From a virus: a DNA stretch of 42,028 nt. The DNA lies in the IMG/VR virus record IMGVR_UViG_3300029914_000060, positions 1 to 42,028 of that record. One strand, given 5' to 3'. The notes beneath the pieces were generated by a model. The model was not told where the DNA came from. It was given only the letters and a program-made list of their open reading frames with translations, and searched no databases. Made by a program: the position numbers and the translations under genes. This document shows, piece by piece, positions 1 through 42,028 of the stretch (the stretch's first letter is position 1; each line of letters begins with the position of its first letter).

Positions 1-154
1 GTTCCACAATCTGGTGCTGTTGCAACTCGATAATATCTGCCGCAACCGACGCATTATGGTCTGAAGTTTCAAGATGGTCGGTCAGTCCAGACCATTTTCC
101 ATCCTCTTCTGCAAAATTCCGTAACCAGTTAACAATATAGTCCGCTTGGTTCAT
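1..154 (-). CDS. Small phage protein, 3' end beyond the window
   Basis: This frame is open to the left edge; 51 codons are visible, beginning MNQADYIVNWLRNFAEEDG. The start is set by a strong GGAGGG ribosome site six bases before the ATG at 154, and it follows the preceding small gene without a gap. The sequence is acidic and helical-looking, and I do not recognise a family. If the molecule is circular, the frame continues for 17 codons from the right edge and stops at a TGA inside the start of the initiator gene, which would place it directly upstream of that gene in the early operon. Confidence 0.7.
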   Translation of the reverse strand, partial: MNQADYIVNWLRNFAEEDGKWSGLTDHLETSDHNASVAADIIELQQHQIVE

Positions 155-155
155 C

Positions 156-263
156 TCACCCTCCAAATATCAAGTACAACAATCCAGCTATTGCACATCG
201 CATTATCACGTCATGTGACTTGAGGTCGTTTTCGTCCCACCAGTCCTGAAATGTTTTCATCAT
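156..263 (-). CDS. Small hypothetical phage protein (35 aa)
   Basis: A 35-residue frame starting MMKTFQDWWDEND, with GGAGAGGTGA directly upstream as ribosome site. The N-terminal part is polar and tryptophan-rich, and the C-terminal third (around AIAGLLYLIF) is hydrophobic and could lie in or on the membrane. Its stop is one base from the next start, so it sits in the leftward early operon. It is the first gene read after the attC-like site at 293-440. Function unknown. Confidence 0.6.
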   Translation of the reverse strand: MMKTFQDWWDENDLKSHDVIMRCAIAGLLYLIFGG

Positions 264-292
264 TCACCTCTCCGTTGTAAGAAAAACCCCTA

Positions 293-440
293 ACCTAACG
301 TTCTAGCGGGACTGCCGCGAAGCACACGCGCATATTGTTTCACCACACGTCTTACAATATCCGCTCATCGCTCTTTCCTTTCATAGCTAGGTGTATTTGT
401 TGGTATAGACACCTGAATAGGTGTATATCAATCGTTAGGC
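293..440 (+). repeat. attC-like site A (composite)
   Basis: The left half reads CCTAAC at 294-299 followed by TTCTAGCGGGACTGCCGCG, nearly identical to the left half of site G at 35122. The right end is a perfect core GTTAGGC at 434-440, which contains the stop of the gene at 435. The middle is not complementary to the left arm and instead holds an AGGTGT/ACACCT inverted repeat, so this looks like two different sites fused. About 148 bases long, with no gene inside. Confidence 0.6.
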
Positions 441-773
441 ATCAAGTGCGGCTCTTGCAAATTTTGCAATTTTCTCAGCCTGCGGAGGGTGATATGTCCA
501 CGATTCCCCGCCCCACACTCTCATGCTGTGCGTTTGATGTTCGCACTCCACTAGGGCGGCTTTCAACCGTTTTATTTCTGCTTCGAGCGTTGTGGCCGAA
601 GCGCGGAGTTCAGATTCTATCCGTGCAAATTTATTTTGCTGCCAAGCAATAGTTTCCTTCATACCAATATGAAGTATCTTTGCACTAGCATCCCAAGCAT
701 CTTGACAACCAGTGCGCCCATGCTGCGGATTTTTCTGTACAGTTTTATACCATTCTTCAAATTCTTCACTCAT
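435..773 (-). CDS. Hypothetical coiled-coil protein in attC-bounded unit
   Basis: A 112-residue protein with a central stretch (about residues 45-75, IESELRASATTLEAEIKRLK) that reads as a coiled coil. The C-terminal part has WGGESWTYHPP. The start ATG overlaps the stop of the upstream gene (ATGA) and has GGAGA as ribosome site, so two genes share one attC-bounded unit. The stop TAA lies inside the GTTAGGC core of site A, as stops do at cassette ends. Family not recognised. Confidence 0.75.
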   Translation of the reverse strand: MSEEFEEWYKTVQKNPQHGRTGCQDAWDASAKILHIGMKETIAWQQNKFARIESELRASATTLEAEIKRLKAALVECEHQTHSMRVWGGESWTYHPPQAEKIAKFARAALDA

Positions 774-970
774 TTTCCGTTCTCCTCTTGGACCGTATTT
801 TTAGTGTCCTCTACAGCCTTAGCGTAACCATGATCGTAGCCTCGGTTATAGGCACGCTGGTAAATAATATCTATTGCGTCGGCTTTGATAAATTCCATCT
901 CCCAACCGGGACTGCATTCCTCGCAATATCCGACATATCCACCATGCGGGCATTTACTCATGTCACCCAT
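770..970 (-). CDS. Small cysteine-containing hypothetical protein (66 aa)
   Basis: I place the start at the ATG at 970 (MGDMSKCPHGGYVGYC) because GGGGG precedes it by four bases. An upstream ATG would run into the attC-like site, and a downstream ATG at codon 4 is also possible. Cysteines in CPHGGYVGYCEEC could bind a metal. The C-terminal half has a repeated Y-N-R-G-Y-D-H-G-Y pattern. It is the first gene of a two-gene attC-bounded unit and is coupled to the next gene by ATGA. Function unknown. Confidence 0.65.
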   Translation of the reverse strand: MGDMSKCPHGGYVGYCEECSPGWEMEFIKADAIDIIYQRAYNRGYDHGYAKAVEDTKNTVQEENGK

Positions 971-982
971 ATATCCCCCGTT

Positions 983-1045
983 TCCTAACCCATCATTCAA
1001 GAGGGACAGGCCAAAAGCGGCCTGCCCCTTAGCTACACGTTAGCC
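983..1045 (+). repeat. attC-like site B
   Basis: Core-like TCCTAAC (983-989), left arm TTCAAGAGGGACAGGCC, short loop, right arm GGCCTGCCCCTTAG, then core GTTAGCC (1039-1045). The left arm carries an extra C relative to the right arm (TTCAAG against CTAAG), the asymmetry known from integron attC sites. The stop codon of the minus-strand gene at 1040 is inside the GTTAGCC core. Nearly identical in its arms to sites D and I. Confidence 0.8.
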
Positions 1046-1210
1046 GTCAATATCCGCCTTCACAAATTCGACTAAAGTTTTTCCGCAATACGGGCAAAAC
1101 TTCATATCGTTTTCGTATGGCGTTCCTTCGGTTACTTCAAACAGATTCCCGCACTCGGTTTCCCATGCGCCATTATCGTCTTGCGCCCATCTGCATTTTT
1201 TCGTTTTCAT
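1040..1210 (-). CDS. Small zinc-ribbon-like protein (56 aa)
   Basis: The ATG at 1210 (MKTKKCRWAQDD) is chosen because ACGGAGAGAAC precedes it and the same leader occurs before the gene at 35161; the longer open frame upstream runs into attC-like site C. Cysteines occur as C-x(n)-C and then CPYCGK near residue 42, suggesting a small zinc-binding fold. Several other proteins in these attC-bounded units have the same kind of CxxC pair. Specific function unknown. Confidence 0.75.
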   Translation of the reverse strand: MKTKKCRWAQDDNGAWETECGNLFEVTEGTPYENDMKFCPYCGKTLVEFVKADIDG

Positions 1211-1234
1211 GTTCTCTCTCCGTAGTAAAGTGCC

Positions 1235-1293
1235 GTCTAACCCGTCAATCAACTCGGACACGCTAAAGCGTGCCGCTCAACTCTACGAATGCC
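1235..1293 (+). repeat. attC-like site C (right core decayed)
   Basis: Starts with GTCTAAC (1235-1241), then ATCAACTCGGACACG, loop TAAA, CGTGCCGCTCAACTCTAC. Sites F and G have GTTAG after CTCAACTCTAC, but here the sequence reads GAATGCC, so the recombination core is lost. The palindromic arms ACACG/CGTG remain. The stop of the minus-strand gene at 1283 falls in this end, as at other sites. Confidence 0.7.
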
Positions 1294-1441
1294 CCACCTT
1301 CGCGGCTAACTTCGCCTCTTCCATCAGCCTGTTGTGCTGACCGAATGCTTGTTCCATGTCCTCTTTGTAGTTCGCTTCAAGCTCCGCGACTTTGGCGCGC
1401 AGGGCGGTGTTCTCTTCCCATGCTTGGTGTAGTTCGTCCAT
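1283..1441 (-). CDS. Small coiled-coil protein (52 aa)
   Basis: Reads MDELHQAWEENTALRAKVAE at its start and is charged and heptad-like nearly throughout, so a short coiled coil is likely. AGGAGA lies five bases before the ATG, and the preceding membrane peptide ends in the same ATGA-rich junction. The stop TAG is in the decayed end of attC-like site C, where an intact GTTAG would have been expected. Function unknown. Confidence 0.65.
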   Translation of the reverse strand: MDELHQAWEENTALRAKVAELEANYKEDMEQAFGQHNRLMEEAKLAAKVGHS

Positions 1442-1442
1442 T

Positions 1443-1535
1443 TCATTCTCCTATCGGTGTCATCACGCACATGACAAGTATCAAACATGTCAACAGTGCA
1501 ACGGTAAAGAAAAACAGTATGTCAACGAGTTTCAT
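1443..1535 (-). CDS. Single-pass membrane peptide (30 aa)
   Basis: Thirty residues starting MKLVDILFFFTVALLTCLIL, essentially one transmembrane helix with a short polar tail. Its ATG overlaps the stop of the upstream zinc-binding gene (ATGA) and its stop overlaps the next start region, a typical tightly coupled phage arrangement. It is one of several tiny membrane peptides in this operon. Role unknown; host membrane modulation is only a guess. Confidence 0.6.
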   Translation of the reverse strand: MKLVDILFFFTVALLTCLILVMCVMTPIGE

Positions 1536-1675
1536 TCCAGTCTCTCCGCCGCACGAATCTTTCGCATCTTCGCGCAGAATTTACATTGCCTATGATGTCC
1601 ATGCTTATCATAATGGCTGTAAAACTCTGTCCCGCCGCATTTAACGCATGGAGTATTAAGTCTTGGTCGGCTCAT
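1532..1675 (-). CDS. Small zinc-finger-like protein (47 aa)
   Basis: Begins MSRPRLNTPCVKCGGTEFYS and continues to CKFCAKMRK, giving two CxxC pairs about 18 residues apart, a small treble-clef or zinc-ribbon pattern. The C-terminus is basic. AGGAGG precedes two adjacent ATGs (1678 and 1675); the second has the better spacing. It overlaps the end of the DUF1064-like gene. Probably a small nucleic-acid-binding protein, by fold type only. Confidence 0.65.
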   Translation of the reverse strand: MSRPRLNTPCVKCGGTEFYSHYDKHGHHRQCKFCAKMRKIRAAERLE

Positions 1676-1998
1676 CATGCCTCCTTTATTTGGATATTGT
1701 GGATATAGCGCATCAACTTCCGTTTCAGGATGTAAACCGGCAATTTCTTGGTCATCTCGCTTTTAACGTCAATCACTTCTTTCCTGCCATCCGAATAGGT
1801 AACAACAAAGTCGGCAACATAGGTTACGGCTCGTTCTCCGTCCTGCTTGGGGATTAGCTCATACTTCACCTGTCTGTCGATTGTAGCCACCCTCTCGCTT
1901 GGATTGGAGGCATTCTTGAGCGCCATCAGGGTATAGTAATAGCCTTCCTCTTTTCTGGAATCGAAGCCATTTGACTTTATGTTTTTGTACTTGCTCAT
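1675..1998 (-). CDS. DUF1064-like PD-(D/E)XK endonuclease
   Basis: The 107-residue protein begins MSKYKNIKSNGFDSRKEEGY and resembles the phage DUF1064 family, thought to be small PD-(D/E)XK nucleases acting on branched DNA. Visible motifs are FDSRKE near the N-terminus, YVADFVVTY and VIDVKSEMTKK, which supply D...DxK-type acidic and lysine residues. The start ATG at 1998 is fixed by ATGA overlap with the upstream gene. It lies in the recombination part of the early operon with the exonuclease and ATPase. Holliday-junction resolution is an inference from the family. Confidence 0.75.
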   Translation of the reverse strand: MSKYKNIKSNGFDSRKEEGYYYTLMALKNASNPSERVATIDRQVKYELIPKQDGERAVTYVADFVVTYSDGRKEVIDVKSEMTKKLPVYILKRKLMRYIHNIQIKEA

Positions 1999-2129
1999 TT
2001 GCTTATTCTTTTGCCTTTCAGTATATTTTTGCATTCTGCAATCGCTCGATCGCCGTCAGTCTTGACGGCGCCATACTTGCTCCGAGCCGAATAAACTGAT
2101 TTTTTATCCTTGTATCCGTGTCGGTTCAT
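1995..2129 (-). CDS. Small basic hypothetical protein (44 aa)
   Basis: Reads MNRHGYKDKKSVYSARSKYG and is lysine/arginine-rich throughout. Both ends overlap neighbours by four bases (ATGA type), which strongly supports translation despite its size. It sits directly before the DUF1064-like nuclease gene. A palindrome GCCGTCAGTCTTGACGGC lies within it. No family recognised; a nucleic-acid-associated role would fit the charge. Confidence 0.6.
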   Translation of the reverse strand: MNRHGYKDKKSVYSARSKYGAVKTDGDRAIAECKNILKGKRISK

Positions 2130-2419
2130 TTTTTCAGCATCTCCTTCATGCGTTTAATTTGAGCTGCAACTTTCGCGTCCTTTGGTATGACCACTTCCTG
2201 CTTCGTTTCATCGAATTTTTCCAAGTAATCGGCGCATTTCGTTACCTGATTCTTTCCCGACTTGTATTCTTCATCAGTGCCGAAACTTACGCGCTTCTTC
2301 CTGCAACACCACTTTACAAATTGAGCTGGCGGCTTCGTTACATAGCAAGCTCGATGCAGGCACGAAGGACATATCATGCCGGAATCCAGTAGTACCAATA
2401 TTTTCCCTTGCGCTCGCAC
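2126..2419 (-). CDS. Small cysteine-rich protein, start uncertain
   Basis: The frame opens with GTG at 2419, with AAAAGG just before it; an internal ATG at 2377 (MICPSCLHRACYVTK) is the alternative start. A CxxC pair, a later Cys and a Cys-Cys doublet (WCCRKKR) suggest a zinc-binding fold, followed by a lysine-rich helical tail ending MKEMLKK. It overlaps the next gene by four bases. The GTG fills what would otherwise be the only real gap here, so I prefer it. Function unknown. Confidence 0.6.
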   Translation of the reverse strand: MRAQGKILVLLDSGMICPSCLHRACYVTKPPAQFVKWCCRKKRVSFGTDEEYKSGKNQVTKCADYLEKFDETKQEVVIPKDAKVAAQIKRMKEMLKK

Positions 2420-2427
2420 TCGACCTT

Positions 2428-2604
2428 TTAAGATGTAATCCTAACATTATGCTGAGGGTGCAGATCGGCCTGATAGTTGGGCGACAATACCCAGTTGTCA
2501 CCTAAATATTTCAGCGCCGCGTGGCGTTTTTCCTCGTAAGCATCTTCTGATTCGAGGCGTTCTTCCATCGCGTCTAACTCATCTTCCAAAATAAAGAATT
2601 TCAT
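2428..2604 (-). CDS. Small acidic hypothetical protein (58 aa)
   Basis: Begins MKFFILEDELDAMEERLESE, strongly acidic and helical in its first half; the second half contains YLGDNWVLSPNYQ. The ATG overlaps the previous stop (ATGA) and GGAGG lies eight bases upstream. Acidic small early proteins in phages sometimes mimic DNA, but nothing here shows that directly. Function unknown. Confidence 0.6.
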   Translation of the reverse strand: MKFFILEDELDAMEERLESEDAYEEKRHAALKYLGDNWVLSPNYQADLHPQHNVRITS

Positions 2605-2861
2605 ATTGGTAGCCTCCATTCAACTTCTTCCATTTTGTCAATCGCAAGCGAAAGATATGACGCAACATTGTCCAGGTCGCAAGCTGCCTCGGTGCAATAG
2701 ATCGCTGCTCGGTAAAGACAACCTGCTGGCGTATCGATAAGGTCTCCTTGCACTGTTTCGCTCAGAATCTCGCACCTGTCGCGCATGGCTTCGGACAATT
2801 TCCGCATGTCCTCCGCGCTGGCGTATCGAATATCAGCCAGAATTAAAGGTAAATTTTTCAT
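2601..2861 (-). CDS. Hypothetical early protein (86 aa)
   Basis: An 86-residue, probably all-helical protein starting MKNLPLILADIRYASAEDMR, with three cysteines in the central part (GCLYRAAIYCTEAAC) that do not form an obvious metal site. Start and stop both overlap neighbours by four bases. No signal peptide or membrane helix. I do not recognise the family. Confidence 0.65.
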   Translation of the reverse strand: MKNLPLILADIRYASAEDMRKLSEAMRDRCEILSETVQGDLIDTPAGCLYRAAIYCTEAACDLDNVASYLSLAIDKMEEVEWRLPI

Positions 2862-3091
2862 AGTCCCAATTCCTTTTTTATGTTGCAGAATGCGCCAATA
2901 CGGATATGACGATGTGAGTCGAAAGCAATCACTTTTTCAAAATATTCGCCGTTCGCTCTCAGATTTTTAACTATCGTAACGCGGTCTTTGTTGCCTAAAA
3001 AGTCACGGTAGCAATTCACCACGCGCCAACGCATCGCACTACCACAAAGCGGCGTTGCATTCGGCACGGCTATAGCCCATATCCTGAACAT
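2858..3091 (-). CDS. Hypothetical early protein (77 aa)
   Basis: The start at 3091 (MFRIWAIAVPNATP) is preferred because CAGG lies six bases upstream and the longer frame overlaps a better-supported membrane peptide. The body contains RWRVVNCYRDFLGNKDRVTI and HRHIRIGAFCNIKKE, a mixed alpha/beta pattern without a catalytic signature I recognise. It couples to the next gene by ATGA. Confidence 0.6.
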   Translation of the reverse strand: MFRIWAIAVPNATPLCGSAMRWRVVNCYRDFLGNKDRVTIVKNLRANGEYFEKVIAFDSHRHIRIGAFCNIKKELGL

Positions 3092-3093
3092 GC

Positions 3094-3180
3094 TTAACCT
3101 GCCATCGAATAAATAATCATCAAATCGACAACGGCATAAAAAGCCGTGACCATTAGTGCGGCTACAATTGCATCTTTCAT
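3094..3180 (-). CDS. Single-pass membrane peptide (28 aa)
   Basis: Reads MKDAIVAALMVTAFYAVVDL and is almost entirely one hydrophobic helix. The ATG overlaps the stop of the ATPase gene (ATGA) and GAGAGGTGAG is a good ribosome site. It is one of a group of tiny membrane peptides in this operon (others at 1443 and 5079). Function unknown. Confidence 0.6.
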   Translation of the reverse strand: MKDAIVAALMVTAFYAVVDLMIIYSMAG

Positions 3181-4133
3181 TTTGTCTCACCTCTCAGCCA
3201 TTCGGTTGCAGCCTGATATTTGTCAGCCGGAATTTTAGCAATCGAACCGTAACGCTTAATCAGGCTATCTTTTTTTGCAGGATATGCGGCTACCAGATCA
3301 CCGATAAAAATTGCTTGGTCGGCGGTTATAAATTCGTCCAGTCCTTCCTTGCTCTCTTGCACGGTCGGCATTGCTATAGTGACATTTTTTTCTGTCCCTC
3401 CCTTCGCCCATTGAGCAATCAATTTTCCGCTCTCCTCGTTTACTTGGCGATCGAGCGGGAATAACGCCTTGTGCTGCTCTTGCAGCTTGATGGGCTGCGG
3501 GATGCCTGGACGGTCGGCGGTAAATAAAAGGCTGGTCGTTGCCTCGAAGGGCAGGCTCTTGTCGCACACCGGGATCCAGCCATCCAACCCGGTTAGAGAT
3601 TGCTTGGCATGGATAACAATTTTTCCGTTCTCGCGTACCATCTCCACCTTTTGCTCGGCCCGAAAGCATAGAATCAGGTGCGCCCTTACCTGCAATAACG
3701 ATTGCACCATTTTTTTATGTGCCATTTTCGGCTTAATCCAAGCGGCCATCTTGCAGGATTCGCGTTTTTTCCAGTCATCGCCGGCCATACGGTCAAGTTC
3801 GTGTTCCTGCATGTCCAATACGCCACCATCACCGGCCCATACATGCGAAACGCTATCTACCACGATGACAGGATAGCCGGCCTTGTCTGCGGCGTGTATC
3901 GCCTCGGTATAGGCTTCGGGGCTGAATGGTTCGCGCAGGTCGCCGCAGTCGAAATTAAACTGGTCGGCATAGTGTCTGGCGCGTCCGTTCTCGGTATCTA
4001 TCACCACAAAGGGCTTACCTTCTGACATGCCTGAAGCAAGTCTCATGGCGGTCATGGTCTTGCCGCTTCCCGTCCCGCCTATTAGGTTTATCCATAAGGA
4101 TATGTTCTCTCTTGATGCCTTTTTGAACATCAT
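3177..4133 (-). CDS. RecA-fold AAA ATPase, Sak4-like recombination protein
   Basis: The 318-residue protein has a clear P-loop GGTGSGKT at residues 19-26 and a Walker B strand VIVVDS ending near residue 94, placed as in the phage RecA-like AAA ATPases (Sak4 group). These proteins are linked to single-strand annealing and recombination, usually near an exonuclease or SSB. The neighbour at 4215 is a RecE-like exonuclease, which fits a two-component recombination pair. The start has AAAGGAGA upstream; two ATGs are adjacent. The C-terminal part (QVNEESGKLIAQWAKG onwards) is more variable. ATPase fold is certain, Sak4 role is inferred. Confidence 0.85.
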   Translation of the reverse strand: MMFKKASRENISLWINLIGGTGSGKTMTAMRLASGMSEGKPFVVIDTENGRARHYADQFNFDCGDLREPFSPEAYTEAIHAADKAGYPVIVVDSVSHVWAGDGGVLDMQEHELDRMAGDDWKKRESCKMAAWIKPKMAHKKMVQSLLQVRAHLILCFRAEQKVEMVRENGKIVIHAKQSLTGLDGWIPVCDKSLPFEATTSLLFTADRPGIPQPIKLQEQHKALFPLDRQVNEESGKLIAQWAKGGTEKNVTIAMPTVQESKEGLDEFITADQAIFIGDLVAAYPAKKDSLIKRYGSIAKIPADKYQAATEWLRGETK

Positions 4134-4137
4134 TTTA

Positions 4138-4218
4138 TTATTCTCCTTTGTTGTTATCGTCTATGTTATTTATCAAATTAAATAAAAATAGTTTTGTTTC
4201 TTCGTTAACTGTACTCAT
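4138..4218 (-). CDS. Tiny hypothetical protein (26 aa)
   Basis: Reads MSTVNEETKLFLFNLINNID, overlapping the stop of the exonuclease gene by ATGA and ending just before the ATPase start. GGGAGGG precedes the ATG. It may be a real peptide or simply a coupling frame that carries ribosomes through to the ATPase gene. No family recognised. Confidence 0.4.
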   Translation of the reverse strand: MSTVNEETKLFLFNLINNIDDNNKGE

Positions 4219-5066
4219 GTTCTTACCCTCCCAAACAAGAAAGCCTCGCGGTCGAAGCCGTGGGTTACTTCTGCCGTTTCCTCGGCGGTCGCCATCTCCC
4301 ACGCTGGCGGGTCGAGTTCAATAATTTCCTGCGAATAGCATGGAAATATGTTTGATTCGATACAGGCTCCCCATATCTGGAGGGCGCGTTCAATCTTCAC
4401 GTCCGCGATTGCCCTATACGCTCCGGTTAGCTCAACGAAATAGACCGGATAGGGCGGCAAAGTCTCGCACACGGCGAAAATAAAGCGGCATTCCTGCTCC
4501 AAGTCCATCCGAACAGCGCGCCTATACCATTCGGACTGCACATCATAGCCATTTGACGAAAGGGATTTAATCCAGGCGCTTTGTGTGAGTTCGGTAAATT
4601 TCAGATCGACAATCAAGCTATTGTCGTTGTTAAGCCAGTCCGGTCTCGCTTTGCATTTTAAGGCGCCCTCATTCCAGAATAGGGAAGTCTCGGCCTGTCC
4701 GTCCGTGTCAAGGTGAATGCTTAGCGCCGATTCAATCTGAAGCCGTGCCGTTGCTGCGATGGCGTAAAGCTCGGCGGCCTTGTCAGCTATTACCGGTATT
4801 CTGCCGGCTTGCCGGGCGTCGTCCCTTGCCTGCTGTGCTGCCTTCGTGCGGAAGTCGGGCGCGTCGATTAGTTGGATTATGTCATCCTCTCCAAGCGTCA
4901 GAGCGTGCCGGATGGTGCCGCGCTCCTGCTGCGGCGTCGGGTCGTCGTGCGGGTTGATCTGCTGCATACGAGCATGAGCGGCGCTCTTTTGTAAAAGCGT
5001 CTTAATGGTCGATGCGCTTAATGCGTCGATGCGGTGATACTCGGCGGCTGGGATAATCTTTTTCAT
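4215..5066 (-). CDS. PD-(D/E)XK exonuclease, RecE C-terminal / DUF3799 type
   Basis: A 283-residue protein with the hallmarks of the phage exodeoxyribonuclease VIII-like family: RGTIRHALTLGE (residues 49-60, His54), then AETSLFW with Glu126, CKARPDWL with Asp143 and IVDLKFT with Asp154 and Lys156, giving the nuclease core. Such enzymes resect double-stranded DNA from ends to leave a 3' strand for annealing. The next gene is the RecA-fold ATPase, so the two probably act together in replication-linked recombination. Length matches the isolated nuclease domain of RecE. The ribosome site before ATG 5066 is weak, but no better start is visible. Confidence 0.85.
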   Translation of the reverse strand: MKKIIPAAEYHRIDALSASTIKTLLQKSAAHARMQQINPHDDPTPQQERGTIRHALTLGEDDIIQLIDAPDFRTKAAQQARDDARQAGRIPVIADKAAELYAIAATARLQIESALSIHLDTDGQAETSLFWNEGALKCKARPDWLNNDNSLIVDLKFTELTQSAWIKSLSSNGYDVQSEWYRRAVRMDLEQECRFIFAVCETLPPYPVYFVELTGAYRAIADVKIERALQIWGACIESNIFPCYSQEIIELDPPAWEMATAEETAEVTHGFDREAFLFGRVRT

Positions 5067-5078
5067 ATTAGCAATTAC

Positions 5079-5219
5079 TTATAAATAAGGGATTAGAATA
5101 AGGCCGACAGCGGCGCCGGCCAGAATTCCAATGATGCAAAAGGTAATTATAGTAAAGCCTGCTGGCGTGGTGGTTGCGGCTTTGGGCGGTTCATCTGCTG
5201 AATGGCTGCGCGGGCGCAT
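5079..5219 (-). CDS. Overlapping membrane peptide (46 aa)
   Basis: An out-of-frame ORF starting MRPRSHSADEPPKAATTTPA inside the gene at 5147 and ending just before the exonuclease. Its last 25 residues (GFTIITFCIIGILAGAAVGL and on) form a very convincing transmembrane helix, which is unlikely by chance in a shadow frame. The ribosome site is poor, so translation may depend on coupling. Function unknown. Confidence 0.45.
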   Translation of the reverse strand: MRPRSHSADEPPKAATTTPAGFTIITFCIIGILAGAAVGLILIPYL

Positions 5220-5344
5220 TGCCTGATTTTAATAAGCGCGCCGGAATACTCAAGGGCGCGGCTCTCTACCATAGGGCTGCTTGTGTCGAGTGCGTCCGTG
5301 TGTTCGATAATGCTCTCAAAATAATCCTGTATTGATTGGCTCAT
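5147..5344 (-). CDS. Hypothetical early protein (65 aa)
   Basis: Starts MSQSIQDYFESIIEHTDALD; the first 50 residues look helical and the last 15 are proline- and glutamine-rich. AAAGGG lies seven bases before the ATG. The C-terminal codons overlap an alternative frame encoding a membrane helix. No family recognised. Confidence 0.6.
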   Translation of the reverse strand: MSQSIQDYFESIIEHTDALDTSSPMVESRALEYSGALIKIRQCARAAIQQMNRPKPQPPRQQALL

Positions 5345-5420
5345 AATCCTACCCTTTCATTTTTTCCGAAATAAAATACTTTATCCTCTGGCTGCACTCT
5401 GGCTGTTCGGCTGCTGGTTT

Positions 5421-5645
5421 TTATCCATAGCGAGCCGTTTGTGGATTGCTGTTCTCCCCGTCTACCAGGTCTTTCAGTCTGGACAAAACAGCGTCGATAA
5501 ATTCCGGTGAGCCGTCAATCCTGATTCCGCAAGCGCCGTAAGAGCTTCCCTTGCTCTTGTACGGTATCGCGTCCATTACTGGCAAGATCGGCAAGTTAGC
5601 CGTTAAATTCGCCCATTGGTTCAGTGTGTCTTCTTTTGTTGCCAT
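5421..5645 (-). CDS. First gene of the leftward early operon (74 aa)
   Basis: A 74-residue protein starting MATKEDTLNQWANLTANLPI, with ACGGAGATTATC as ribosome site. It is the first gene after the leftward promoter at 5705-5732 and so is probably made early. The sequence has GACGIRIDGSPEFIDAVLSR, a mixed alpha/beta pattern. Family not recognised; the 5' leader of about 50 bases has no strong hairpin. The 75 bases between this gene and 5344 hold only very short frames that I do not call. Confidence 0.65.
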   Translation of the reverse strand: MATKEDTLNQWANLTANLPILPVMDAIPYKSKGSSYGACGIRIDGSPEFIDAVLSRLKDLVDGENSNPQTARYG

Positions 5646-5704
5646 GATAATCTCCGTTCTAAGTTAAGAGTTAAGTAATTGTTATTGCTGGTGCTACAGT
5701 TAGG

Positions 5705-5732
5705 ATTCTACACTTCCTTATACATACGTCAA
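5705..5732 (-). promoter_or_regulatory. Leftward sigma-70-type early promoter
   Basis: On the minus strand TTGACG (5732-5727), a 16-base spacer and TAGAAT (5710-5705) match the bacterial consensus at five of six positions in each box. It points into the early operon that starts with the gene ending at 5421. Confidence 0.7.
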
Positions 5733-5761
5733 GTACAAAAAATACAAATAGTTAGCTATAA

Positions 5762-5820
5762 TTATTCACAAATAATACACATATCCACAGGACTGTAGAG
5801 TTAAAAATGAGTTATCCACA
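5762..5820. other. Candidate replication origin: three DnaA-box-like sites
   Basis: TTATTCACA (5762-5770), ATATCCACA (5781-5789) and TTATCCACA (5812-5820) lie in one orientation in an AT-rich intergenic stretch between divergent transcription units. The third is the exact consensus 9-mer for bacterial DnaA and the other two differ by one base. The phage has its own DnaB and initiator-like gene, so whether host DnaA binds here is an inference. Confidence 0.5.
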
Positions 5821-5929
5821 GGGGCAACAAAAAGCGTGCCAGAAAAAAAGACTTGACAAATAAAAAAAAGAGGCGCAACATTCGCAGCAAGTCGGGTGGC
5901 TCCTGGCTTACATTTACACACGAAGCGCG

Positions 5930-6037
5930 AACCCTTTAGAAGAGGGCTGTTTGTTTTTCTGCGGTGTTTTATGCCTTCGTGTGGCATCTGTCAGAAAATC
6001 GGCCAGCCAGCCCGGCCTTCTCCTAAAGGGTTTTTTT
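5930..6037 (+). promoter_or_regulatory. Attenuator-like structured leader RNA
   Basis: AACCCTTTAG (5930-5939) pairs perfectly with CTAAAGGGTT (6023-6032), which runs into seven T residues ending directly before the ATG at 6038. The same 5' segment can instead form a local hairpin CCCTTT-AGA-AGAGGG (5932-5946), so the two folds exclude each other. An inner hairpin around TGCCTTCGTGTGGCA is also visible. This is the layout of a terminator/antiterminator switch, or of a small RNA closed by its end stem. A weak TTGACA at 5853-5858 could drive it. Confidence 0.5.
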
Positions 6038-6277
6038 ATGTCTGAATTAATGACTACTGACGAGCAACAAAAGCTCGTCAATTCAAGAAAAGCCATAGAG
6101 TTACGCAATAGGCTCATCCAGATTATTCAAAGCAAAAAATCCACAAAAGAGGAAGTAAAGGAAGCTAGAACATTTTTGTTTGCATTGTCACCAAAACATT
6201 ATTACGAGCTTCAAAATATCGAGAAGAACAAGAAATTACATAAAGCTAATTTGAACCGTAAAGCATTAAATCATTAA
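6038..6277 (+). CDS. Hypothetical small protein after the leader RNA (79 aa)
   Basis: Begins MSELMTTDEQQKLVNSRKAI and is lysine-rich and helical to its end. The start is the ATG immediately after the T tract; AAAGGG before the tract is the only ribosome-site candidate and becomes paired in the terminator fold, which would silence translation. The longer frame upstream runs through the RNA structure and is less likely. A hairpin with GCAATCGC at its tip follows the stop. Function unknown. Confidence 0.6.
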   Translation: MSELMTTDEQQKLVNSRKAIELRNRLIQIIQSKKSTKEEVKEARTFLFALSPKHYYELQNIEKNKKLHKANLNRKALNH

Positions 6278-6278
6278 T

Positions 6279-6298
6279 CGAGTCGCAATCGCGGCTCG
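6279..6298 (+). terminator. Hairpin after small gene
   Basis: CGAGTCGC-AATC-GCGGCTCG forms an eight-pair stem with one T-G wobble two bases after the stop codon. No T tract follows, so it may be an RNA-stabilising hairpin or a weak terminator. Confidence 0.4.
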
Positions 6299-7199
6299 TC
6301 ACCGCAAACCAGATCATAAGGATAGTTTGACGGCTCTAGGGTAAGGCCTCTCGACCCAGTGCAGTGGCAATTCCAGTTTAATTGACTGTGACCGCATCCA
6401 CTATAAAAACCGCAATCCACATGGGCAAGGCAATGTTTCGCCTACAAAATTCACGTTAAGATGTAGGAAAAAATCATACCACGGCGCACCCTCCCGACCG
6501 TATAAAGGGGGGTTCGTACCACGCTGGACAGCGCCGAAGGGTTGCGGTAGCATACCCTGACTAGATTCTTCTCACTCAGCTAAGTCTCGCTAAGTTCTCC
6601 ACTTGCTGCACTAGCGACTTCTAAAGTAAACACTCAGCTTCCAAGTTCCTTTAAAACCGATGCAGTATTCGGGCCGTCCCCGTTCTCGCTCGTTCTTACT
6701 TAGGCGTAACACCTCTCTAGCAGACTAATACCCTCGCGTACCTCTTATTCTTGCTAGTCAGTGCCTAATTAATACACGAAAGATGCTCTTTCATGTGAGT
6801 GATGGACTACGTCCCCCTTATAGCTCCCCTCTCATCCATAAAGAAATGCTTATGCATGTATTCGTAGTATATCTTTGACTGGTCTGTTCGGTGTGGCGGT
6901 CTGCCGGGTGTTCCTGCTTGCGTTGAGTGTTGCGATCCGCTGTTGTGAGCGTTCTACGGAGTGCTGATGCAGATGGGTTTGAGGTTGGTAATTGAGGTGC
7001 GCCCTCATGTACTTTCCCAGAAAAAAAAATGGTTTTACCTGTTGTCTCTATACTGGGCGTGTGGTTTGATGGTTTTGGTATTATTAAAATAGGTATTTGA
7101 CGTGGCTTTTGTGTTCAGAGCGTTAGCGTCCCTGTGACTTTTGAGTGCTGGTGCAAGAGCGCGTAGCGTGCCTTTGTGGTTTGTAAAGATGTAAAGATA
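6299..7199. other. Roughly 900-base stretch without genes, strand-skewed
   Basis: No credible frame on either strand. Up to about 6850 the plus strand is rich in C and T (for example the run around TTCTTCTCACTCAGC); from about 6870 it is rich in G and T. Short hairpins are visible, such as GAAAGA-TGC-TCTTTC (6778-6792) and CCCTCC...GGGGGG near 6490-6512. The skew flip could mark an origin, a packaging start or a structured untranslated transcript. No tRNA or intron core was recognised. Confidence 0.6.
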
Positions 7200-7229
7200 T
7201 TGACAAGTTTTATATTATTGGTTTAATAT
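7200..7229 (+). promoter_or_regulatory. Rightward sigma-70-type promoter
   Basis: TTGACA at 7200-7205, then an AT-rich spacer and TTAATA/TAATAT at 7223-7229. It is the best promoter match ahead of the rightward genes and lies 37 bases before the ATG at 7266. A ten-codon frame at 7232-7264 (MKKSNEKKEK) follows directly and could be a leader. Confidence 0.6.
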
Positions 7230-7265
7230 AGATGAAGAAGTCAAACGAGAAGAAGGAGAAGTGAG

Positions 7266-7388
7266 ATGAAGAAGGCTGAGAAGCGGGAAACTTTCATGGA
7301 CGACCAGAGGAAGGTTGACACGAAGAAGGAGGTGTCCAAGGGAAAGGCTCCGGTATTGAAGGTTGACAAGAAGTTGGCAAAGAAATAG
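7266..7388 (+). CDS. Small lysine-rich protein (40 aa)
   Basis: Starts MKKAEKRETFMDDQRKVDTK and is very basic, about one residue in three being lysine. GAAGGAGAAG precedes the ATG. It is the first substantial gene after the promoter at 7200. Small basic peptides like this could bind RNA or DNA; no family recognised. Confidence 0.5.
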   Translation: MKKAEKRETFMDDQRKVDTKKEVSKGKAPVLKVDKKLAKK

Positions 7389-7410
7389 TTAATTTTACGA
7401 GGGGGCTGAG

Positions 7411-7608
7411 ATGAGCGAACGGATTTATGTTGTAACTGTTGGTGGTGTTGAGCGTTTGATAAGTGCAAAATCCAAGGCTGAGGCGTTGTCGTATGCTGTA
7501 AAGACGACGATGCAATTTGCCTTGGCGACGCAAAAGGACTTGGTGGATTTGATAACCGATGGGATTATGGTTGAGAGTGTTACGGATGTTGAGGAAGAGA
7601 GTGAGTGA
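7411..7608 (+). CDS. Hypothetical small protein (65 aa)
   Basis: Starts MSERIYVVTVGGVERLISAK and has a beta-alpha pattern ending in an acidic tail (TDVEEESE). The ribosome region ACGAGGGGGCTGA is shared almost exactly with the gene at 29452. Its end overlaps the GTG start of the winged-helix gene by eight bases. Function unknown. Confidence 0.65.
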   Translation: MSERIYVVTVGGVERLISAKSKAEALSYAVKTTMQFALATQKDLVDLITDGIMVESVTDVEEESE

Positions 7609-7894
7609 TTTATGTTTGTGGCGCGACCCGCTGAAGCCTGTTGTGCATCGAATCATCTGGTTTTTGCTTGATATTGGAGCGCCTGGCAAGGAGTTGAAGC
7701 ACGGTTGGCAGATGCAGGCTGCGGCACAGCTTGGTATGACGCGGATTACCCTGCACCGTCATGTAATGCGCATGGTGGATCAGGGGATACTTTTTGATGG
7801 TGGGAAGAAGGGCGAGGTTGTTCTAAACACCGATATATTCAGGAAGCGTGCCAAGCCGGAACTAATCAGGATGGACAAGAGGGGGCCAAGGTAA
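7601..7894 (+). CDS. Winged-helix DNA-binding protein
   Basis: The start GTG at 7601 is chosen because GAGG lies six bases before it; the longer frame from 7559 has no ribosome site. The 97-residue protein has a helix-turn-helix around AAAQLGMTRITLHRHVMRMVDQG (residues about 39-61) followed by a short wing with GEVVLNTDIF, a MarR/Rep-like winged helix. It stands just upstream of the TnpB element and the packaging genes, so it may be a late-gene regulator; a role as small terminase cannot be excluded by position alone. Confidence 0.65.
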   Translation: MSDLCLWRDPLKPVVHRIIWFLLDIGAPGKELKHGWQMQAAAQLGMTRITLHRHVMRMVDQGILFDGGKKGEVVLNTDIFRKRAKPELIRMDKRGPR

Positions 7895-7904
7895 CTGAAT
7901 GCTG

Positions 7905-7933
7905 TTGACATGTAGTTATCTATGTGCTTAAAT
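7905..7933 (+). promoter_or_regulatory. Promoter of the TnpB element
   Basis: A perfect TTGACA (7905-7910), a 17-base spacer and TTAAAT (7928-7933), ten bases before the ATG of the small gene at 7943. It suggests that the element has its own promoter. Confidence 0.55.
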
Positions 7934-7942
7934 GTGTGCCTC

Positions 7943-8077
7943 ATGAAGAGAACGAACTATTATTTTCCAGATCAGATGCTAAAGCGCGTCAAGCAGGCTT
8001 GCGCGATCATTGGAATCCCGATGAGCGAATTCATCCGCCGTGCAGTAGAAGCCGCACTAAAGGAGGAAAAGCTGTGA
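7943..8077 (+). CDS. Ribbon-helix-helix protein coupled to TnpB (44 aa)
   Basis: Reads MKRTNYYFPDQMLKRVKQAC and continues IIGIPMSEFIRRAVEAALKE, the strand-helix-helix pattern of a minimal CopG/Arc-type DNA-binding protein. It lies ahead of the TnpB-like gene, whose GTG start overlaps its stop (GTGA), so the two are translationally coupled. It may repress the promoter at 7905. A frame containing these bases in phase with TnpB is a shadow and should not be taken as an N-terminal extension of TnpB. Confidence 0.7.
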   Translation: MKRTNYYFPDQMLKRVKQACAIIGIPMSEFIRRAVEAALKEEKL

Positions 8078-9129
8078 TCCAGTGCCAGCTAAAACTTAGA
8101 TTGAGCGCAACCAAAGAAGCGCAGCTAAATGACTGGATATGGTCTTTGACTGCGGTTCACAACTTCGCCGTTCGCAAGATAGAGCTTGACGCAAAGGATG
8201 GTATTTTCTACACCGGCATGGGCTTCCATAATATCCTCGCATATCACGGGAAGAAGATCGGCATACCGAGCCATACGGTACAAGGAATGCTGGAGCAGGT
8301 TCACACAGCATGGTCACGGTGCTTCAAGAAGATAGGCGGCAAGCCGAAGCTCAAAGGCATGCGCAACAAGTTAAATTCAATACCGTTCCCTGACCCCATC
8401 AAGTCGCTGGAAGGGAACCACGTCAAGCTGCCCGGCGTCGGGTTATTGCGTTTTCACAAGCAGGATATACCGGAAGGTAAGATCAAGTGCGGGCGCATTG
8501 TCAAGCGCGCTTCCGGCTGGTATCTGTGCCTGTTCATTGATGCGTATCGCAAGCCGATTGCCAGAACATGCTCAGGTATGATCGGGATAGACCCCGGATT
8601 CAAGGATTTGATCGTAACCTCGGACGGCGAGAAAGTGCCGCACCCGAAAGAGTTGCAATCCTCGCTAGAGCGTCTAGGACAGGCGCAGCGCGGCATCAAC
8701 CGCAAGCTGGTAGCAAGGCTGCACGAGCGCATTAAAAACCAGCGCAAAGACCGCAATCACAAGCTGTCGTTGCGTCTGGTGCAAGAGAATACCCTGATCG
8801 TTTTCTCGAAGGACAACATCAGAGGGGTAGCAAAGAAGTTTGGGAAGAGCGTAGCCAGCAGTGGGCATGCTCAACTTAGGTCAATGTTGAGTTACAAGAG
8901 CATTCAAAGCGGTACTCAATATATCGAAGTCAATTCCCGCAATTCCACAAAGACATGCTCTTCGTGTGGCTCATTGTCTGGGCCAAGCGGTTTGAGCATG
9001 CTTTCAGTGAGGCAATGGGAGTGTAGCTGTGGAGCCAACCACGACAGAGATAAAAATGCTGCCGTAAACACCCTTTTGCTGGGCATGGAATGTGCCTCGA
9101 ACGATGGAGGATTGCGCCATGCCGCATAA
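8074..9129 (+). CDS. tnpB: TnpB-like RNA-guided nuclease homologue, altered RuvC-II
   Basis: The 351-residue protein starts at GTG 8074 (AAGGAGG upstream, GTGA overlap). It has the TnpB order: N-terminal helical and wedge regions, RuvC-I GMIGIDPGFKDL with Asp173, RuvC-II, a zinc finger (Cys295, Cys298, Cys317, Cys319) and RuvC-III NHDRDKNAA. In active TnpB proteins RuvC-II reads like VxxEDLNxKG, whereas here it is LIVFSKDNIRGV, so the catalytic Glu is Ser245, with Asp247 two residues later. The second zinc pair is C-x-C instead of C-x2-C. The protein may be inactive as a nuclease and act as an RNA-guided binder, or it may use a relocated acidic residue such as Glu285. Which is true cannot be decided from sequence alone. 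Confidence 0.85.
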   Translation: MIQCQLKLRLSATKEAQLNDWIWSLTAVHNFAVRKIELDAKDGIFYTGMGFHNILAYHGKKIGIPSHTVQGMLEQVHTAWSRCFKKIGGKPKLKGMRNKLNSIPFPDPIKSLEGNHVKLPGVGLLRFHKQDIPEGKIKCGRIVKRASGWYLCLFIDAYRKPIARTCSGMIGIDPGFKDLIVTSDGEKVPHPKELQSSLERLGQAQRGINRKLVARLHERIKNQRKDRNHKLSLRLVQENTLIVFSKDNIRGVAKKFGKSVASSGHAQLRSMLSYKSIQSGTQYIEVNSRNSTKTCSSCGSLSGPSGLSMLSVRQWECSCGANHDRDKNAAVNTLLLGMECASNDGGLRHAA

Positions 9130-9170
9130 CTCCGACCGGAATCCCCACGCCTTCAGGCGTGAGGAGGTTC
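9020..9170 (+). ncRNA. Putative guide (omega/re) RNA scaffold of the TnpB element
   Basis: TnpB guide RNAs come from the 3' end of the gene and the right end of the element. Here the end carries a hairpin TCC-C-CACGCC-TTCA-GGCGTG-A-GGA (9142-9165), preceded by CGACCGGAA, the same arrangement as in known scaffolds. The 5' boundary is a guess. Bases after about 9166 would be the guide, and these belong to the gene at 9119. Confidence 0.55.
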
Positions 9171-9343
9171 AGAAGTCGTTTGCTGATTACTGGATAGAGC
9201 ATTTTGATACGCTGGACGAGGAAGCGAAGCCTGTTTTCCTGCTGAAACTGAAGCGCGAATGGCGCGAAGAGGGAAATCACGACGCGATGGACGCGTTCTT
9301 GCAGTTGTGCAGCAAGTGGATGAGCGAACCAATACCAAAGTGA
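9119..9343 (+). CDS. Small gene before the large terminase, 5' end altered by the TnpB element
   Basis: The 74-residue frame starts at ATG 9119 inside the TnpB coding end; its first 16 or so codons are the element's palindrome, while the rest (DYWIEHFDTLDEEAKPVFLL onwards) looks like an ordinary acidic, helical phage protein. It ends four bases into the terminase start (GTGA). Its position suggests a small packaging protein, but no small-terminase helix-turn-helix is visible. The original N-terminus may have been replaced when the element arrived. Confidence 0.55.
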   Translation: MPHNSDRNPHAFRREEVQKSFADYWIEHFDTLDEEAKPVFLLKLKREWREEGNHDAMDAFLQLCSKWMSEPIPK

Positions 9344-11130
9344 GCGGTTTCAATCTCAAGAACTTCTGGAAATTCGCGGCCTCCCTCAAGGTTGACACGA
9401 AGGAATCCGACCAGATAACGCTGGCACAGGAAAACCTCCTCGGCACGCAAATCTACATGATAGAGGAGATTGCGAAGGGGATAGAGGAGGGTGTTCACCA
9501 CTTCGTAATACTAAAGGGCAGGCAGCTTGGCATCACCACTATCTCAATCGCGCTCGACCTTTACTGGGCGATGAAGCACAAGGGCATGTCGGGTTCTCTC
9601 GTGACGCACACAGAAGAAGCAAGGGAGATGTTCCGCGCCACCATCACGATGTACATGGAGTCGCTCCCCGACGAATGGCGCGTACCGATCGTCACCCACA
9701 ACCGAACTCAACTGGTTCTTAAAAACCGAAGCCGATTTTCATATCAGGTTGCGGGAACCCGAAAAAACAGTAAACTTGGGAAAGGGCAAGCACTCACTTT
9801 TCTTCATGCGACCGAGGTTTCGGAGTTTGGAGACGAGGAGGGCATGGCATCACTGGAAGCCTCTCTTGCAGAAAACAATCCGAACCGTCTGTTCATCTAC
9901 GAGTCAACGGCCGAGGGGATGAACCATTATGTTGATATGTGGGAAAATGCCAAGTCAGCGACCACGCAGCGTGCGATATTCATAGGTTGGTGGCGGCATC
10001 AGGGATACCGCAAGAAGAAGGGCACGCAGGAATACCGCGTTTACTGGGATGGCAAACTCACGCACGAGGAGCGCAAGTGGGTGACGCAGGTAAAGAAGTT
10101 GTACAATTTCGACGTGGACGACGAACAGATTGCATGGTGGAGATGGAACCTTGCCGAAAAGACGCGTGACGAACAGCTTATGTATCAAAACTTCCCGCCG
10201 ACGGAAGATTATGCGTTCGTCATGTCTGGTACTAATTTTTTTAATCCATCGCGCATTACTGACGAGTACAAGGTTGCTATCAAGATTCCGGTGAGCAATT
10301 TCCGCTTCGTCCTGCGGCAGAACTTCGAGGACACGGAACTGACCGGCTGCAACGAAAAGATGGCTAATTTGAAAATATGGGACTTTCCGCAACACGGGGG
10401 TCATTATGTTATCGGAGCAGACCCCGCGTATGGTTCTTCAGAATGGGCCGACCGATTCTGCGCATCAGTGTTCCGTTGTTATAGCGACGGCATGGAACAG
10501 GTGGCAGAGTTCAATACGGCAGATTGTTCTCCTTATCAGTTTGCCTGGGTTGTTTGCTATCTTGCAGGAGCGTACATGATGAACGGCGCGTCCACCTGTA
10601 TGCTGAACCTTGAGATTAACGGGCCGGGACAGGCGGTGCTGACCGAGATGAACCAGCTAAAGCGCGTCGCGGCCAATGCGAAGGGCGGGAATTCGCGCGG
10701 GATACTCGACGTGGTGGCCAACATACAGAACTTCATGTACAAGCGGCAGGACTCGTTCGGGGCACCAAGCGCGTACCACACACTTTCCAATACGCGCGAG
10801 AAAGAGCGTATGTTCAACTGCTTCAAGGACGGCTTCGAGCGCGGTATGATACGCGTGAAATCGCCCGGCTGCATCGACGAGATGAAAAATATCATCAGGG
10901 AAGAGGGCTATCTGGGCGCGCCCGGCAGAGGCAAGGACGATCGCATCGTGGCGGCAGGACTGGCGACCGTGACGTGGATTGATTATGTGAGAATACGCAT
11001 GGTGCAAATGCAACTGAGCCGCGAAAACTGCATGAAAAGGGATGCAGAGGGCAAGAGCGGGGGCGGGACGGAAAGAACTGTCGAACGGTACCTCCAGCAG
11101 ATAGGAGTGGGTCAGGGGATGCCGCGATGA
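9340..11130 (+). CDS. terL: Terminase large subunit
   Basis: The packaging motor ATPase/nuclease that pumps DNA into proheads. From the GTG at 9340 (GTGA overlap with the previous stop) the protein is 596 residues; an ATG at 9259 in the same frame is an alternative but lacks a ribosome site. A P-loop variant LKGRQLGITT lies at about residues 58-67. C-terminal nuclease signatures are IGADPAYGSS, LEINGPG and GKDDR, giving the three acidic residues of the RNase H-like fold. Full length for the family. Portal and capsid genes follow in normal order. Confidence 0.92.
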   Translation: MSGFNLKNFWKFAASLKVDTKESDQITLAQENLLGTQIYMIEEIAKGIEEGVHHFVILKGRQLGITTISIALDLYWAMKHKGMSGSLVTHTEEAREMFRATITMYMESLPDEWRVPIVTHNRTQLVLKNRSRFSYQVAGTRKNSKLGKGQALTFLHATEVSEFGDEEGMASLEASLAENNPNRLFIYESTAEGMNHYVDMWENAKSATTQRAIFIGWWRHQGYRKKKGTQEYRVYWDGKLTHEERKWVTQVKKLYNFDVDDEQIAWWRWNLAEKTRDEQLMYQNFPPTEDYAFVMSGTNFFNPSRITDEYKVAIKIPVSNFRFVLRQNFEDTELTGCNEKMANLKIWDFPQHGGHYVIGADPAYGSSEWADRFCASVFRCYSDGMEQVAEFNTADCSPYQFAWVVCYLAGAYMMNGASTCMLNLEINGPGQAVLTEMNQLKRVAANAKGGNSRGILDVVANIQNFMYKRQDSFGAPSAYHTLSNTREKERMFNCFKDGFERGMIRVKSPGCIDEMKNIIREEGYLGAPGRGKDDRIVAAGLATVTWIDYVRIRMVQMQLSRENCMKRDAEGKSGGGTERTVERYLQQIGVGQGMPR

Positions 11131-11645
11131 TTTGCATAAGCCCCGGCAAGGGCGGCAGGTACGGCCCGCACAAGGTACGCGTCATTCTGGAAAAGGACGG
11201 CTCAACACAAAGCTGGGAAAGTGAGTACCCAATATACTCGCAAGACGAGCTACGACGCCGTATAGCCAGATACCGAGGCACCCCGTCGAGTAATGGAATA
11301 CCGAAAAAGCCGAGTACGGTTCTGGCGATACTGGACATAACCTATCTGGCCAACATAGATCGATGCAATAAGAATTTTTGGGATTTCATGAAGAACAAGC
11401 ACACTTTCGGTGAAAAGGTGTCGAGGCGTCTTAGCCGGGCGGTGTACCTGTGTGATTCGGGCAGGGTGCGCAAATTCCAGTGGAAGTGGTATGCGATTTA
11501 CGACAAGCCTTGGAAACCGGCGGTGAAGGAGATGCGCGTGAATGTTAATTTTTTGAGCGGCGTGACGATAGTCAAGCCTGTTCCTGAAGCAAAATTTGAA
11601 ACGATGCCCACATTTGCCGAACTGTTCGGACGGAGGAATAAATAA
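11127..11645 (+). CDS. Hypothetical protein between terminase and portal (172 aa)
   Basis: Starts MICISPGKGGRYGPHKVRVI, overlapping the terminase stop by ATGA. It has alternating strands and helices, including FQWKWYAIYDKPWKPAVKE, and no membrane segment. I do not recognise it. Its position suggests a packaging or head-assembly accessory protein. Confidence 0.75.
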   Translation: MICISPGKGGRYGPHKVRVILEKDGSTQSWESEYPIYSQDELRRRIARYRGTPSSNGIPKKPSTVLAILDITYLANIDRCNKNFWDFMKNKHTFGEKVSRRLSRAVYLCDSGRVRKFQWKWYAIYDKPWKPAVKEMRVNVNFLSGVTIVKPVPEAKFETMPTFAELFGRRNK

Positions 11646-12079
11646 TGCCCGCTTTAAACGATTACATCTGTGCCGTTCACGGCAAGTTCGATTCCTTCAC
11701 CGGAAAGTGTCCGCACGGCTGCGGTAAGGAGTTGGTGCAAAAAATCTTATCCGCTCCAGCCCTGCTTTCGGGGCGCACAAGGAGCATTGACAAGACGGTG
11801 CGCGACTTGGCCAGCGATGCCGGTGTTACAAACCTGAACAACAGGGGCGGGCAGGCGGCTTTCCAGTACGATACCAATATGGACAAGGCGGCAGACGACA
11901 TGCGCCGGCAGATGATGAGCGGGCAGACGTATGCGGGCGCACTCAACGGAGGGGAAAACGCCATAGCGGGCACACTTGCAGAGAATCATCTTCAGGGGGA
12001 CAATGCCTTCGCTCAAGTCAAGGACTTGATGACGCAACCAAAACCGATCGTGCATGGCGCATGGGACGGAAAGGATTAA
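11645..12079 (+). CDS. Zinc-ribbon-containing head-region protein (144 aa)
   Basis: The first 30 residues (YICAVHGKFDSFTGKCPHGC) supply a Cys/His set that probably binds zinc. The rest is alanine- and glycine-rich with amphipathic stretches (MDKAADDMRRQMMSG). It shares a base with the previous stop and is followed closely by the portal gene. Proteins of this form occur beside portals in related phages as far as I recall; the function is not known to me. Confidence 0.7.
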   Translation: MPALNDYICAVHGKFDSFTGKCPHGCGKELVQKILSAPALLSGRTRSIDKTVRDLASDAGVTNLNNRGGQAAFQYDTNMDKAADDMRRQMMSGQTYAGALNGGENAIAGTLAENHLQGDNAFAQVKDLMTQPKPIVHGAWDGKD

Positions 12080-12081
12080 CC

Positions 12082-13698
12082 ATGAAAATACCCGAAAAAC
12101 TCGAGGAACGCGACTCGTTCTATACCGACCTGATTCGGAAGTGTACCGCGACGCAGGACGAGCGCGCGACGGAGTACGGGATACTGCGGCACTTTTATCT
12201 GTTCGGGCGCTCGCCCGAGGAGGACGAAAACTATTTCAACAAGATATTCCCGCACATCGATACCCTTGTTGCATTCCTGTTCGCAAGTGAAACGACAAAG
12301 TTCTCCATCCACCTGCCGAGCGGCGAGAATGAGGAGGAGTACCTGAGATTAAAACCGCTCAACCGCGCCATGAACGATATGTGGCTGTCAAGCAACGCCG
12401 ACCAGGTGTTCAGTCAGGCGCTTACATGGAGCCTCGTTTACAATTCCATGTTCATCAAACTCATACCCAAGGGGCAGGAGATATATCCGTTCTGCATCGA
12501 GCCGTCATGTATGGGCGTGCTGCGCGAGGACTTGCCCTACACCGACCGGCAGGAGGCGATAACCCATACCTTCTACACTACCAAATCGCAACTTGAAGAT
12601 GATTTGATTTCCCACCCGCAAAAACAGTACATTCTGGATAACGTGTCGGCATCGCCCGTCGATATGAACAAACCGGACGGGCTTTCGCGCATCCTGCTGA
12701 CTTCATCGAACCCCACCATGCAGGGGAGCGTGAACTCCAACCTCAACCTCAACATCCAGTACATACCCAAGGTGGACGAGGAACTGATACTCATGCACGA
12801 GCTTTGGGTGTGGGACTCGGACTTGCACGATTACCGCGTGGTGACGAGGACGGATACGGGGTTCACGATTTACGACCGCGAGAATTTCTTTCTGAAGGGC
12901 GAGAACCCCTTTATCCAGATATGCGCGAACCCCATGTATTCGTACTACTGGGGATTGTCCGAAGTGGCCGGCATGACGGGCTTGCAAAGGTGGCGCAACG
13001 AACGTGTCGAACAGATACGCAAACTTCTCAACTTGCAGGTGAACCCGCCGACCGCAATGACTGGATGGATGGGATTGCTGGAGGAGAAACAGTATGCGGC
13101 ATTTTCACAGGGTTCGTACATCTCGACCGACGGAATGCAGTCAAAAGTCGAGCGGTATGCTCCCGAGATACCCACTGACGTTTTTGCGGAAGTCAAGGAA
13201 ATTGACGCTCAGTTTGCGGAGCAATCCGGTCTGCAAAACATCCTCATGGGAAAAGGTGAAACGGGTGTACGTACGGGCAAGCAGACCTCAGAACTTGCAA
13301 GACTTTCTTCGGCGCGCATCAAGAAGCGGGCGCTGGTCGTGGAGGACGCACTCGAAGGTATGGCAACGCTGTACCTGAAGCTCATGCGCAAGAACGACCC
13401 GACGATTTATATGGACGAAAAGAAACAGGAGTTTGTCGCCAGCCAGTTCACCGAACATTTCGTTGTCAAGGTGGACGCGCACAGCAATAGCCCGCTCTTT
13501 GTCGAGGACTTGAAATCGCTGGCGATGGAGATGTTGCAGGCGCATTGCATAACACGCGAGCGGTTCATACAGATAATATCCCCTCCCGACAAGGAACTGA
13601 TAATCCGCGAACTTAAAGTCATAGAGCAGAAAGAGGCCGAGGCGCAGAAAGCGGAACAAGAGGCGGAAGCGGCGAAGAACCAGCCGAAAGGCGAATAG
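12082..13698 (+). CDS. Portal protein
   Basis: I start at ATG 12082 (MKIPEKLEERDSFY), with AAAGG seven bases upstream; the longer frame from 12061 overlaps the previous gene needlessly. At 538 residues it has the size and composition of portal proteins that form the dodecameric ring at the head vertex. Supporting features are the helical N-terminus, a central beta-rich part, a segment RWRNERVEQIRKLLNLQ matching the portal stem helices, and a C-terminal Glu/Ala-rich coiled tail (EQKEAEAQKAEQEAEAAK). Placement right after terminase supports the call. Confidence 0.85.
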   Translation: MKIPEKLEERDSFYTDLIRKCTATQDERATEYGILRHFYLFGRSPEEDENYFNKIFPHIDTLVAFLFASETTKFSIHLPSGENEEEYLRLKPLNRAMNDMWLSSNADQVFSQALTWSLVYNSMFIKLIPKGQEIYPFCIEPSCMGVLREDLPYTDRQEAITHTFYTTKSQLEDDLISHPQKQYILDNVSASPVDMNKPDGLSRILLTSSNPTMQGSVNSNLNLNIQYIPKVDEELILMHELWVWDSDLHDYRVVTRTDTGFTIYDRENFFLKGENPFIQICANPMYSYYWGLSEVAGMTGLQRWRNERVEQIRKLLNLQVNPPTAMTGWMGLLEEKQYAAFSQGSYISTDGMQSKVERYAPEIPTDVFAEVKEIDAQFAEQSGLQNILMGKGETGVRTGKQTSELARLSSARIKKRALVVEDALEGMATLYLKLMRKNDPTIYMDEKKQEFVASQFTEHFVVKVDAHSNSPLFVEDLKSLAMEMLQAHCITRERFIQIISPPDKELIIRELKVIEQKEAEAQKAEQEAEAAKNQPKGE

Positions 13699-13700
13699 GC

Positions 13701-14429
13701 ATGACCGACGACGAGGCCATCGCTATCGGGTTGGATGGCAACAGGATGCAGTCCGAGGGAAAGTTCAGGGAGGCGGTCGCCTGCCACATGAAACTGCTGG
13801 AGCATAACCCGTCCAACTTCGGCGCGGCCTTCAATATCGCGGTGTGTTATATCAATCTCGAACAATACCAGCTTGCGATAGATTACGCGATGAAGGCGAT
13901 AGCGAATAACCCAAGATGGGCGCAGGCGTTTCATGTTTTGGGAAGCGCATATCACGAGCTGGAAAATTATGTCATGGCGGAGCGCAGCTACAAGATGTGC
14001 CTCTACCTTGATCCGCAATCCGAGGACGCGAGAATCAGTCTGTGCCATCTGCACGCGCAAAAAAACGAAGTGGGATACGCTCTGAGGATGGGGCGCGAGG
14101 CGGTAGAACTGAACCCGAAAAACTTTGCCGCGTGGCTGAACCTCGGCAACGCTTACTTGCCGCAGGGCGACTATCACGAGGCGATAAAGTGCTACCGAGA
14201 GGGCATAAAGTGTGGCGGCGAAATGGCTTCAGCCATACACAGCAACCTTATTTTCACGATGGACTTGTGCGGCGATTTTTCCATGAAGGACTTGCATGAC
14301 GAGCGCAGAATGTGGGATATGATGTGGGCACAAAAATATCTTCCTAACATAAAATCAGGTAACGCCGTTTCAGGTGATTTTGATATGTGTGTGAGTACAC
14401 ACTTGACAAACGCTTTTATATGCGAGTAG
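13701..14429 (+). CDS. Tetratricopeptide-repeat protein with OGT-like C-terminal segment
   Basis: The 242-residue protein is made of TPR units: residues about 20-160 show repeated patterns such as AAFNIAVCYINLEQYQLAID, AFHVLGSAYHELENY and AAWLNLGNAYLPQGDYHEAI. Near residue 185 it reads HSNLIFTMDLCGDFSMKDLH, resembling the link between TPRs and the catalytic part of SPINDLY/OGT glycosyltransferases, and then it ends without that domain. It may be a truncated OGT relative, or a TPR adaptor for head assembly. It follows the portal gene by two bases. A promoter for the next unit overlaps its stop. Confidence 0.8.
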   Translation: MTDDEAIAIGLDGNRMQSEGKFREAVACHMKLLEHNPSNFGAAFNIAVCYINLEQYQLAIDYAMKAIANNPRWAQAFHVLGSAYHELENYVMAERSYKMCLYLDPQSEDARISLCHLHAQKNEVGYALRMGREAVELNPKNFAAWLNLGNAYLPQGDYHEAIKCYREGIKCGGEMASAIHSNLIFTMDLCGDFSMKDLHDERRMWDMMWAQKYLPNIKSGNAVSGDFDMCVSTHLTNAFICE

Positions 14430-14432
14430 AGT
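14403..14432 (+). promoter_or_regulatory. Promoter within the head operon
   Basis: TTGACA (14403-14408), 18-base spacer and TAGAGT (14427-14432), overlapping the stop of the TPR gene. Transcription would start near 14440, ahead of an 11-codon gene and the structural genes. Confidence 0.5.
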
Positions 14433-14491
14433 GCCAATCAGCAGTATAGCTGACCTGCTCAAAGTTGGCTCGAACGAACTAGGAGAAAATC

Positions 14492-14527
14492 ATGGCCAAG
14501 CGCGGACGTAAACATAAGCGTAAGTAA
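14492..14527 (+). CDS. Eleven-residue basic micropeptide
   Basis: ATG GCC AAG ... TAA encodes MAKRGRKHKRK, eight of eleven residues being basic. AGGAGAAAATC gives an excellent ribosome site. A promoter precedes it and a hairpin with a T-rich tail follows, so it appears as its own small unit. It could be a real peptide that binds nucleic acid, or a leader whose translation controls the hairpins downstream. Confidence 0.45.
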   Translation: MAKRGRKHKRK

Positions 14528-14554
14528 GCTTATCGCCCTTACAAGGGTCAAACA

Positions 14555-14582
14555 GGAGGGCGTCAGACCTCCACTTATTTTT
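14555..14582 (+). terminator. Rho-independent-type terminator or attenuator
   Basis: GGAGG (14555-14559) and CCTCC (14568-14572) form a short stem followed by ACTTATTTTT. A second stem CCCTT-AC-AAGGG lies at 14536-14547. Stem length is modest, so termination may be partial. Confidence 0.45.
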
Positions 14583-14584
14583 AA

Positions 14585-14614
14585 CTGAAAAAATAGTGAG
14601 AAATCACTTTTCAG
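14585..14614 (+). promoter_or_regulatory. Hairpin in the 5' region of a structural gene
   Basis: CTGAAAA pairs with TTTTCAG around an inner GTGA-GAAA-TCAC stem-loop, with a four-base bulge on the 5' side. It ends 11 bases before the ATG at 14626, leaving GGGTGA as ribosome site just outside. It could protect the mRNA 5' end or regulate translation. Confidence 0.45.
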
Positions 14615-14625
14615 GGTGATAAAAA

Positions 14626-15246
14626 ATGATAAACGGAATGTTGCAACCGGGTGAACAGGTATCCAACCAGCGCGAGGATAACTTCACGGCAGCACAAAAC
14701 ATGATAGGCCAGATAAACGTCGCTGGAGGCCAGCTAATCTGTCCGAACATTTCCGTTGGTTCAGTAGCACTTGCCTCGATGGGCACAAATACATCGGACA
14801 TAGCAGGGCAATTCTGGATTACCGATATAGAAGTTCCTTACAATCGCATTCTCAAAAACATCAGTATGCTTTCCGGCGGAACCGCCACAACCGATTACTG
14901 GTTATGGGCGATTTACGATTCGTTCGGCTATCTTCTGGCTTCGAGCGCGGTTGCCGGGCAGTTGCTTGCGACGGCAAACTCTTGGCAGACACAGCCGATT
15001 GCGCTGACTTATGCGCGCGGTACGACAACATCCACACCTGCAACAAGCGTTCAACTGTACGGGCCGCAGCAATACTATATTGCCGTTCAGGGCAACGGCG
15101 CCACTGGCGGAGCATTGCAGACCATACCTGCACCTTACCAGATGTGTACCGGCATCCTCGCAGGGACATTCGGCACGATACCTGCCACGATTACGGTACC
15201 AACTACTTTCACGGCTGCAAAAGGCCCGATTATTTACCTGAGCTAA
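14626..15246 (+). CDS. Structural (head decoration-like) protein (206 aa)
   Basis: Starts MINGMLQPGEQVSNQREDNF and is rich in Thr, Ala, Gly and beta-strand patterns, as in minor head or decoration proteins. No catalytic motif is seen. It lies after a separate promoter and hairpin leader and before other beta-rich proteins, upstream of the scaffold and capsid genes. Assignment as structural rests on composition and position. Confidence 0.65.
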   Translation: MINGMLQPGEQVSNQREDNFTAAQNMIGQINVAGGQLICPNISVGSVALASMGTNTSDIAGQFWITDIEVPYNRILKNISMLSGGTATTDYWLWAIYDSFGYLLASSAVAGQLLATANSWQTQPIALTYARGTTTSTPATSVQLYGPQQYYIAVQGNGATGGALQTIPAPYQMCTGILAGTFGTIPATITVPTTFTAAKGPIIYLS

Positions 15247-15249
15247 GAC

Positions 15250-15495
15250 ATGGGCTATATCCATACAGACCTGAAACTTCTCGACCCCGCCACAGGGACA
15301 TTCGATGATCTTGACGGAGGTTCTCAGACGACCAGGATACTTCTGTTGAATATCCTCATGGAGTTGAGGGTACACACACAGTATTTGCAGGCGATGAACA
15401 TTGGCATAGTGAATGACGACCCAGCGCAAATGCGGATTGATACCGCGCTCGACCCAAGCTCTTTAACACCTTTCACGGCAACATCGAACTTCTAG
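15250..15495 (+). CDS. Small hypothetical structural-region protein (81 aa)
   Basis: Starts MGYIHTDLKLLDPATGTFDD and contains an amphipathic helix TTRILLLNILMELRVHTQYL. It lies between two beta-rich structural genes and may be an accessory or adaptor for one of them. The ribosome site is weak (GAGC), so translation may be coupled to the gene before it. Family not recognised. Confidence 0.6.
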   Translation: MGYIHTDLKLLDPATGTFDDLDGGSQTTRILLLNILMELRVHTQYLQAMNIGIVNDDPAQMRIDTALDPSSLTPFTATSNF

Positions 15496-15504
15496 GAGAT
15501 ATTC

Positions 15505-16167
15505 ATGGCACAAAACCAACTGCTCGTTGCAAACCCCGCGACCACACAATCGACTGACGGTACGCTAACCATAGGAAGCGCCGGTCGCCAGAACGACGCG
15601 CTGATTTCCGAGGTTCACGGAAAATGGTACACAGCCGGTTATCGCGGTGCGACATTCGTGACTTCCACGCTTATCGCCGGTATTACCGTTCCCGTCGCTG
15701 CCGCAACATTGGGTAGCAAGTTCACCCTATGGAACCCGGCAGGCTCAAACAAGATAGTAGAGCTTATCAGCATTAACGTCGGTCTTAGTGCTGCGACCAC
15801 TGTCGTTTCCGGTCTTGGCCTGATGATTCAGCGCAATATGTCAACTACTTCCGGTATCCCGACTTCGTTGACTTCGCAATATACAGCGCCTTTAGGGTTA
15901 TCCGGCACCGCAGCAGCAGGCGCTTACTCGGCAGCGACTCATACCAACGTGGCGATTCCGGGCGTTTCGGCGGCAACACCCGTGCCGATTCCGTTCTACA
16001 ACATTCTGACCTTTGGCGCCGTGACAGACTCGGGCGCACAGGCTTTTGACCACTTTTTTGACGGTCGTATTTTGCTCGGACCCGACTCGTCTGTCGCTCT
16101 TTGCGATACGGTAGGTACGGAATTGACGATTGTTGCAACATTAACATGGGCGGAATGGCCCCAATAA
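15505..16167 (+). CDS. Structural protein, beta-rich (220 aa)
   Basis: Begins MAQNQLLVANPATTQSTDGT; AGGAGATATTC is a clear ribosome site. Composition (Ala, Thr, Gly, Ser, Val) and alternating strands suggest a virion surface or decoration protein. It resembles the gene at 14626 in style, and the two could be related surface proteins. No enzymatic signature. Confidence 0.65.
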   Translation: MAQNQLLVANPATTQSTDGTLTIGSAGRQNDALISEVHGKWYTAGYRGATFVTSTLIAGITVPVAAATLGSKFTLWNPAGSNKIVELISINVGLSAATTVVSGLGLMIQRNMSTTSGIPTSLTSQYTAPLGLSGTAAAGAYSAATHTNVAIPGVSAATPVPIPFYNILTFGAVTDSGAQAFDHFFDGRILLGPDSSVALCDTVGTELTIVATLTWAEWPQ

Positions 16168-16168
16168 C

Positions 16169-16585
16169 ATGCCGATTCCACCAGAATTGCAGAAGTTGAT
16201 GGGCGGCGGCCAGAATCCCGCGCCACAATCACCGATGCTTGGTGGCGGTGCGCCACCAAACGGGCCAGCGTCGGCGCCCATGAGTACACCCCAGCCGAAC
16301 GAGGGTGAAAAGCAGGGCGCGATGGCACAGGTGCAGATGGCGACGGACTTACTGGAACAGACTTTGAAGCCGTTTGGCTCGGAAACCGAAGAGGGTCAGG
16401 TGATTCTTGAGGTGCTAAAGAAGTTGGGAACGAAGTTTGGCGACAAAAAAGAGAAGGCTAGGGGGCTGATTCCCTCGGAGATTATGAATTTAGTATCAAG
16501 CCTGCCAAAAGGTGTCGGCGGAATGCCCCCACCCGGCGCAGGCGCACCACCACCGGGAGCTGGAATGCCCCCACCACAAATGTAA
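16169..16585 (+). CDS. Proline/glycine-rich head-region protein (138 aa)
   Basis: Two low-complexity arms (start MPIPPELQKLMGGGQNPAPQ, and near the end PPPGAGAPPPGAGMPPPQ) flank a helical middle (VQMATDLLEQTLKPFGSETE). Proteins of this form occur near portal and scaffold genes. It starts one base after the previous stop. Function unknown. Confidence 0.65.
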   Translation: MPIPPELQKLMGGGQNPAPQSPMLGGGAPPNGPASAPMSTPQPNEGEKQGAMAQVQMATDLLEQTLKPFGSETEEGQVILEVLKKLGTKFGDKKEKARGLIPSEIMNLVSSLPKGVGGMPPPGAGAPPPGAGMPPPQM

Positions 16586-16600
16586 ACTGGAGATGATGCC

Positions 16601-16792
16601 ATGACTGAAATGAGTTTGTTCAAACCAAAGAACTATCCCGCACGGAAGCCGACCGACGCGAAGCTGATGAACGGGAATATCGCAAATCCTCCGCGCTACA
16701 GCGAGATCGGCGGGCTAGACGCGCCGCACAAAGGCGGGCACGGCGAGTTCAAGAACAACAAGTCCTTGCGGAAGCCGGGTGGAACGAAGTAA
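16601..16792 (+). CDS. Small basic hypothetical protein (63 aa)
   Basis: Starts MTEMSLFKPKNYPARKPTDA and is rich in Lys, Pro, Gly and Asn, probably largely disordered. GGAGATGATGCC serves as ribosome site. It sits just before the scaffold-like gene. A similar short basic protein occurs at 29684 (also with KNN/KPG-type ends), which may indicate linker-like virion components. Confidence 0.6.
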   Translation: MTEMSLFKPKNYPARKPTDAKLMNGNIANPPRYSEIGGLDAPHKGGHGEFKNNKSLRKPGGTK

Positions 16793-16826
16793 AGTAAGCA
16801 CTAACTAACCAACTAAGGGGCTAAAA

Positions 16827-17360
16827 ATGGGAACAGTGAGCTTGGAAGGGATGTCGGCGGAGGCAATAAGCGGTCTGGCGATGATTGCGAAGGGGTTGAG
16901 TGACAATCCGGCTACACGCGGCGAGTTTCTCAACCTGACCAAGAAGGCGAACCCGCACTTGGCCATACCGGAAGTTGACGTTCCGGTGCAGATTAACGGT
17001 GCGATTGCCGAAGAACGCGCCAAGCGCGAGGCGCTGGAGCAAGAAATTTTGAAGGACAGAGTGGAGCGCGACGTGGAAAAGCGGCGTCTCCAACTGATGA
17101 AGGATAAAGGTCTGACCGAAGCACAAGTGGGTGAGGTCGAGGCGCTGATGGTTGAGAAGCAGATTCCGAACCACGAAACGGCGGCGGATTTCTACAACAT
17201 GCAGCGACAGGCCGCGAAGCCGACTCCCTATGCGGGATACGGTTCCCAACAGCTACCCAAGGTGGATACCAAGGATTTCGGCGGGAATATCGGTCAATGG
17301 GCAAGGAATGAAGCTGCACAAACGATTCACGGTATCAGATCAGGTCAGATTAAGGTTTAA
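16827..17360 (+). CDS. Probable scaffolding protein (177 aa)
   Basis: It lies immediately before the major capsid gene. The middle (about residues 55-110, IAEERAKREALEQEILKDRV and on) is a long charged helix of coiled-coil type, typical of internal scaffolds that guide capsid assembly. The N-terminal part (MSAEAISGLAMIAKGLSDNP) is helical and the C-terminal part more open. The call is based on position and shape, not on a recognised family signature. Confidence 0.6.
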   Translation: MGTVSLEGMSAEAISGLAMIAKGLSDNPATRGEFLNLTKKANPHLAIPEVDVPVQINGAIAEERAKREALEQEILKDRVERDVEKRRLQLMKDKGLTEAQVGEVEALMVEKQIPNHETAADFYNMQRQAAKPTPYAGYGSQQLPKVDTKDFGGNIGQWARNEAAQTIHGIRSGQIKV

Positions 17361-17407
17361 GGATTTGTGAGTGTCAACAATGGTTAACTACTTGAAAGGA
17401 AACTAAA

Positions 17408-18421
17408 ATGCCAGTATTAGGCTCAGGAATTATGCCCGCCCAAGGGGCAATTTCGGCGGAACTTACAGCCGTTACACGTAGGGCTTTTGTACCTAAACTT
17501 ATAGTCCAAACCTATCAGTCAACGCCATTGCTGGCGATGCTGTTAGCCAACAATCAGTCTGCTTCTGGTGGCGCGTCGAGCATCACGGTTCCGGTGCAGG
17601 GCACGAACATGGTGACGACGCAGCAATCGGATTATTCCGGTTCGTTCGCGCAGCCAAGCGTGCAGCCCGGCATACAGAACGCGGAGTTCAACTTGAAGTT
17701 GTCGATCACTCCGATACCTTTCCTCGGCATGGAGGCTGCGGTTCAGATTGATTACGCGGTTATCCCCATCATCGAGGCGCGCATGAATGACGCCGGAAAT
17801 AACCTTGCGGCTTTCTGGTCGAATGCTTTGTACAACAACACATCGAACAACCTGCAACTCATCGGCCTTCCCGGTGCGGTTGACGACTCGACCAACTTAG
17901 TGAGCTACGGCAACATCAACCGTTCGACCAACACCTTCTGGAAGGCGAAAGTCTATAATGCCGGCTCGGTCAACCCGACACGACAGAACGTGCTTCAGTA
18001 CCTTACCGGTTGCGCCAAGTCTGCGGGCGGCGAGATGCCGAACTTCGCGGTGTGCGGCTTCGGCACATGGGCGCTGCTGGCTCAGGACTTTATCGGTCAG
18101 GAAACGTACATGGTCACGCCGGGCGCGTCCTTCGACAAACTTGAAGATGGCCCACGCAGCGGTTTCCGCGCGCTGATGGTGGCTGGCGTACCGGTGTTTG
18201 CCGACATGAACTGTCCCGAAGGCACGATGTACATACTGAACAGCAACTATCTGTCCATGTATATCCACGAGCAGGGTTCGTTTGCCTTCACCGGTTTCGA
18301 GTCCACCTTGAGCAACTGGCAACTGGGTTATGTTGGCGCGATCGTGAATATCGCTGAATTGGTACTGACGAAGCCATCGTCCTGCGCCCGCGTGGGTTCG
18401 TACAACTACATTTCGCTATAA
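17408..18421 (+). CDS. Major capsid protein
   Basis: A 337-residue protein with the features expected of an HK97-fold capsid subunit: an N-terminal arm, VTRRAFVPKLIVQTYQSTPL leading into a long strand and loop region, and a conserved-looking C-terminal core (LVLTKPSSCARVGSYNYISL). GAAAGGAAACTAAA is a strong ribosome site. It follows the scaffold candidate and precedes connector genes. The fold assignment is by recognition and context; the shell-forming role is likely. Confidence 0.8.
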   Translation: MPVLGSGIMPAQGAISAELTAVTRRAFVPKLIVQTYQSTPLLAMLLANNQSASGGASSITVPVQGTNMVTTQQSDYSGSFAQPSVQPGIQNAEFNLKLSITPIPFLGMEAAVQIDYAVIPIIEARMNDAGNNLAAFWSNALYNNTSNNLQLIGLPGAVDDSTNLVSYGNINRSTNTFWKAKVYNAGSVNPTRQNVLQYLTGCAKSAGGEMPNFAVCGFGTWALLAQDFIGQETYMVTPGASFDKLEDGPRSGFRALMVAGVPVFADMNCPEGTMYILNSNYLSMYIHEQGSFAFTGFESTLSNWQLGYVGAIVNIAELVLTKPSSCARVGSYNYISL

Positions 18422-18433
18422 GGAGAAACTGAT

Positions 18434-19663
18434 ATGTCATTCAATCAAATGGGTTTCGTTGGACAGAATCCGTCACAACGCGCCGCGATATTCAACCAGA
18501 ACGCAGGTCAAGTCGTCAACGCGGCCGCAGCAGGAACGGTTTTAGACTTGAGTTTGGCGGCCGGACAGACGTGCATTATCCCTGAAGGACAGTGGATTTC
18601 CTTTGCAGGCCCGTATTCGGACTTGCAGGTATTCGACATGGGTCAGCAACGCTGGATGGCTTATACGCCGCTGGACTCCGCTCCCCTGCCGATTTCGTCA
18701 GATGGCACGAACTACCGCTTCGCCAACTCGTCCGGTTGCCCGGTAGGTGCAGTCGTTACTAACGGCGGCACGTCATTGGGTGCTACTACCTTGCCTACTG
18801 TCTATACGCCTACCGGCTACTGGCAGAGCGGGTCATTCACGACTCAGGCAACACCATCGCTCACTTGTACTCCATCATCCGGTTCGTCCTTGTGGAATAC
18901 TTTTATCGGTGGCAATGTCAGCACGTCGCAGACGATTACTACCCCAGGAACGGGCTATACCTACGCGCCGAAGATTCTGGTCTTGCCCCCATCGAACCAA
19001 GGATCGCAGCCGTATATTCCAGCAACCATGACCTGCGTGCTGTCCGGTTTTGGAGTCGGCGCGATTACCGTCACGAACCAGGGCGCGGGCTATGTTTCTG
19101 CACCAACCATCGTGTTCCTCAACCAGCCCGGCGATACGTCTGGTTCCGGTGCGGCATTGACCTGCGCACTGGCAAATACAACCACAACAGGCGTTGGCCA
19201 AGTAACTGCCGTGACCATCAACAGCTCGGGTATCGCGTACGGTGCTGCCTTGACTGCGGTTCCGACACTTGCCTTCGCGGGTACTAGCGCACCGGCTTCA
19301 TGCGCCGCGACCGCGCTGATGAACTTCTCGTTGACCAGTGCTGCGACCGGCACGGTTACGGCCGGCACAACTTATGTCGGCGGATACCAGTATTATGTTG
19401 TCGGCGGCAACAACACCACGACCACGATATATACCAATCCGGCAATCGAGAAGGGAATCAACCAGCCGCAGCAACCGATTATCAACAGCGCGACAACCGT
19501 TGTTATCGGCATGAACTCGCCGGGCACGAACTTTGTGTTCAACGGTGCGGGCTATCAGGTAATACCGCCCTTGATTACGATTCAGGGCGTAGGTACGGGC
19601 GGTTCGATCACCGCTCCTTCTGTTGGAGGCGTGAGCGATACCTGCTTGTTATATCCGATTTAA
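18434..19663 (+). CDS. Structural protein with GxGYxxAP repeats (409 aa)
   Basis: Starts MSFNQMGFVGQNPSQRAAIF, with AAGGAGAAACTGAT upstream. From about residue 170 it carries repeated beta modules with the signature GTGYTYAPKILV and GAGYVSAPTIVF, the same module type as in the protein at 20768. Ser/Thr/Gly-rich, no enzyme motif. Position right after the capsid gene suggests a head decoration or fibre. Confidence 0.65.
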   Translation: MSFNQMGFVGQNPSQRAAIFNQNAGQVVNAAAAGTVLDLSLAAGQTCIIPEGQWISFAGPYSDLQVFDMGQQRWMAYTPLDSAPLPISSDGTNYRFANSSGCPVGAVVTNGGTSLGATTLPTVYTPTGYWQSGSFTTQATPSLTCTPSSGSSLWNTFIGGNVSTSQTITTPGTGYTYAPKILVLPPSNQGSQPYIPATMTCVLSGFGVGAITVTNQGAGYVSAPTIVFLNQPGDTSGSGAALTCALANTTTTGVGQVTAVTINSSGIAYGAALTAVPTLAFAGTSAPASCAATALMNFSLTSAATGTVTAGTTYVGGYQYYVVGGNNTTTTIYTNPAIEKGINQPQQPIINSATTVVIGMNSPGTNFVFNGAGYQVIPPLITIQGVGTGGSITAPSVGGVSDTCLLYPI

Positions 19664-19684
19664 CATAGAGAAGAAAGGGCTGCT

Positions 19685-20116
19685 ATGTTCCTCGTAAAAA
19701 ACAGTAATTCATTCGACTTTGAAGGCAGGTACGCGAGTATAGACTATCGCTTTCCTGCCGGAAAAAGTACCGCAATCCCAGACGACGCGGCACGCCATAT
19801 CTTCGGCGTTGGCGACGCAAATAAAACAGATGTGCTAGTCCGTAACGGGTGGGTGACGACAAGTTCACAACACCAGTTGGGACTCGACATACTCAACAAA
19901 TTCTCCTTCAATGTTGCAGACGAGCTGATTGCTGGCGAGATAATCGACGCGCCGAGGCTTTCTGCGTCAAAAGGAAAAGAGCAAGACTCAGCCCCCTTGC
20001 AAAAGGGAAGTGGCGGGGAAGCAAAGGGTTCTGACGGACTCGATGAACAACCGCCACAACCCACTATATTCGGGGGTAGCATCTTGGATACGTTGGAAAG
20101 CGTAGCAGGAGGTTAG
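19685..20116 (+). CDS. Hypothetical head-region protein (143 aa)
   Basis: Starts MFLVKNSNSFDFEGRYASID. The first 60 residues form a small alpha/beta region (HIFGVGDANKTDVLVRNGW), and the rest is an acidic, low-complexity tail (KGSGGEAKGSDGLDEQPPQP). Between capsid and adaptor genes, so probably a head-completion accessory. AGAAAGGG is the ribosome site. Family not recognised. Confidence 0.6.
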   Translation: MFLVKNSNSFDFEGRYASIDYRFPAGKSTAIPDDAARHIFGVGDANKTDVLVRNGWVTTSSQHQLGLDILNKFSFNVADELIAGEIIDAPRLSASKGKEQDSAPLQKGSGGEAKGSDGLDEQPPQPTIFGGSILDTLESVAGG

Positions 20117-20120
20117 CGGT

Positions 20121-20759
20121 GTGCAAAATCCTCCTCTGTTATCAGATTATTTGACGCAAACTCAAAGACTTTTGCATGATAGCACGGCAGTTTACTGGTC
20201 TGTTCCAGAGCTGACCGACTACATCAACACGGCGCGTATGCGCGTCGTGGCCGATACCGGATGCAACCGCGTTCTCCAGACGTTAAATCTCACACAGGGG
20301 CAGGAAACCTACGCCTATTCCGCGCTGCCGTCGGGTGCTTCGACGTTCGACGTGCTGAACCTGACGGTATTATGGGGCGGATTGCGCGTGCCGTGTACCT
20401 ACATGCCCTATACCGAGTTCAACCTCAAGATGCGCGCGTGGCAGAATTTCCAGAACAGACCGACCGTTTACACGGTTTATGGCGGGAATACCGTCTATGT
20501 CGGCCCGATACCAGACCAGACTTATGTGAGCGAGTGGGATACCGTCGTATCTCCCGCCATGCTCGTCAATCTCACAGACCAAGACACGATATATTTTCCG
20601 TTTTCCGACCCGATACCGTTCTACGCCGCCTATCTCGCCAAGTACAAGGAGCAGAGCGTGGAAGAGGCGAACCGATTCCTTCAATCCTACGCGCAAAAGA
20701 CCGCACAGGCCGTGCGTTCTTCGTTCACGCGCCGGATAACCAACCCATATAGCGTCTAG
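20121..20759 (+). CDS. Head-tail adaptor-like protein (212 aa)
   Basis: Starts at GTG 20121 with AGGAGG eight bases upstream. The opening LLSDYLTQTQRLLHDSTAVY followed by PELTDYINTARMRVVADTG is the helical pattern typical of podovirus tail accessory/adaptor proteins that bind under the portal. The central half is beta-rich, and a helical segment KYKEQSVEEANRFLQSYAQK ends the protein. Gene order (capsid, adaptor, stopper-like protein) supports this. Confidence 0.65.
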   Translation: MQNPPLLSDYLTQTQRLLHDSTAVYWSVPELTDYINTARMRVVADTGCNRVLQTLNLTQGQETYAYSALPSGASTFDVLNLTVLWGGLRVPCTYMPYTEFNLKMRAWQNFQNRPTVYTVYGGNTVYVGPIPDQTYVSEWDTVVSPAMLVNLTDQDTIYFPFSDPIPFYAAYLAKYKEQSVEEANRFLQSYAQKTAQAVRSSFTRRITNPYSV

Positions 20760-20767
20760 GGGGCAGC

Positions 20768-22786
20768 ATGAACGCTCCTGCCAAAGTAGAGGGCAAGAAA
20801 AAGGACAAGTCCTTCCGTGACTTCAAGGGCGTCAACACGCAGTCTGACAGGCGCGTAATCGACGACGACGAGTTCGCTTGGCTGGAAAACGTACAGCCGG
20901 TCGGCCTGGGCAATGCCCGGGCACTTGGCAACGCGACAGCGGCGGTCGTAACATTGGGCGTTGCCTGTTACTACATGGCGGAGGGCAACCTGTCGAATGT
21001 GTCCTATATGTACATGTTCTCGACCGACGGTTCTTGCACACAGGTCAACCTGACAAGCTATGCGACAACGACGGTGGGCGCTGCTGGCACGTTCTCGGGA
21101 ACGACCTCGCGCATATGTCAATGGCAAAACTCTCAGATTTGCATAATCGACGTTTCTAAAGGATATTTCACTTGGAACGGCACGACTCTGACTGCATACA
21201 ATGGCACGGTTCAGTCCGTTACGGTGAATATCGGCGGCACGGGGTTCACCAATGCCACAACGACGACTTTAACCCCGTCAATCGGATCAGCGAGCTTTTC
21301 CTGCACCTTGTCGTGCAATCTTGCAACACTTCAGGCAGCGGGCACAAATTACATTGTTGGCGACGTCCTGACGGTAACAGGCGGCACGTTCACTTCCGCC
21401 TGCAACATCACGGTCAGCGCAATCAACGTGTCTACGGGGGCGATTACCGGAATCAACCTGAACAATCCAGGAATCTATACCATTTACCCCGGTGCCAACC
21501 CTGTATCGGTCACGGGCGGGCACGGCACACTAGCGACGTTCAACCTGACGTTCGGCATCTATCAGGTGGCGGTAGTATCGCCCGGAAGCGGATACGTCTC
21601 GGCTCCCACGATTACGGTTGCAGGTGCCGGCGCCGGTGTGAATGCGCAACTTACCGTCAATATGGGCATCACGGCGAACGGAACGACCTTGGCGACGTAT
21701 GCGGGACGGGTGTGGATAGGGAACGGGCGCACGATAGTTTTTTCCGCAGCCGGTTCGTACAGCGACTTCAACCCGCTCGACTTGGCCGGTTCGCTGATTA
21801 TGAGCGACGATACGCTGAGAACGAACATTTCGCGCCTGTATTCCGCGAACAATTATCTCTACATCTTCGGCGGAAGTTCGGTGAACATCATCTCGAACGT
21901 GACGGTTACGAACCCGACCTTATCGAGTACGGGAACAATCATCATACCGAGCGCGGTGACATTCTCGAACACCAACCTGTCGTCCAACATGGGCACGGAC
22001 AACGCTGATTCGATTGTGCCATTGTCGCGCACGCTGATGTACGCTTCGGACTATGGGTTCTTCGGCATTACAGGCTCAACTCCGCAAAAGATTTCGCAGC
22101 ACCTTGACGGTATATTTCCGTACATCAACTTCAATATCTACAACGCGACGGGCGGAACAGTCATAATCAACGGCATTCAGACGCTATGCTATCTTGTGAG
22201 CTACGCCGACCCAGTTGCGGGAACGCGCCCTTTGCTGTGCCTGTTCTCGGACAAGAAATGGTATTTCGCCTCGCAGACGACTGCATCGCCTATCGTGTTC
22301 ATAGCCCAAGCATCGCCAGACCCCGATGTGCCGACGATGTGGGGCACGGACGGGCTGAACCTGTACCAACTGTTCGCCAACACCACAGCTAACATCGCGC
22401 AGACGGTAAAGACGAAGTTGTGGGACATGGGTTCGCCTCTGGTTACGAAACAGGCTTTGAAGGCTGGGCTTGAGTGCATACCGTCAACGGCTCCAGCTAC
22501 GTTCAAGGTGAGTGTTGATACGGAGTACACATCGAACACAATCAGTTTCGGCACGGGCAATACAATGGTGTGGTACAACAACGCAGGCAATGTCATATCG
22601 TGGACAAATAACGCCGGACAGGCGATAACGTGGCTATCTTCGGGGTATAATTTCCTGAGGTCTGACGTGAACAACGTGGGAAATTATCTGGGGCAGACGG
22701 TCACATCATCGGCTCCCGGAAATGTTTATATCGGATTTCATTTTCAATACGAACCCCGCACTCCTTGGACGGGGATTCCTTGGTAG
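20768..22786 (+). CDS. Tail/connector stabilisation-like protein with beta repeats (672 aa)
   Basis: The N-terminus (FRDFKGVNTQSDRRVIDDDE, then FAWLENVQP) resembles P22 gp10-type DNA-stabilisation proteins that plug the tail channel. In the centre (about residues 140-300) is an insertion with GxGY-x-AP modules (PGSGYVSAPTITVAG), after which the propeller-like pattern returns (GRVWIGNGRTIVFSAAG, LMYASDYGFFGITG). Clear GGGGG ribosome site. The stabilisation role is inferred from the N-terminus and gene order. Confidence 0.65.
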   Translation: MNAPAKVEGKKKDKSFRDFKGVNTQSDRRVIDDDEFAWLENVQPVGLGNARALGNATAAVVTLGVACYYMAEGNLSNVSYMYMFSTDGSCTQVNLTSYATTTVGAAGTFSGTTSRICQWQNSQICIIDVSKGYFTWNGTTLTAYNGTVQSVTVNIGGTGFTNATTTTLTPSIGSASFSCTLSCNLATLQAAGTNYIVGDVLTVTGGTFTSACNITVSAINVSTGAITGINLNNPGIYTIYPGANPVSVTGGHGTLATFNLTFGIYQVAVVSPGSGYVSAPTITVAGAGAGVNAQLTVNMGITANGTTLATYAGRVWIGNGRTIVFSAAGSYSDFNPLDLAGSLIMSDDTLRTNISRLYSANNYLYIFGGSSVNIISNVTVTNPTLSSTGTIIIPSAVTFSNTNLSSNMGTDNADSIVPLSRTLMYASDYGFFGITGSTPQKISQHLDGIFPYINFNIYNATGGTVIINGIQTLCYLVSYADPVAGTRPLLCLFSDKKWYFASQTTASPIVFIAQASPDPDVPTMWGTDGLNLYQLFANTTANIAQTVKTKLWDMGSPLVTKQALKAGLECIPSTAPATFKVSVDTEYTSNTISFGTGNTMVWYNNAGNVISWTNNAGQAITWLSSGYNFLRSDVNNVGNYLGQTVTSSAPGNVYIGFHFQYEPRTPWTGIPW

Positions 22787-22795
22787 GAGAATTTT

Positions 22796-23746
22796 ATGTC
22801 AGTGCCCAACATATTTGCGGCGGTCAACACGGCAACAGGCTCGCAACTTGACGCTAACTTCACAGCATGTGCCCAACTCAACGCGAACAACGCGTTCACC
22901 GGTACAAATACCGCTGCGACACAATCGCCGGGCGACAATTCGAATAACCTTGCGACGACCGCGTATGTTGCGACCGCCGTGTCCGGAACAACAGTATCGC
23001 CAAAGATACCAAGCATAACTGCGGTTTCAAGTGGAAGTGCAATAACGGTAAGTCTTGCTACCCAACAATATCTTGACTTTAGAAGTGCGACTTCTGGAAG
23101 TGGTGCGGTAACAACCATCCTTTGCCCGACTAATTCCTTATTGATTAGAACCAGTGACACATTGGGAACAGTATCGACCCAGGCCGCGCAGATTCAGGTG
23201 GTTGAACTTTACAACGCTGGGACCCCTGTTATTGGTGTTGTGAATGGAACGATAGACGAAACGATACCTTATGCTTCTGCCTCTGTACCTTTGTCCGGCG
23301 CTGCTTGTGTAACGGCAGGGCAGATTTACACAGCGACAGGAGTAACGGTTGCAGGGGGTTCTCCTGTGCGTGTGATAGGCCAGTTCACGGCTACGATTAC
23401 GGGGGCTAACTGGGGGTCTTGTTCTCCTGTATCGGGGGTGATATTAGGACAGAATAGTTTAGGTTATGGGCAGACTTGGCAGGTGCTCACTGTTGGCACT
23501 ACCAGGGTGGCTGGGACTACGTACTACAACACTACGGGCAAGCCCATCGTTGTGAGCATAAGCACATCTTCCGGGACATCCGGGGGCTGCAACATCACAG
23601 TCAACGGTGTGCTTGCGGCGCGGGCTTTTGACAACAGTGGTCAGGTAGGAACTTTCACGTCGGCGGTTATCCCACCCGGCGCTTCCTACGTTTGCGCACT
23701 GACCGGCTCTGGCGGTTCTTTCTACAATTGGTCCGAACTTAGCTAA
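22796..23746 (+). CDS. Tail fibre-like protein (316 aa)
   Basis: Begins MSVPNIFAAVNTATGSQLDA and then has the fibre hallmark TQSPGDNSNNLATTAYVATA, found in many phage fibre shafts. The remainder is Thr/Ser/Gly-rich beta sequence without a chaperone domain that I can see. AGGAG precedes the ATG. It may be the short fibre, or a base to which the large tailspike at 29906 attaches. Confidence 0.7.
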   Translation: MSVPNIFAAVNTATGSQLDANFTACAQLNANNAFTGTNTAATQSPGDNSNNLATTAYVATAVSGTTVSPKIPSITAVSSGSAITVSLATQQYLDFRSATSGSGAVTTILCPTNSLLIRTSDTLGTVSTQAAQIQVVELYNAGTPVIGVVNGTIDETIPYASASVPLSGAACVTAGQIYTATGVTVAGGSPVRVIGQFTATITGANWGSCSPVSGVILGQNSLGYGQTWQVLTVGTTRVAGTTYYNTTGKPIVVSISTSSGTSGGCNITVNGVLAARAFDNSGQVGTFTSAVIPPGASYVCALTGSGGSFYNWSELS

Positions 23747-23755
23747 GGAAAAATC

Positions 23756-24145
23756 ATGACACTCTGGATTGACACCAACAACACTTTTCACGATGATGCT
23801 AACGGGGCTGCTTTATCTTTACCCTCTTGGCCTCAAGGTATGACCATCGCCACGCCAGCACAACTCGCAGCAATAGCGGCGGCACAGGACGCCGCACAAG
23901 CAGCATTGCCAAATCCTATTGGCTTCGAGACAGGCTTGCAAACCTTGTTTGGCGGTACTGTCGGCTGGAATACCGTGCTGACTAAATACCCTCTGATAAC
24001 CCGTGCGCTTGCGACAAGTAACTGGGCAAACATTCAGGCGCTAATATTGGATGCTCATGCGAAGTCAATCATCACCCCTGCTCAGTACGCTAGTATTCAA
24101 GGATTGGTAACGGCCAACAACATTAATAATGTGGTGCTACCATAA
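23756..24145 (+). CDS. Fibre-associated hypothetical protein (129 aa)
   Basis: Starts MTLWIDTNNTFHDDANGAAL, with a proline/tryptophan turn (LPSWPQGM), then an alanine-rich helix (QLAAIAAAQDAAQAALP) and a compact C-terminal part. Small proteins of this style follow fibre genes and can be assembly factors or fibre tips. It overlaps the next gene (TAATG). Function inferred from position. Confidence 0.55.
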   Translation: MTLWIDTNNTFHDDANGAALSLPSWPQGMTIATPAQLAAIAAAQDAAQAALPNPIGFETGLQTLFGGTVGWNTVLTKYPLITRALATSNWANIQALILDAHAKSIITPAQYASIQGLVTANNINNVVLP

Positions 24146-24483
24146 TGGACTTGACGATATTTAACGATACGGACGTGAACGACAAGGACGCGAGAGCGGA
24201 TTTCCTGCTCGCCAACGCGCTCAGTCATTCGCAGATAGGCACGGTATTCGAGCAGCGCAAACAGCCGATAGTCGCGTATCCGTTGACAGACGTGGCAGAC
24301 GAAAAAGATTGGCTGTTAAGGCACAACGACGTGCATCAGGCGGAGTTCGCACTTCTCGGTCTGACTGGTATGCCGAACTTGGCCGACGTTGATCTGACGA
24401 AACAGGAACAGTGGTGCGACTGGAGTTTGCAACACAGTTTCATTCACTTGTATGTTAATCAGGCGCTTAATATAACGACATGA
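24145..24483 (+). CDS. Hypothetical tail-region protein (112 aa)
   Basis: Starts MDLTIFNDTDVNDKDARADF, acidic, with VHQAEFALLGLTGMPNLADV and WCDWSLQHSFIHLYVNQALN. Overlaps both neighbours by a few bases. No membrane segment and no recognised family. The position before the acetyltransferase-like and ejection genes suggests a virion component. Confidence 0.6.
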   Translation: MDLTIFNDTDVNDKDARADFLLANALSHSQIGTVFEQRKQPIVAYPLTDVADEKDWLLRHNDVHQAEFALLGLTGMPNLADVDLTKQEQWCDWSLQHSFIHLYVNQALNITT

Positions 24484-24845
24484 GAGCCGAGAGTATAATC
24501 AGGAAGATGGCGAACCCAGAGTGCTGGCCTATCAGTCAGGAGGACTTTGCGGAGAGCATACTGGATGACCTGCATAACTGGCACGTTTTCGAGTATGGCG
24601 ACGTGGTGTTTACCGTCGGCAAGCACAATCCCATCATGCACTTTTACGCTGATGAGTCGGGCGACGGATTCTATTCAGCGTGGAACAAATTTATCGCTGA
24701 CGTGTGGAACACCATCGGGTTTAATTACATGATTGCTCCGATAATGAATCCGAGGATAAAGAAAGTGGCGATACGCGGCGGGTGGGAAAGCAAGGGTACC
24801 ACCGAAACGGGCTATGAGGTATTTTACATCCAAAGGAGAACATGA
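24480..24845 (+). CDS. T7 gp13/GNAT-like internal virion protein candidate (121 aa)
   Basis: Starts MRAESIIRKMANPECWPISQ. The central part (DVVFTVGKHNPIMHFYADES) and C-terminal part (KKVAIRGGWESKGTTETGYE) resemble small acetyltransferase-fold proteins encoded next to ejection proteins in T7-like phages. It overlaps the preceding gene by ATGA and is followed by two or three likely ejection proteins. The similarity is from memory and weak. Confidence 0.5.
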   Translation: MRAESIIRKMANPECWPISQEDFAESILDDLHNWHVFEYGDVVFTVGKHNPIMHFYADESGDGFYSAWNKFIADVWNTIGFNYMIAPIMNPRIKKVAIRGGWESKGTTETGYEVFYIQRRT

Positions 24846-25975
24846 TGGGTGGAGGCGGATTTTCAGGAATAAGAAATGCGGCGGAAGCTATCGGCGCTGA
24901 CGTGGGGAATTACTTTGCGCCTGGTTCCAGTCTTATAACCGACCAAGCAATAAGCAAGGGTGCCCAACAAATTCAATCCTCTCCATTGGGAGAGGTGGGA
25001 CAACTTGGTTCAGGACTGGCCGGCGCTGGCGTTGGAAGCAGCGTGACGGGCATTCCCGCATCGCCTTCATTATCTAGCGACTGGGCGAATATCACCGGTG
25101 CATTGGGCGGAGGTGCGCCGTCAACAGGCGTGGGAATCGACCCGAACATGAACCCAGCAAACTATACGCAGGTGGCTGGTGAAACTGGCGGTGGCGGGGC
25201 GTTGAGTACGCCTTCCGAGCAGGCTGGCGTGAATGCGGTCTCACAGGCCGCTGCGACTCCGGTAGGGGGTTCGGACTTAGCAAGCGGCACAACCGACCCG
25301 TATTCTTTGGCAACAAAAACCACAGGGCTTAATGTGAGTTCCGGTGGATTAAATCCATCATCAACCATTTCTGGTTTGACAATGCCACAGCAGGCATCAT
25401 TGGGTAATATGACAGCGGGTGGGATAGCCCCAACTACGGGAATAGGTAGCGGTATTTGGAATACCATCAAATCCGGCGCATCGGACTTGGGCATCAAATC
25501 GCCCTTGCAGGCGGGCGAATTGGGGCTGATGGCGCACAGTATGATGAGCCAGCCGTCATCGCAACTAAATCCTACACTGATGAACATGGCGGCACCGGCA
25601 AGCGCGGTATCGCAGCAGTTGTTGTCCAACTTCCAGAACGGGCAAATGACGGCGGCAGACCAAGCTAACATAGCCTCGTTCAAGCAGGAACAGACGGCGG
25701 CCATCAAGCAGCAGTACGCGCAGGCGGGATTAAGCGGTTCGAGCATGGAACAGCAGGCATTGTCTGGCATCGAGCAGCAGGCTACGCAGATGGAGCAACA
25801 GGCGTTGCAGAATCAGTTGAGCCAAGCGACACAAGCGGCGGGCATATCCAACCCGATTGTCAGTTCGGCGGTGAACGCGCAAATTCAGCAAGACCAGCAG
25901 GCGCAACAGGCGCAGCAAAACCTTATGAAAGCGATGGCGATGATGAGTGCTGGCGGAGGAGGTTCAAATGTCTAA
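24842..25975 (+). CDS. Probable internal virion / ejection protein 1 (377 aa)
   Basis: A Gly/Ser/Ala/Gln-rich protein. The first two thirds are low complexity (GEVGQLGSGLAGAGVGSSVT), and the last third is helical and very glutamine-rich (QAGLSGSSMEQQALSGIEQQ), a composition common in proteins ejected with podovirus DNA. AAAGGAG is the ribosome site. It overlaps the next gene slightly. Confidence 0.6.
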   Translation: MMGGGGFSGIRNAAEAIGADVGNYFAPGSSLITDQAISKGAQQIQSSPLGEVGQLGSGLAGAGVGSSVTGIPASPSLSSDWANITGALGGGAPSTGVGIDPNMNPANYTQVAGETGGGGALSTPSEQAGVNAVSQAAATPVGGSDLASGTTDPYSLATKTTGLNVSSGGLNPSSTISGLTMPQQASLGNMTAGGIAPTTGIGSGIWNTIKSGASDLGIKSPLQAGELGLMAHSMMSQPSSQLNPTLMNMAAPASAVSQQLLSNFQNGQMTAADQANIASFKQEQTAAIKQQYAQAGLSGSSMEQQALSGIEQQATQMEQQALQNQLSQATQAAGISNPIVSSAVNAQIQQDQQAQQAQQNLMKAMAMMSAGGGGSNV

Positions 25976-27407
25976 TCCACAGCAAATAACCGGAGTAAGC
26001 GACGTTCCCGCTGCATCTCCAATATCAGGTAATGGTTATATGCCTGTTGATAAAATGAAGTGGAGTGGGCAGGTTCCTCCGTCACAACAGCAGCAAATAA
26101 TGGCCGGTATACAGGCGATGGGTGCTGGCGGTACAGAGATACCTTCCGCTCCTGACGCACTGGCGCAAAAACAGGCTGCAATCGAGTCTAAATACAACCC
26201 TCAGTTTTCCGATATTGAAAACCGCATGAAGGGTTCACAGCAGGAAATGGACAGTTCGCTTGCGGCACAAAAAAAGGTCACTCCGCCTCCTGAAATGGAC
26301 TTTAAGCCAATTCTTAAGCAGATGGACGGGATGACGGGTCTTATGCTTGTCTTGGGCGCACTCGGCGGGCGCAATACCATGCAGCCCATGACTGCGGCAC
26401 TGAATAACATGGCTGCGGTGCTGACTGGTGTCAAGGAAGGTAATGATGAGCAAATCAAGGCACAGAAAGAACAGTTTGATGCCAATTACAAGCAGGGTAT
26501 GGACAGGTACAAGGCATTTGTGGAGGAGCGCAACGCTATTTATGAGAAGCATAAAGGCGACTTGGCTGGTATGCGCGATGAGATGAATGCGCTTAATCGT
26601 AAAATGGGTTTTGATGAGAAGCAGGCAGAAGTGTATGACATGCACAATATTGATAGGGATAAAATCTTTGCACAAGTAGAGATGCAAAAGAAACGGCTGG
26701 ATGCGACTGCTGCCGCTTTGGAAGCAAAAAAGTCAGGAATATCTCAGGAAACAATAGATTTTTATACCAAGATGGCGCTACATGGAAACTTCCAGTGGAA
26801 GGTCGGATTGGGCCGTTCTGCTGGTGGCTCTCAGTTAATTACGGCAGTAGAAAAGAATATGCCTATCGAGGCCGAGAAGCAGCACGTCACGCCGGAAGAA
26901 GTGGGTATGCTGATGGCCGAATTTCAGGGTGTTCAGTCTGAAGAAAAGGCAATCGGGACGAGGGCGGGTCAAATTGAAATGGCTGCGAATGCGGCTAATT
27001 CTATGGCCGATATTGTTATTCAGACTTCGGATTCATTTCCAAGAACTCAATTTCCAAAAATCAATGAAGCACTCGCGTCTTTTGAGTCTAATACCGGAGA
27101 CGTTGGGGTAAGGAAACTTGGCGCTGCAATAAACTCATTCATCAACGGTTACGCAAGAGCAATTAACCCGACAGGTGTTGCAACGGTAAGCGATAAGGAG
27201 CATGCAAGAGATATGCTCTCAAAGGCCGATTCACAGGAACAGTTGGAGGGAATTATTGCTACTCTAAAGCAGGAAATGGCGGCTGAAATGGCAGCTCCAA
27301 CAGCGGTCAGAGAAAAGCTACGCAAAGAACGGTCAGGCGGCTCATCACCTGCGGCAAACACAAGTGGCGGCACTGGAACTGCCACAAATCCCATCCATTT
27401 GGACTAA
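25968..27407 (+). CDS. Probable internal virion / ejection protein 2 (479 aa)
   Basis: I start at ATG 25968 (MSNPQQITGVSDVPAASPIS), with GGAGGAGG just upstream; the longer frame has no ribosome site. A long charged helical region spans about residues 130-260 (QIKAQKEQFDANYKQGMDRY, MRDEMNALNRKMGFDEKQAE), consistent with a coiled coil. No enzymatic motif. Its place in a three-gene set of long helical proteins supports an ejection role. Confidence 0.6.
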   Translation: MSNPQQITGVSDVPAASPISGNGYMPVDKMKWSGQVPPSQQQQIMAGIQAMGAGGTEIPSAPDALAQKQAAIESKYNPQFSDIENRMKGSQQEMDSSLAAQKKVTPPPEMDFKPILKQMDGMTGLMLVLGALGGRNTMQPMTAALNNMAAVLTGVKEGNDEQIKAQKEQFDANYKQGMDRYKAFVEERNAIYEKHKGDLAGMRDEMNALNRKMGFDEKQAEVYDMHNIDRDKIFAQVEMQKKRLDATAAALEAKKSGISQETIDFYTKMALHGNFQWKVGLGRSAGGSQLITAVEKNMPIEAEKQHVTPEEVGMLMAEFQGVQSEEKAIGTRAGQIEMAANAANSMADIVIQTSDSFPRTQFPKINEALASFESNTGDVGVRKLGAAINSFINGYARAINPTGVATVSDKEHARDMLSKADSQEQLEGIIATLKQEMAAEMAAPTAVREKLRKERSGGSSPAANTSGGTGTATNPIHLD

Positions 27408-27409
27408 TT

Positions 27410-29215
27410 ATGCCAGTCTATGAATATCAAGGCGTCCATTACGACATAAGCGAGACAGACCCATCTGTTGCAAAGTCGAAGATATTGGCGCACCTAGGAA
27501 AGAATGATACATGGGGCGGAAGCAAGCCTGTTGCTGGAATAGACAGGTCAAGATTCCAACCTCAAGACAAATTATTTCCCGGCACAAACGACTTTTCTCA
27601 AGCGTTATCCGATAAAACAACACAGCTTGGCACTCAACTTGGTGATGTTGCAACCGAGCATGGCGCATCGCCTCAAGTCGGCGGCGTCATAGCGGCCATC
27701 CCGCCCACCGTGGCGACGATGGGGATGATGGGGAGGGATATGTTCACTCCAAGCGGGATTAAGGGCGCTGCCGAGGGCATCAGGAGTCTTGGCGCTGGTG
27801 CGCTGAATTTAGGGCAGAGCGCAGTAAGCGGCACGAAGAAGGCTATAGACACGTTAAGAGGTAAACCGGCAAAAGAGGCTGCGGAAACCTTACTTGGAGA
27901 AATAAAGGGAAGCACTGAGGCGGCAAAAACAAATCTTATGCAGCAGGCCATGAAAGAGACTGCCGCTTGGGACGACATAACCAAGGCCAAAACTGACGCT
28001 CTCCATAAGGTTCAATCAAGTAAAGAGTCAACTGATGTTGCGCTTGAGAAATTCCCGAAAGAAATGGAAGCGGAAAGAAATGCACTCAAGGAAAAATGGG
28101 AACAGGATGTGATGGAAAAGGAGATGGGAGACAATCATATTCCACCTCCTCCGGTAAAACCAAAGTATCGCAGACTTGATAATGAAATACGGAATAGCGG
28201 AATACTGTCATCTGACGAGTTATCTGACATTCTAGGAACAGGCAAGGGAGAGGCAGGCTTAAGAGGCGGGAAAAAGGCGGTAACTCAAGGTGAAAAAGGG
28301 CGGTCAATAGACCATGCCGTAACATGGATGGTGGAAAATGGATGGCTGCCCAAATCGGTTCTGAAAGAAGCAGACGGCGGAGCGCAGGAAGCTCGTACAG
28401 TAATACGCAATGCTTATGACAAGCAACATGCTCCCATTCATCCAGACGACCAAGAGGAGATGTTTAAGCATGCCCACGAGAAGAATTATTGGGAGCAGAC
28501 TTTCGGTCAGCAGGCGCAAGAAGTATTTAACAAGAGAATACAAAACACCCCTGCGTTTAAGAACGTCGTTAAGTTAATTGACGACAAGATTGCGAAGTAC
28601 GCAGGCAATAAGACAGCGATTGCAGCCCTTGAAAAAGTCAAGGCAGATATTATGTCTCCAAACTTTGCAGGTCTTGATGTAGAGCGCCAAGCTATAGGTT
28701 CGAGGGCGTATCGTGATGCCTTATCTCCTGAACTACAAAACACCATGAAAGATATTCATGGAAAACTAACCGAGGCCATGAGCAAGTATTCCGAAGATTA
28801 CGGAAAAATGCTTGAGAAGTGGGGCGAAGGAAAAAAACAAATAGAAACAATAGAAGAAGAAAGCAAAAAACTCGGCAGGCAAGAAAAGGCACAAATAGGA
28901 AGGGTTAATGCAAGTCAAAAGGCGGCAGATGAGGCTGCTGCAAGCACTTCAAGCAAGGTAAGCCAATACCAGTACGAGATAACCAAGCTAGATGCTATTA
29001 GGGATAGTAACGAAGTTGCTCCGGCTGCGCTAGGAATAGCAAAAAAAATGCTCGCAGATGGAAATATTGACGCACATCAATATATGGAAATAACAGGAAA
29101 AATAGATGCAGTAGAAAAGTTGTACAAGCAAACAGAAAATTACAATAAGGCGATGAAGTGGGCTCTTGGTACTGCCGGAGCTGCGGGTGTTTACGAAATT
29201 GCTCATCACATGTAA
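27410..29215 (+). CDS. Probable internal virion / ejection protein 3 (601 aa)
   Basis: The N-terminus MPVYEYQGVHYDISETDPSV is typical, as I recall, of podovirus injection proteins. It is followed by a Gly/Ala-rich segment with weak hydrophobic patches (GGVIAAIPPTVATMGMMG), then mostly charged helices and coiled coil (IETIEEESKKLGRQEKAQIG). The C-terminal ALGTAGAAGVYEIAHHM is mildly hydrophobic. Codon use is more A-rich than in the capsid genes. Role inferred. Confidence 0.6.
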   Translation: MPVYEYQGVHYDISETDPSVAKSKILAHLGKNDTWGGSKPVAGIDRSRFQPQDKLFPGTNDFSQALSDKTTQLGTQLGDVATEHGASPQVGGVIAAIPPTVATMGMMGRDMFTPSGIKGAAEGIRSLGAGALNLGQSAVSGTKKAIDTLRGKPAKEAAETLLGEIKGSTEAAKTNLMQQAMKETAAWDDITKAKTDALHKVQSSKESTDVALEKFPKEMEAERNALKEKWEQDVMEKEMGDNHIPPPPVKPKYRRLDNEIRNSGILSSDELSDILGTGKGEAGLRGGKKAVTQGEKGRSIDHAVTWMVENGWLPKSVLKEADGGAQEARTVIRNAYDKQHAPIHPDDQEEMFKHAHEKNYWEQTFGQQAQEVFNKRIQNTPAFKNVVKLIDDKIAKYAGNKTAIAALEKVKADIMSPNFAGLDVERQAIGSRAYRDALSPELQNTMKDIHGKLTEAMSKYSEDYGKMLEKWGEGKKQIETIEEESKKLGRQEKAQIGRVNASQKAADEAAASTSSKVSQYQYEITKLDAIRDSNEVAPAALGIAKKMLADGNIDAHQYMEITGKIDAVEKLYKQTENYNKAMKWALGTAGAAGVYEIAHHM

Positions 29216-29228
29216 GAAAGGGCTGAAA

Positions 29229-29432
29229 GTGGCGACTAAACCAAAAACCCAAGTGGTGAACGCGGAACTGGAAAAGTTCCTGACAAAACTAATGAAGGAA
29301 GCCAATAACAGTAACGATATGTCACTGACGGATAAGATGCGGATAGTGGATAGAGTCCTTAAACTCGAAGCCATGAAAGCAAAAATTACTGATGATAATA
29401 TGGGCAGCGGTTTTCATAGTGACGAAGATTGA
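29229..29432 (+). CDS. Small acidic hypothetical protein (67 aa), GTG start
   Basis: Starts at GTG 29229 with AAGAAAGGGCTGAAA upstream; reads (M)ATKPKTQVVNAELEKFLTK, helical and charged, ending GSGFHSDED. It lies between the ejection genes and a membrane protein. No family recognised. Confidence 0.6.
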   Translation: MATKPKTQVVNAELEKFLTKLMKEANNSNDMSLTDKMRIVDRVLKLEAMKAKITDDNMGSGFHSDED

Positions 29433-29451
29433 TTAAAACGAGGGGGCTGAA

Positions 29452-29682
29452 ATGGAAGAGATTGAACAAGTTAAGTATTTGTTGAGATTTATCAAGGCTG
29501 GGAGTACAGTATTGTCGGCACGGATAGCGATGCTGCTGGCATTGATACTGACGTTTGCGCTATTTGCTTGGTGCATGATACTGCCGGATGTTTGGAGGTT
29601 CGCAACGGCGACGACTTTCGCCCTGCTGATTTTTGTACCAACCGTGATATTGGATATACGGAATGTGACTAAAGGAGAATGA
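29452..29682 (+). CDS. Two-TM membrane protein (76 aa)
   Basis: Two hydrophobic helices (ARIAMLLALILTFALFAWCM, then FALLIFVPTVILDI) separated by a short polar turn, with charged ends; size and topology fit a class II holin, although a dedicated lysis region with a better holin candidate lies at 33410-35109. The ribosome region ACGAGGGGGCTGA matches that of the gene at 7411. Confidence 0.65.
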   Translation: MEEIEQVKYLLRFIKAGSTVLSARIAMLLALILTFALFAWCMILPDVWRFATATTFALLIFVPTVILDIRNVTKGE

Positions 29683-29683
29683 C

Positions 29684-29902
29684 ATGAGCAATATCTGGAA
29701 CAAAGCACCGCGAAAATTCGTTGACCCAAAAGCGCCCGCATCACAGCGCAGCGTCAGGCAGGACTTCGGCACAGGGAAGGGTAATCCTGACGATAACCCG
29801 TCAAGCGGCGGTATGCCGTTCCACGCTGCCTTCAGTTTCCAGAATCCGAATCCCGGCGCGGGCGTGCCTTGTAAGGGAAACAAAGTCGTAAAGGGGAAAT
29901 AA
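29684..29902 (+). CDS. Small basic Gly/Asn/Pro-rich protein (72 aa)
   Basis: Starts MSNIWNKAPRKFVDPKAPAS and ends with KGNKVVKGK; probably disordered. AAGGAGAATGAC is a strong ribosome site. It directly precedes the tailspike and resembles the small protein at 16601 in composition. Function unknown. Confidence 0.6.
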   Translation: MSNIWNKAPRKFVDPKAPASQRSVRQDFGTGKGNPDDNPSSGGMPFHAAFSFQNPNPGAGVPCKGNKVVKGK

Positions 29903-29905
29903 GCC

Positions 29906-32900
29906 ATGTCAGCCACACCTTTAATACCCAACAACATCGGCAACTACCGCTTCCTGACCGGCACGAACTTCGAGAAGGGTATCGTGGCTCACGCGGGCGG
30001 CGGACAGGCGCTTGCATACCCAATTACCGCACAGATGAGCCGCATCGACACGGTTGTTACAGCGGGCGACTCGGTGGTGTTGCCGAAAATCCTCTTGTAT
30101 GGCGTGGCACAGGCCAACAATGCTGCGCAAGGACAACTGTTGTTTATCTACAACAACACGTCGAATTCGTGCGCGGTCTATTCCAACACGAACGATACAC
30201 TGAACATTTCCGGTGCCGGAGTATCGCTATCCCTGCCTGCTGGCGGCACGATGATCGCATACCCGATTGACTACAATCAGTCAACGAACATCGGAGTGTG
30301 GAACGCTATACTGTCCACATCAGTTCCGGCGGGCTACTCCACCGACCAGAACGGGAATGTGACTGGGTTGGTTGGTCCTAATACGAATCCTGTTCCATTT
30401 TCTACATCCATAGCAGCATCATACTTTAACATCTTACCTACGAATGCAGACAACACAGCAGGATTTGCGGCTCTTGCCACTTATCTTGCAGGTCGGATGG
30501 CTGGTAATAGACCAAAAATTACTTTTCCAGCAGGAACCTTTTACGCTCAATCAATTAGTTTAAGTGTCAGTTCTTTAACAGGTGCGGGGATTTACCCAAC
30601 AGTTAATTTTGAAGGGGCAGGCCCAACGGAGACATTGTTTAGCGCGTTGACTCTGCCAGGTAGCCCGACTTCATCTGTGTTCTTTTCAATCGCTGCTTCC
30701 TATGTGCAAGGCATTAAGATAGATGGTATAGGACTCGTAGGAAACTCTAGTAATACTTTACAAGATGGTTTAGCTATATATGCCGATGTTTTAACTACTA
30801 ACAATACGGGTGGATTAAGTGATGGTATCTTTGAGCATGTAACTATATCTGGTTTTACTGGTCGGCAAATGTGGACAAAAGGAGGTTCATACAACGCTCT
30901 TTTCCCGATTCAGTTTTCCAAGTTTGATAGTATCGGTTTTTCTCGTCCAACAAGTGTTGGTTATCCCTGTTTGGAAATGTTAGGGCAAACCGGACAAATA
31001 AGTTTTATGGGTGGTTCCTATTTGAATGGAACAAATATAAGCACCAATGGGGGTCCCAACTTGGTTGTATCGCAAGACCATCGGTGGCAAGTATTACAAC
31101 CAACCACAGAGTACCCAACCACTACAAGTACCACCCCCTCTTTCGGGGCTTGTTATTGGACTTCAAACTCATACAACTATCCATCTGAAACTCCTTTAAG
31201 GGTTGTACCAGTTCAGGGTCAGTCGCTTCTTTTCCCATCGACTTCTGCTGTCCCTCAACTAGCTATAGGCACAACTTATTGGCTTACAAGAATGAATTTA
31301 TGGGGAGATTCGCTTTCTGTCAGTTTAAATGACACTGATTTTACTTTAGCAACTTCTCCCGCTTTGGCAGGTACAGAAGTTTATAGCTCGACTGGCGCAG
31401 TAACCATTTCTGGGACTACCCTAACATTGGCGGGTGCTAACGCTTCTCTTGTGGCAGGTCAAAACATAACTATAAATAATGCAGGAACATTTAATGTCTT
31501 TAGGAATAGTACCGGAGGCATATCACAGTACGCGCCTTTTACAACTTCCATCGCAACTTATGCTGGCGGAACTTCAGTAACGCTGGCAGGATCGGCTCCA
31601 ACCTCTTTTACCAGTCAAGCATATTCTTATTCAGCTCGAAATGTTGTAACTTACGCAACAGCGGGAACTCCTACCAGTTACCAGTTTATTCCTTTGTGGT
31701 CTGCTCCTCCTGTAACAGATGGAACTGCATTAACGATACTTACATACAGCGAGAATCATCGTTTAATCACAGGTGATCCCATACGTTCTATCGGACTAAC
31801 AACTAACATTACGAATGCCAGTTTAACTACTAATACAACTTACTATGTAAGACGAATCAATCATACTCAATTTCAATTGTATGATACATTAGCACACGCT
31901 ATTGCTGTCAGTGGTAACACAGGCGTTGTAGTTTTAACAGGTAACGCAACAGACTGGAATAACTTTGGTTTTGTATTGAATGATGGGACACAAAATGGAA
32001 TTGCTGGGACAAATCCAACAGGGTTAGTGGCACAAGTCCCTTACACCATAATTAGTGACAACTTAACATCACAAAATTCTGAGACTGGTGTTTATTTTAA
32101 CAGTGTAACTGACTGTCGTATTACCCCTCACTTTGAACAAACCAGAAGAAATTTAGAAGCGTTTAACGCATCAAATGTAAATATTATAGGTGGTCATTTT
32201 ACTGGGTCTCTGGATGCAGGAAGAGGCTCTGCGGTTATAAGCTCTGGCACTAATACTAATGTTACTGTAATGGGGAATCCCGAACTTGCCGCTTATGATA
32301 GGGTAATTTGGTCAATCAATGGTGGCACTTTTAATATAGATGATAACTCCCCCTTTTGGGTGCTTAATGACGCTGTTTCTTATGGCATTCGTGCAATAGG
32401 AGCGACTAAACAAGTTTCGGTAAGTACTAATGCGATTACTACAAATAGAGCAAAGACGGTTTTTATAAACCCAAGTGCCAACTATATTGCCGCTCTAATA
32501 AGTAATCAATATTCGGGCGCTCTAGTAACTACACGATGTCATACAGGTTCTCCTTATTATGTTGATTTTTATGGGAACGGAACACAAGGAAATTTATCTT
32601 TTTCCGTGAATAACCAAAACCTGTTTTTGGGTGGAGCATTCCGTATGCGTATGCACCTAAATGCTGTTGCCACCTGGAAGGCTTCGGATACAGATATTAA
32701 TGGCTGGGAATTGGTTGGGACAACAGGGAATGTTAAATATTGGCAATATGTGCCTACGGCAACAGCTACCACATCAGGGACATTTACTGTATCCGGAACT
32801 AACCTACTGACTGTAACTGGAACTGTTACGGGTCAAATATGCCCTGGAATGACTATTTCTGGCGGCGGTACTGCGGGAGTTATACAATCTATAGGAAGTG

Positions 32901-33265
32901 CAGGTACAACTGGACTAGGCGGGACAGGCACTTATGCTGTAACAGCAGGAACAAACGGAACAGCTACAACGCTTACCCTTACCAACATCATTCCAACCAT
33001 AGGAGGTGGTGACGTAGAAGTTGATCCTCTTATAGCTGGTGTTACTGTTAATGCTCCGGTAGGAAGCGCATCATCATTGCTCGGTCAAACACTCAATTTT
33101 CATTTTTTACAAAATGGAACTGGTGGTTATACCGTAACAATGAATGCCGTATATAAAGGCACTGCTCCCGGTTCTGGGACAGCAGGTCAACAAATATGGC
33201 TTAGTTATAAATCAGATGGAACTGGAAATTGGTACTTGGTAAGTAATTCTGGTTGGCTAACTTAA
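29906..33265 (+). CDS. Tailspike / receptor-binding protein (1119 aa)
   Basis: The largest gene here. Residues 1-150 (MSATPLIPNNIGNYRFLTGT onward) look like a conserved virion-attachment domain and keep the base composition of the neighbours. From about residue 150 the sequence turns into long beta-helix-like repeats (ITFPAGTFYAQSISLSVSSL, GIKIDGIGLVGNSSNTLQDG) of the pectate-lyase-like kind seen in tailspikes that bind or cleave surface glycans. The C-terminal 150 residues (GTFTVSGTNLLTVTGTVTGQ) are another beta module. No catalytic residues can be assigned. DNA coding for the distal part is clearly richer in A and T, so it was probably exchanged with other phages. Confidence 0.75.
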   Translation: MSATPLIPNNIGNYRFLTGTNFEKGIVAHAGGGQALAYPITAQMSRIDTVVTAGDSVVLPKILLYGVAQANNAAQGQLLFIYNNTSNSCAVYSNTNDTLNISGAGVSLSLPAGGTMIAYPIDYNQSTNIGVWNAILSTSVPAGYSTDQNGNVTGLVGPNTNPVPFSTSIAASYFNILPTNADNTAGFAALATYLAGRMAGNRPKITFPAGTFYAQSISLSVSSLTGAGIYPTVNFEGAGPTETLFSALTLPGSPTSSVFFSIAASYVQGIKIDGIGLVGNSSNTLQDGLAIYADVLTTNNTGGLSDGIFEHVTISGFTGRQMWTKGGSYNALFPIQFSKFDSIGFSRPTSVGYPCLEMLGQTGQISFMGGSYLNGTNISTNGGPNLVVSQDHRWQVLQPTTEYPTTTSTTPSFGACYWTSNSYNYPSETPLRVVPVQGQSLLFPSTSAVPQLAIGTTYWLTRMNLWGDSLSVSLNDTDFTLATSPALAGTEVYSSTGAVTISGTTLTLAGANASLVAGQNITINNAGTFNVFRNSTGGISQYAPFTTSIATYAGGTSVTLAGSAPTSFTSQAYSYSARNVVTYATAGTPTSYQFIPLWSAPPVTDGTALTILTYSENHRLITGDPIRSIGLTTNITNASLTTNTTYYVRRINHTQFQLYDTLAHAIAVSGNTGVVVLTGNATDWNNFGFVLNDGTQNGIAGTNPTGLVAQVPYTIISDNLTSQNSETGVYFNSVTDCRITPHFEQTRRNLEAFNASNVNIIGGHFTGSLDAGRGSAVISSGTNTNVTVMGNPELAAYDRVIWSINGGTFNIDDNSPFWVLNDAVSYGIRAIGATKQVSVSTNAITTNRAKTVFINPSANYIAALISNQYSGALVTTRCHTGSPYYVDFYGNGTQGNLSFSVNNQNLFLGGAFRMRMHLNAVATWKASDTDINGWELVGTTGNVKYWQYVPTATATTSGTFTVSGTNLLTVTGTVTGQICPGMTISGGGTAGVIQSIGSAGTTGLGGTGTYAVTAGTNGTATTLTLTNIIPTIGGGDVEVDPLIAGVTVNAPVGSASSLLGQTLNFHFLQNGTGGYTVTMNAVYKGTAPGSGTAGQQIWLSYKSDGTGNWYLVSNSGWLT

Positions 33266-33303
33266 CAATCCCCTACACAGAGAGGGCAAGGAGGGAACAA
33301 ATA

Positions 33304-33429
33304 ATGAACGGAACACCAGAAAGGCGAGCGCGAATACTGGGTGATGAAGACATCGAGGCCATACGAACACAGTTTCAATCCCCGCAACATAGCGGAGAAG
33401 GGAATAAGAATGAGTCCGGACAACTTTGA
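33304..33429 (+). CDS. Small hypothetical protein in lysis region (41 aa)
   Basis: Starts MNGTPERRARILGDEDIEAI, after AAGGAGGGAACAAATA, an ideal ribosome site. It overlaps the next gene by 20 bases. Polar and helical, without a membrane segment. Possibly a regulator of lysis by translational coupling; no family recognised. Confidence 0.55.
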   Translation: MNGTPERRARILGDEDIEAIRTQFQSPQHSGEGNKNESGQL

Positions 33430-33646
33430 AAGACGTAGTGAACTGAACGATGTAGCTTTTGGCAGATTGCTCGAGGGTCAGGAGACCATGAAGAGGCAGA
33501 TGGACGTTCTGACCACGAAAGTCGAAACGATAGAAACTCGGCTCAACACTGGGAAAGGGTTCGCTACCGGAGCCGCTATCGGCCTTGCATCACTCGGCGG
33601 AAGTGTGGGAGCCTTTGTTCATAAAATGCTGGAGAATGTGAAATGA
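33410..33646 (+). CDS. Holin-like or lysis accessory protein, coiled coil plus TM (78 aa)
   Basis: Start at ATG 33410 (MSPDNFERRSELNDVAFGRL), with AAGGG seven bases upstream. A helical N-terminal part with a coiled-coil pattern (MKRQMDVLTTKVETIETRLN) leads to one hydrophobic segment (GFATGAAIGLASLGGSVGAF), a layout reminiscent of XhlA-type proteins. It overlaps the lysin gene by ATGA. Confidence 0.6.
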   Translation: MSPDNFERRSELNDVAFGRLLEGQETMKRQMDVLTTKVETIETRLNTGKGFATGAAIGLASLGGSVGAFVHKMLENVK

Positions 33647-34026
33647 CTTGGACATATTCTCAATCAACCGGACAACTATCTGATGCGGACGGTAATTTAG
33701 TCGCTACAGGATACTCTGGGGGAAATTGCGGGAAGAACCCCGACGGTGTCAATAACCCGGCGCTCCAAGACCAAGCCTGTATCGGCCCGTTACCACAAGG
33801 TTTTTATGGCTTGGGTGTTCCCCAGGACAATCCGCGACTCGGCCCTTACGCCATACCGCTTACACCTGACGCAACCAACGAGATGTACGGACGTTCAGGA
33901 TTCTTTGTGCATGGCGACACTTCCGCGATGGATAGGAGTGCCAGCGAGGGATGTATCATCATGCCTAGAACGGTGAGGGAGCAGATGTACAATTCACAAG
34001 ACCACACGTTACAGGTGGTTGTATGA
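33643..34026 (+). CDS. Putative cell-wall enzyme, YkuD/Tlde1 (DUF2778)-like
   Basis: A 127-residue protein. Near residues 86-105 it has GRSGFFVHGDTSAMDRSASE followed by GC, a His ... Ser-x-Gly-Cys pattern like the L,D-transpeptidase/carboxypeptidase fold of DUF2778 proteins, which attack peptidoglycan. The N-terminal part (WTYSQSTGQLSDADGNLVAT) is also characteristic of that family. Sitting between two holin candidates, it is the best endolysin candidate. No signal peptide, so a holin would have to release it. Activity is inferred. Confidence 0.7.
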   Translation: MTWTYSQSTGQLSDADGNLVATGYSGGNCGKNPDGVNNPALQDQACIGPLPQGFYGLGVPQDNPRLGPYAIPLTPDATNEMYGRSGFFVHGDTSAMDRSASEGCIIMPRTVREQMYNSQDHTLQVVV

Positions 34027-34076
34027 ACCAGTTTGAGGACGATGATATTGATTTGGGCGAATGGGGCTTAGCCTGA
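34023..34076 (+). CDS. Acidic micro-ORF (17 aa)
   Basis: Reads MNQFEDDDIDLGEWGLA and overlaps the lysin stop by ATGA. Extremely acidic. It could be a real peptide or merely a coupling frame for the next gene. Low confidence. Confidence 0.3.
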   Translation: MNQFEDDDIDLGEWGLA

Positions 34077-34077
34077 T

Positions 34078-34212
34078 GTGTCTAGAGGCTATGTGCGATG
34101 TTATAAATGTCATACATGGCAAAAGTTCCATGATCGATGTTTCATTTGTGGTGCATATTTGAAAGGAGTATCAACATGGCAAGTGTACGTGAAGTTTTGG
34201 CGGCCAAGATAG
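34078..34212 (+). CDS. Putative zinc-ribbon protein (44 aa), GTG start
   Basis: From GTG 34078 the frame reads SRGYVRCYKCHTWQKFHDRC followed by FICG, i.e. CxxC-x10-CxxC, a classic zinc ribbon that would not be expected by chance. It overlaps the next gene by 37 bases and lacks a good ribosome site. A competing ATG frame at 34077 (28 codons) has no such pattern. Confidence 0.45.
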   Translation: MSRGYVRCYKCHTWQKFHDRCFICGAYLKGVSTWQVYVKFWRPR

Positions 34213-34343
34213 CAGCAGGTGAGGCAGACTTAGCCTCTTTGAAAAACGACTTGGCAGCAGAAGAAGCAAAGGCTAGGACTTGGCTCGATCAAGAAGTTGA
34301 AGGCATAAAGGAATTTTTTGCAAATATCGGCAAACATCTTTAG
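34176..34343 (+). CDS. Small helical protein (55 aa)
   Basis: Starts MASVREVLAAKIAAGEADLA with AAAGGAG as ribosome site; a continuous amphipathic helix (SLKNDLAAEEAKARTWLDQE) ends in a weakly hydrophobic tail. Located in the lysis region. No family recognised; a small coiled-coil accessory is likely. Confidence 0.6.
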   Translation: MASVREVLAAKIAAGEADLASLKNDLAAEEAKARTWLDQEVEGIKEFFANIGKHL

Positions 34344-34352
34344 GAGAATGAA

Positions 34353-34640
34353 ATGGCAAATACAGTAGAAGTAACGGTTGTAGGCACAGTGCAAGCGGTT
34401 GCGGCGACTGACATACCTGAAAGTATAGTAGTCACGCTTGAAGGTCAGACTAATGTCACCTTGCCCATCTCTGGCCCTTATGTAGCGACATTTAGCAATG
34501 TTGCAGATGGAACTTACAACGGAACAGTGCAGTCAGCAAGGGCTGATGGTAGTTTGATTGGTACAGCAATCGCCTACACAGTAACGGCTCTTAATGCTTT
34601 TGTTCCTGCGAGTGTTACGGTAAATGTTACCTCAGCATAA
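34353..34640 (+). CDS. Small Ig-like beta protein (95 aa)
   Basis: Alternating strands (VEVTVVGTVQAVAATDIPES, GPYVATFSNVADGTYNGTVQ) ending VPASVTVNVTSA look like one immunoglobulin-like domain, common on phage surfaces. AGGAGAATGAA is the ribosome site. It could be a displayed virion protein, despite lying among lysis genes. Confidence 0.6.
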   Translation: MANTVEVTVVGTVQAVAATDIPESIVVTLEGQTNVTLPISGPYVATFSNVADGTYNGTVQSARADGSLIGTAIAYTVTALNAFVPASVTVNVTSA

Positions 34641-34642
34641 TC

Positions 34643-34732
34643 ATGTGCTGGCTGGTTAGATGGTGGGAAAGGAAGTGCCTTAAACGGCATAAAGTATTTG
34701 TTCCTCTTTGCGTGATGATAAAGGTGAAATGA
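34643..34732 (+). CDS. Micro-ORF before the holin (29 aa)
   Basis: Reads MCWLVRWWERKCLKRHKVFV and ends inside the ATG of the holin gene (TGATG). Basic and aromatic, perhaps membrane-surface active. It may exist mainly to couple translation. Low to moderate confidence. Confidence 0.4.
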   Translation: MCWLVRWWERKCLKRHKVFVPLCVMIKVK

Positions 34733-35109
34733 TGGACATTACTGGAATTGGTACGGCAGCGGAAGCGGCGAAGAGTATAATCGGGATGTTCTTCCCCGAT
34801 AAAACGGCAGAGGATCAAGCGAAACTCTCTGCCTCTCTTGCGCTGTTGAATGCCCAGACTAATATCGATACGGCGGAGGCGCAATCAAGTGATCCTCTTC
34901 AACACTGGAGAGGTGGACTTGGCTGGGTATGTGCGTTTGCATACTTCTGGAACTTTGTCGGTCAACCGCTGATTATTGCTTTCGCTATCCTGTTCGGGCA
35001 TCCAGTTACCCTCCCACAGCTCGACATCGGTCCACTAAGCACCCTAACGCTTGGAATGCTCGGACTGGGTGGTCTACATGTTGCCGAACGGATTAAGGGC
35101 GTATCGTAG
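34729..35109 (+). CDS. Holin, 3-TM (GTA_holin_3TM-like)
   Basis: The 126-residue protein has an N-terminal helix followed by two or three membrane segments. DPLQHWRGGLGWVCAFAYFW and LSTLTLGMLGLGGLHVAERI match the pattern of the phage/GTA 3-TM holin family, which permeabilises the inner membrane at lysis. It is the last rightward gene, and its stop lies 12 bases before attC-like site G, where the leftward genes end. Confidence 0.75.
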   Translation: MMDITGIGTAAEAAKSIIGMFFPDKTAEDQAKLSASLALLNAQTNIDTAEAQSSDPLQHWRGGLGWVCAFAYFWNFVGQPLIIAFAILFGHPVTLPQLDIGPLSTLTLGMLGLGGLHVAERIKGVS

Positions 35110-35121
35110 TCATTCAGCCAA

Positions 35122-35185
35122 ACCTAACGTTCGAGCGGGACTGCCGCGAAGCAGCCCGCGTCAGCCCCTCAACTCTACGTTAGAG
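35122..35185 (+). repeat. attC-like site G
   Basis: ACCTAAC (35122-35128), TTCGAGCGGGACTGCCGCG, GAAGC, then AGCCCGCGTCAGCCCCTCAAC and core GTTAGAG (35179-35185). The left arm TTCGAG has one more base than its partner CTCAA, as in genuine attC sites. It separates the end of the rightward late genes from the leftward array, and the stop region of the minus-strand gene at 35161 lies inside. Confidence 0.8.
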
Positions 35186-35445
35186 CGCACCCGCGTTTGC
35201 GCCCCGTGAAATCCATCCCACTGCCTATCGGTCAATCGCGCGGCGTGATCTACCACAACTCCGGTCAACTCAAGTCCTCTCCAGCGATCCTCAAGCCATG
35301 TCGGTGCTTTTATCTGCAAGTCCTCGCGTCCAATTTTGCGCGCCAGCCAGATTGGATAATCCGTTTGATTGTTACACCAAACAAAGACCGATCCTTTCGG
35401 TGCTGCCTCCATTTGCCGCGTTGTTTCCCCGGTTCCTCGTTCCAT
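35161..35445 (-). CDS. Hypothetical protein in attC-bounded unit (94 aa)
   Basis: Starts MERGTGETTRQMEAAPKGSV, then FVWCNNQTDYPIWLARKIGR, and ends SNVELRG inside site G. TACGGAGATTAAC is the ribosome site within the leader shared with the gene at 1040. The opening resembles phage proteins with a degenerate P-loop-like strand (KGSVFVW), but no full motif is present. Function unknown. Confidence 0.7.
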   Translation of the reverse strand: MERGTGETTRQMEAAPKGSVFVWCNNQTDYPIWLARKIGREDLQIKAPTWLEDRWRGLELTGVVVDHAARLTDRQWDGFHGAQTRVRSNVELRG

Positions 35446-35468
35446 GTTAATCTCCGTAGTAAAGTTCC

Positions 35469-35528
35469 GTCTAACCCGCCGTTCGAGTCGGACGCGATGA
35501 AGCCGCGCCGCTCAACTCTACGTTAGAG
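35469..35528 (+). repeat. attC-like site F
   Basis: GTCTAAC (35469-35475), TTCGAGTCGGACGCG, loop ATGAAGC, CGCGCCGCTCAACTCTAC, core GTTAGAG (35522-35528). Both cores are intact and the arms are complementary. The left arm has the extra base. Confidence 0.8.
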
Positions 35529-35759
35529 GGCTTCCCATTGCGCGCAGTCGTACATCAACTTCGTGCCTTCCGGCAATGCGTCAATCCCGCAATAAATTCC
35601 ATCGTCAGGGTCGCGCACATTGTGTTTGCACGTTTTGCAGCCTTTTCGTGCAGGGTTCATCCTGCATCGCTGCTCATGCTCCGTCATGCGTTTTTTGCTC
35701 ACGACGGCGCAATGCCCGCACCTGTGTTCGCAAAGGTAAGCTGTCGTTTTTCTTGGCAT
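35523..35759 (-). CDS. Cysteine-rich zinc-binding protein (78 aa)
   Basis: ATG 35759 (MPRKTTAYLCEHRCGHCAVV) follows GGGG by six bases. It has CEHRCGHC, a His/Cys pair HEQRC, then GCKTCKH and a later DDGIYCG...DCAQWE. The tail resembles the small protein at 38293. Two zinc sites are likely. The stop lies in attC-like site F. Function unknown. Confidence 0.7.
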   Translation of the reverse strand: MPRKTTAYLCEHRCGHCAVVSKKRMTEHEQRCRMNPARKGCKTCKHNVRDPDDGIYCGIDALPEGTKLMYDCAQWEAL

Positions 35760-35766
35760 CAAAATC

Positions 35767-35851
35767 CCCTAACTTTACGCTCTAGCGAAGCGCCCGAAGC
35801 GTGGTTTTTCAATCAAAAATTTATACGCGCCCGCTCAACTACACGTTAGGC
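35767..35851 (+). repeat. attC-like site E
   Basis: CCCTAAC (35767-35773), CTCTAGCGAAGCGCCCG, a longer AT-rich loop, GCGCCCGCTCAACTACAC and core GTTAGGC (35845-35851). About 85 bases, longer than its neighbours. Extra base in the left arm (CTCTAGCG against CGCTCAA). Confidence 0.75.
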
Positions 35852-36159
35852 ACCTCGCCACAATTGGCGCATCGCCCATTAATTCGCTCATGTCCCCACT
35901 GGTTACACGTTGGGCAGGTTATCGGGCATTCGATAGCGTGCGGCTCGTCTTCGGCGAGTTTTTTCATGTCAGCTTCGAGCATCAGCCAGGGCGATTTTCT
36001 CAATCGTCGCACGGCGGTATCAAGCCAGTCGTTGTCGTACCATCCGCCAACGATTCGATGCGCGATCTTCCTAGCCTCTTTTGCTGTGTGAGCGAAGATT
36101 AAACATGCACCCTCTTCGCTTCCTGCGCCACGGCTAAAACCCATGTAAATGTTTAACAT
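35839..36159 (-). CDS. Zinc-ribbon protein in attC-bounded unit (106 aa)
   Basis: Starts MLNIYMGFSRGAGSEEGACL; the middle (FAHTAKEARKIAHRIVGGWY) is helical, and the C-terminus has CPITCPTCNQWGHERINGRC and ANCGE, a CxxC...CxxC ribbon. The leader GGAACTACGGAGTAGAA is the shared one. The stop lies in attC-like site E. Function unknown. Confidence 0.75.
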   Translation of the reverse strand: MLNIYMGFSRGAGSEEGACLIFAHTAKEARKIAHRIVGGWYDNDWLDTAVRRLRKSPWLMLEADMKKLAEDEPHAIECPITCPTCNQWGHERINGRCANCGEVPNV

Positions 36160-36179
36160 TTCTACTCCGTAGTTCCGGT

Positions 36180-36243
36180 GTCTAACCCATCATTCAAGAG
36201 GGACAGGCCAAAAGCGGCCTGCCCCTTAATTCAAGCGTTGTGC
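36180..36243 (+). repeat. attC-like site D
   Basis: GTCTAAC (36180-36186), TTCAAGAGGGACAGGCC, AAAAGC, GGCCTGCCCCTTAATTCAAGC and core variant GTTGTGC (36237-36243). The pattern reads like the classical 59-base element. The last codons and stop of the minus-strand gene at 36231 fall within it. Confidence 0.85.
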
Positions 36244-36539
36244 GTCACAGCATTTATGAGCTTCGGTTGCAGCATTTCAAGTTGTTCCCGCAGCCCTTCA
36301 AACCATTCTGGTGTGCCGCTGCCGGCCTCGGTATATGCAAATGCCGCTGCAGTGTATTTTGTGAGTTCCAGAGCCTCAATTACCAGTGTGCGCAGTTCAT
36401 CACGCTCGTTGTGGAGATCACCAACAATCTCACTCGGGCAATCCATCGGACGCCATCCTTTATCGGCATACGTTTCTATCGCCCTCATTAAAGCTCGGCC
36501 TACATCTGCCATATCATCATCATTAAATTCTTGTACCAT
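36231..36539 (-). CDS. Hypothetical protein in attC-bounded unit (102 aa)
   Basis: Starts MVQEFNDDDMADVGRALMRA with GGAGAGGAAAACGAT as ribosome site. Acidic and helical (LHNERDELRTLVIEALELTK), no cysteine pairs. Ends ...AVTHNA within site D. The leader is a shortened version of the shared one. Function unknown. Confidence 0.7.
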   Translation of the reverse strand: MVQEFNDDDMADVGRALMRAIETYADKGWRPMDCPSEIVGDLHNERDELRTLVIEALELTKYTAAAFAYTEAGSGTPEWFEGLREQLEMLQPKLINAVTHNA

Positions 36540-36559
36540 ATCGTTTTCCTCTCCGTTGA

Positions 36560-36604
36560 AAGTACAGGCCAGAAGCGGCGCAGCCCCTTAGCTCCACGTT
36601 ATGC
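36560..36604 (+). repeat. attC-like half site H
   Basis: ACAGGCCAGAAGCGGCGCAG, CCCCTTAGCTCCAC and core GTTATGC (36598-36604). The left core (YYYAAC) is missing, replaced by the leader of the minus-strand gene at 36231, so the site is truncated. Confidence 0.6.
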
Positions 36605-37192
36605 CCCAGCAAAGCGATGATCTGATGGCATCGTTATTCTTGCGAAAACTCTGTGTACATCCTCGCTTACAGGGATCGACTCATGTACAAAGTGATTGTT
36701 CCCGTAATAAACGGTGTTGCGCTTTAGCATAAAAGGTTCATTCAAACTGATTGCGCTACAATCACCGCCGACTCCGGGCAATCCATCGAATTCCCCAATC
36801 CATCCAAGACAAGATTCAAAGTTTGATGCCAAAATTATTCCGCCAGTTTCCGAGCCATATAACCTCATGTGATCTGGTGACGTTATTGCTGGCCCATTTT
36901 CCCCTACCTTCCACCCACCACCACCACCCCAATCTAAGACATTCCTGTCGTAGCTTCCGTCTGTATGTGCGCCGCCGCGCCGGAGTGTTTCGTTTTTCTT
37001 TAGTGTCTTTCCGTGTACGGTTAAAAATGCAGTGCCGCCAGCGTGTTTTATGTTCGCAAGCAGCTTTTCCGCCACGACTTTAAAATCATCACGCAACCCG
37101 TTAAGGGTGTGCAGGTCAAATGGCATCATCGAAAATTCACCGTCAAACATCGGCAACGCAATCTCGTTCGTAACAACAGCGATACTCTTCAT
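36599..37192 (-). CDS. 2-oxoglutarate/Fe(II) oxygenase-like protein (197 aa)
   Basis: Start ATG 37192 (MKSIAVVTNEIALPMFDGEF), AAAGGATAATCAAA upstream. The pattern His76-x-Asp78 (RRGGAHTDGSYD) and His170 (NNHFVHESIP), with Arg residues at 181 and 185, matches the metal- and 2-oxoglutarate-binding set of this superfamily. I recall similar phage proteins but no known substrate. It could modify nucleotides, DNA or proteins. The stop is inside half site H. Confidence 0.65.
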   Translation of the reverse strand: MKSIAVVTNEIALPMFDGEFSMMPFDLHTLNGLRDDFKVVAEKLLANIKHAGGTAFLTVHGKTLKKNETLRRGGAHTDGSYDRNVLDWGGGGGWKVGENGPAITSPDHMRLYGSETGGIILASNFESCLGWIGEFDGLPGVGGDCSAISLNEPFMLKRNTVYYGNNHFVHESIPVSEDVHRVFARITMPSDHRFAGA

Positions 37193-37203
37193 TTTGATTA
37201 TCC

Positions 37204-37259
37204 TTTCATTCAAGCGGGACAGGCCAAAAGCGGCCTGCCCCTTAATTCAAACGTTGTGC
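37204..37259 (+). repeat. attC-like site I (left core lost)
   Basis: ATTCAAGCGGGACAGGCC, AAAAGC, GGCCTGCCCCTTAATTCAAAC and core GTTGTGC (37253-37259). Arms are nearly identical to site D, but the left core reads GATTATCC. The stop of the minus-strand gene at 37247 lies inside. Confidence 0.75.
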
Positions 37260-37471
37260 GCCTTCCGATATTTATCATTTCTCCGTAACTGCCATTCTCC
37301 AATTCCGATTGTTTCTATACAATATTTGTCAGGATCACTCCATGCGTATGGGTCATAGCAACTGCAAGATAGCGCCTCAAGAGTCTGCGCGCATACTGGG
37401 AAGCACATTAAATCATGCCCTACCACTTTTATTTTTCCAGAATAAAATCCGTTCTTGTTATTCGTCCTCAT
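37247..37471 (-). CDS. Hypothetical cysteine-containing protein (74 aa)
   Basis: ATG 37471 (MRTNNKNGFYSGKIKVVGHD), AAGGAACGGTG upstream, overlapping the end of the Lar-like gene by 14 bases. Contains MCFPVCAQTLEALSCSCYDP, four or five cysteines that could bind metal. Ends RKAHNV in site I. The longer frame from 37522 is a shadow. Function unknown. Confidence 0.65.
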   Translation of the reverse strand: MRTNNKNGFYSGKIKVVGHDLMCFPVCAQTLEALSCSCYDPYAWSDPDKYCIETIGIGEWQLRRNDKYRKAHNV

Positions 37472-37796
37472 CACCGTTCCTTTTATTCCAAATCTCGGAA
37501 AGAGAAATATGCGGGTCATCACCGGCCTCGAATCTTAATTGGGTGGTAATTCTACATTCCGCGTTAGAGCATTCTATAAACCATCCGCCAACACTGGTAT
37601 CAATTAGCGGGTCGCCTTCGATCATATCGAAAAACGCATTACTTCCGCAACAAGGGCACGGCTTTAGCGTTGTATCATTTTCATCGTTCATTGCGGCGAG
37701 TTCTGCTACCTTGTCTGTCCGCCATTGTAACGCATGTCGTAATTCTCTCCGTAGTTCCACTATATTCAATAAGTCGACTTCATCAGGCTCTAGCAT
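37458..37796 (-). CDS. Lar-like restriction-alleviation protein (112 aa)
   Basis: ATG 37796 (MLEPDEVDLLNIVELRRELR) with AAAGGAG upstream. The second half, LKPCPCCGSNAFFDMIEGDP and then WFIECSNAEC, is the zinc-ribbon signature of Lar-type proteins, which in lambda-family prophages reduce host type I restriction. The N-terminal 50 residues are helical. The shared cassette leader GGAACTACGGAGAGA lies inside the coding region near 37745-37759, hinting at a past fusion of two units. Antirestriction is inferred from family and from the neighbouring methyltransferase. Confidence 0.7.
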   Translation of the reverse strand: MLEPDEVDLLNIVELRRELRHALQWRTDKVAELAAMNDENDTTLKPCPCCGSNAFFDMIEGDPLIDTSVGGWFIECSNAECRITTQLRFEAGDDPHISLSEIWNKRNGDEDE

Positions 37797-37797
37797 T

Positions 37798-38007
37798 CTA
37801 ATCTCCTTTACTTGTAGTTTTAGCACCTTGAATTCTCCCATACTCGAAGTATCGGGTAACCTCTCCTGCTACAAGATGCCCCGTTGATCTGGCGTGGCTA
37901 GCGGCTTGCCTTCTCGCTGTCTTGTAGTCTTGAAATTCTTTTCCGCAAACCGTGCAAGCCGCAATCACGCCCAAAACCAACCCGGTACGCTGACTTTTAA
38001 CTTTCAT
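37798..38007 (-). CDS. C2H2-type zinc-finger protein (69 aa)
   Basis: Starts MKVKSQRTGLVLGVIAACTV with AAGGAGAACGGGAA upstream. CTVCGKEFQDYKTARRQAAS then HARSTGH gives a single C-x2-C...H-x5-H finger, with a basic tail. Unusual for phages but seen in small DNA-binding proteins. Directly precedes the Lar-like gene. Confidence 0.65.
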   Translation of the reverse strand: MKVKSQRTGLVLGVIAACTVCGKEFQDYKTARRQAASHARSTGHLVAGEVTRYFEYGRIQGAKTTSKGD

Positions 38008-38018
38008 TTCCCGTTCTC

Positions 38019-38083
38019 CTTAGCGGATTATTGGCCAGGTGTGTTTGATGTTTAGTACACCTGACCTCTACTTTACGTTGTGC
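38019..38083 (+). repeat. attC-like site J (degenerate)
   Basis: CTTAGC, ATTGGCCAGGTGTG, loop, ACACCTGACCTCTACTTTAC and core GTTGTGC (38077-38083). The arms CAGGTGT/ACACCTG are perfect, but the left core is altered. Confidence 0.55.
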
Positions 38084-38084
38084 G

Positions 38085-38189
38085 TCATTCCGCAAATCCA
38101 TTAGTTTTTAAAGTGCCGCGCTTATCGCCAGCATCAATTGCTCTGGCAGCGTCGGCTATTGCCACTGGTAGCCCCGGCGTGCCGCTCAC
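38085..38189 (-). pseudogene. Truncated cassette-gene remnant (34 codons)
   Basis: From a GTG the frame reads SGTPGLPVAIADAARAIDAG and ends TNGFAE, protein-like, with no ribosome site and its 5' part overlapping an attC-like arm. It ends just before core GTTGTGC of site J, where intact cassette genes end. Probably the 3' tail of a gene lost by recombination. Confidence 0.4.
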
Positions 38190-38202
38190 TTTTACGTTAT
38201 GC
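38150..38202 (+). repeat. attC-like half site K
   Basis: GCCCCGGCGTGCCGCTCACTTTTAC ends in core GTTATGC (38196-38202). The matching left arm and core cannot be recognised with confidence. Lies between two gene remnants. Confidence 0.4.
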
Positions 38203-38265
38203 CCCTTCGGGCGGTTTCAGTTTGTGCCGCTCTTTTAAAGCCTCTTCGATACATTCCAGCGGGAC
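38197..38265 (-). pseudogene. Truncated cassette-gene remnant (22 codons)
   Basis: Reads VPLECIEEALKERHKLKPPE then GA and a stop in core GTTATGC of half site K. An in-frame TAG two codons upstream (38269-38271) and the lack of a start show that the 5' part is missing. Looks like a surviving 3' end of a former cassette gene. Confidence 0.4.
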
Positions 38266-38298
38266 TGGCTACGCCGGCCCCTTAGCTAAACGTTAGCC
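38244..38298 (+). repeat. attC-like site L (left core degenerate)
   Basis: ATTCCAGCGGGACTGGC, TAC, GCCGGCCCCTTAGCTAAAC and core GTTAGCC (38292-38298). The stop of the minus-strand gene at 38293 is inside the core. This is the last such site before the methyltransferase gene. Confidence 0.6.
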
Positions 38299-38433
38299 GA
38301 CAAGCACCCAGTTCATACACTCAGTTTTTCCGGTGATATGCTTTTCTCGCCGGGGGTCTCCAATTTTCATGGGTGCCATACAATACCAGCCGTTGGCTGA
38401 TCTCATTGGGTAGGCGCAGTTATGGCAAATCAT
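38293..38433 (-). CDS. Small zinc-binding protein (46 aa)
   Basis: ATG 38433 (MICHNCAYPMRSANGWYCMA) overlaps the methyltransferase stop (ATGA). CHNC, then YC and a late EC suggest a four-Cys metal site; it resembles the tail of the protein at 35523. The stop TAA lies in core GTTAGCC of site L. It may belong to the last cassette or to the methyltransferase operon. Function unknown. Confidence 0.65.
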   Translation of the reverse strand: MICHNCAYPMRSANGWYCMAPMKIGDPRREKHITGKTECMNWVLVG

Positions 38434-39467
38434 GCTAATCCCGCTCTCCGAGCAAGCAGCACAAAAGCAATTGCTGCCTGTTCCGGAACAACTCCGTTGC
38501 CGACGCACTTGAGGCGCTCTTTTTGGTTGCCGAAGTCCAGTCCAGCGGCATCCCCATCAGCCATTCTGAAAAGTACGGATTGAGCCTCTTTGTATGCAAT
38601 CTGGGCGACATGTTGACCTTCAATGCTGAGAGCAGGGCTTCGCCATGGTTCTGAGGCGATGATGTCGCCCCATCGCGTGTCGCTTGGGCCAGGGGCGAAA
38701 AGTGGTATGCAGCACCGATCAAACCCACTTGATTGCTGTTTTTCGTTACTTTGTGACCATCGTCTGCCGCCATTGGTGGCGGCCAGTTGTGCGCCTGTGA
38801 GTTCAGGTCTATCGTGTAGCCCTGTTCCAGTTTCCGTTGATAGTTCCCGCTCTCCGATGAGTCTGGATTCTTCGAATCTCGCGCTTGAGGGGTCGCCCAG
38901 TCTCTCTCTCCACGCAATGCAGAACCATCTTGCTCTGCCGTGGCTGGCACCCACATCGGACGCTGAAATAGTGATCCATTCCGCGTCCCACCCGCAGTCG
39001 GCCAATTCTCCCACGACGCGGGCGGCGGCTCTTTCGTCAAGTTCGCCTTCCGTTTCGTCCATAACGGTGGCGGTGGCAGAAGCGATGCCTGCGACGTTCT
39101 CCAAAAAAATGAGCCTCGCACCGCTATCGGTTGCGATTCTGACAACCTCAAAGAAAAGGCCGCTGCGTTTTCCGTCAAGGCCAGCGCGCCGTCCGGCGAC
39201 CGATAAGTCTTGGCATGGGAATCCTGCAACGATGCAATCCACTTTCCCACGCCAAGCTCTTGCGTCGAAGGTGGTAACATCGGCCCAGATAGGCGCTTCG
39301 TCCAGGCTTCCCTCTTCCATGCGCGCAACCAGAACTGAGGCCGCGTAAGCTTCCCGCTCAACGTAGCAACAAGAGCGATGCCGGATGCCCAAATATTCAA
39401 GTCCGCCACGGAATCCCTCTCCAAGCATTCCTGTTCCGGCAAACAATTCAATGGAATGTAGAGCCAC
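38430..39467 (-). CDS. dcm: DNA (cytosine-5) methyltransferase
   Basis: From GTG 39467 the protein has 345 residues and the ordered C5-methylase motifs: SIELFAGTGMLGEGF (motif I, residues 5-19, AdoMet binding), AGFPCQDLSVAGRR with catalytic Cys85 (motif IV), FLENVAG at 121-127 (motif VI), SHGRARWFCIA (motif VIII region) and VGNGVVPEQAA (motif X). It would methylate cytosines in a specific site, probably to evade host restriction. Start is uncertain: GTG 39476 or 39467, neither with a well-spaced ribosome site. A second long frame on the same strand covers the whole gene (see the entry ending 39469). Confidence 0.88.
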   Translation of the reverse strand: MALHSIELFAGTGMLGEGFRGGLEYLGIRHRSCCYVEREAYAASVLVARMEEGSLDEAPIWADVTTFDARAWRGKVDCIVAGFPCQDLSVAGRRAGLDGKRSGLFFEVVRIATDSGARLIFLENVAGIASATATVMDETEGELDERAAARVVGELADCGWDAEWITISASDVGASHGRARWFCIAWRERLGDPSSARFEESRLIGERELSTETGTGLHDRPELTGAQLAATNGGRRWSQSNEKQQSSGFDRCCIPLFAPGPSDTRWGDIIASEPWRSPALSIEGQHVAQIAYKEAQSVLFRMADGDAAGLDFGNQKERLKCVGNGVVPEQAAIAFVLLARRAGLA

Positions 39468-39469
39468 AT
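38435..39469 (-). CDS. Overlapping long ORF in another frame of the methyltransferase gene
   Basis: A 344-codon frame on the same strand starts at ATG 39469 (MWLYIPLNCLPEQECLERDS), sharing one base with the previous stop (TGATG) and with GAGAG nine bases upstream, a better start than that of the methyltransferase. Its sequence is protein-like: NWPTAGGTRNGSLFQRPMWV, DWATPQARDSKN and, near the end, RLNPYFSEWLMGMPLDWT. From memory these match a phage protein family often seen with cytosine methyltransferases. Either both frames are translated, or this one reflects database over-prediction of such shadows; sequence alone cannot settle it. Confidence 0.4.
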   Translation of the reverse strand: MWLYIPLNCLPEQECLERDSVADLNIWASGIALVATLSGKLTRPQFWLRAWKREAWTKRLSGPMLPPSTQELGVGKWIASLQDSHAKTYRSPDGALALTENAAAFSLRLSESQPIAVRGSFFWRTSQASLLPPPPLWTKRKANLTKEPPPASWENWPTAGGTRNGSLFQRPMWVPATAEQDGSALRGERDWATPQARDSKNPDSSESGNYQRKLEQGYTIDLNSQAHNWPPPMAADDGHKVTKNSNQVGLIGAAYHFSPLAQATRDGATSSPQNHGEALLSALKVNMSPRLHTKRLNPYFSEWLMGMPLDWTSATKKSASSASATELFRNRQQLLLCCLLGERD

Positions 39470-39642
39470 CACACACCACTCTCGCCATACAAAACCGATT
39501 TGCGATCCCCGGCCAGATCACCGGCGATGTAATGCAGCGCCTCAACGTAAATGCGCCTATGGTTAAAATCAACCTCGTCAAGTTCATCGGCAAGAAGTGC
39601 GAGTGCGCAGGCGATTTGATATTTTTTGGCTTCGGTTGTCAT
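39469..39642 (-). CDS. Small hypothetical protein (57 aa)
   Basis: Starts MTTEAKKYQIACALALLADE, AGGAGGGATATAA upstream, overlapping the DnaB stop by ATGA. Helical, slightly acidic. Its stop overlaps the ATG of the frame at 38435 by one base (TGATG), a classic reinitiation junction. Family not recognised. Confidence 0.65.
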   Translation of the reverse strand: MTTEAKKYQIACALALLADELDEVDFNHRRIYVEALHYIAGDLAGDRKSVLYGESGV

Positions 39643-40994
39643 TTATATCCCTCCTGATGTTTATTGGATTTCACATCCCAATCCGGCAATGCTCCGCTGA
39701 AATTCTCGAAGCGTACCTGACTTCCGATGTAAGTTGCCCCTATTCGTCCCAATGCTCCTTGCCGATTTTTTGCTATGTGAATGTCGGCATAGTTTTTCCA
39801 ATTTGTTTCAGGGTTGTCCGCCTCTTCGCGGTGAATAAAAATCACCACATCCGCATCTTGTTCGACGCTTGAGCTGTCTCGCAAATCAGACAGCTTCGGC
39901 TTTCGTGAGTTATCCGTTTTGCGCGAGAGTTGCGATAACAGCAAAATTGCTATGTTCAGCTCCTTGGCAAGCGCTTTAATGCTTCTTGTAATTTCCTCAA
40001 TTTGGCTGTGGCGTTTATCTCCGTCCTCACCACCCATTAGCTGGAGGTAATCCAGCACCAGCAAATCCAAACCGTGCTTGCGCTTATGGCGGCGGGCGAA
40101 TGTGGCTACTTGATAAAAACTCAACCCAGAACGATCAAGGATGTGCAAAGGCATCTCGTAAAACTTTCCGCTTGCAGCAGTAACTCCTTCCCATTCGGCG
40201 GAATTCATTTTTCCTGTTAGCAAATTGCCGAGGTAAATCCGCCCCACAGAAGCCAGAGCGCGGTCAGCAAGCTCGCTGGCGACCATTTCCATGCTCAGGT
40301 AGAGCACACCATAACCCTCCTGCGCTGCCGTAATGGCGTAGCACATACTAGCCGCCGTCTTGCCCATGCCAGGGCGTCCTGCGATCACAATTGACTGCCC
40401 ACGCTGCCACCCACCGTTCAGGATGGAGTCAAGGTCAGTGAGTCCTGTAGGAATTCCCTTGCGGTCATTTTGTAAGCGTTTTTCTAGAACATTGAAGTGT
40501 TCGTCTATTACATCACGGATGCTGCGCGGATCATCGGTGCGAACCCCTTCTGTAATCTCCAGTAGAGCGGCCTGAGTTCGATCCATAGCAAGTGAAATAT
40601 CACCCTTTGCAGATACAAGCTCGTTAAGTTCGTTCGCTACGGACATGATCTGTCTGCGTGTGAAGTGTTCGCGCACCGTTTTTGCGTGAAGGGAAATATT
40701 CGCGCTGCTGTAGCAATTTGATGCAACATCCCCGATGTAGGCCAAACCACCAGCCTGCTCAAGCTTTTTGTTGACCTCAAGCATTTCAGCAACTGTAATC
40801 GAATCCCATGTCTTCCCGGCTTCTGCCTGCTTGCGGATAGCACGGAAAATTAAGCGGTGCGCTTCGGAAAAGAAAGCGGCCTCTGATAGTTCACCAATGC
40901 GGTCTATAGCTCCGTTGTCGATGAGCAGCGCTCCAAGGATGCTTTGCTCAGATTCACGGCTGTGAAGGGTGAAGTTTTCTGTCTTGGCGTTCAT
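39639..40994 (-). CDS. dnaB: Replicative DNA helicase, DnaB-like
   Basis: A full-length 451-residue DnaB-family protein. The N-terminal domain (SEQSILGALLIDNGAIDRIG) mediates ring assembly and primase contact; the C-terminal RecA-like motor has Walker A GRPGMGKT at 206-213, Walker B LLVLDYLQLM and the arginine/glutamine region LSQLSRKTDNSRKPKLSDLR. It unwinds DNA at the phage fork. It is coupled to the initiator-like gene before it by an ATGA overlap. No primase gene is seen in the window, so host primase is probably used. Confidence 0.93.
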   Translation of the reverse strand: MNAKTENFTLHSRESEQSILGALLIDNGAIDRIGELSEAAFFSEAHRLIFRAIRKQAEAGKTWDSITVAEMLEVNKKLEQAGGLAYIGDVASNCYSSANISLHAKTVREHFTRRQIMSVANELNELVSAKGDISLAMDRTQAALLEITEGVRTDDPRSIRDVIDEHFNVLEKRLQNDRKGIPTGLTDLDSILNGGWQRGQSIVIAGRPGMGKTAASMCYAITAAQEGYGVLYLSMEMVASELADRALASVGRIYLGNLLTGKMNSAEWEGVTAASGKFYEMPLHILDRSGLSFYQVATFARRHKRKHGLDLLVLDYLQLMGGEDGDKRHSQIEEITRSIKALAKELNIAILLLSQLSRKTDNSRKPKLSDLRDSSSVEQDADVVIFIHREEADNPETNWKNYADIHIAKNRQGALGRIGATYIGSQVRFENFSGALPDWDVKSNKHQEGYK

Positions 40995-42028
40995 GCTGTC
41001 ACCGCACTAATTTCAGCTTCGAGCTGTTTTCCTTTTGCGGTCAAAAAATATTCCCCTTCGCGGTTTATGTTCCAGACGTTAAGCCAGTCTGGATTTTTGC
41101 AATAATTCATGAAAACGGCACGCCAGTCTTTGTATTTTTTTGGCTTCTTTTTCGCATCCAGCCAATCCCGGCGCTTAAAAGCGTTCCAGCCAACAAACAT
41201 GATTTCGTCTGGAATATTTACTGATTGTGCCCATTTGAAAACAGGATCGTCCTTAGGGATCGGAAGCTCTCCCTTTAATTCGCAGTCTTTCAAGAATTCA
41301 TCAAAAGTGAGTTCTGGAGAGGATTCAACAGATGTTTTTTTATTATCTTTATCTTTATCTTTATCTTTATCTTTATCTTTATCTTTATCTTTATCTTTAT
41401 CTTTATCTTTCGTAGCTACCGTAGACAACGACTTTTCTACGGTAGCTACTACGGTCGCAGTGAACATTGCCTCAGGAAGCTCAGAGATCAGCGCAAGCAT
41501 TGCGGTGTAGTCCTCCACCTCCTTGCTATTCAAGGCCTCTATCACTCGCGAAAGTGCCTCCGTGTACTTGAACCACTCGCCTCGGACCCTTGAGGCGGAA
41601 AAGAGTTTGTGGACCTCAACCTCAGACCTCATGTCGGTCTTTACTGAAGCCAGCAGTTCGTATTTCCCCCCGGCGGCGGTCTGCAAGTCCTTCAGACGAG
41701 ACCATGGATTGCGGCTGACACCAATCTTCACGAGACCAGTGCTACGGCAGACTACGTAGTAAACGTAGTTGCTACCGTAGCCCTTGCTATTGCCATCTCC
41801 ACCTGTTTCAATAGCGGGTTGCCGTTCTTGCCAGCCAGACAGCCGCTGGCCGTCGAGTACGCGGCCCTGCATCGATTCCAAAATGGCGCGGATGTCCTGA
41901 TCCTCAACATCAAGCGCGCTAGCCAAGTCTTCGGAGGACATCGAGAACGTGCCTCGATCCTTGCTCTGAGATGCGTCAACGAGCAGGTGCAGGTAAACAG
42001 CCTTCACTGTGCTGATTGACTGCTTGGA
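40991..42028 (-). CDS. Initiator-like replication protein with GIY-YIG/T5orf172-like insertion (5' end off window)
   Basis: The frame is open to the right edge; a GTG at 42007 has no ribosome site, so the true start is probably outside. Counting from 42007, residues 1-60 form a winged-helix-like region (FSMSSEDLASALDVEDQDIR). Residues 80-150 match the T5orf172/MUG113 GIY-YIG-like domain (YVYYVVCRSTGLVKIGVSRN, RLKDLQ, RGEWF). Then comes a (Lys-Asp)11 linker, and the C-terminal part KKPKKYKDWRAVFMNYCKNP resembles the end of phage replication initiators that load DnaB. It lies directly before dnaB, coupled by ATGA. Initiator role inferred; the nuclease domain in such a protein is unusual. Confidence 0.7.
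   Translation of the reverse strand, partial: SKQSISTVKAVYLHLLVDASQSKDRGTFSMSSEDLASALDVEDQDIRAILESMQGRVLDGQRLSGWQERQPAIETGGDGNSKGYGSNYVYYVVCRSTGLVKIGVSRNPWSRLKDLQTAAGGKYELLASVKTDMRSEVEVHKLFSASRVRGEWFKYTEALSRVIEALNSKEVEDYTAMLALISELPEAMFTATVVATVEKSLSTVATKDKDKDKDKDKDKDKDKDKDKDNKKTSVESSPELTFDEFLKDCELKGELPIPKDDPVFKWAQSVNIPDEIMFVGWNAFKRRDWLDAKKKPKKYKDWRAVFMNYCKNPDWLNVWNINREGEYFLTAKGKQLEAEISAVTA
41345..41410 (-). repeat. Hexanucleotide microsatellite coding (Lys-Asp)11
   Basis: Eleven perfect copies of ATCTTT on the plus strand (AAAGAT on the coding strand) give a Lys-Asp linker in the initiator-like protein. The unit is a multiple of three, so slippage would change linker length without frameshift. 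Confidence 0.9.
41412..41449. repeat. 14-bp perfect inverted repeat inside the initiator gene
   Basis: GTAGCTACCGTAGA (41412-41425) and TCTACGGTAGCTAC (41436-41449) are exact reverse complements with a 10-base spacer, next to the hexamer repeat. A related GCTACCGTAGC occurs near 41771-41781. Such repeats inside an initiator gene recall the lambda O origin. Confidence 0.75.

Follow-up and report, generated by a model that had tools for sequence, protein, structure and literature searches.

The left end of a virus contig from IMG/VR (42,028 bp, G000, classed as linear; this whole stretch of DNA is called the window below) carries hairpin-like sequences between small minus-strand genes, and related sequences lie near its right end. 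The question raised by this locus is whether these sequences are integron recombination sites (attC) and, if so, what an array of gene cassettes is doing in a phage genome.

Organization of the window and its two attC clusters

In the window, minus-strand early genes occupy 1-5.6 kb and 35.1-42 kb, and plus-strand late genes lie between them. Both clusters of sites fall within the minus-strand early operons, as the sequence-only reading of this DNA had placed them. The encoded proteins include a large terminase, a major head protein, an exonuclease VIII-like protein (4215-5066), and an AAA_24 protein (3177-4133, minus strand). At the right end, upstream of the second cluster, the minus strand encodes a DNA methyltransferase (38430-39593), a DnaB-like replicative helicase (39639-40994), and a replication-initiation-like protein (40991-42028) that is truncated at its N-terminus by the contig end. 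The last protein also has a MUG113/T5orf172 (GIY-YIG-like) domain, and a tandem repeat at 41350-41415 encodes a (KD)n stretch in it. A TnpB/OrfB_IS605-like gene (PF07282, PF01385) is located at 7924-9129, where the late genes begin. An Rfam search of the window yielded no match.

The left cluster contains three sites on the plus strand, to which the letters A, B, and C of the sequence-only reading were mapped here, and the minus-strand genes that it had listed at 435, 770, 1040, and 1283 are all present. Site A (283-440) is a degenerate long attC-like site with a good R''/L'' left half (283-323), an R' box GTTAGGC (434-440), and a mismatched L' arm; its loop holds a minus-strand mini-ORF (within 283-360) of 18-21 aa (MSGYCKTCGETICACASRQSR) with a stop codon inside the attC arm. 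The adjacent cassette gene (435-773, minus strand, 112 aa), for which a family search gave no match, has its stop codon within the R' box of this site. It overlaps by 4 bp a cassette gene for a Cys-rich protein (770-1000, minus strand; 76 aa if it starts at TTG, 67 aa if at an internal ATG). Site B (981-1054) is intact and is followed by a cassette gene for a zinc-ribbon-like small protein (phrog_10312; 1040-1225, minus strand). Site C (1226-1287), at the junction of the array and the backbone, has intact arms and has lost its R' core, with CGAATG instead of CGTTAG; its end at 1287 provides the stop codon of a small resident gene (1283-1440, minus strand).

The right cluster spans 35.1-38.3 kb, and its sites are also on the plus strand. 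Site D (35115-35191) shares 97% identity over 64 bp with an attC site of the Gallionella contig L136, and site E (35460-35535) shares 98% over 55 bp with a site of the phage contig L086. Sites F (35762-35858) and G (36177-36250) are followed by site H (36538-36613), with a degenerate left end, and site I (37198-37267), which has lost its R'' box (TTATC). The weak attC-like site J (38021-38084) is matched solely by a window-trained model that contains this site. A half attC at 38177-38250 has its R' box at 38195-38201, exactly at which it is fused to a gene remnant, and the array ends with site L (38250-38305), with a degenerate R''. A cassette gene for a Lar-like restriction alleviation protein (PF14354; 37458-37841, minus strand) belongs to this cluster; in the set of phage contigs described below, the arrays contain or adjoin this Lar-like gene and several methyltransferase genes.

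Pairwise identities show that every site of the left cluster has its closest relative in the window in the right cluster. The left half of site A shares 97% identity over 33 bp with the site at 35.12 kb, the left arm and loop of site B are identical at 47 of 47 positions to 36182-36228 and 97% identical over 39 bp to the site at 37.2 kb, and the best match of site C in the window is the site at 35.47 kb. The proposed interleaving of the two clusters is thus supported.

Two contigs from another sample (3300029953) belong to the same phage. Contig L087 corresponds to window positions 30395-37831 at 99.95% identity, and contig L003 is identical to the window over bases 1-11801 (100%) and extends 1,590 bp beyond base 1. 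This extension holds an intact 120-aa gene, which base 1 of the window cuts through. Adjoining the left cluster, it also holds (at 12402-12711 of L003) a 310-bp copy, 99.4% identical, of the minus-strand segment 37712-38021, indicating that material was recently copied between the clusters. Because base 1 interrupts the L003 gene and the match of the replication-initiation-like protein begins only at profile position 33, the ends of the window are assembly breaks, not a natural circle junction. Going by L003, that version of the genome has no less than about 1.6 kb separating base 42028 from base 1. Literal circular closure was considered and rejected: the last 7 bases of the window match the L003 continuation, after which L003 diverges and carries the intact gene. 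A circular layout with both clusters in one operon, as suggested earlier, still is plausible, but the ends do not join directly and at least about 1.6 kb is missing. A synteny search for the piece between base 42028 and base 1 found no bridging contig. In the related contig L004, a single array is flanked directly by the AAA operon on one side and by the late genes on the other, which is compatible with either two insertions or one split array.

Identity of the sites

A covariance model built from eight window sites had no consensus pairs; hence profile HMMs and an arm-permutation test were used. A profile trained solely on the sites at 35-38.4 kb and run against the whole window recovered 985-1045 (49.7 bits, E 8e-15), 289-323 (20.5 bits, E 1e-5), and 1236-1287 (15 bits, E 6e-4). 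Outside both clusters this profile produced no score above 3.3 bits in the 42 kb; within the right cluster, the 23-bp half site 38180-38202 scored 7.4. A second profile, built from 212 attC sites of bacterial contigs with a common exact attC core, recovered 981-1052 (E 1.6e-16), 1227-1287 (E 2.4e-6), and 283-323 (E 4.8e-6). Thus, the model search proposed earlier, run here as profile searches of the whole window, finds all three left-end sites with either profile (E 1.6e-16 to 6e-4). The matches across clusters and to the bacterial profile contradict the view, named earlier as one that would undo the claim, that these are unrelated hairpins without conserved cores.

The arms of the sites also match each other. 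For 74 phage sites, the mean duplex energy of a site's own arms is -18.35 kcal/mol vs. -12.84 kcal/mol (sd 0.34) for permuted arms; bacterial sites behave in the same way, and individual window sites vary. Imperfect inverted L''/L' boxes form a hairpin with matching arms. Both R boxes, R'' (RYYYAAC) and R' (GTTRRRY), are present at 981-1054 and in sites D, E, and F; the boxes or arms are partial at 1226-1287 (R' lost) and at 283-440, H, I, and L (R'' or L' lost). Given the recovery by both profiles and the better matching of the arms than after permutation, the left-cluster sites are, on sequence grounds, attC sites and not chance hairpins. Having two or more attC sites within a few kilobases but no integrase, the window carries a CALIN; it lacks the intI gene of an integron (no PF00589 match in the window).

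Some attC sites of other phages are long and contain a gene-strand ribosome-binding site and start codon in the loop (L007:11552-11688, 12171-12300, and 12509-12649; L089:4263-4402; L092:1514-1648; L098:1443-1567; L100:757-895). In these sites, the left arm of attC encodes a recurring N-terminus of the type M...EGQSRLNVGL.

Polarity of cassette genes

In standard integrons, a cassette gene runs in the direction of its attC site. In the window, all attC sites are on the plus strand and the genes are on the minus strand, and all eight resolved intervals are antisense. The earlier reading recognized the attC sites correctly and overlooked this polarity, which is the unusual part.

For comparison, phage contigs were gathered irrespective of polarity, as relatives of the window AAA protein (those with arrays being L004, L007, L008, and L010) and by scanning two attC patterns over IMG/VR; short peptide patterns of DnaB run against IMG/VR gave no relatives. 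For each inter-attC interval, the coding strand was called from a hexamer model and the ribosome-binding site. Among 75 phage intervals, 64 (from 14 contigs including the window) are antisense, none is sense, and 11 were left uncalled. The same procedure applied to bacterial contigs with the same attC type gave 150 sense, 10 antisense, and 19 uncalled intervals, and 17 further independent bacterial cassettes gave 11, 2, and 4, respectively. A cruder longest-ORF rule is noisier and yields the same contrast (33 antisense and 12 sense in phages vs. 6 antisense and 129 sense in bacteria). The aadA1 cassette on R100, a checked example of standard polarity, scores sense, and for all 103 phage sites overlapping with previous calls, the bacterial-only profile assigns the same polarity. 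In the GenBank phage genome MW202573 (cited in Qi et al., 2023), for which the gene annotation comes from a third party, the early genes also run against the attC sites.

Clear phages are among the contigs, as marked by a major head protein (L085), terminase (L098, L097), baseplate (L090), and connector proteins (L094, L007). Comparisons of terminases and helicases indicate that several contigs are not close relatives of the window. Clusters of attC in phages are already known (Qi et al., 2023); of the systematic polarity of genes against attC, no description was found in the open-licence papers searched.

Bacterial relatives of the sites

One exact attC core was found in 72 stretches of bacterial genome contigs, mostly from Gallionellaceae and Nitrosomonadales, and 33 of the 158 genomes from the family to which L136 belongs contain a similar core; a second attC pattern had no match in Gallionellaceae. 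Site D is also 96-97% identical to two attC sites in L153, which follow genes on the attC strand resembling, by eye, the HicB and RelE families. Judging only from the attC type, a host in the Gallionellaceae/Nitrosomonadales group is likely.

A tblastn search of the phage cassette proteins against the 72 bacterial contigs found no convincing homologues. In a small sample, phage-family proteins are matched by 8 of 10 reversed bacterial cassettes vs. 5 of 20 forward ones, a contrast that weakens when the threshold is tightened (p 0.007 at E 0.01 and 0.11 at E 0.001). The rare antisense cassettes of bacteria (L105, L111, L134, L137, L153, L155, L156, L166, L168) encode short proteins, mostly of phage families.

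Cassette exchange and the recombinase

Only three gene-bearing joins were found to lie exactly at R'. L004 and L086 share a cassette, made up of the gene MPSRIYVICDSYESGYGHGL... and its attC, at 85.5% identity over 269 bp, and the two sequences part precisely after CTCTACGTT, at the R' crossover. In the window, the gene remnant (38196-38250) is homologous to a cassette gene of L085 from the R' box onward, the preceding attC arms being different, and the same pattern is observed for L003 and L093. A tally of homology ends near R' was dropped as evidence, because the similarity of attC sites itself ends at R'.

In L086 and L095, the break lies inside the attC loop, as expected from homologous recombination, and hence homologous exchange also occurs. 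The two sites concerned (L086:5143-5219 and L095:4734-4820) are homologous, with mutually inverted inner loop stems and different right arms.

A tyrosine recombinase (PF00589) was not found in 19 of the 20 attC-bearing phage contigs, the window among them, so an integrase would have to be supplied by the host. The sole tyrosine recombinase of the 20 contigs (L085, G007; 28982-29491) is a phage integrase or IntI.

Possible explanations

The favoured explanation, which we consider probable on comparative evidence, is that the left cluster is a part of a phage-borne, integrase-less array of attC cassettes with reversed genes that is worked by the IntI of the host. Here, attC sites of the Gallionellaceae/Nitrosomonadales type separate small accessory genes of the early operons at two places. 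The host-supplied IntI would recombine folded attC bottom strands on replicating phage DNA, adding, dropping, and shuffling small genes of counter-defence and host interaction between phages and between both arrays; IntI1 has been shown to act on attC sites of some other lytic phages, including phages with CALINs (Qi et al., 2023; PMC9892861). Since the operon is transcribed against the attC polarity, expression would be limited to cassettes whose genes are reversed, and the phage pool would remain distinct from the bacterial one. With the genes reversed, the attC bottom strand is on the coding strand of the early operon, and if the replication fork moves with the operon, the recombinogenic strand would be on the lagging-strand template. 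Counting against the action of IntI, one R box or arm is missing from about half of the window sites, many of which may therefore be dead.

The latter observation also fits a rather unlikely explanation, in which the attC sites are relics that serve as short homology linkers, and genes are exchanged between phages through homologous recombination at these hairpins by the phage exonuclease VIII-like protein and its AAA partner, without an integron integrase. The window does encode the exonuclease, R'' or R' has been lost at several of its sites, the exchange between L086 and L095 occurred inside an attC, and attC similarity between phages often exceeds that of flanking DNA. On the other hand, mere linkers would not account for three cassette joins exactly at R', nor for arms that match within each site, which means that hairpins were inherited whole, and most sites in other phages keep full R boxes. 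Much less probable is that the hairpins are kept for a role in the early transcript, such as translation start, mRNA processing, or stability, recombination being history. Long loops with a ribosome-binding site and start codon, where the arm encodes the N-terminus (MNNQTEVNDKKHVEGQSRLNVGL...; L007, L089, L092, L098, L100), and genes ending inside the R' side (...PNVELTGSL, stop) could be read in this way. Most sites, however, are short and have no start codon; an automated count found start codons in 8 of 122 phage vs. 6 of 259 bacterial sites, many of them doubtful, and the conserved R boxes are relevant to recombination, not to RNA folding. Finally, we give hardly any credence to an ordinary bacterial integron fragment carried by chance, the polarity contrast being a misreading of attC orientation or of genes. 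Single calls are indeed prone to error, since attC ends are nearly palindromic and genes are short, as reflected by the 11 uncalled phage intervals; but an identical profile and gene scoring gave sense in bacteria and antisense in phages, and the bacterial-only profile, aadA1, and the independently annotated MW202573 all contradict a misreading.

Relation to known systems and implications

Mosaic phages exchange small host-interaction genes with one another at conserved boundaries (boundary sequences and morons). The arrays with reversed genes described here differ in that the boundaries are complete integron recombination sites. They resemble the phage CALINs TJE1, PH101, P12002L, and MW202573 (Qi et al., 2023) in having clusters of attC without an integrase, with small genes and methyltransferases between the sites. 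Reversed polarity is not described for those CALINs in that paper, where TJE1 and PH101 are reported with typical structure; the present analysis found it in MW202573. Other differences are two clusters per genome, attC of the Gallionellaceae type, and longer arrays (to about 14 sites, in L089). The sedentary chromosomal integrons of Gallionellaceae/Nitrosomonadales have the same attC sequences (up to 97% identity over 64 bp), but there the genes run with attC. The median gene is 142 aa in these bacterial integrons vs. 85 aa in the phages, and the median spacing is 524 bp vs. 272 bp. The inverted superintegron of Vibrio cholerae (PMC11023631) provides a laboratory case in which attC bottom strands lie on the lagging-strand template and excision is far more frequent; there, the whole array was inverted relative to replication, while the relative polarity of genes and attC was kept.

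The reversed polarity suggests a separate viral pool of swappable gene cassettes. A tentative, if possible, generalization is that phages of integron-bearing bacteria keep their own reversed attC cassette pool and borrow the host integrase, the reversal both separating the pools and raising recombinogenicity; reversed cassettes of hosts would then be phage-derived, and phage operons may form new cassettes. Behind a host promoter, a captured phage cassette would be silent, and a host cassette taken up by a phage would likewise go unread; this would separate the two pools, which agrees with the tblastn result. Such a scheme bears on two open questions, the origin of integron cassettes and their passage between phages and bacteria. 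If it is true, host integrases shuffle viral counter-defence genes, and the orientation of a gene against its attC would be a simple sequence mark for tracing phage-derived cassettes in bacterial integrons.

Follow-up and report, generated by a model that had tools for sequence, protein, structure and literature searches.

Probable integron gene cassettes of reversed gene polarity in the early operon of a tailed phage

The record IMGVR_UViG_3300029914_000060 (42,028 bases, analysed over its whole length and referred to here as the window) belongs to a tailed phage, as judged from the DnaB-like helicase, cytosine methyltransferase, holin, terminase and head genes identified with PHROGs and Pfam. 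We conclude that this phage probably carries genuine integron gene cassettes, that these lie in an early operon with their genes reversed relative to attC, and that the integrase acting on them would be supplied by the host. The array at 35122–38298 forms the distal part of a block of genes that run leftward (minus strand) and, with at least two closely spaced attC sites and no intI gene in the record, is a CALIN, i.e. a cluster of attC sites lacking an integrase. A sequence-only reading of this DNA had pointed to an attC array in a phage as something unusual; the array is real, but its kind is already known, since 17 phage CALINs have been reported, including that of MW202573 (Qi et al., 2023; PMC9892861).

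attC sites of the window

Two covariance models were used, R1 built only from 11 class 1 integron attC sites on plasmids and run with filters off, and R2 built from 28 attC sites of other phage contigs with the window excluded. R1 matches five window sites, all on the plus strand, with the remainder at chance level on both strands, and R2 finds seven sites at E ≤1.2e-3, again exclusively on the plus strand. The best preserved is at 36180–36243 (R1 46.2 bits, E 7.4e-11; R2 E 1.4e-18, the best R2 value), followed by those at 983–1045 (R2 E 5e-16; R1 E 4e-5), 37196–37259 (R2 E 9.2e-16; R1 E 2e-6), 35469–35528 (R2 E 1.4e-10; R1 E 8e-4) and 35117–35185 (R2 E 8.4e-10; R1 E 0.047 over 35122–35185), the last with the R' core GTTAGAG at 35179–35185. 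To these R2 adds 38247–38298 (E 4.6e-5) and 1235–1292 (E 1.2e-3). Two more plus-strand sites are marginal: 36543–36604 (R2 E 0.41), in which the R' half is intact and the R'' half is gone, and 35769–35852 (R2 E 3.4 over 35769–35849), which appears decayed and whose equivalent in the sibling locus L114 gives an R2 E value of 0.01. Thus the expectation that attC models would recognize these sites held, as did the description of attC-like sites alternating with small genes whose stops lie in or adjoin the cores. The number of sites, given as nine, was too high: five stand (36180, 37196, 35469, 35117 and 38247), two are marginal or decayed (36543 and 35769) and the rest are remnants at most. The sites at 983 and 1235, which fall outside 35122–38298, had been overlooked, as had the fact that all predicted array genes are opposite to the attC top strand.

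The R'', L'', L' and R' boxes are present together with a conserved single-strand fold, for which the R2 alignment contains 75 double-changed (compensatory) cells against 28 in shuffles, a number reached by none of 500 shuffles. Single-strand folding of individual sites, which the sequence-only reading had proposed as a check, gave a mixed result: the bottom strand of the 35117 site folds well (z −4.1), the predicted fold of the 38247–38298 bottom strand is no better than shuffles, and in the predicted folds at 36180, 37196 and 983 R' is unpaired with R''. A blastn search with the 36180 site matched six plasmid records, mostly at class 1 integron attC sites. The matches in L005, L006 and L009 lie inside a class 1 array adjoining intI1, and that in L007 belongs to a class 1 cassette array for which no intI1 is listed; one match is a second, near-identical Klebsiella record, and L008 is a Geoalkalibacter plasmid stretch with no integron integrase listed. 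The matches in integron records share the orientation of the window plus strand, which is therefore the canonical attC top strand. A blastn search with one attC against annotated phages matched nothing. Class 1 cassettes (aadA1, catB3 and aac(6')-Ib4) resemble the window in their R''/L''/L'/R' layout, strand orientation and recognition by R1, but differ in that their resistance genes are sense to attC and that intI1 and attI are present.

Gene polarity and stop codons

The cassette genes of the window lie on the minus strand, antisense to attC, as called from codon score and Shine–Dalgarno sequences. Four encode unknown proteins: that at 35161–35445 (94 aa; codon score and Shine–Dalgarno) ends within the 35117 attC site; that at 35523–35762 (79 aa; codon score) has its TAA stop at the crossover (CTCTAA|CG, the bar marking the cut); that at 35839–36159 (106 aa) runs past the core to a TAG stop; and that at 36231–36539 (102 aa; codon score 11.1) also runs past the core (CACAAC|GCTTGA). 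The gene at 36599–37192 encodes a 197 aa protein of PHROG 8970 (E 1.2e-40 for the frame 36599–37213) and again has TAA at the crossover (GCATAA|CG). Beyond it lie a possible cassette gene at 37247–37522 (91 aa), which ends CACAAC|GTTTGA and on which the codon score makes no call, a Lar-like restriction alleviation gene at 37458–37841 (127 aa; PF14354, E 8e-7; PHROG 599, E 1e-8), a small zinc-finger-like gene at 37798–38007 (69 aa; low codon score of 3.2, under Pfam cut-offs) and a possible gene at 38293–38508 (71 aa) with TAA at the crossover (GGCTAA|CG). Near the other end of the window, the gene at 1040–1210 (56 aa; codon score) has its TAA at the crossover of the 983 site, and the gene at 435–773 (codon score) ends at a remnant core (GCCTAA|CG). 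The latter has a homologue without a core in contig L001, and the homology between window position 440 and L001 position 9657, considered as a cassette-boundary mark, was dropped as it reflects the end of the gene. All these genes are on the minus strand. Five of them thus finish in TAA|CG (gene ends at 35523, 36599, 38293, 435 and 1040), and reading continues to TGA in the two whose ends are at 36231 and 37247. Of 47 stop codons in the phage loci, 16 are positioned precisely at the base immediately following the G|TT cut, giving a gene end of RYYTAA|C, and a further 11 lie six bases past the cut, where the neighbour's attC provides the stop.

The reversal extends well beyond the window. A longest-ORF orientation test was ambiguous in phages as antisense frames are open, and codon-scored gene calls of our own, made with the same caller for phage and bacterial loci, were used instead. 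With these, flanking genes are on the strand opposite to attC in 92 cases and on the same strand in six (12 phage loci, MW202573 included); in bacterial arrays that share this attC type the figures are seven and 171 (12 loci). A fresh set of five more phage contigs, whose attC pattern differs, gave 37 opposite and one same, and two of the contigs, G016 and G017, have attC sites on each of their strands, always opposite to the local genes. Fisher's test gives P values of 1e-56 for the first set and 2e-33 for the fresh set, which treat flanks as independent and so overstate certainty, because flanking genes within one array are not independent; the independent phage records number about 16–17 and come from several lineages, in a sample gathered by attC patterns of one type. 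The IMG/VR contig L017, a sense-orientation array of bacterial attC type, was excluded from the phage counts. The phage arrays therefore depart from the same-direction arrangement of gene and attC that is typical of integron cassettes. Among the published phage CALINs, TJE1 runs contrary to the reversed polarity, with attC and genes sharing a strand, MW202573 has attC opposite to its genes under our models, and PH101 (H101) is also reversed on the evidence of one weak site.

Cassette exchange and gene content

If units travel as circles opened by cleavage at G|TT, then R'' in any given site is expected to match the far core of its own unit and not the adjoining R'. Bacterial arrays, taken as a positive control, behave in this way (128 of 136 own-core matches versus 39 of 136 with the same-site R'). 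Of 41 cassettes in the phage arrays, 25 have an R'' that matches the own core perfectly and two have one that matches the same-site R', with a mean match of 3.44 versus 2.17 out of 4 (random partners, 2.29). The fresh phage set gave perfect matches of 13/16 and 0/16, respectively, bringing both sets together to 38/57 versus 2/57. Agreement of R'' with the core at the other end of its cassette is the trace left when cassettes are shuffled as circles. In the window itself the own-core matches reach 3 of 4 at most and several boxes are decayed, so the shuffling signal rests on the relatives. No cassette recurred in identical form from one phage to another.

A rather unlikely reading is that the array is a fossil, shuffled in the past, with window sites now decaying and recombination lost. 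Three or four attC sites of the window have lost a box (R'' at 36543, 37196 and 38247; R' at 1235), and the scores at 35769 and 36543 are marginal, so that this particular array may be decaying. Against the fossil reading, the arms are kept at 36180, 983, 35469 and 35117, and in relatives intact sites that match their own cores perfectly are numerous.

It is also quite unlikely, in our estimation, that the array is simply a fragment of a normal chromosomal integron of a bacterium, captured by the phage and lying antisense to the operon by chance. Capture of integron fragments by phages is known (PMC9892861), and the outer attC arms of the phage sites do occur in bacterial arrays: in a collection of 84,980 species genomes of bacteria and archaea the outer-arm pattern was found in 90 stretches, most of them from Methylophilaceae and other Nitrosomonadales and many with long arrays (150 attC matches across 12 loci), and it was also found in ten viral contigs. 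Sedentary integrons in the chromosomes of Methylotenera, Methylophilus and other Nitrosomonadales share both outer arms and cores with the phage sites. Nevertheless, their genes are sense to attC (171 : 7), and capture of such a fragment would introduce genes in the sense direction, yet the coding strand is antisense in the 12 phage loci and again in the fresh set. Their terminal structure also differs. A 17 nt structure with a CAAAAGCG-type loop is present in eight of 11 viral sites with identical outer arms, the three exceptions being both L017 sites of this kind and one site in L020, and in none of 171 bacterial sites with those arms, nearly all of which have 11–13 nt.

Gene content argues against chance capture as well. 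None of the cassette proteins matched the bacterial arrays that were fetched, and at least one cassette gene is widespread among phages: the 197 aa PHROG 8970 protein has 13 relatives of 56–70 % identity in other viral contigs, with no attC detected around any of them, and its gene is a common phage gene, here in cassette form. The protein encoded at 36231–36539 had no relative in viral contigs besides the sibling contig. The sibling contigs L003 and L112 derive from sample 3300029953. Besides replication and recombination genes, tblastn between phage and bacterial arrays gave only methyltransferase-type matches, one early gene in common with L001, and short hits produced by spurious ORFs that overlie attC sites. 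Array genes in the relatives include a DNA methylase, a SpoU methylase, helix–turn–helix regulators and an RNA ligase. A role of such an array as a route for cassette spread between bacteria was not supported, as the sites are mostly of the phage attC type and the bacterial arrays fetched yielded no protein match. A search of viral contigs with the window helicase found no close relatives; the replicative helicase gene of MW202573 has 66 % DNA identity to that of the window.

Finally, it is very improbable that the palindromes are simply RNA elements of gene leaders (terminators, or processing or translation-coupling hairpins) with no role in recombination: the hairpins do lie mostly just 5' of a start codon and their fold is conserved with covariation, but conservation extends beyond the stem to the integron R and L boxes and core, R'' agrees in sequence with the core at the other end of its cassette and not with its same-site partner, something an RNA hairpin would not do, the class 1 integron model recognizes the sites, and an Rfam scan of the window at the gathering threshold matched no family.

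Integrase supply and implications

Searches of the window record, which is incomplete, with TIGR02249 and PF00589 found no tyrosine recombinase or integron integrase, and lacking an intI gene the record does not hold a complete integron. PF00589 likewise had no match in 13 records, which are fragments, so that absence is not proof. Five further records contained one phage integrase, in G013; this tyrosine recombinase was rejected as an integron integrase, since it belongs to PHROG 1 (phage integrase) and scores 30.6 bits against a cut-off of 265. On the lifestyle of the phage, which the sequence-only reading had called virulent-type, the analysis covered the lack of a tyrosine integrase in this incomplete record, and the relative G013 does encode a phage integrase. 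With no integron integrase found among the phage records searched, the enzyme would have to come from the host, as the sequence-only reading had also supposed. The likely host, we suggest, is a betaproteobacterium whose chromosome bears an integron of the Methylophilaceae/Nitrosomonadales type. Of six phage attC sites assayed in the published CALIN study, five recombined with attI1 through IntI1 (PMC9892861). The phage CALINs of that study, which include those of MW202573 (Myoviridae sp. ctTUS972), TJE1, P12002L and PH101, are likewise integrase-less attC clusters in phage genomes and, like the window array, have small genes and methyltransferases lying between their attC sites. In the text searched, that report does not mention reversed polarity, nor does it describe stops aligned on the crossover, an attC subtype of phages or the swapping of cores.

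Our preferred reading, of cassettes reversed within a phage operon, is that the array acts as a CALIN in the leftward early operon in which each unit, read along the phage mRNA, runs from attC through a ribosome-binding site to the gene, the gene often terminating right on the G|TT crossover. These units would be excised and inserted as circles by the integron integrase acting on folded single-stranded attC. A unit that ends at its own stop could drop into the operon, leaving its neighbours undisturbed and being transcribed from the phage promoter, and this may be the reason for the polarity. Placement of the bottom strand during replication may also contribute. In Vibrio and Escherichia coli, attC excision is greater when the bottom strand is on the lagging-strand template, and chromosomal integrons preferentially hold it on the leading-strand template (PMC11023631; PMC5371416). 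Phages appear to have a pool of such reverse-format cassettes of their own, bearing small early genes (for example for anti-restriction proteins, methyltransferases and regulators). More tentatively, it is possible that among phages of betaproteobacteria this pool is dedicated and shared, and that they reshuffle early counter-defence genes between phages by means of the host integron integrase.

Early regions of phages are mosaics of small anti-host genes, the assembly of which is usually ascribed to illegitimate or homologous recombination. The arrays described here point to a site-specific assembly route with a readable footprint, namely a crossover at the stop codon and an R'' box matching the far core of its own unit. 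The systematic reversal of genes relative to bacteria offers a testable case for what sets cassette polarity, be it expression from an operon versus an integron promoter or the strand exposed in replication. If the route is active, host integrons would be a recombination machine borrowed by phages for swapping counter-defence genes.

Repeated sequence in the window and a sibling contig

A 310-base segment, comprising a zinc-finger gene and the 5' part of a Lar-like gene, is found in two places, at 37712–38021 within the cassette array of the window and at 12402–12711 of L112, a sibling contig from sample 3300029953, the two copies being 99.4 % identical. The L112 copy lies beyond the left end of the window, where it adjoins a remnant core, and is joined to a different gene end from that of the window copy. 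Since the rest of L112 is identical to window positions 1–11801, the two copies represent either a duplication within one genome or two variants. Separately, a run of TTTATC repeats at 41336–41410 of the window, within a replication-protein-like gene, gives rise to a (DK)n stretch in the predicted product.

A phage with two attC clusters

The 61.5 kb phage IMGVR_UViG_3300031949_000035 carries 15 attC sites, all on one strand, in two clusters (bases 30197–35775 and 47728–52366; loci L134 and L135, respectively).

Sites and cassettes of mixed character

The plasmid pGSUB1 of Geoalkalibacter subterraneus, a host from a different phylum, contains one phage-like attC at 6001–6063 of the stretch analysed (L008; E 5.5e-12 with R2, the covariance model built from attC sites of other phage contigs), and the genes around it lie on the opposite strand to the site. 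Among plasmid class 1 integron arrays (L005, L007 and L009), a cassette near 5702–5917 has its gene, WP_143008597.1, annotated on the minus strand, that is, reversed, and its attC is among those nearest to the phage type; the coding strand is nevertheless uncertain, because by longest ORF the sense frame exceeds the annotated one. The attC at 54–113 of the viral contig L020 has a bacterial-type terminal structure, yet this is a phage contig with reversed genes, a mixture that may point to exchange with the pool found in bacteria.
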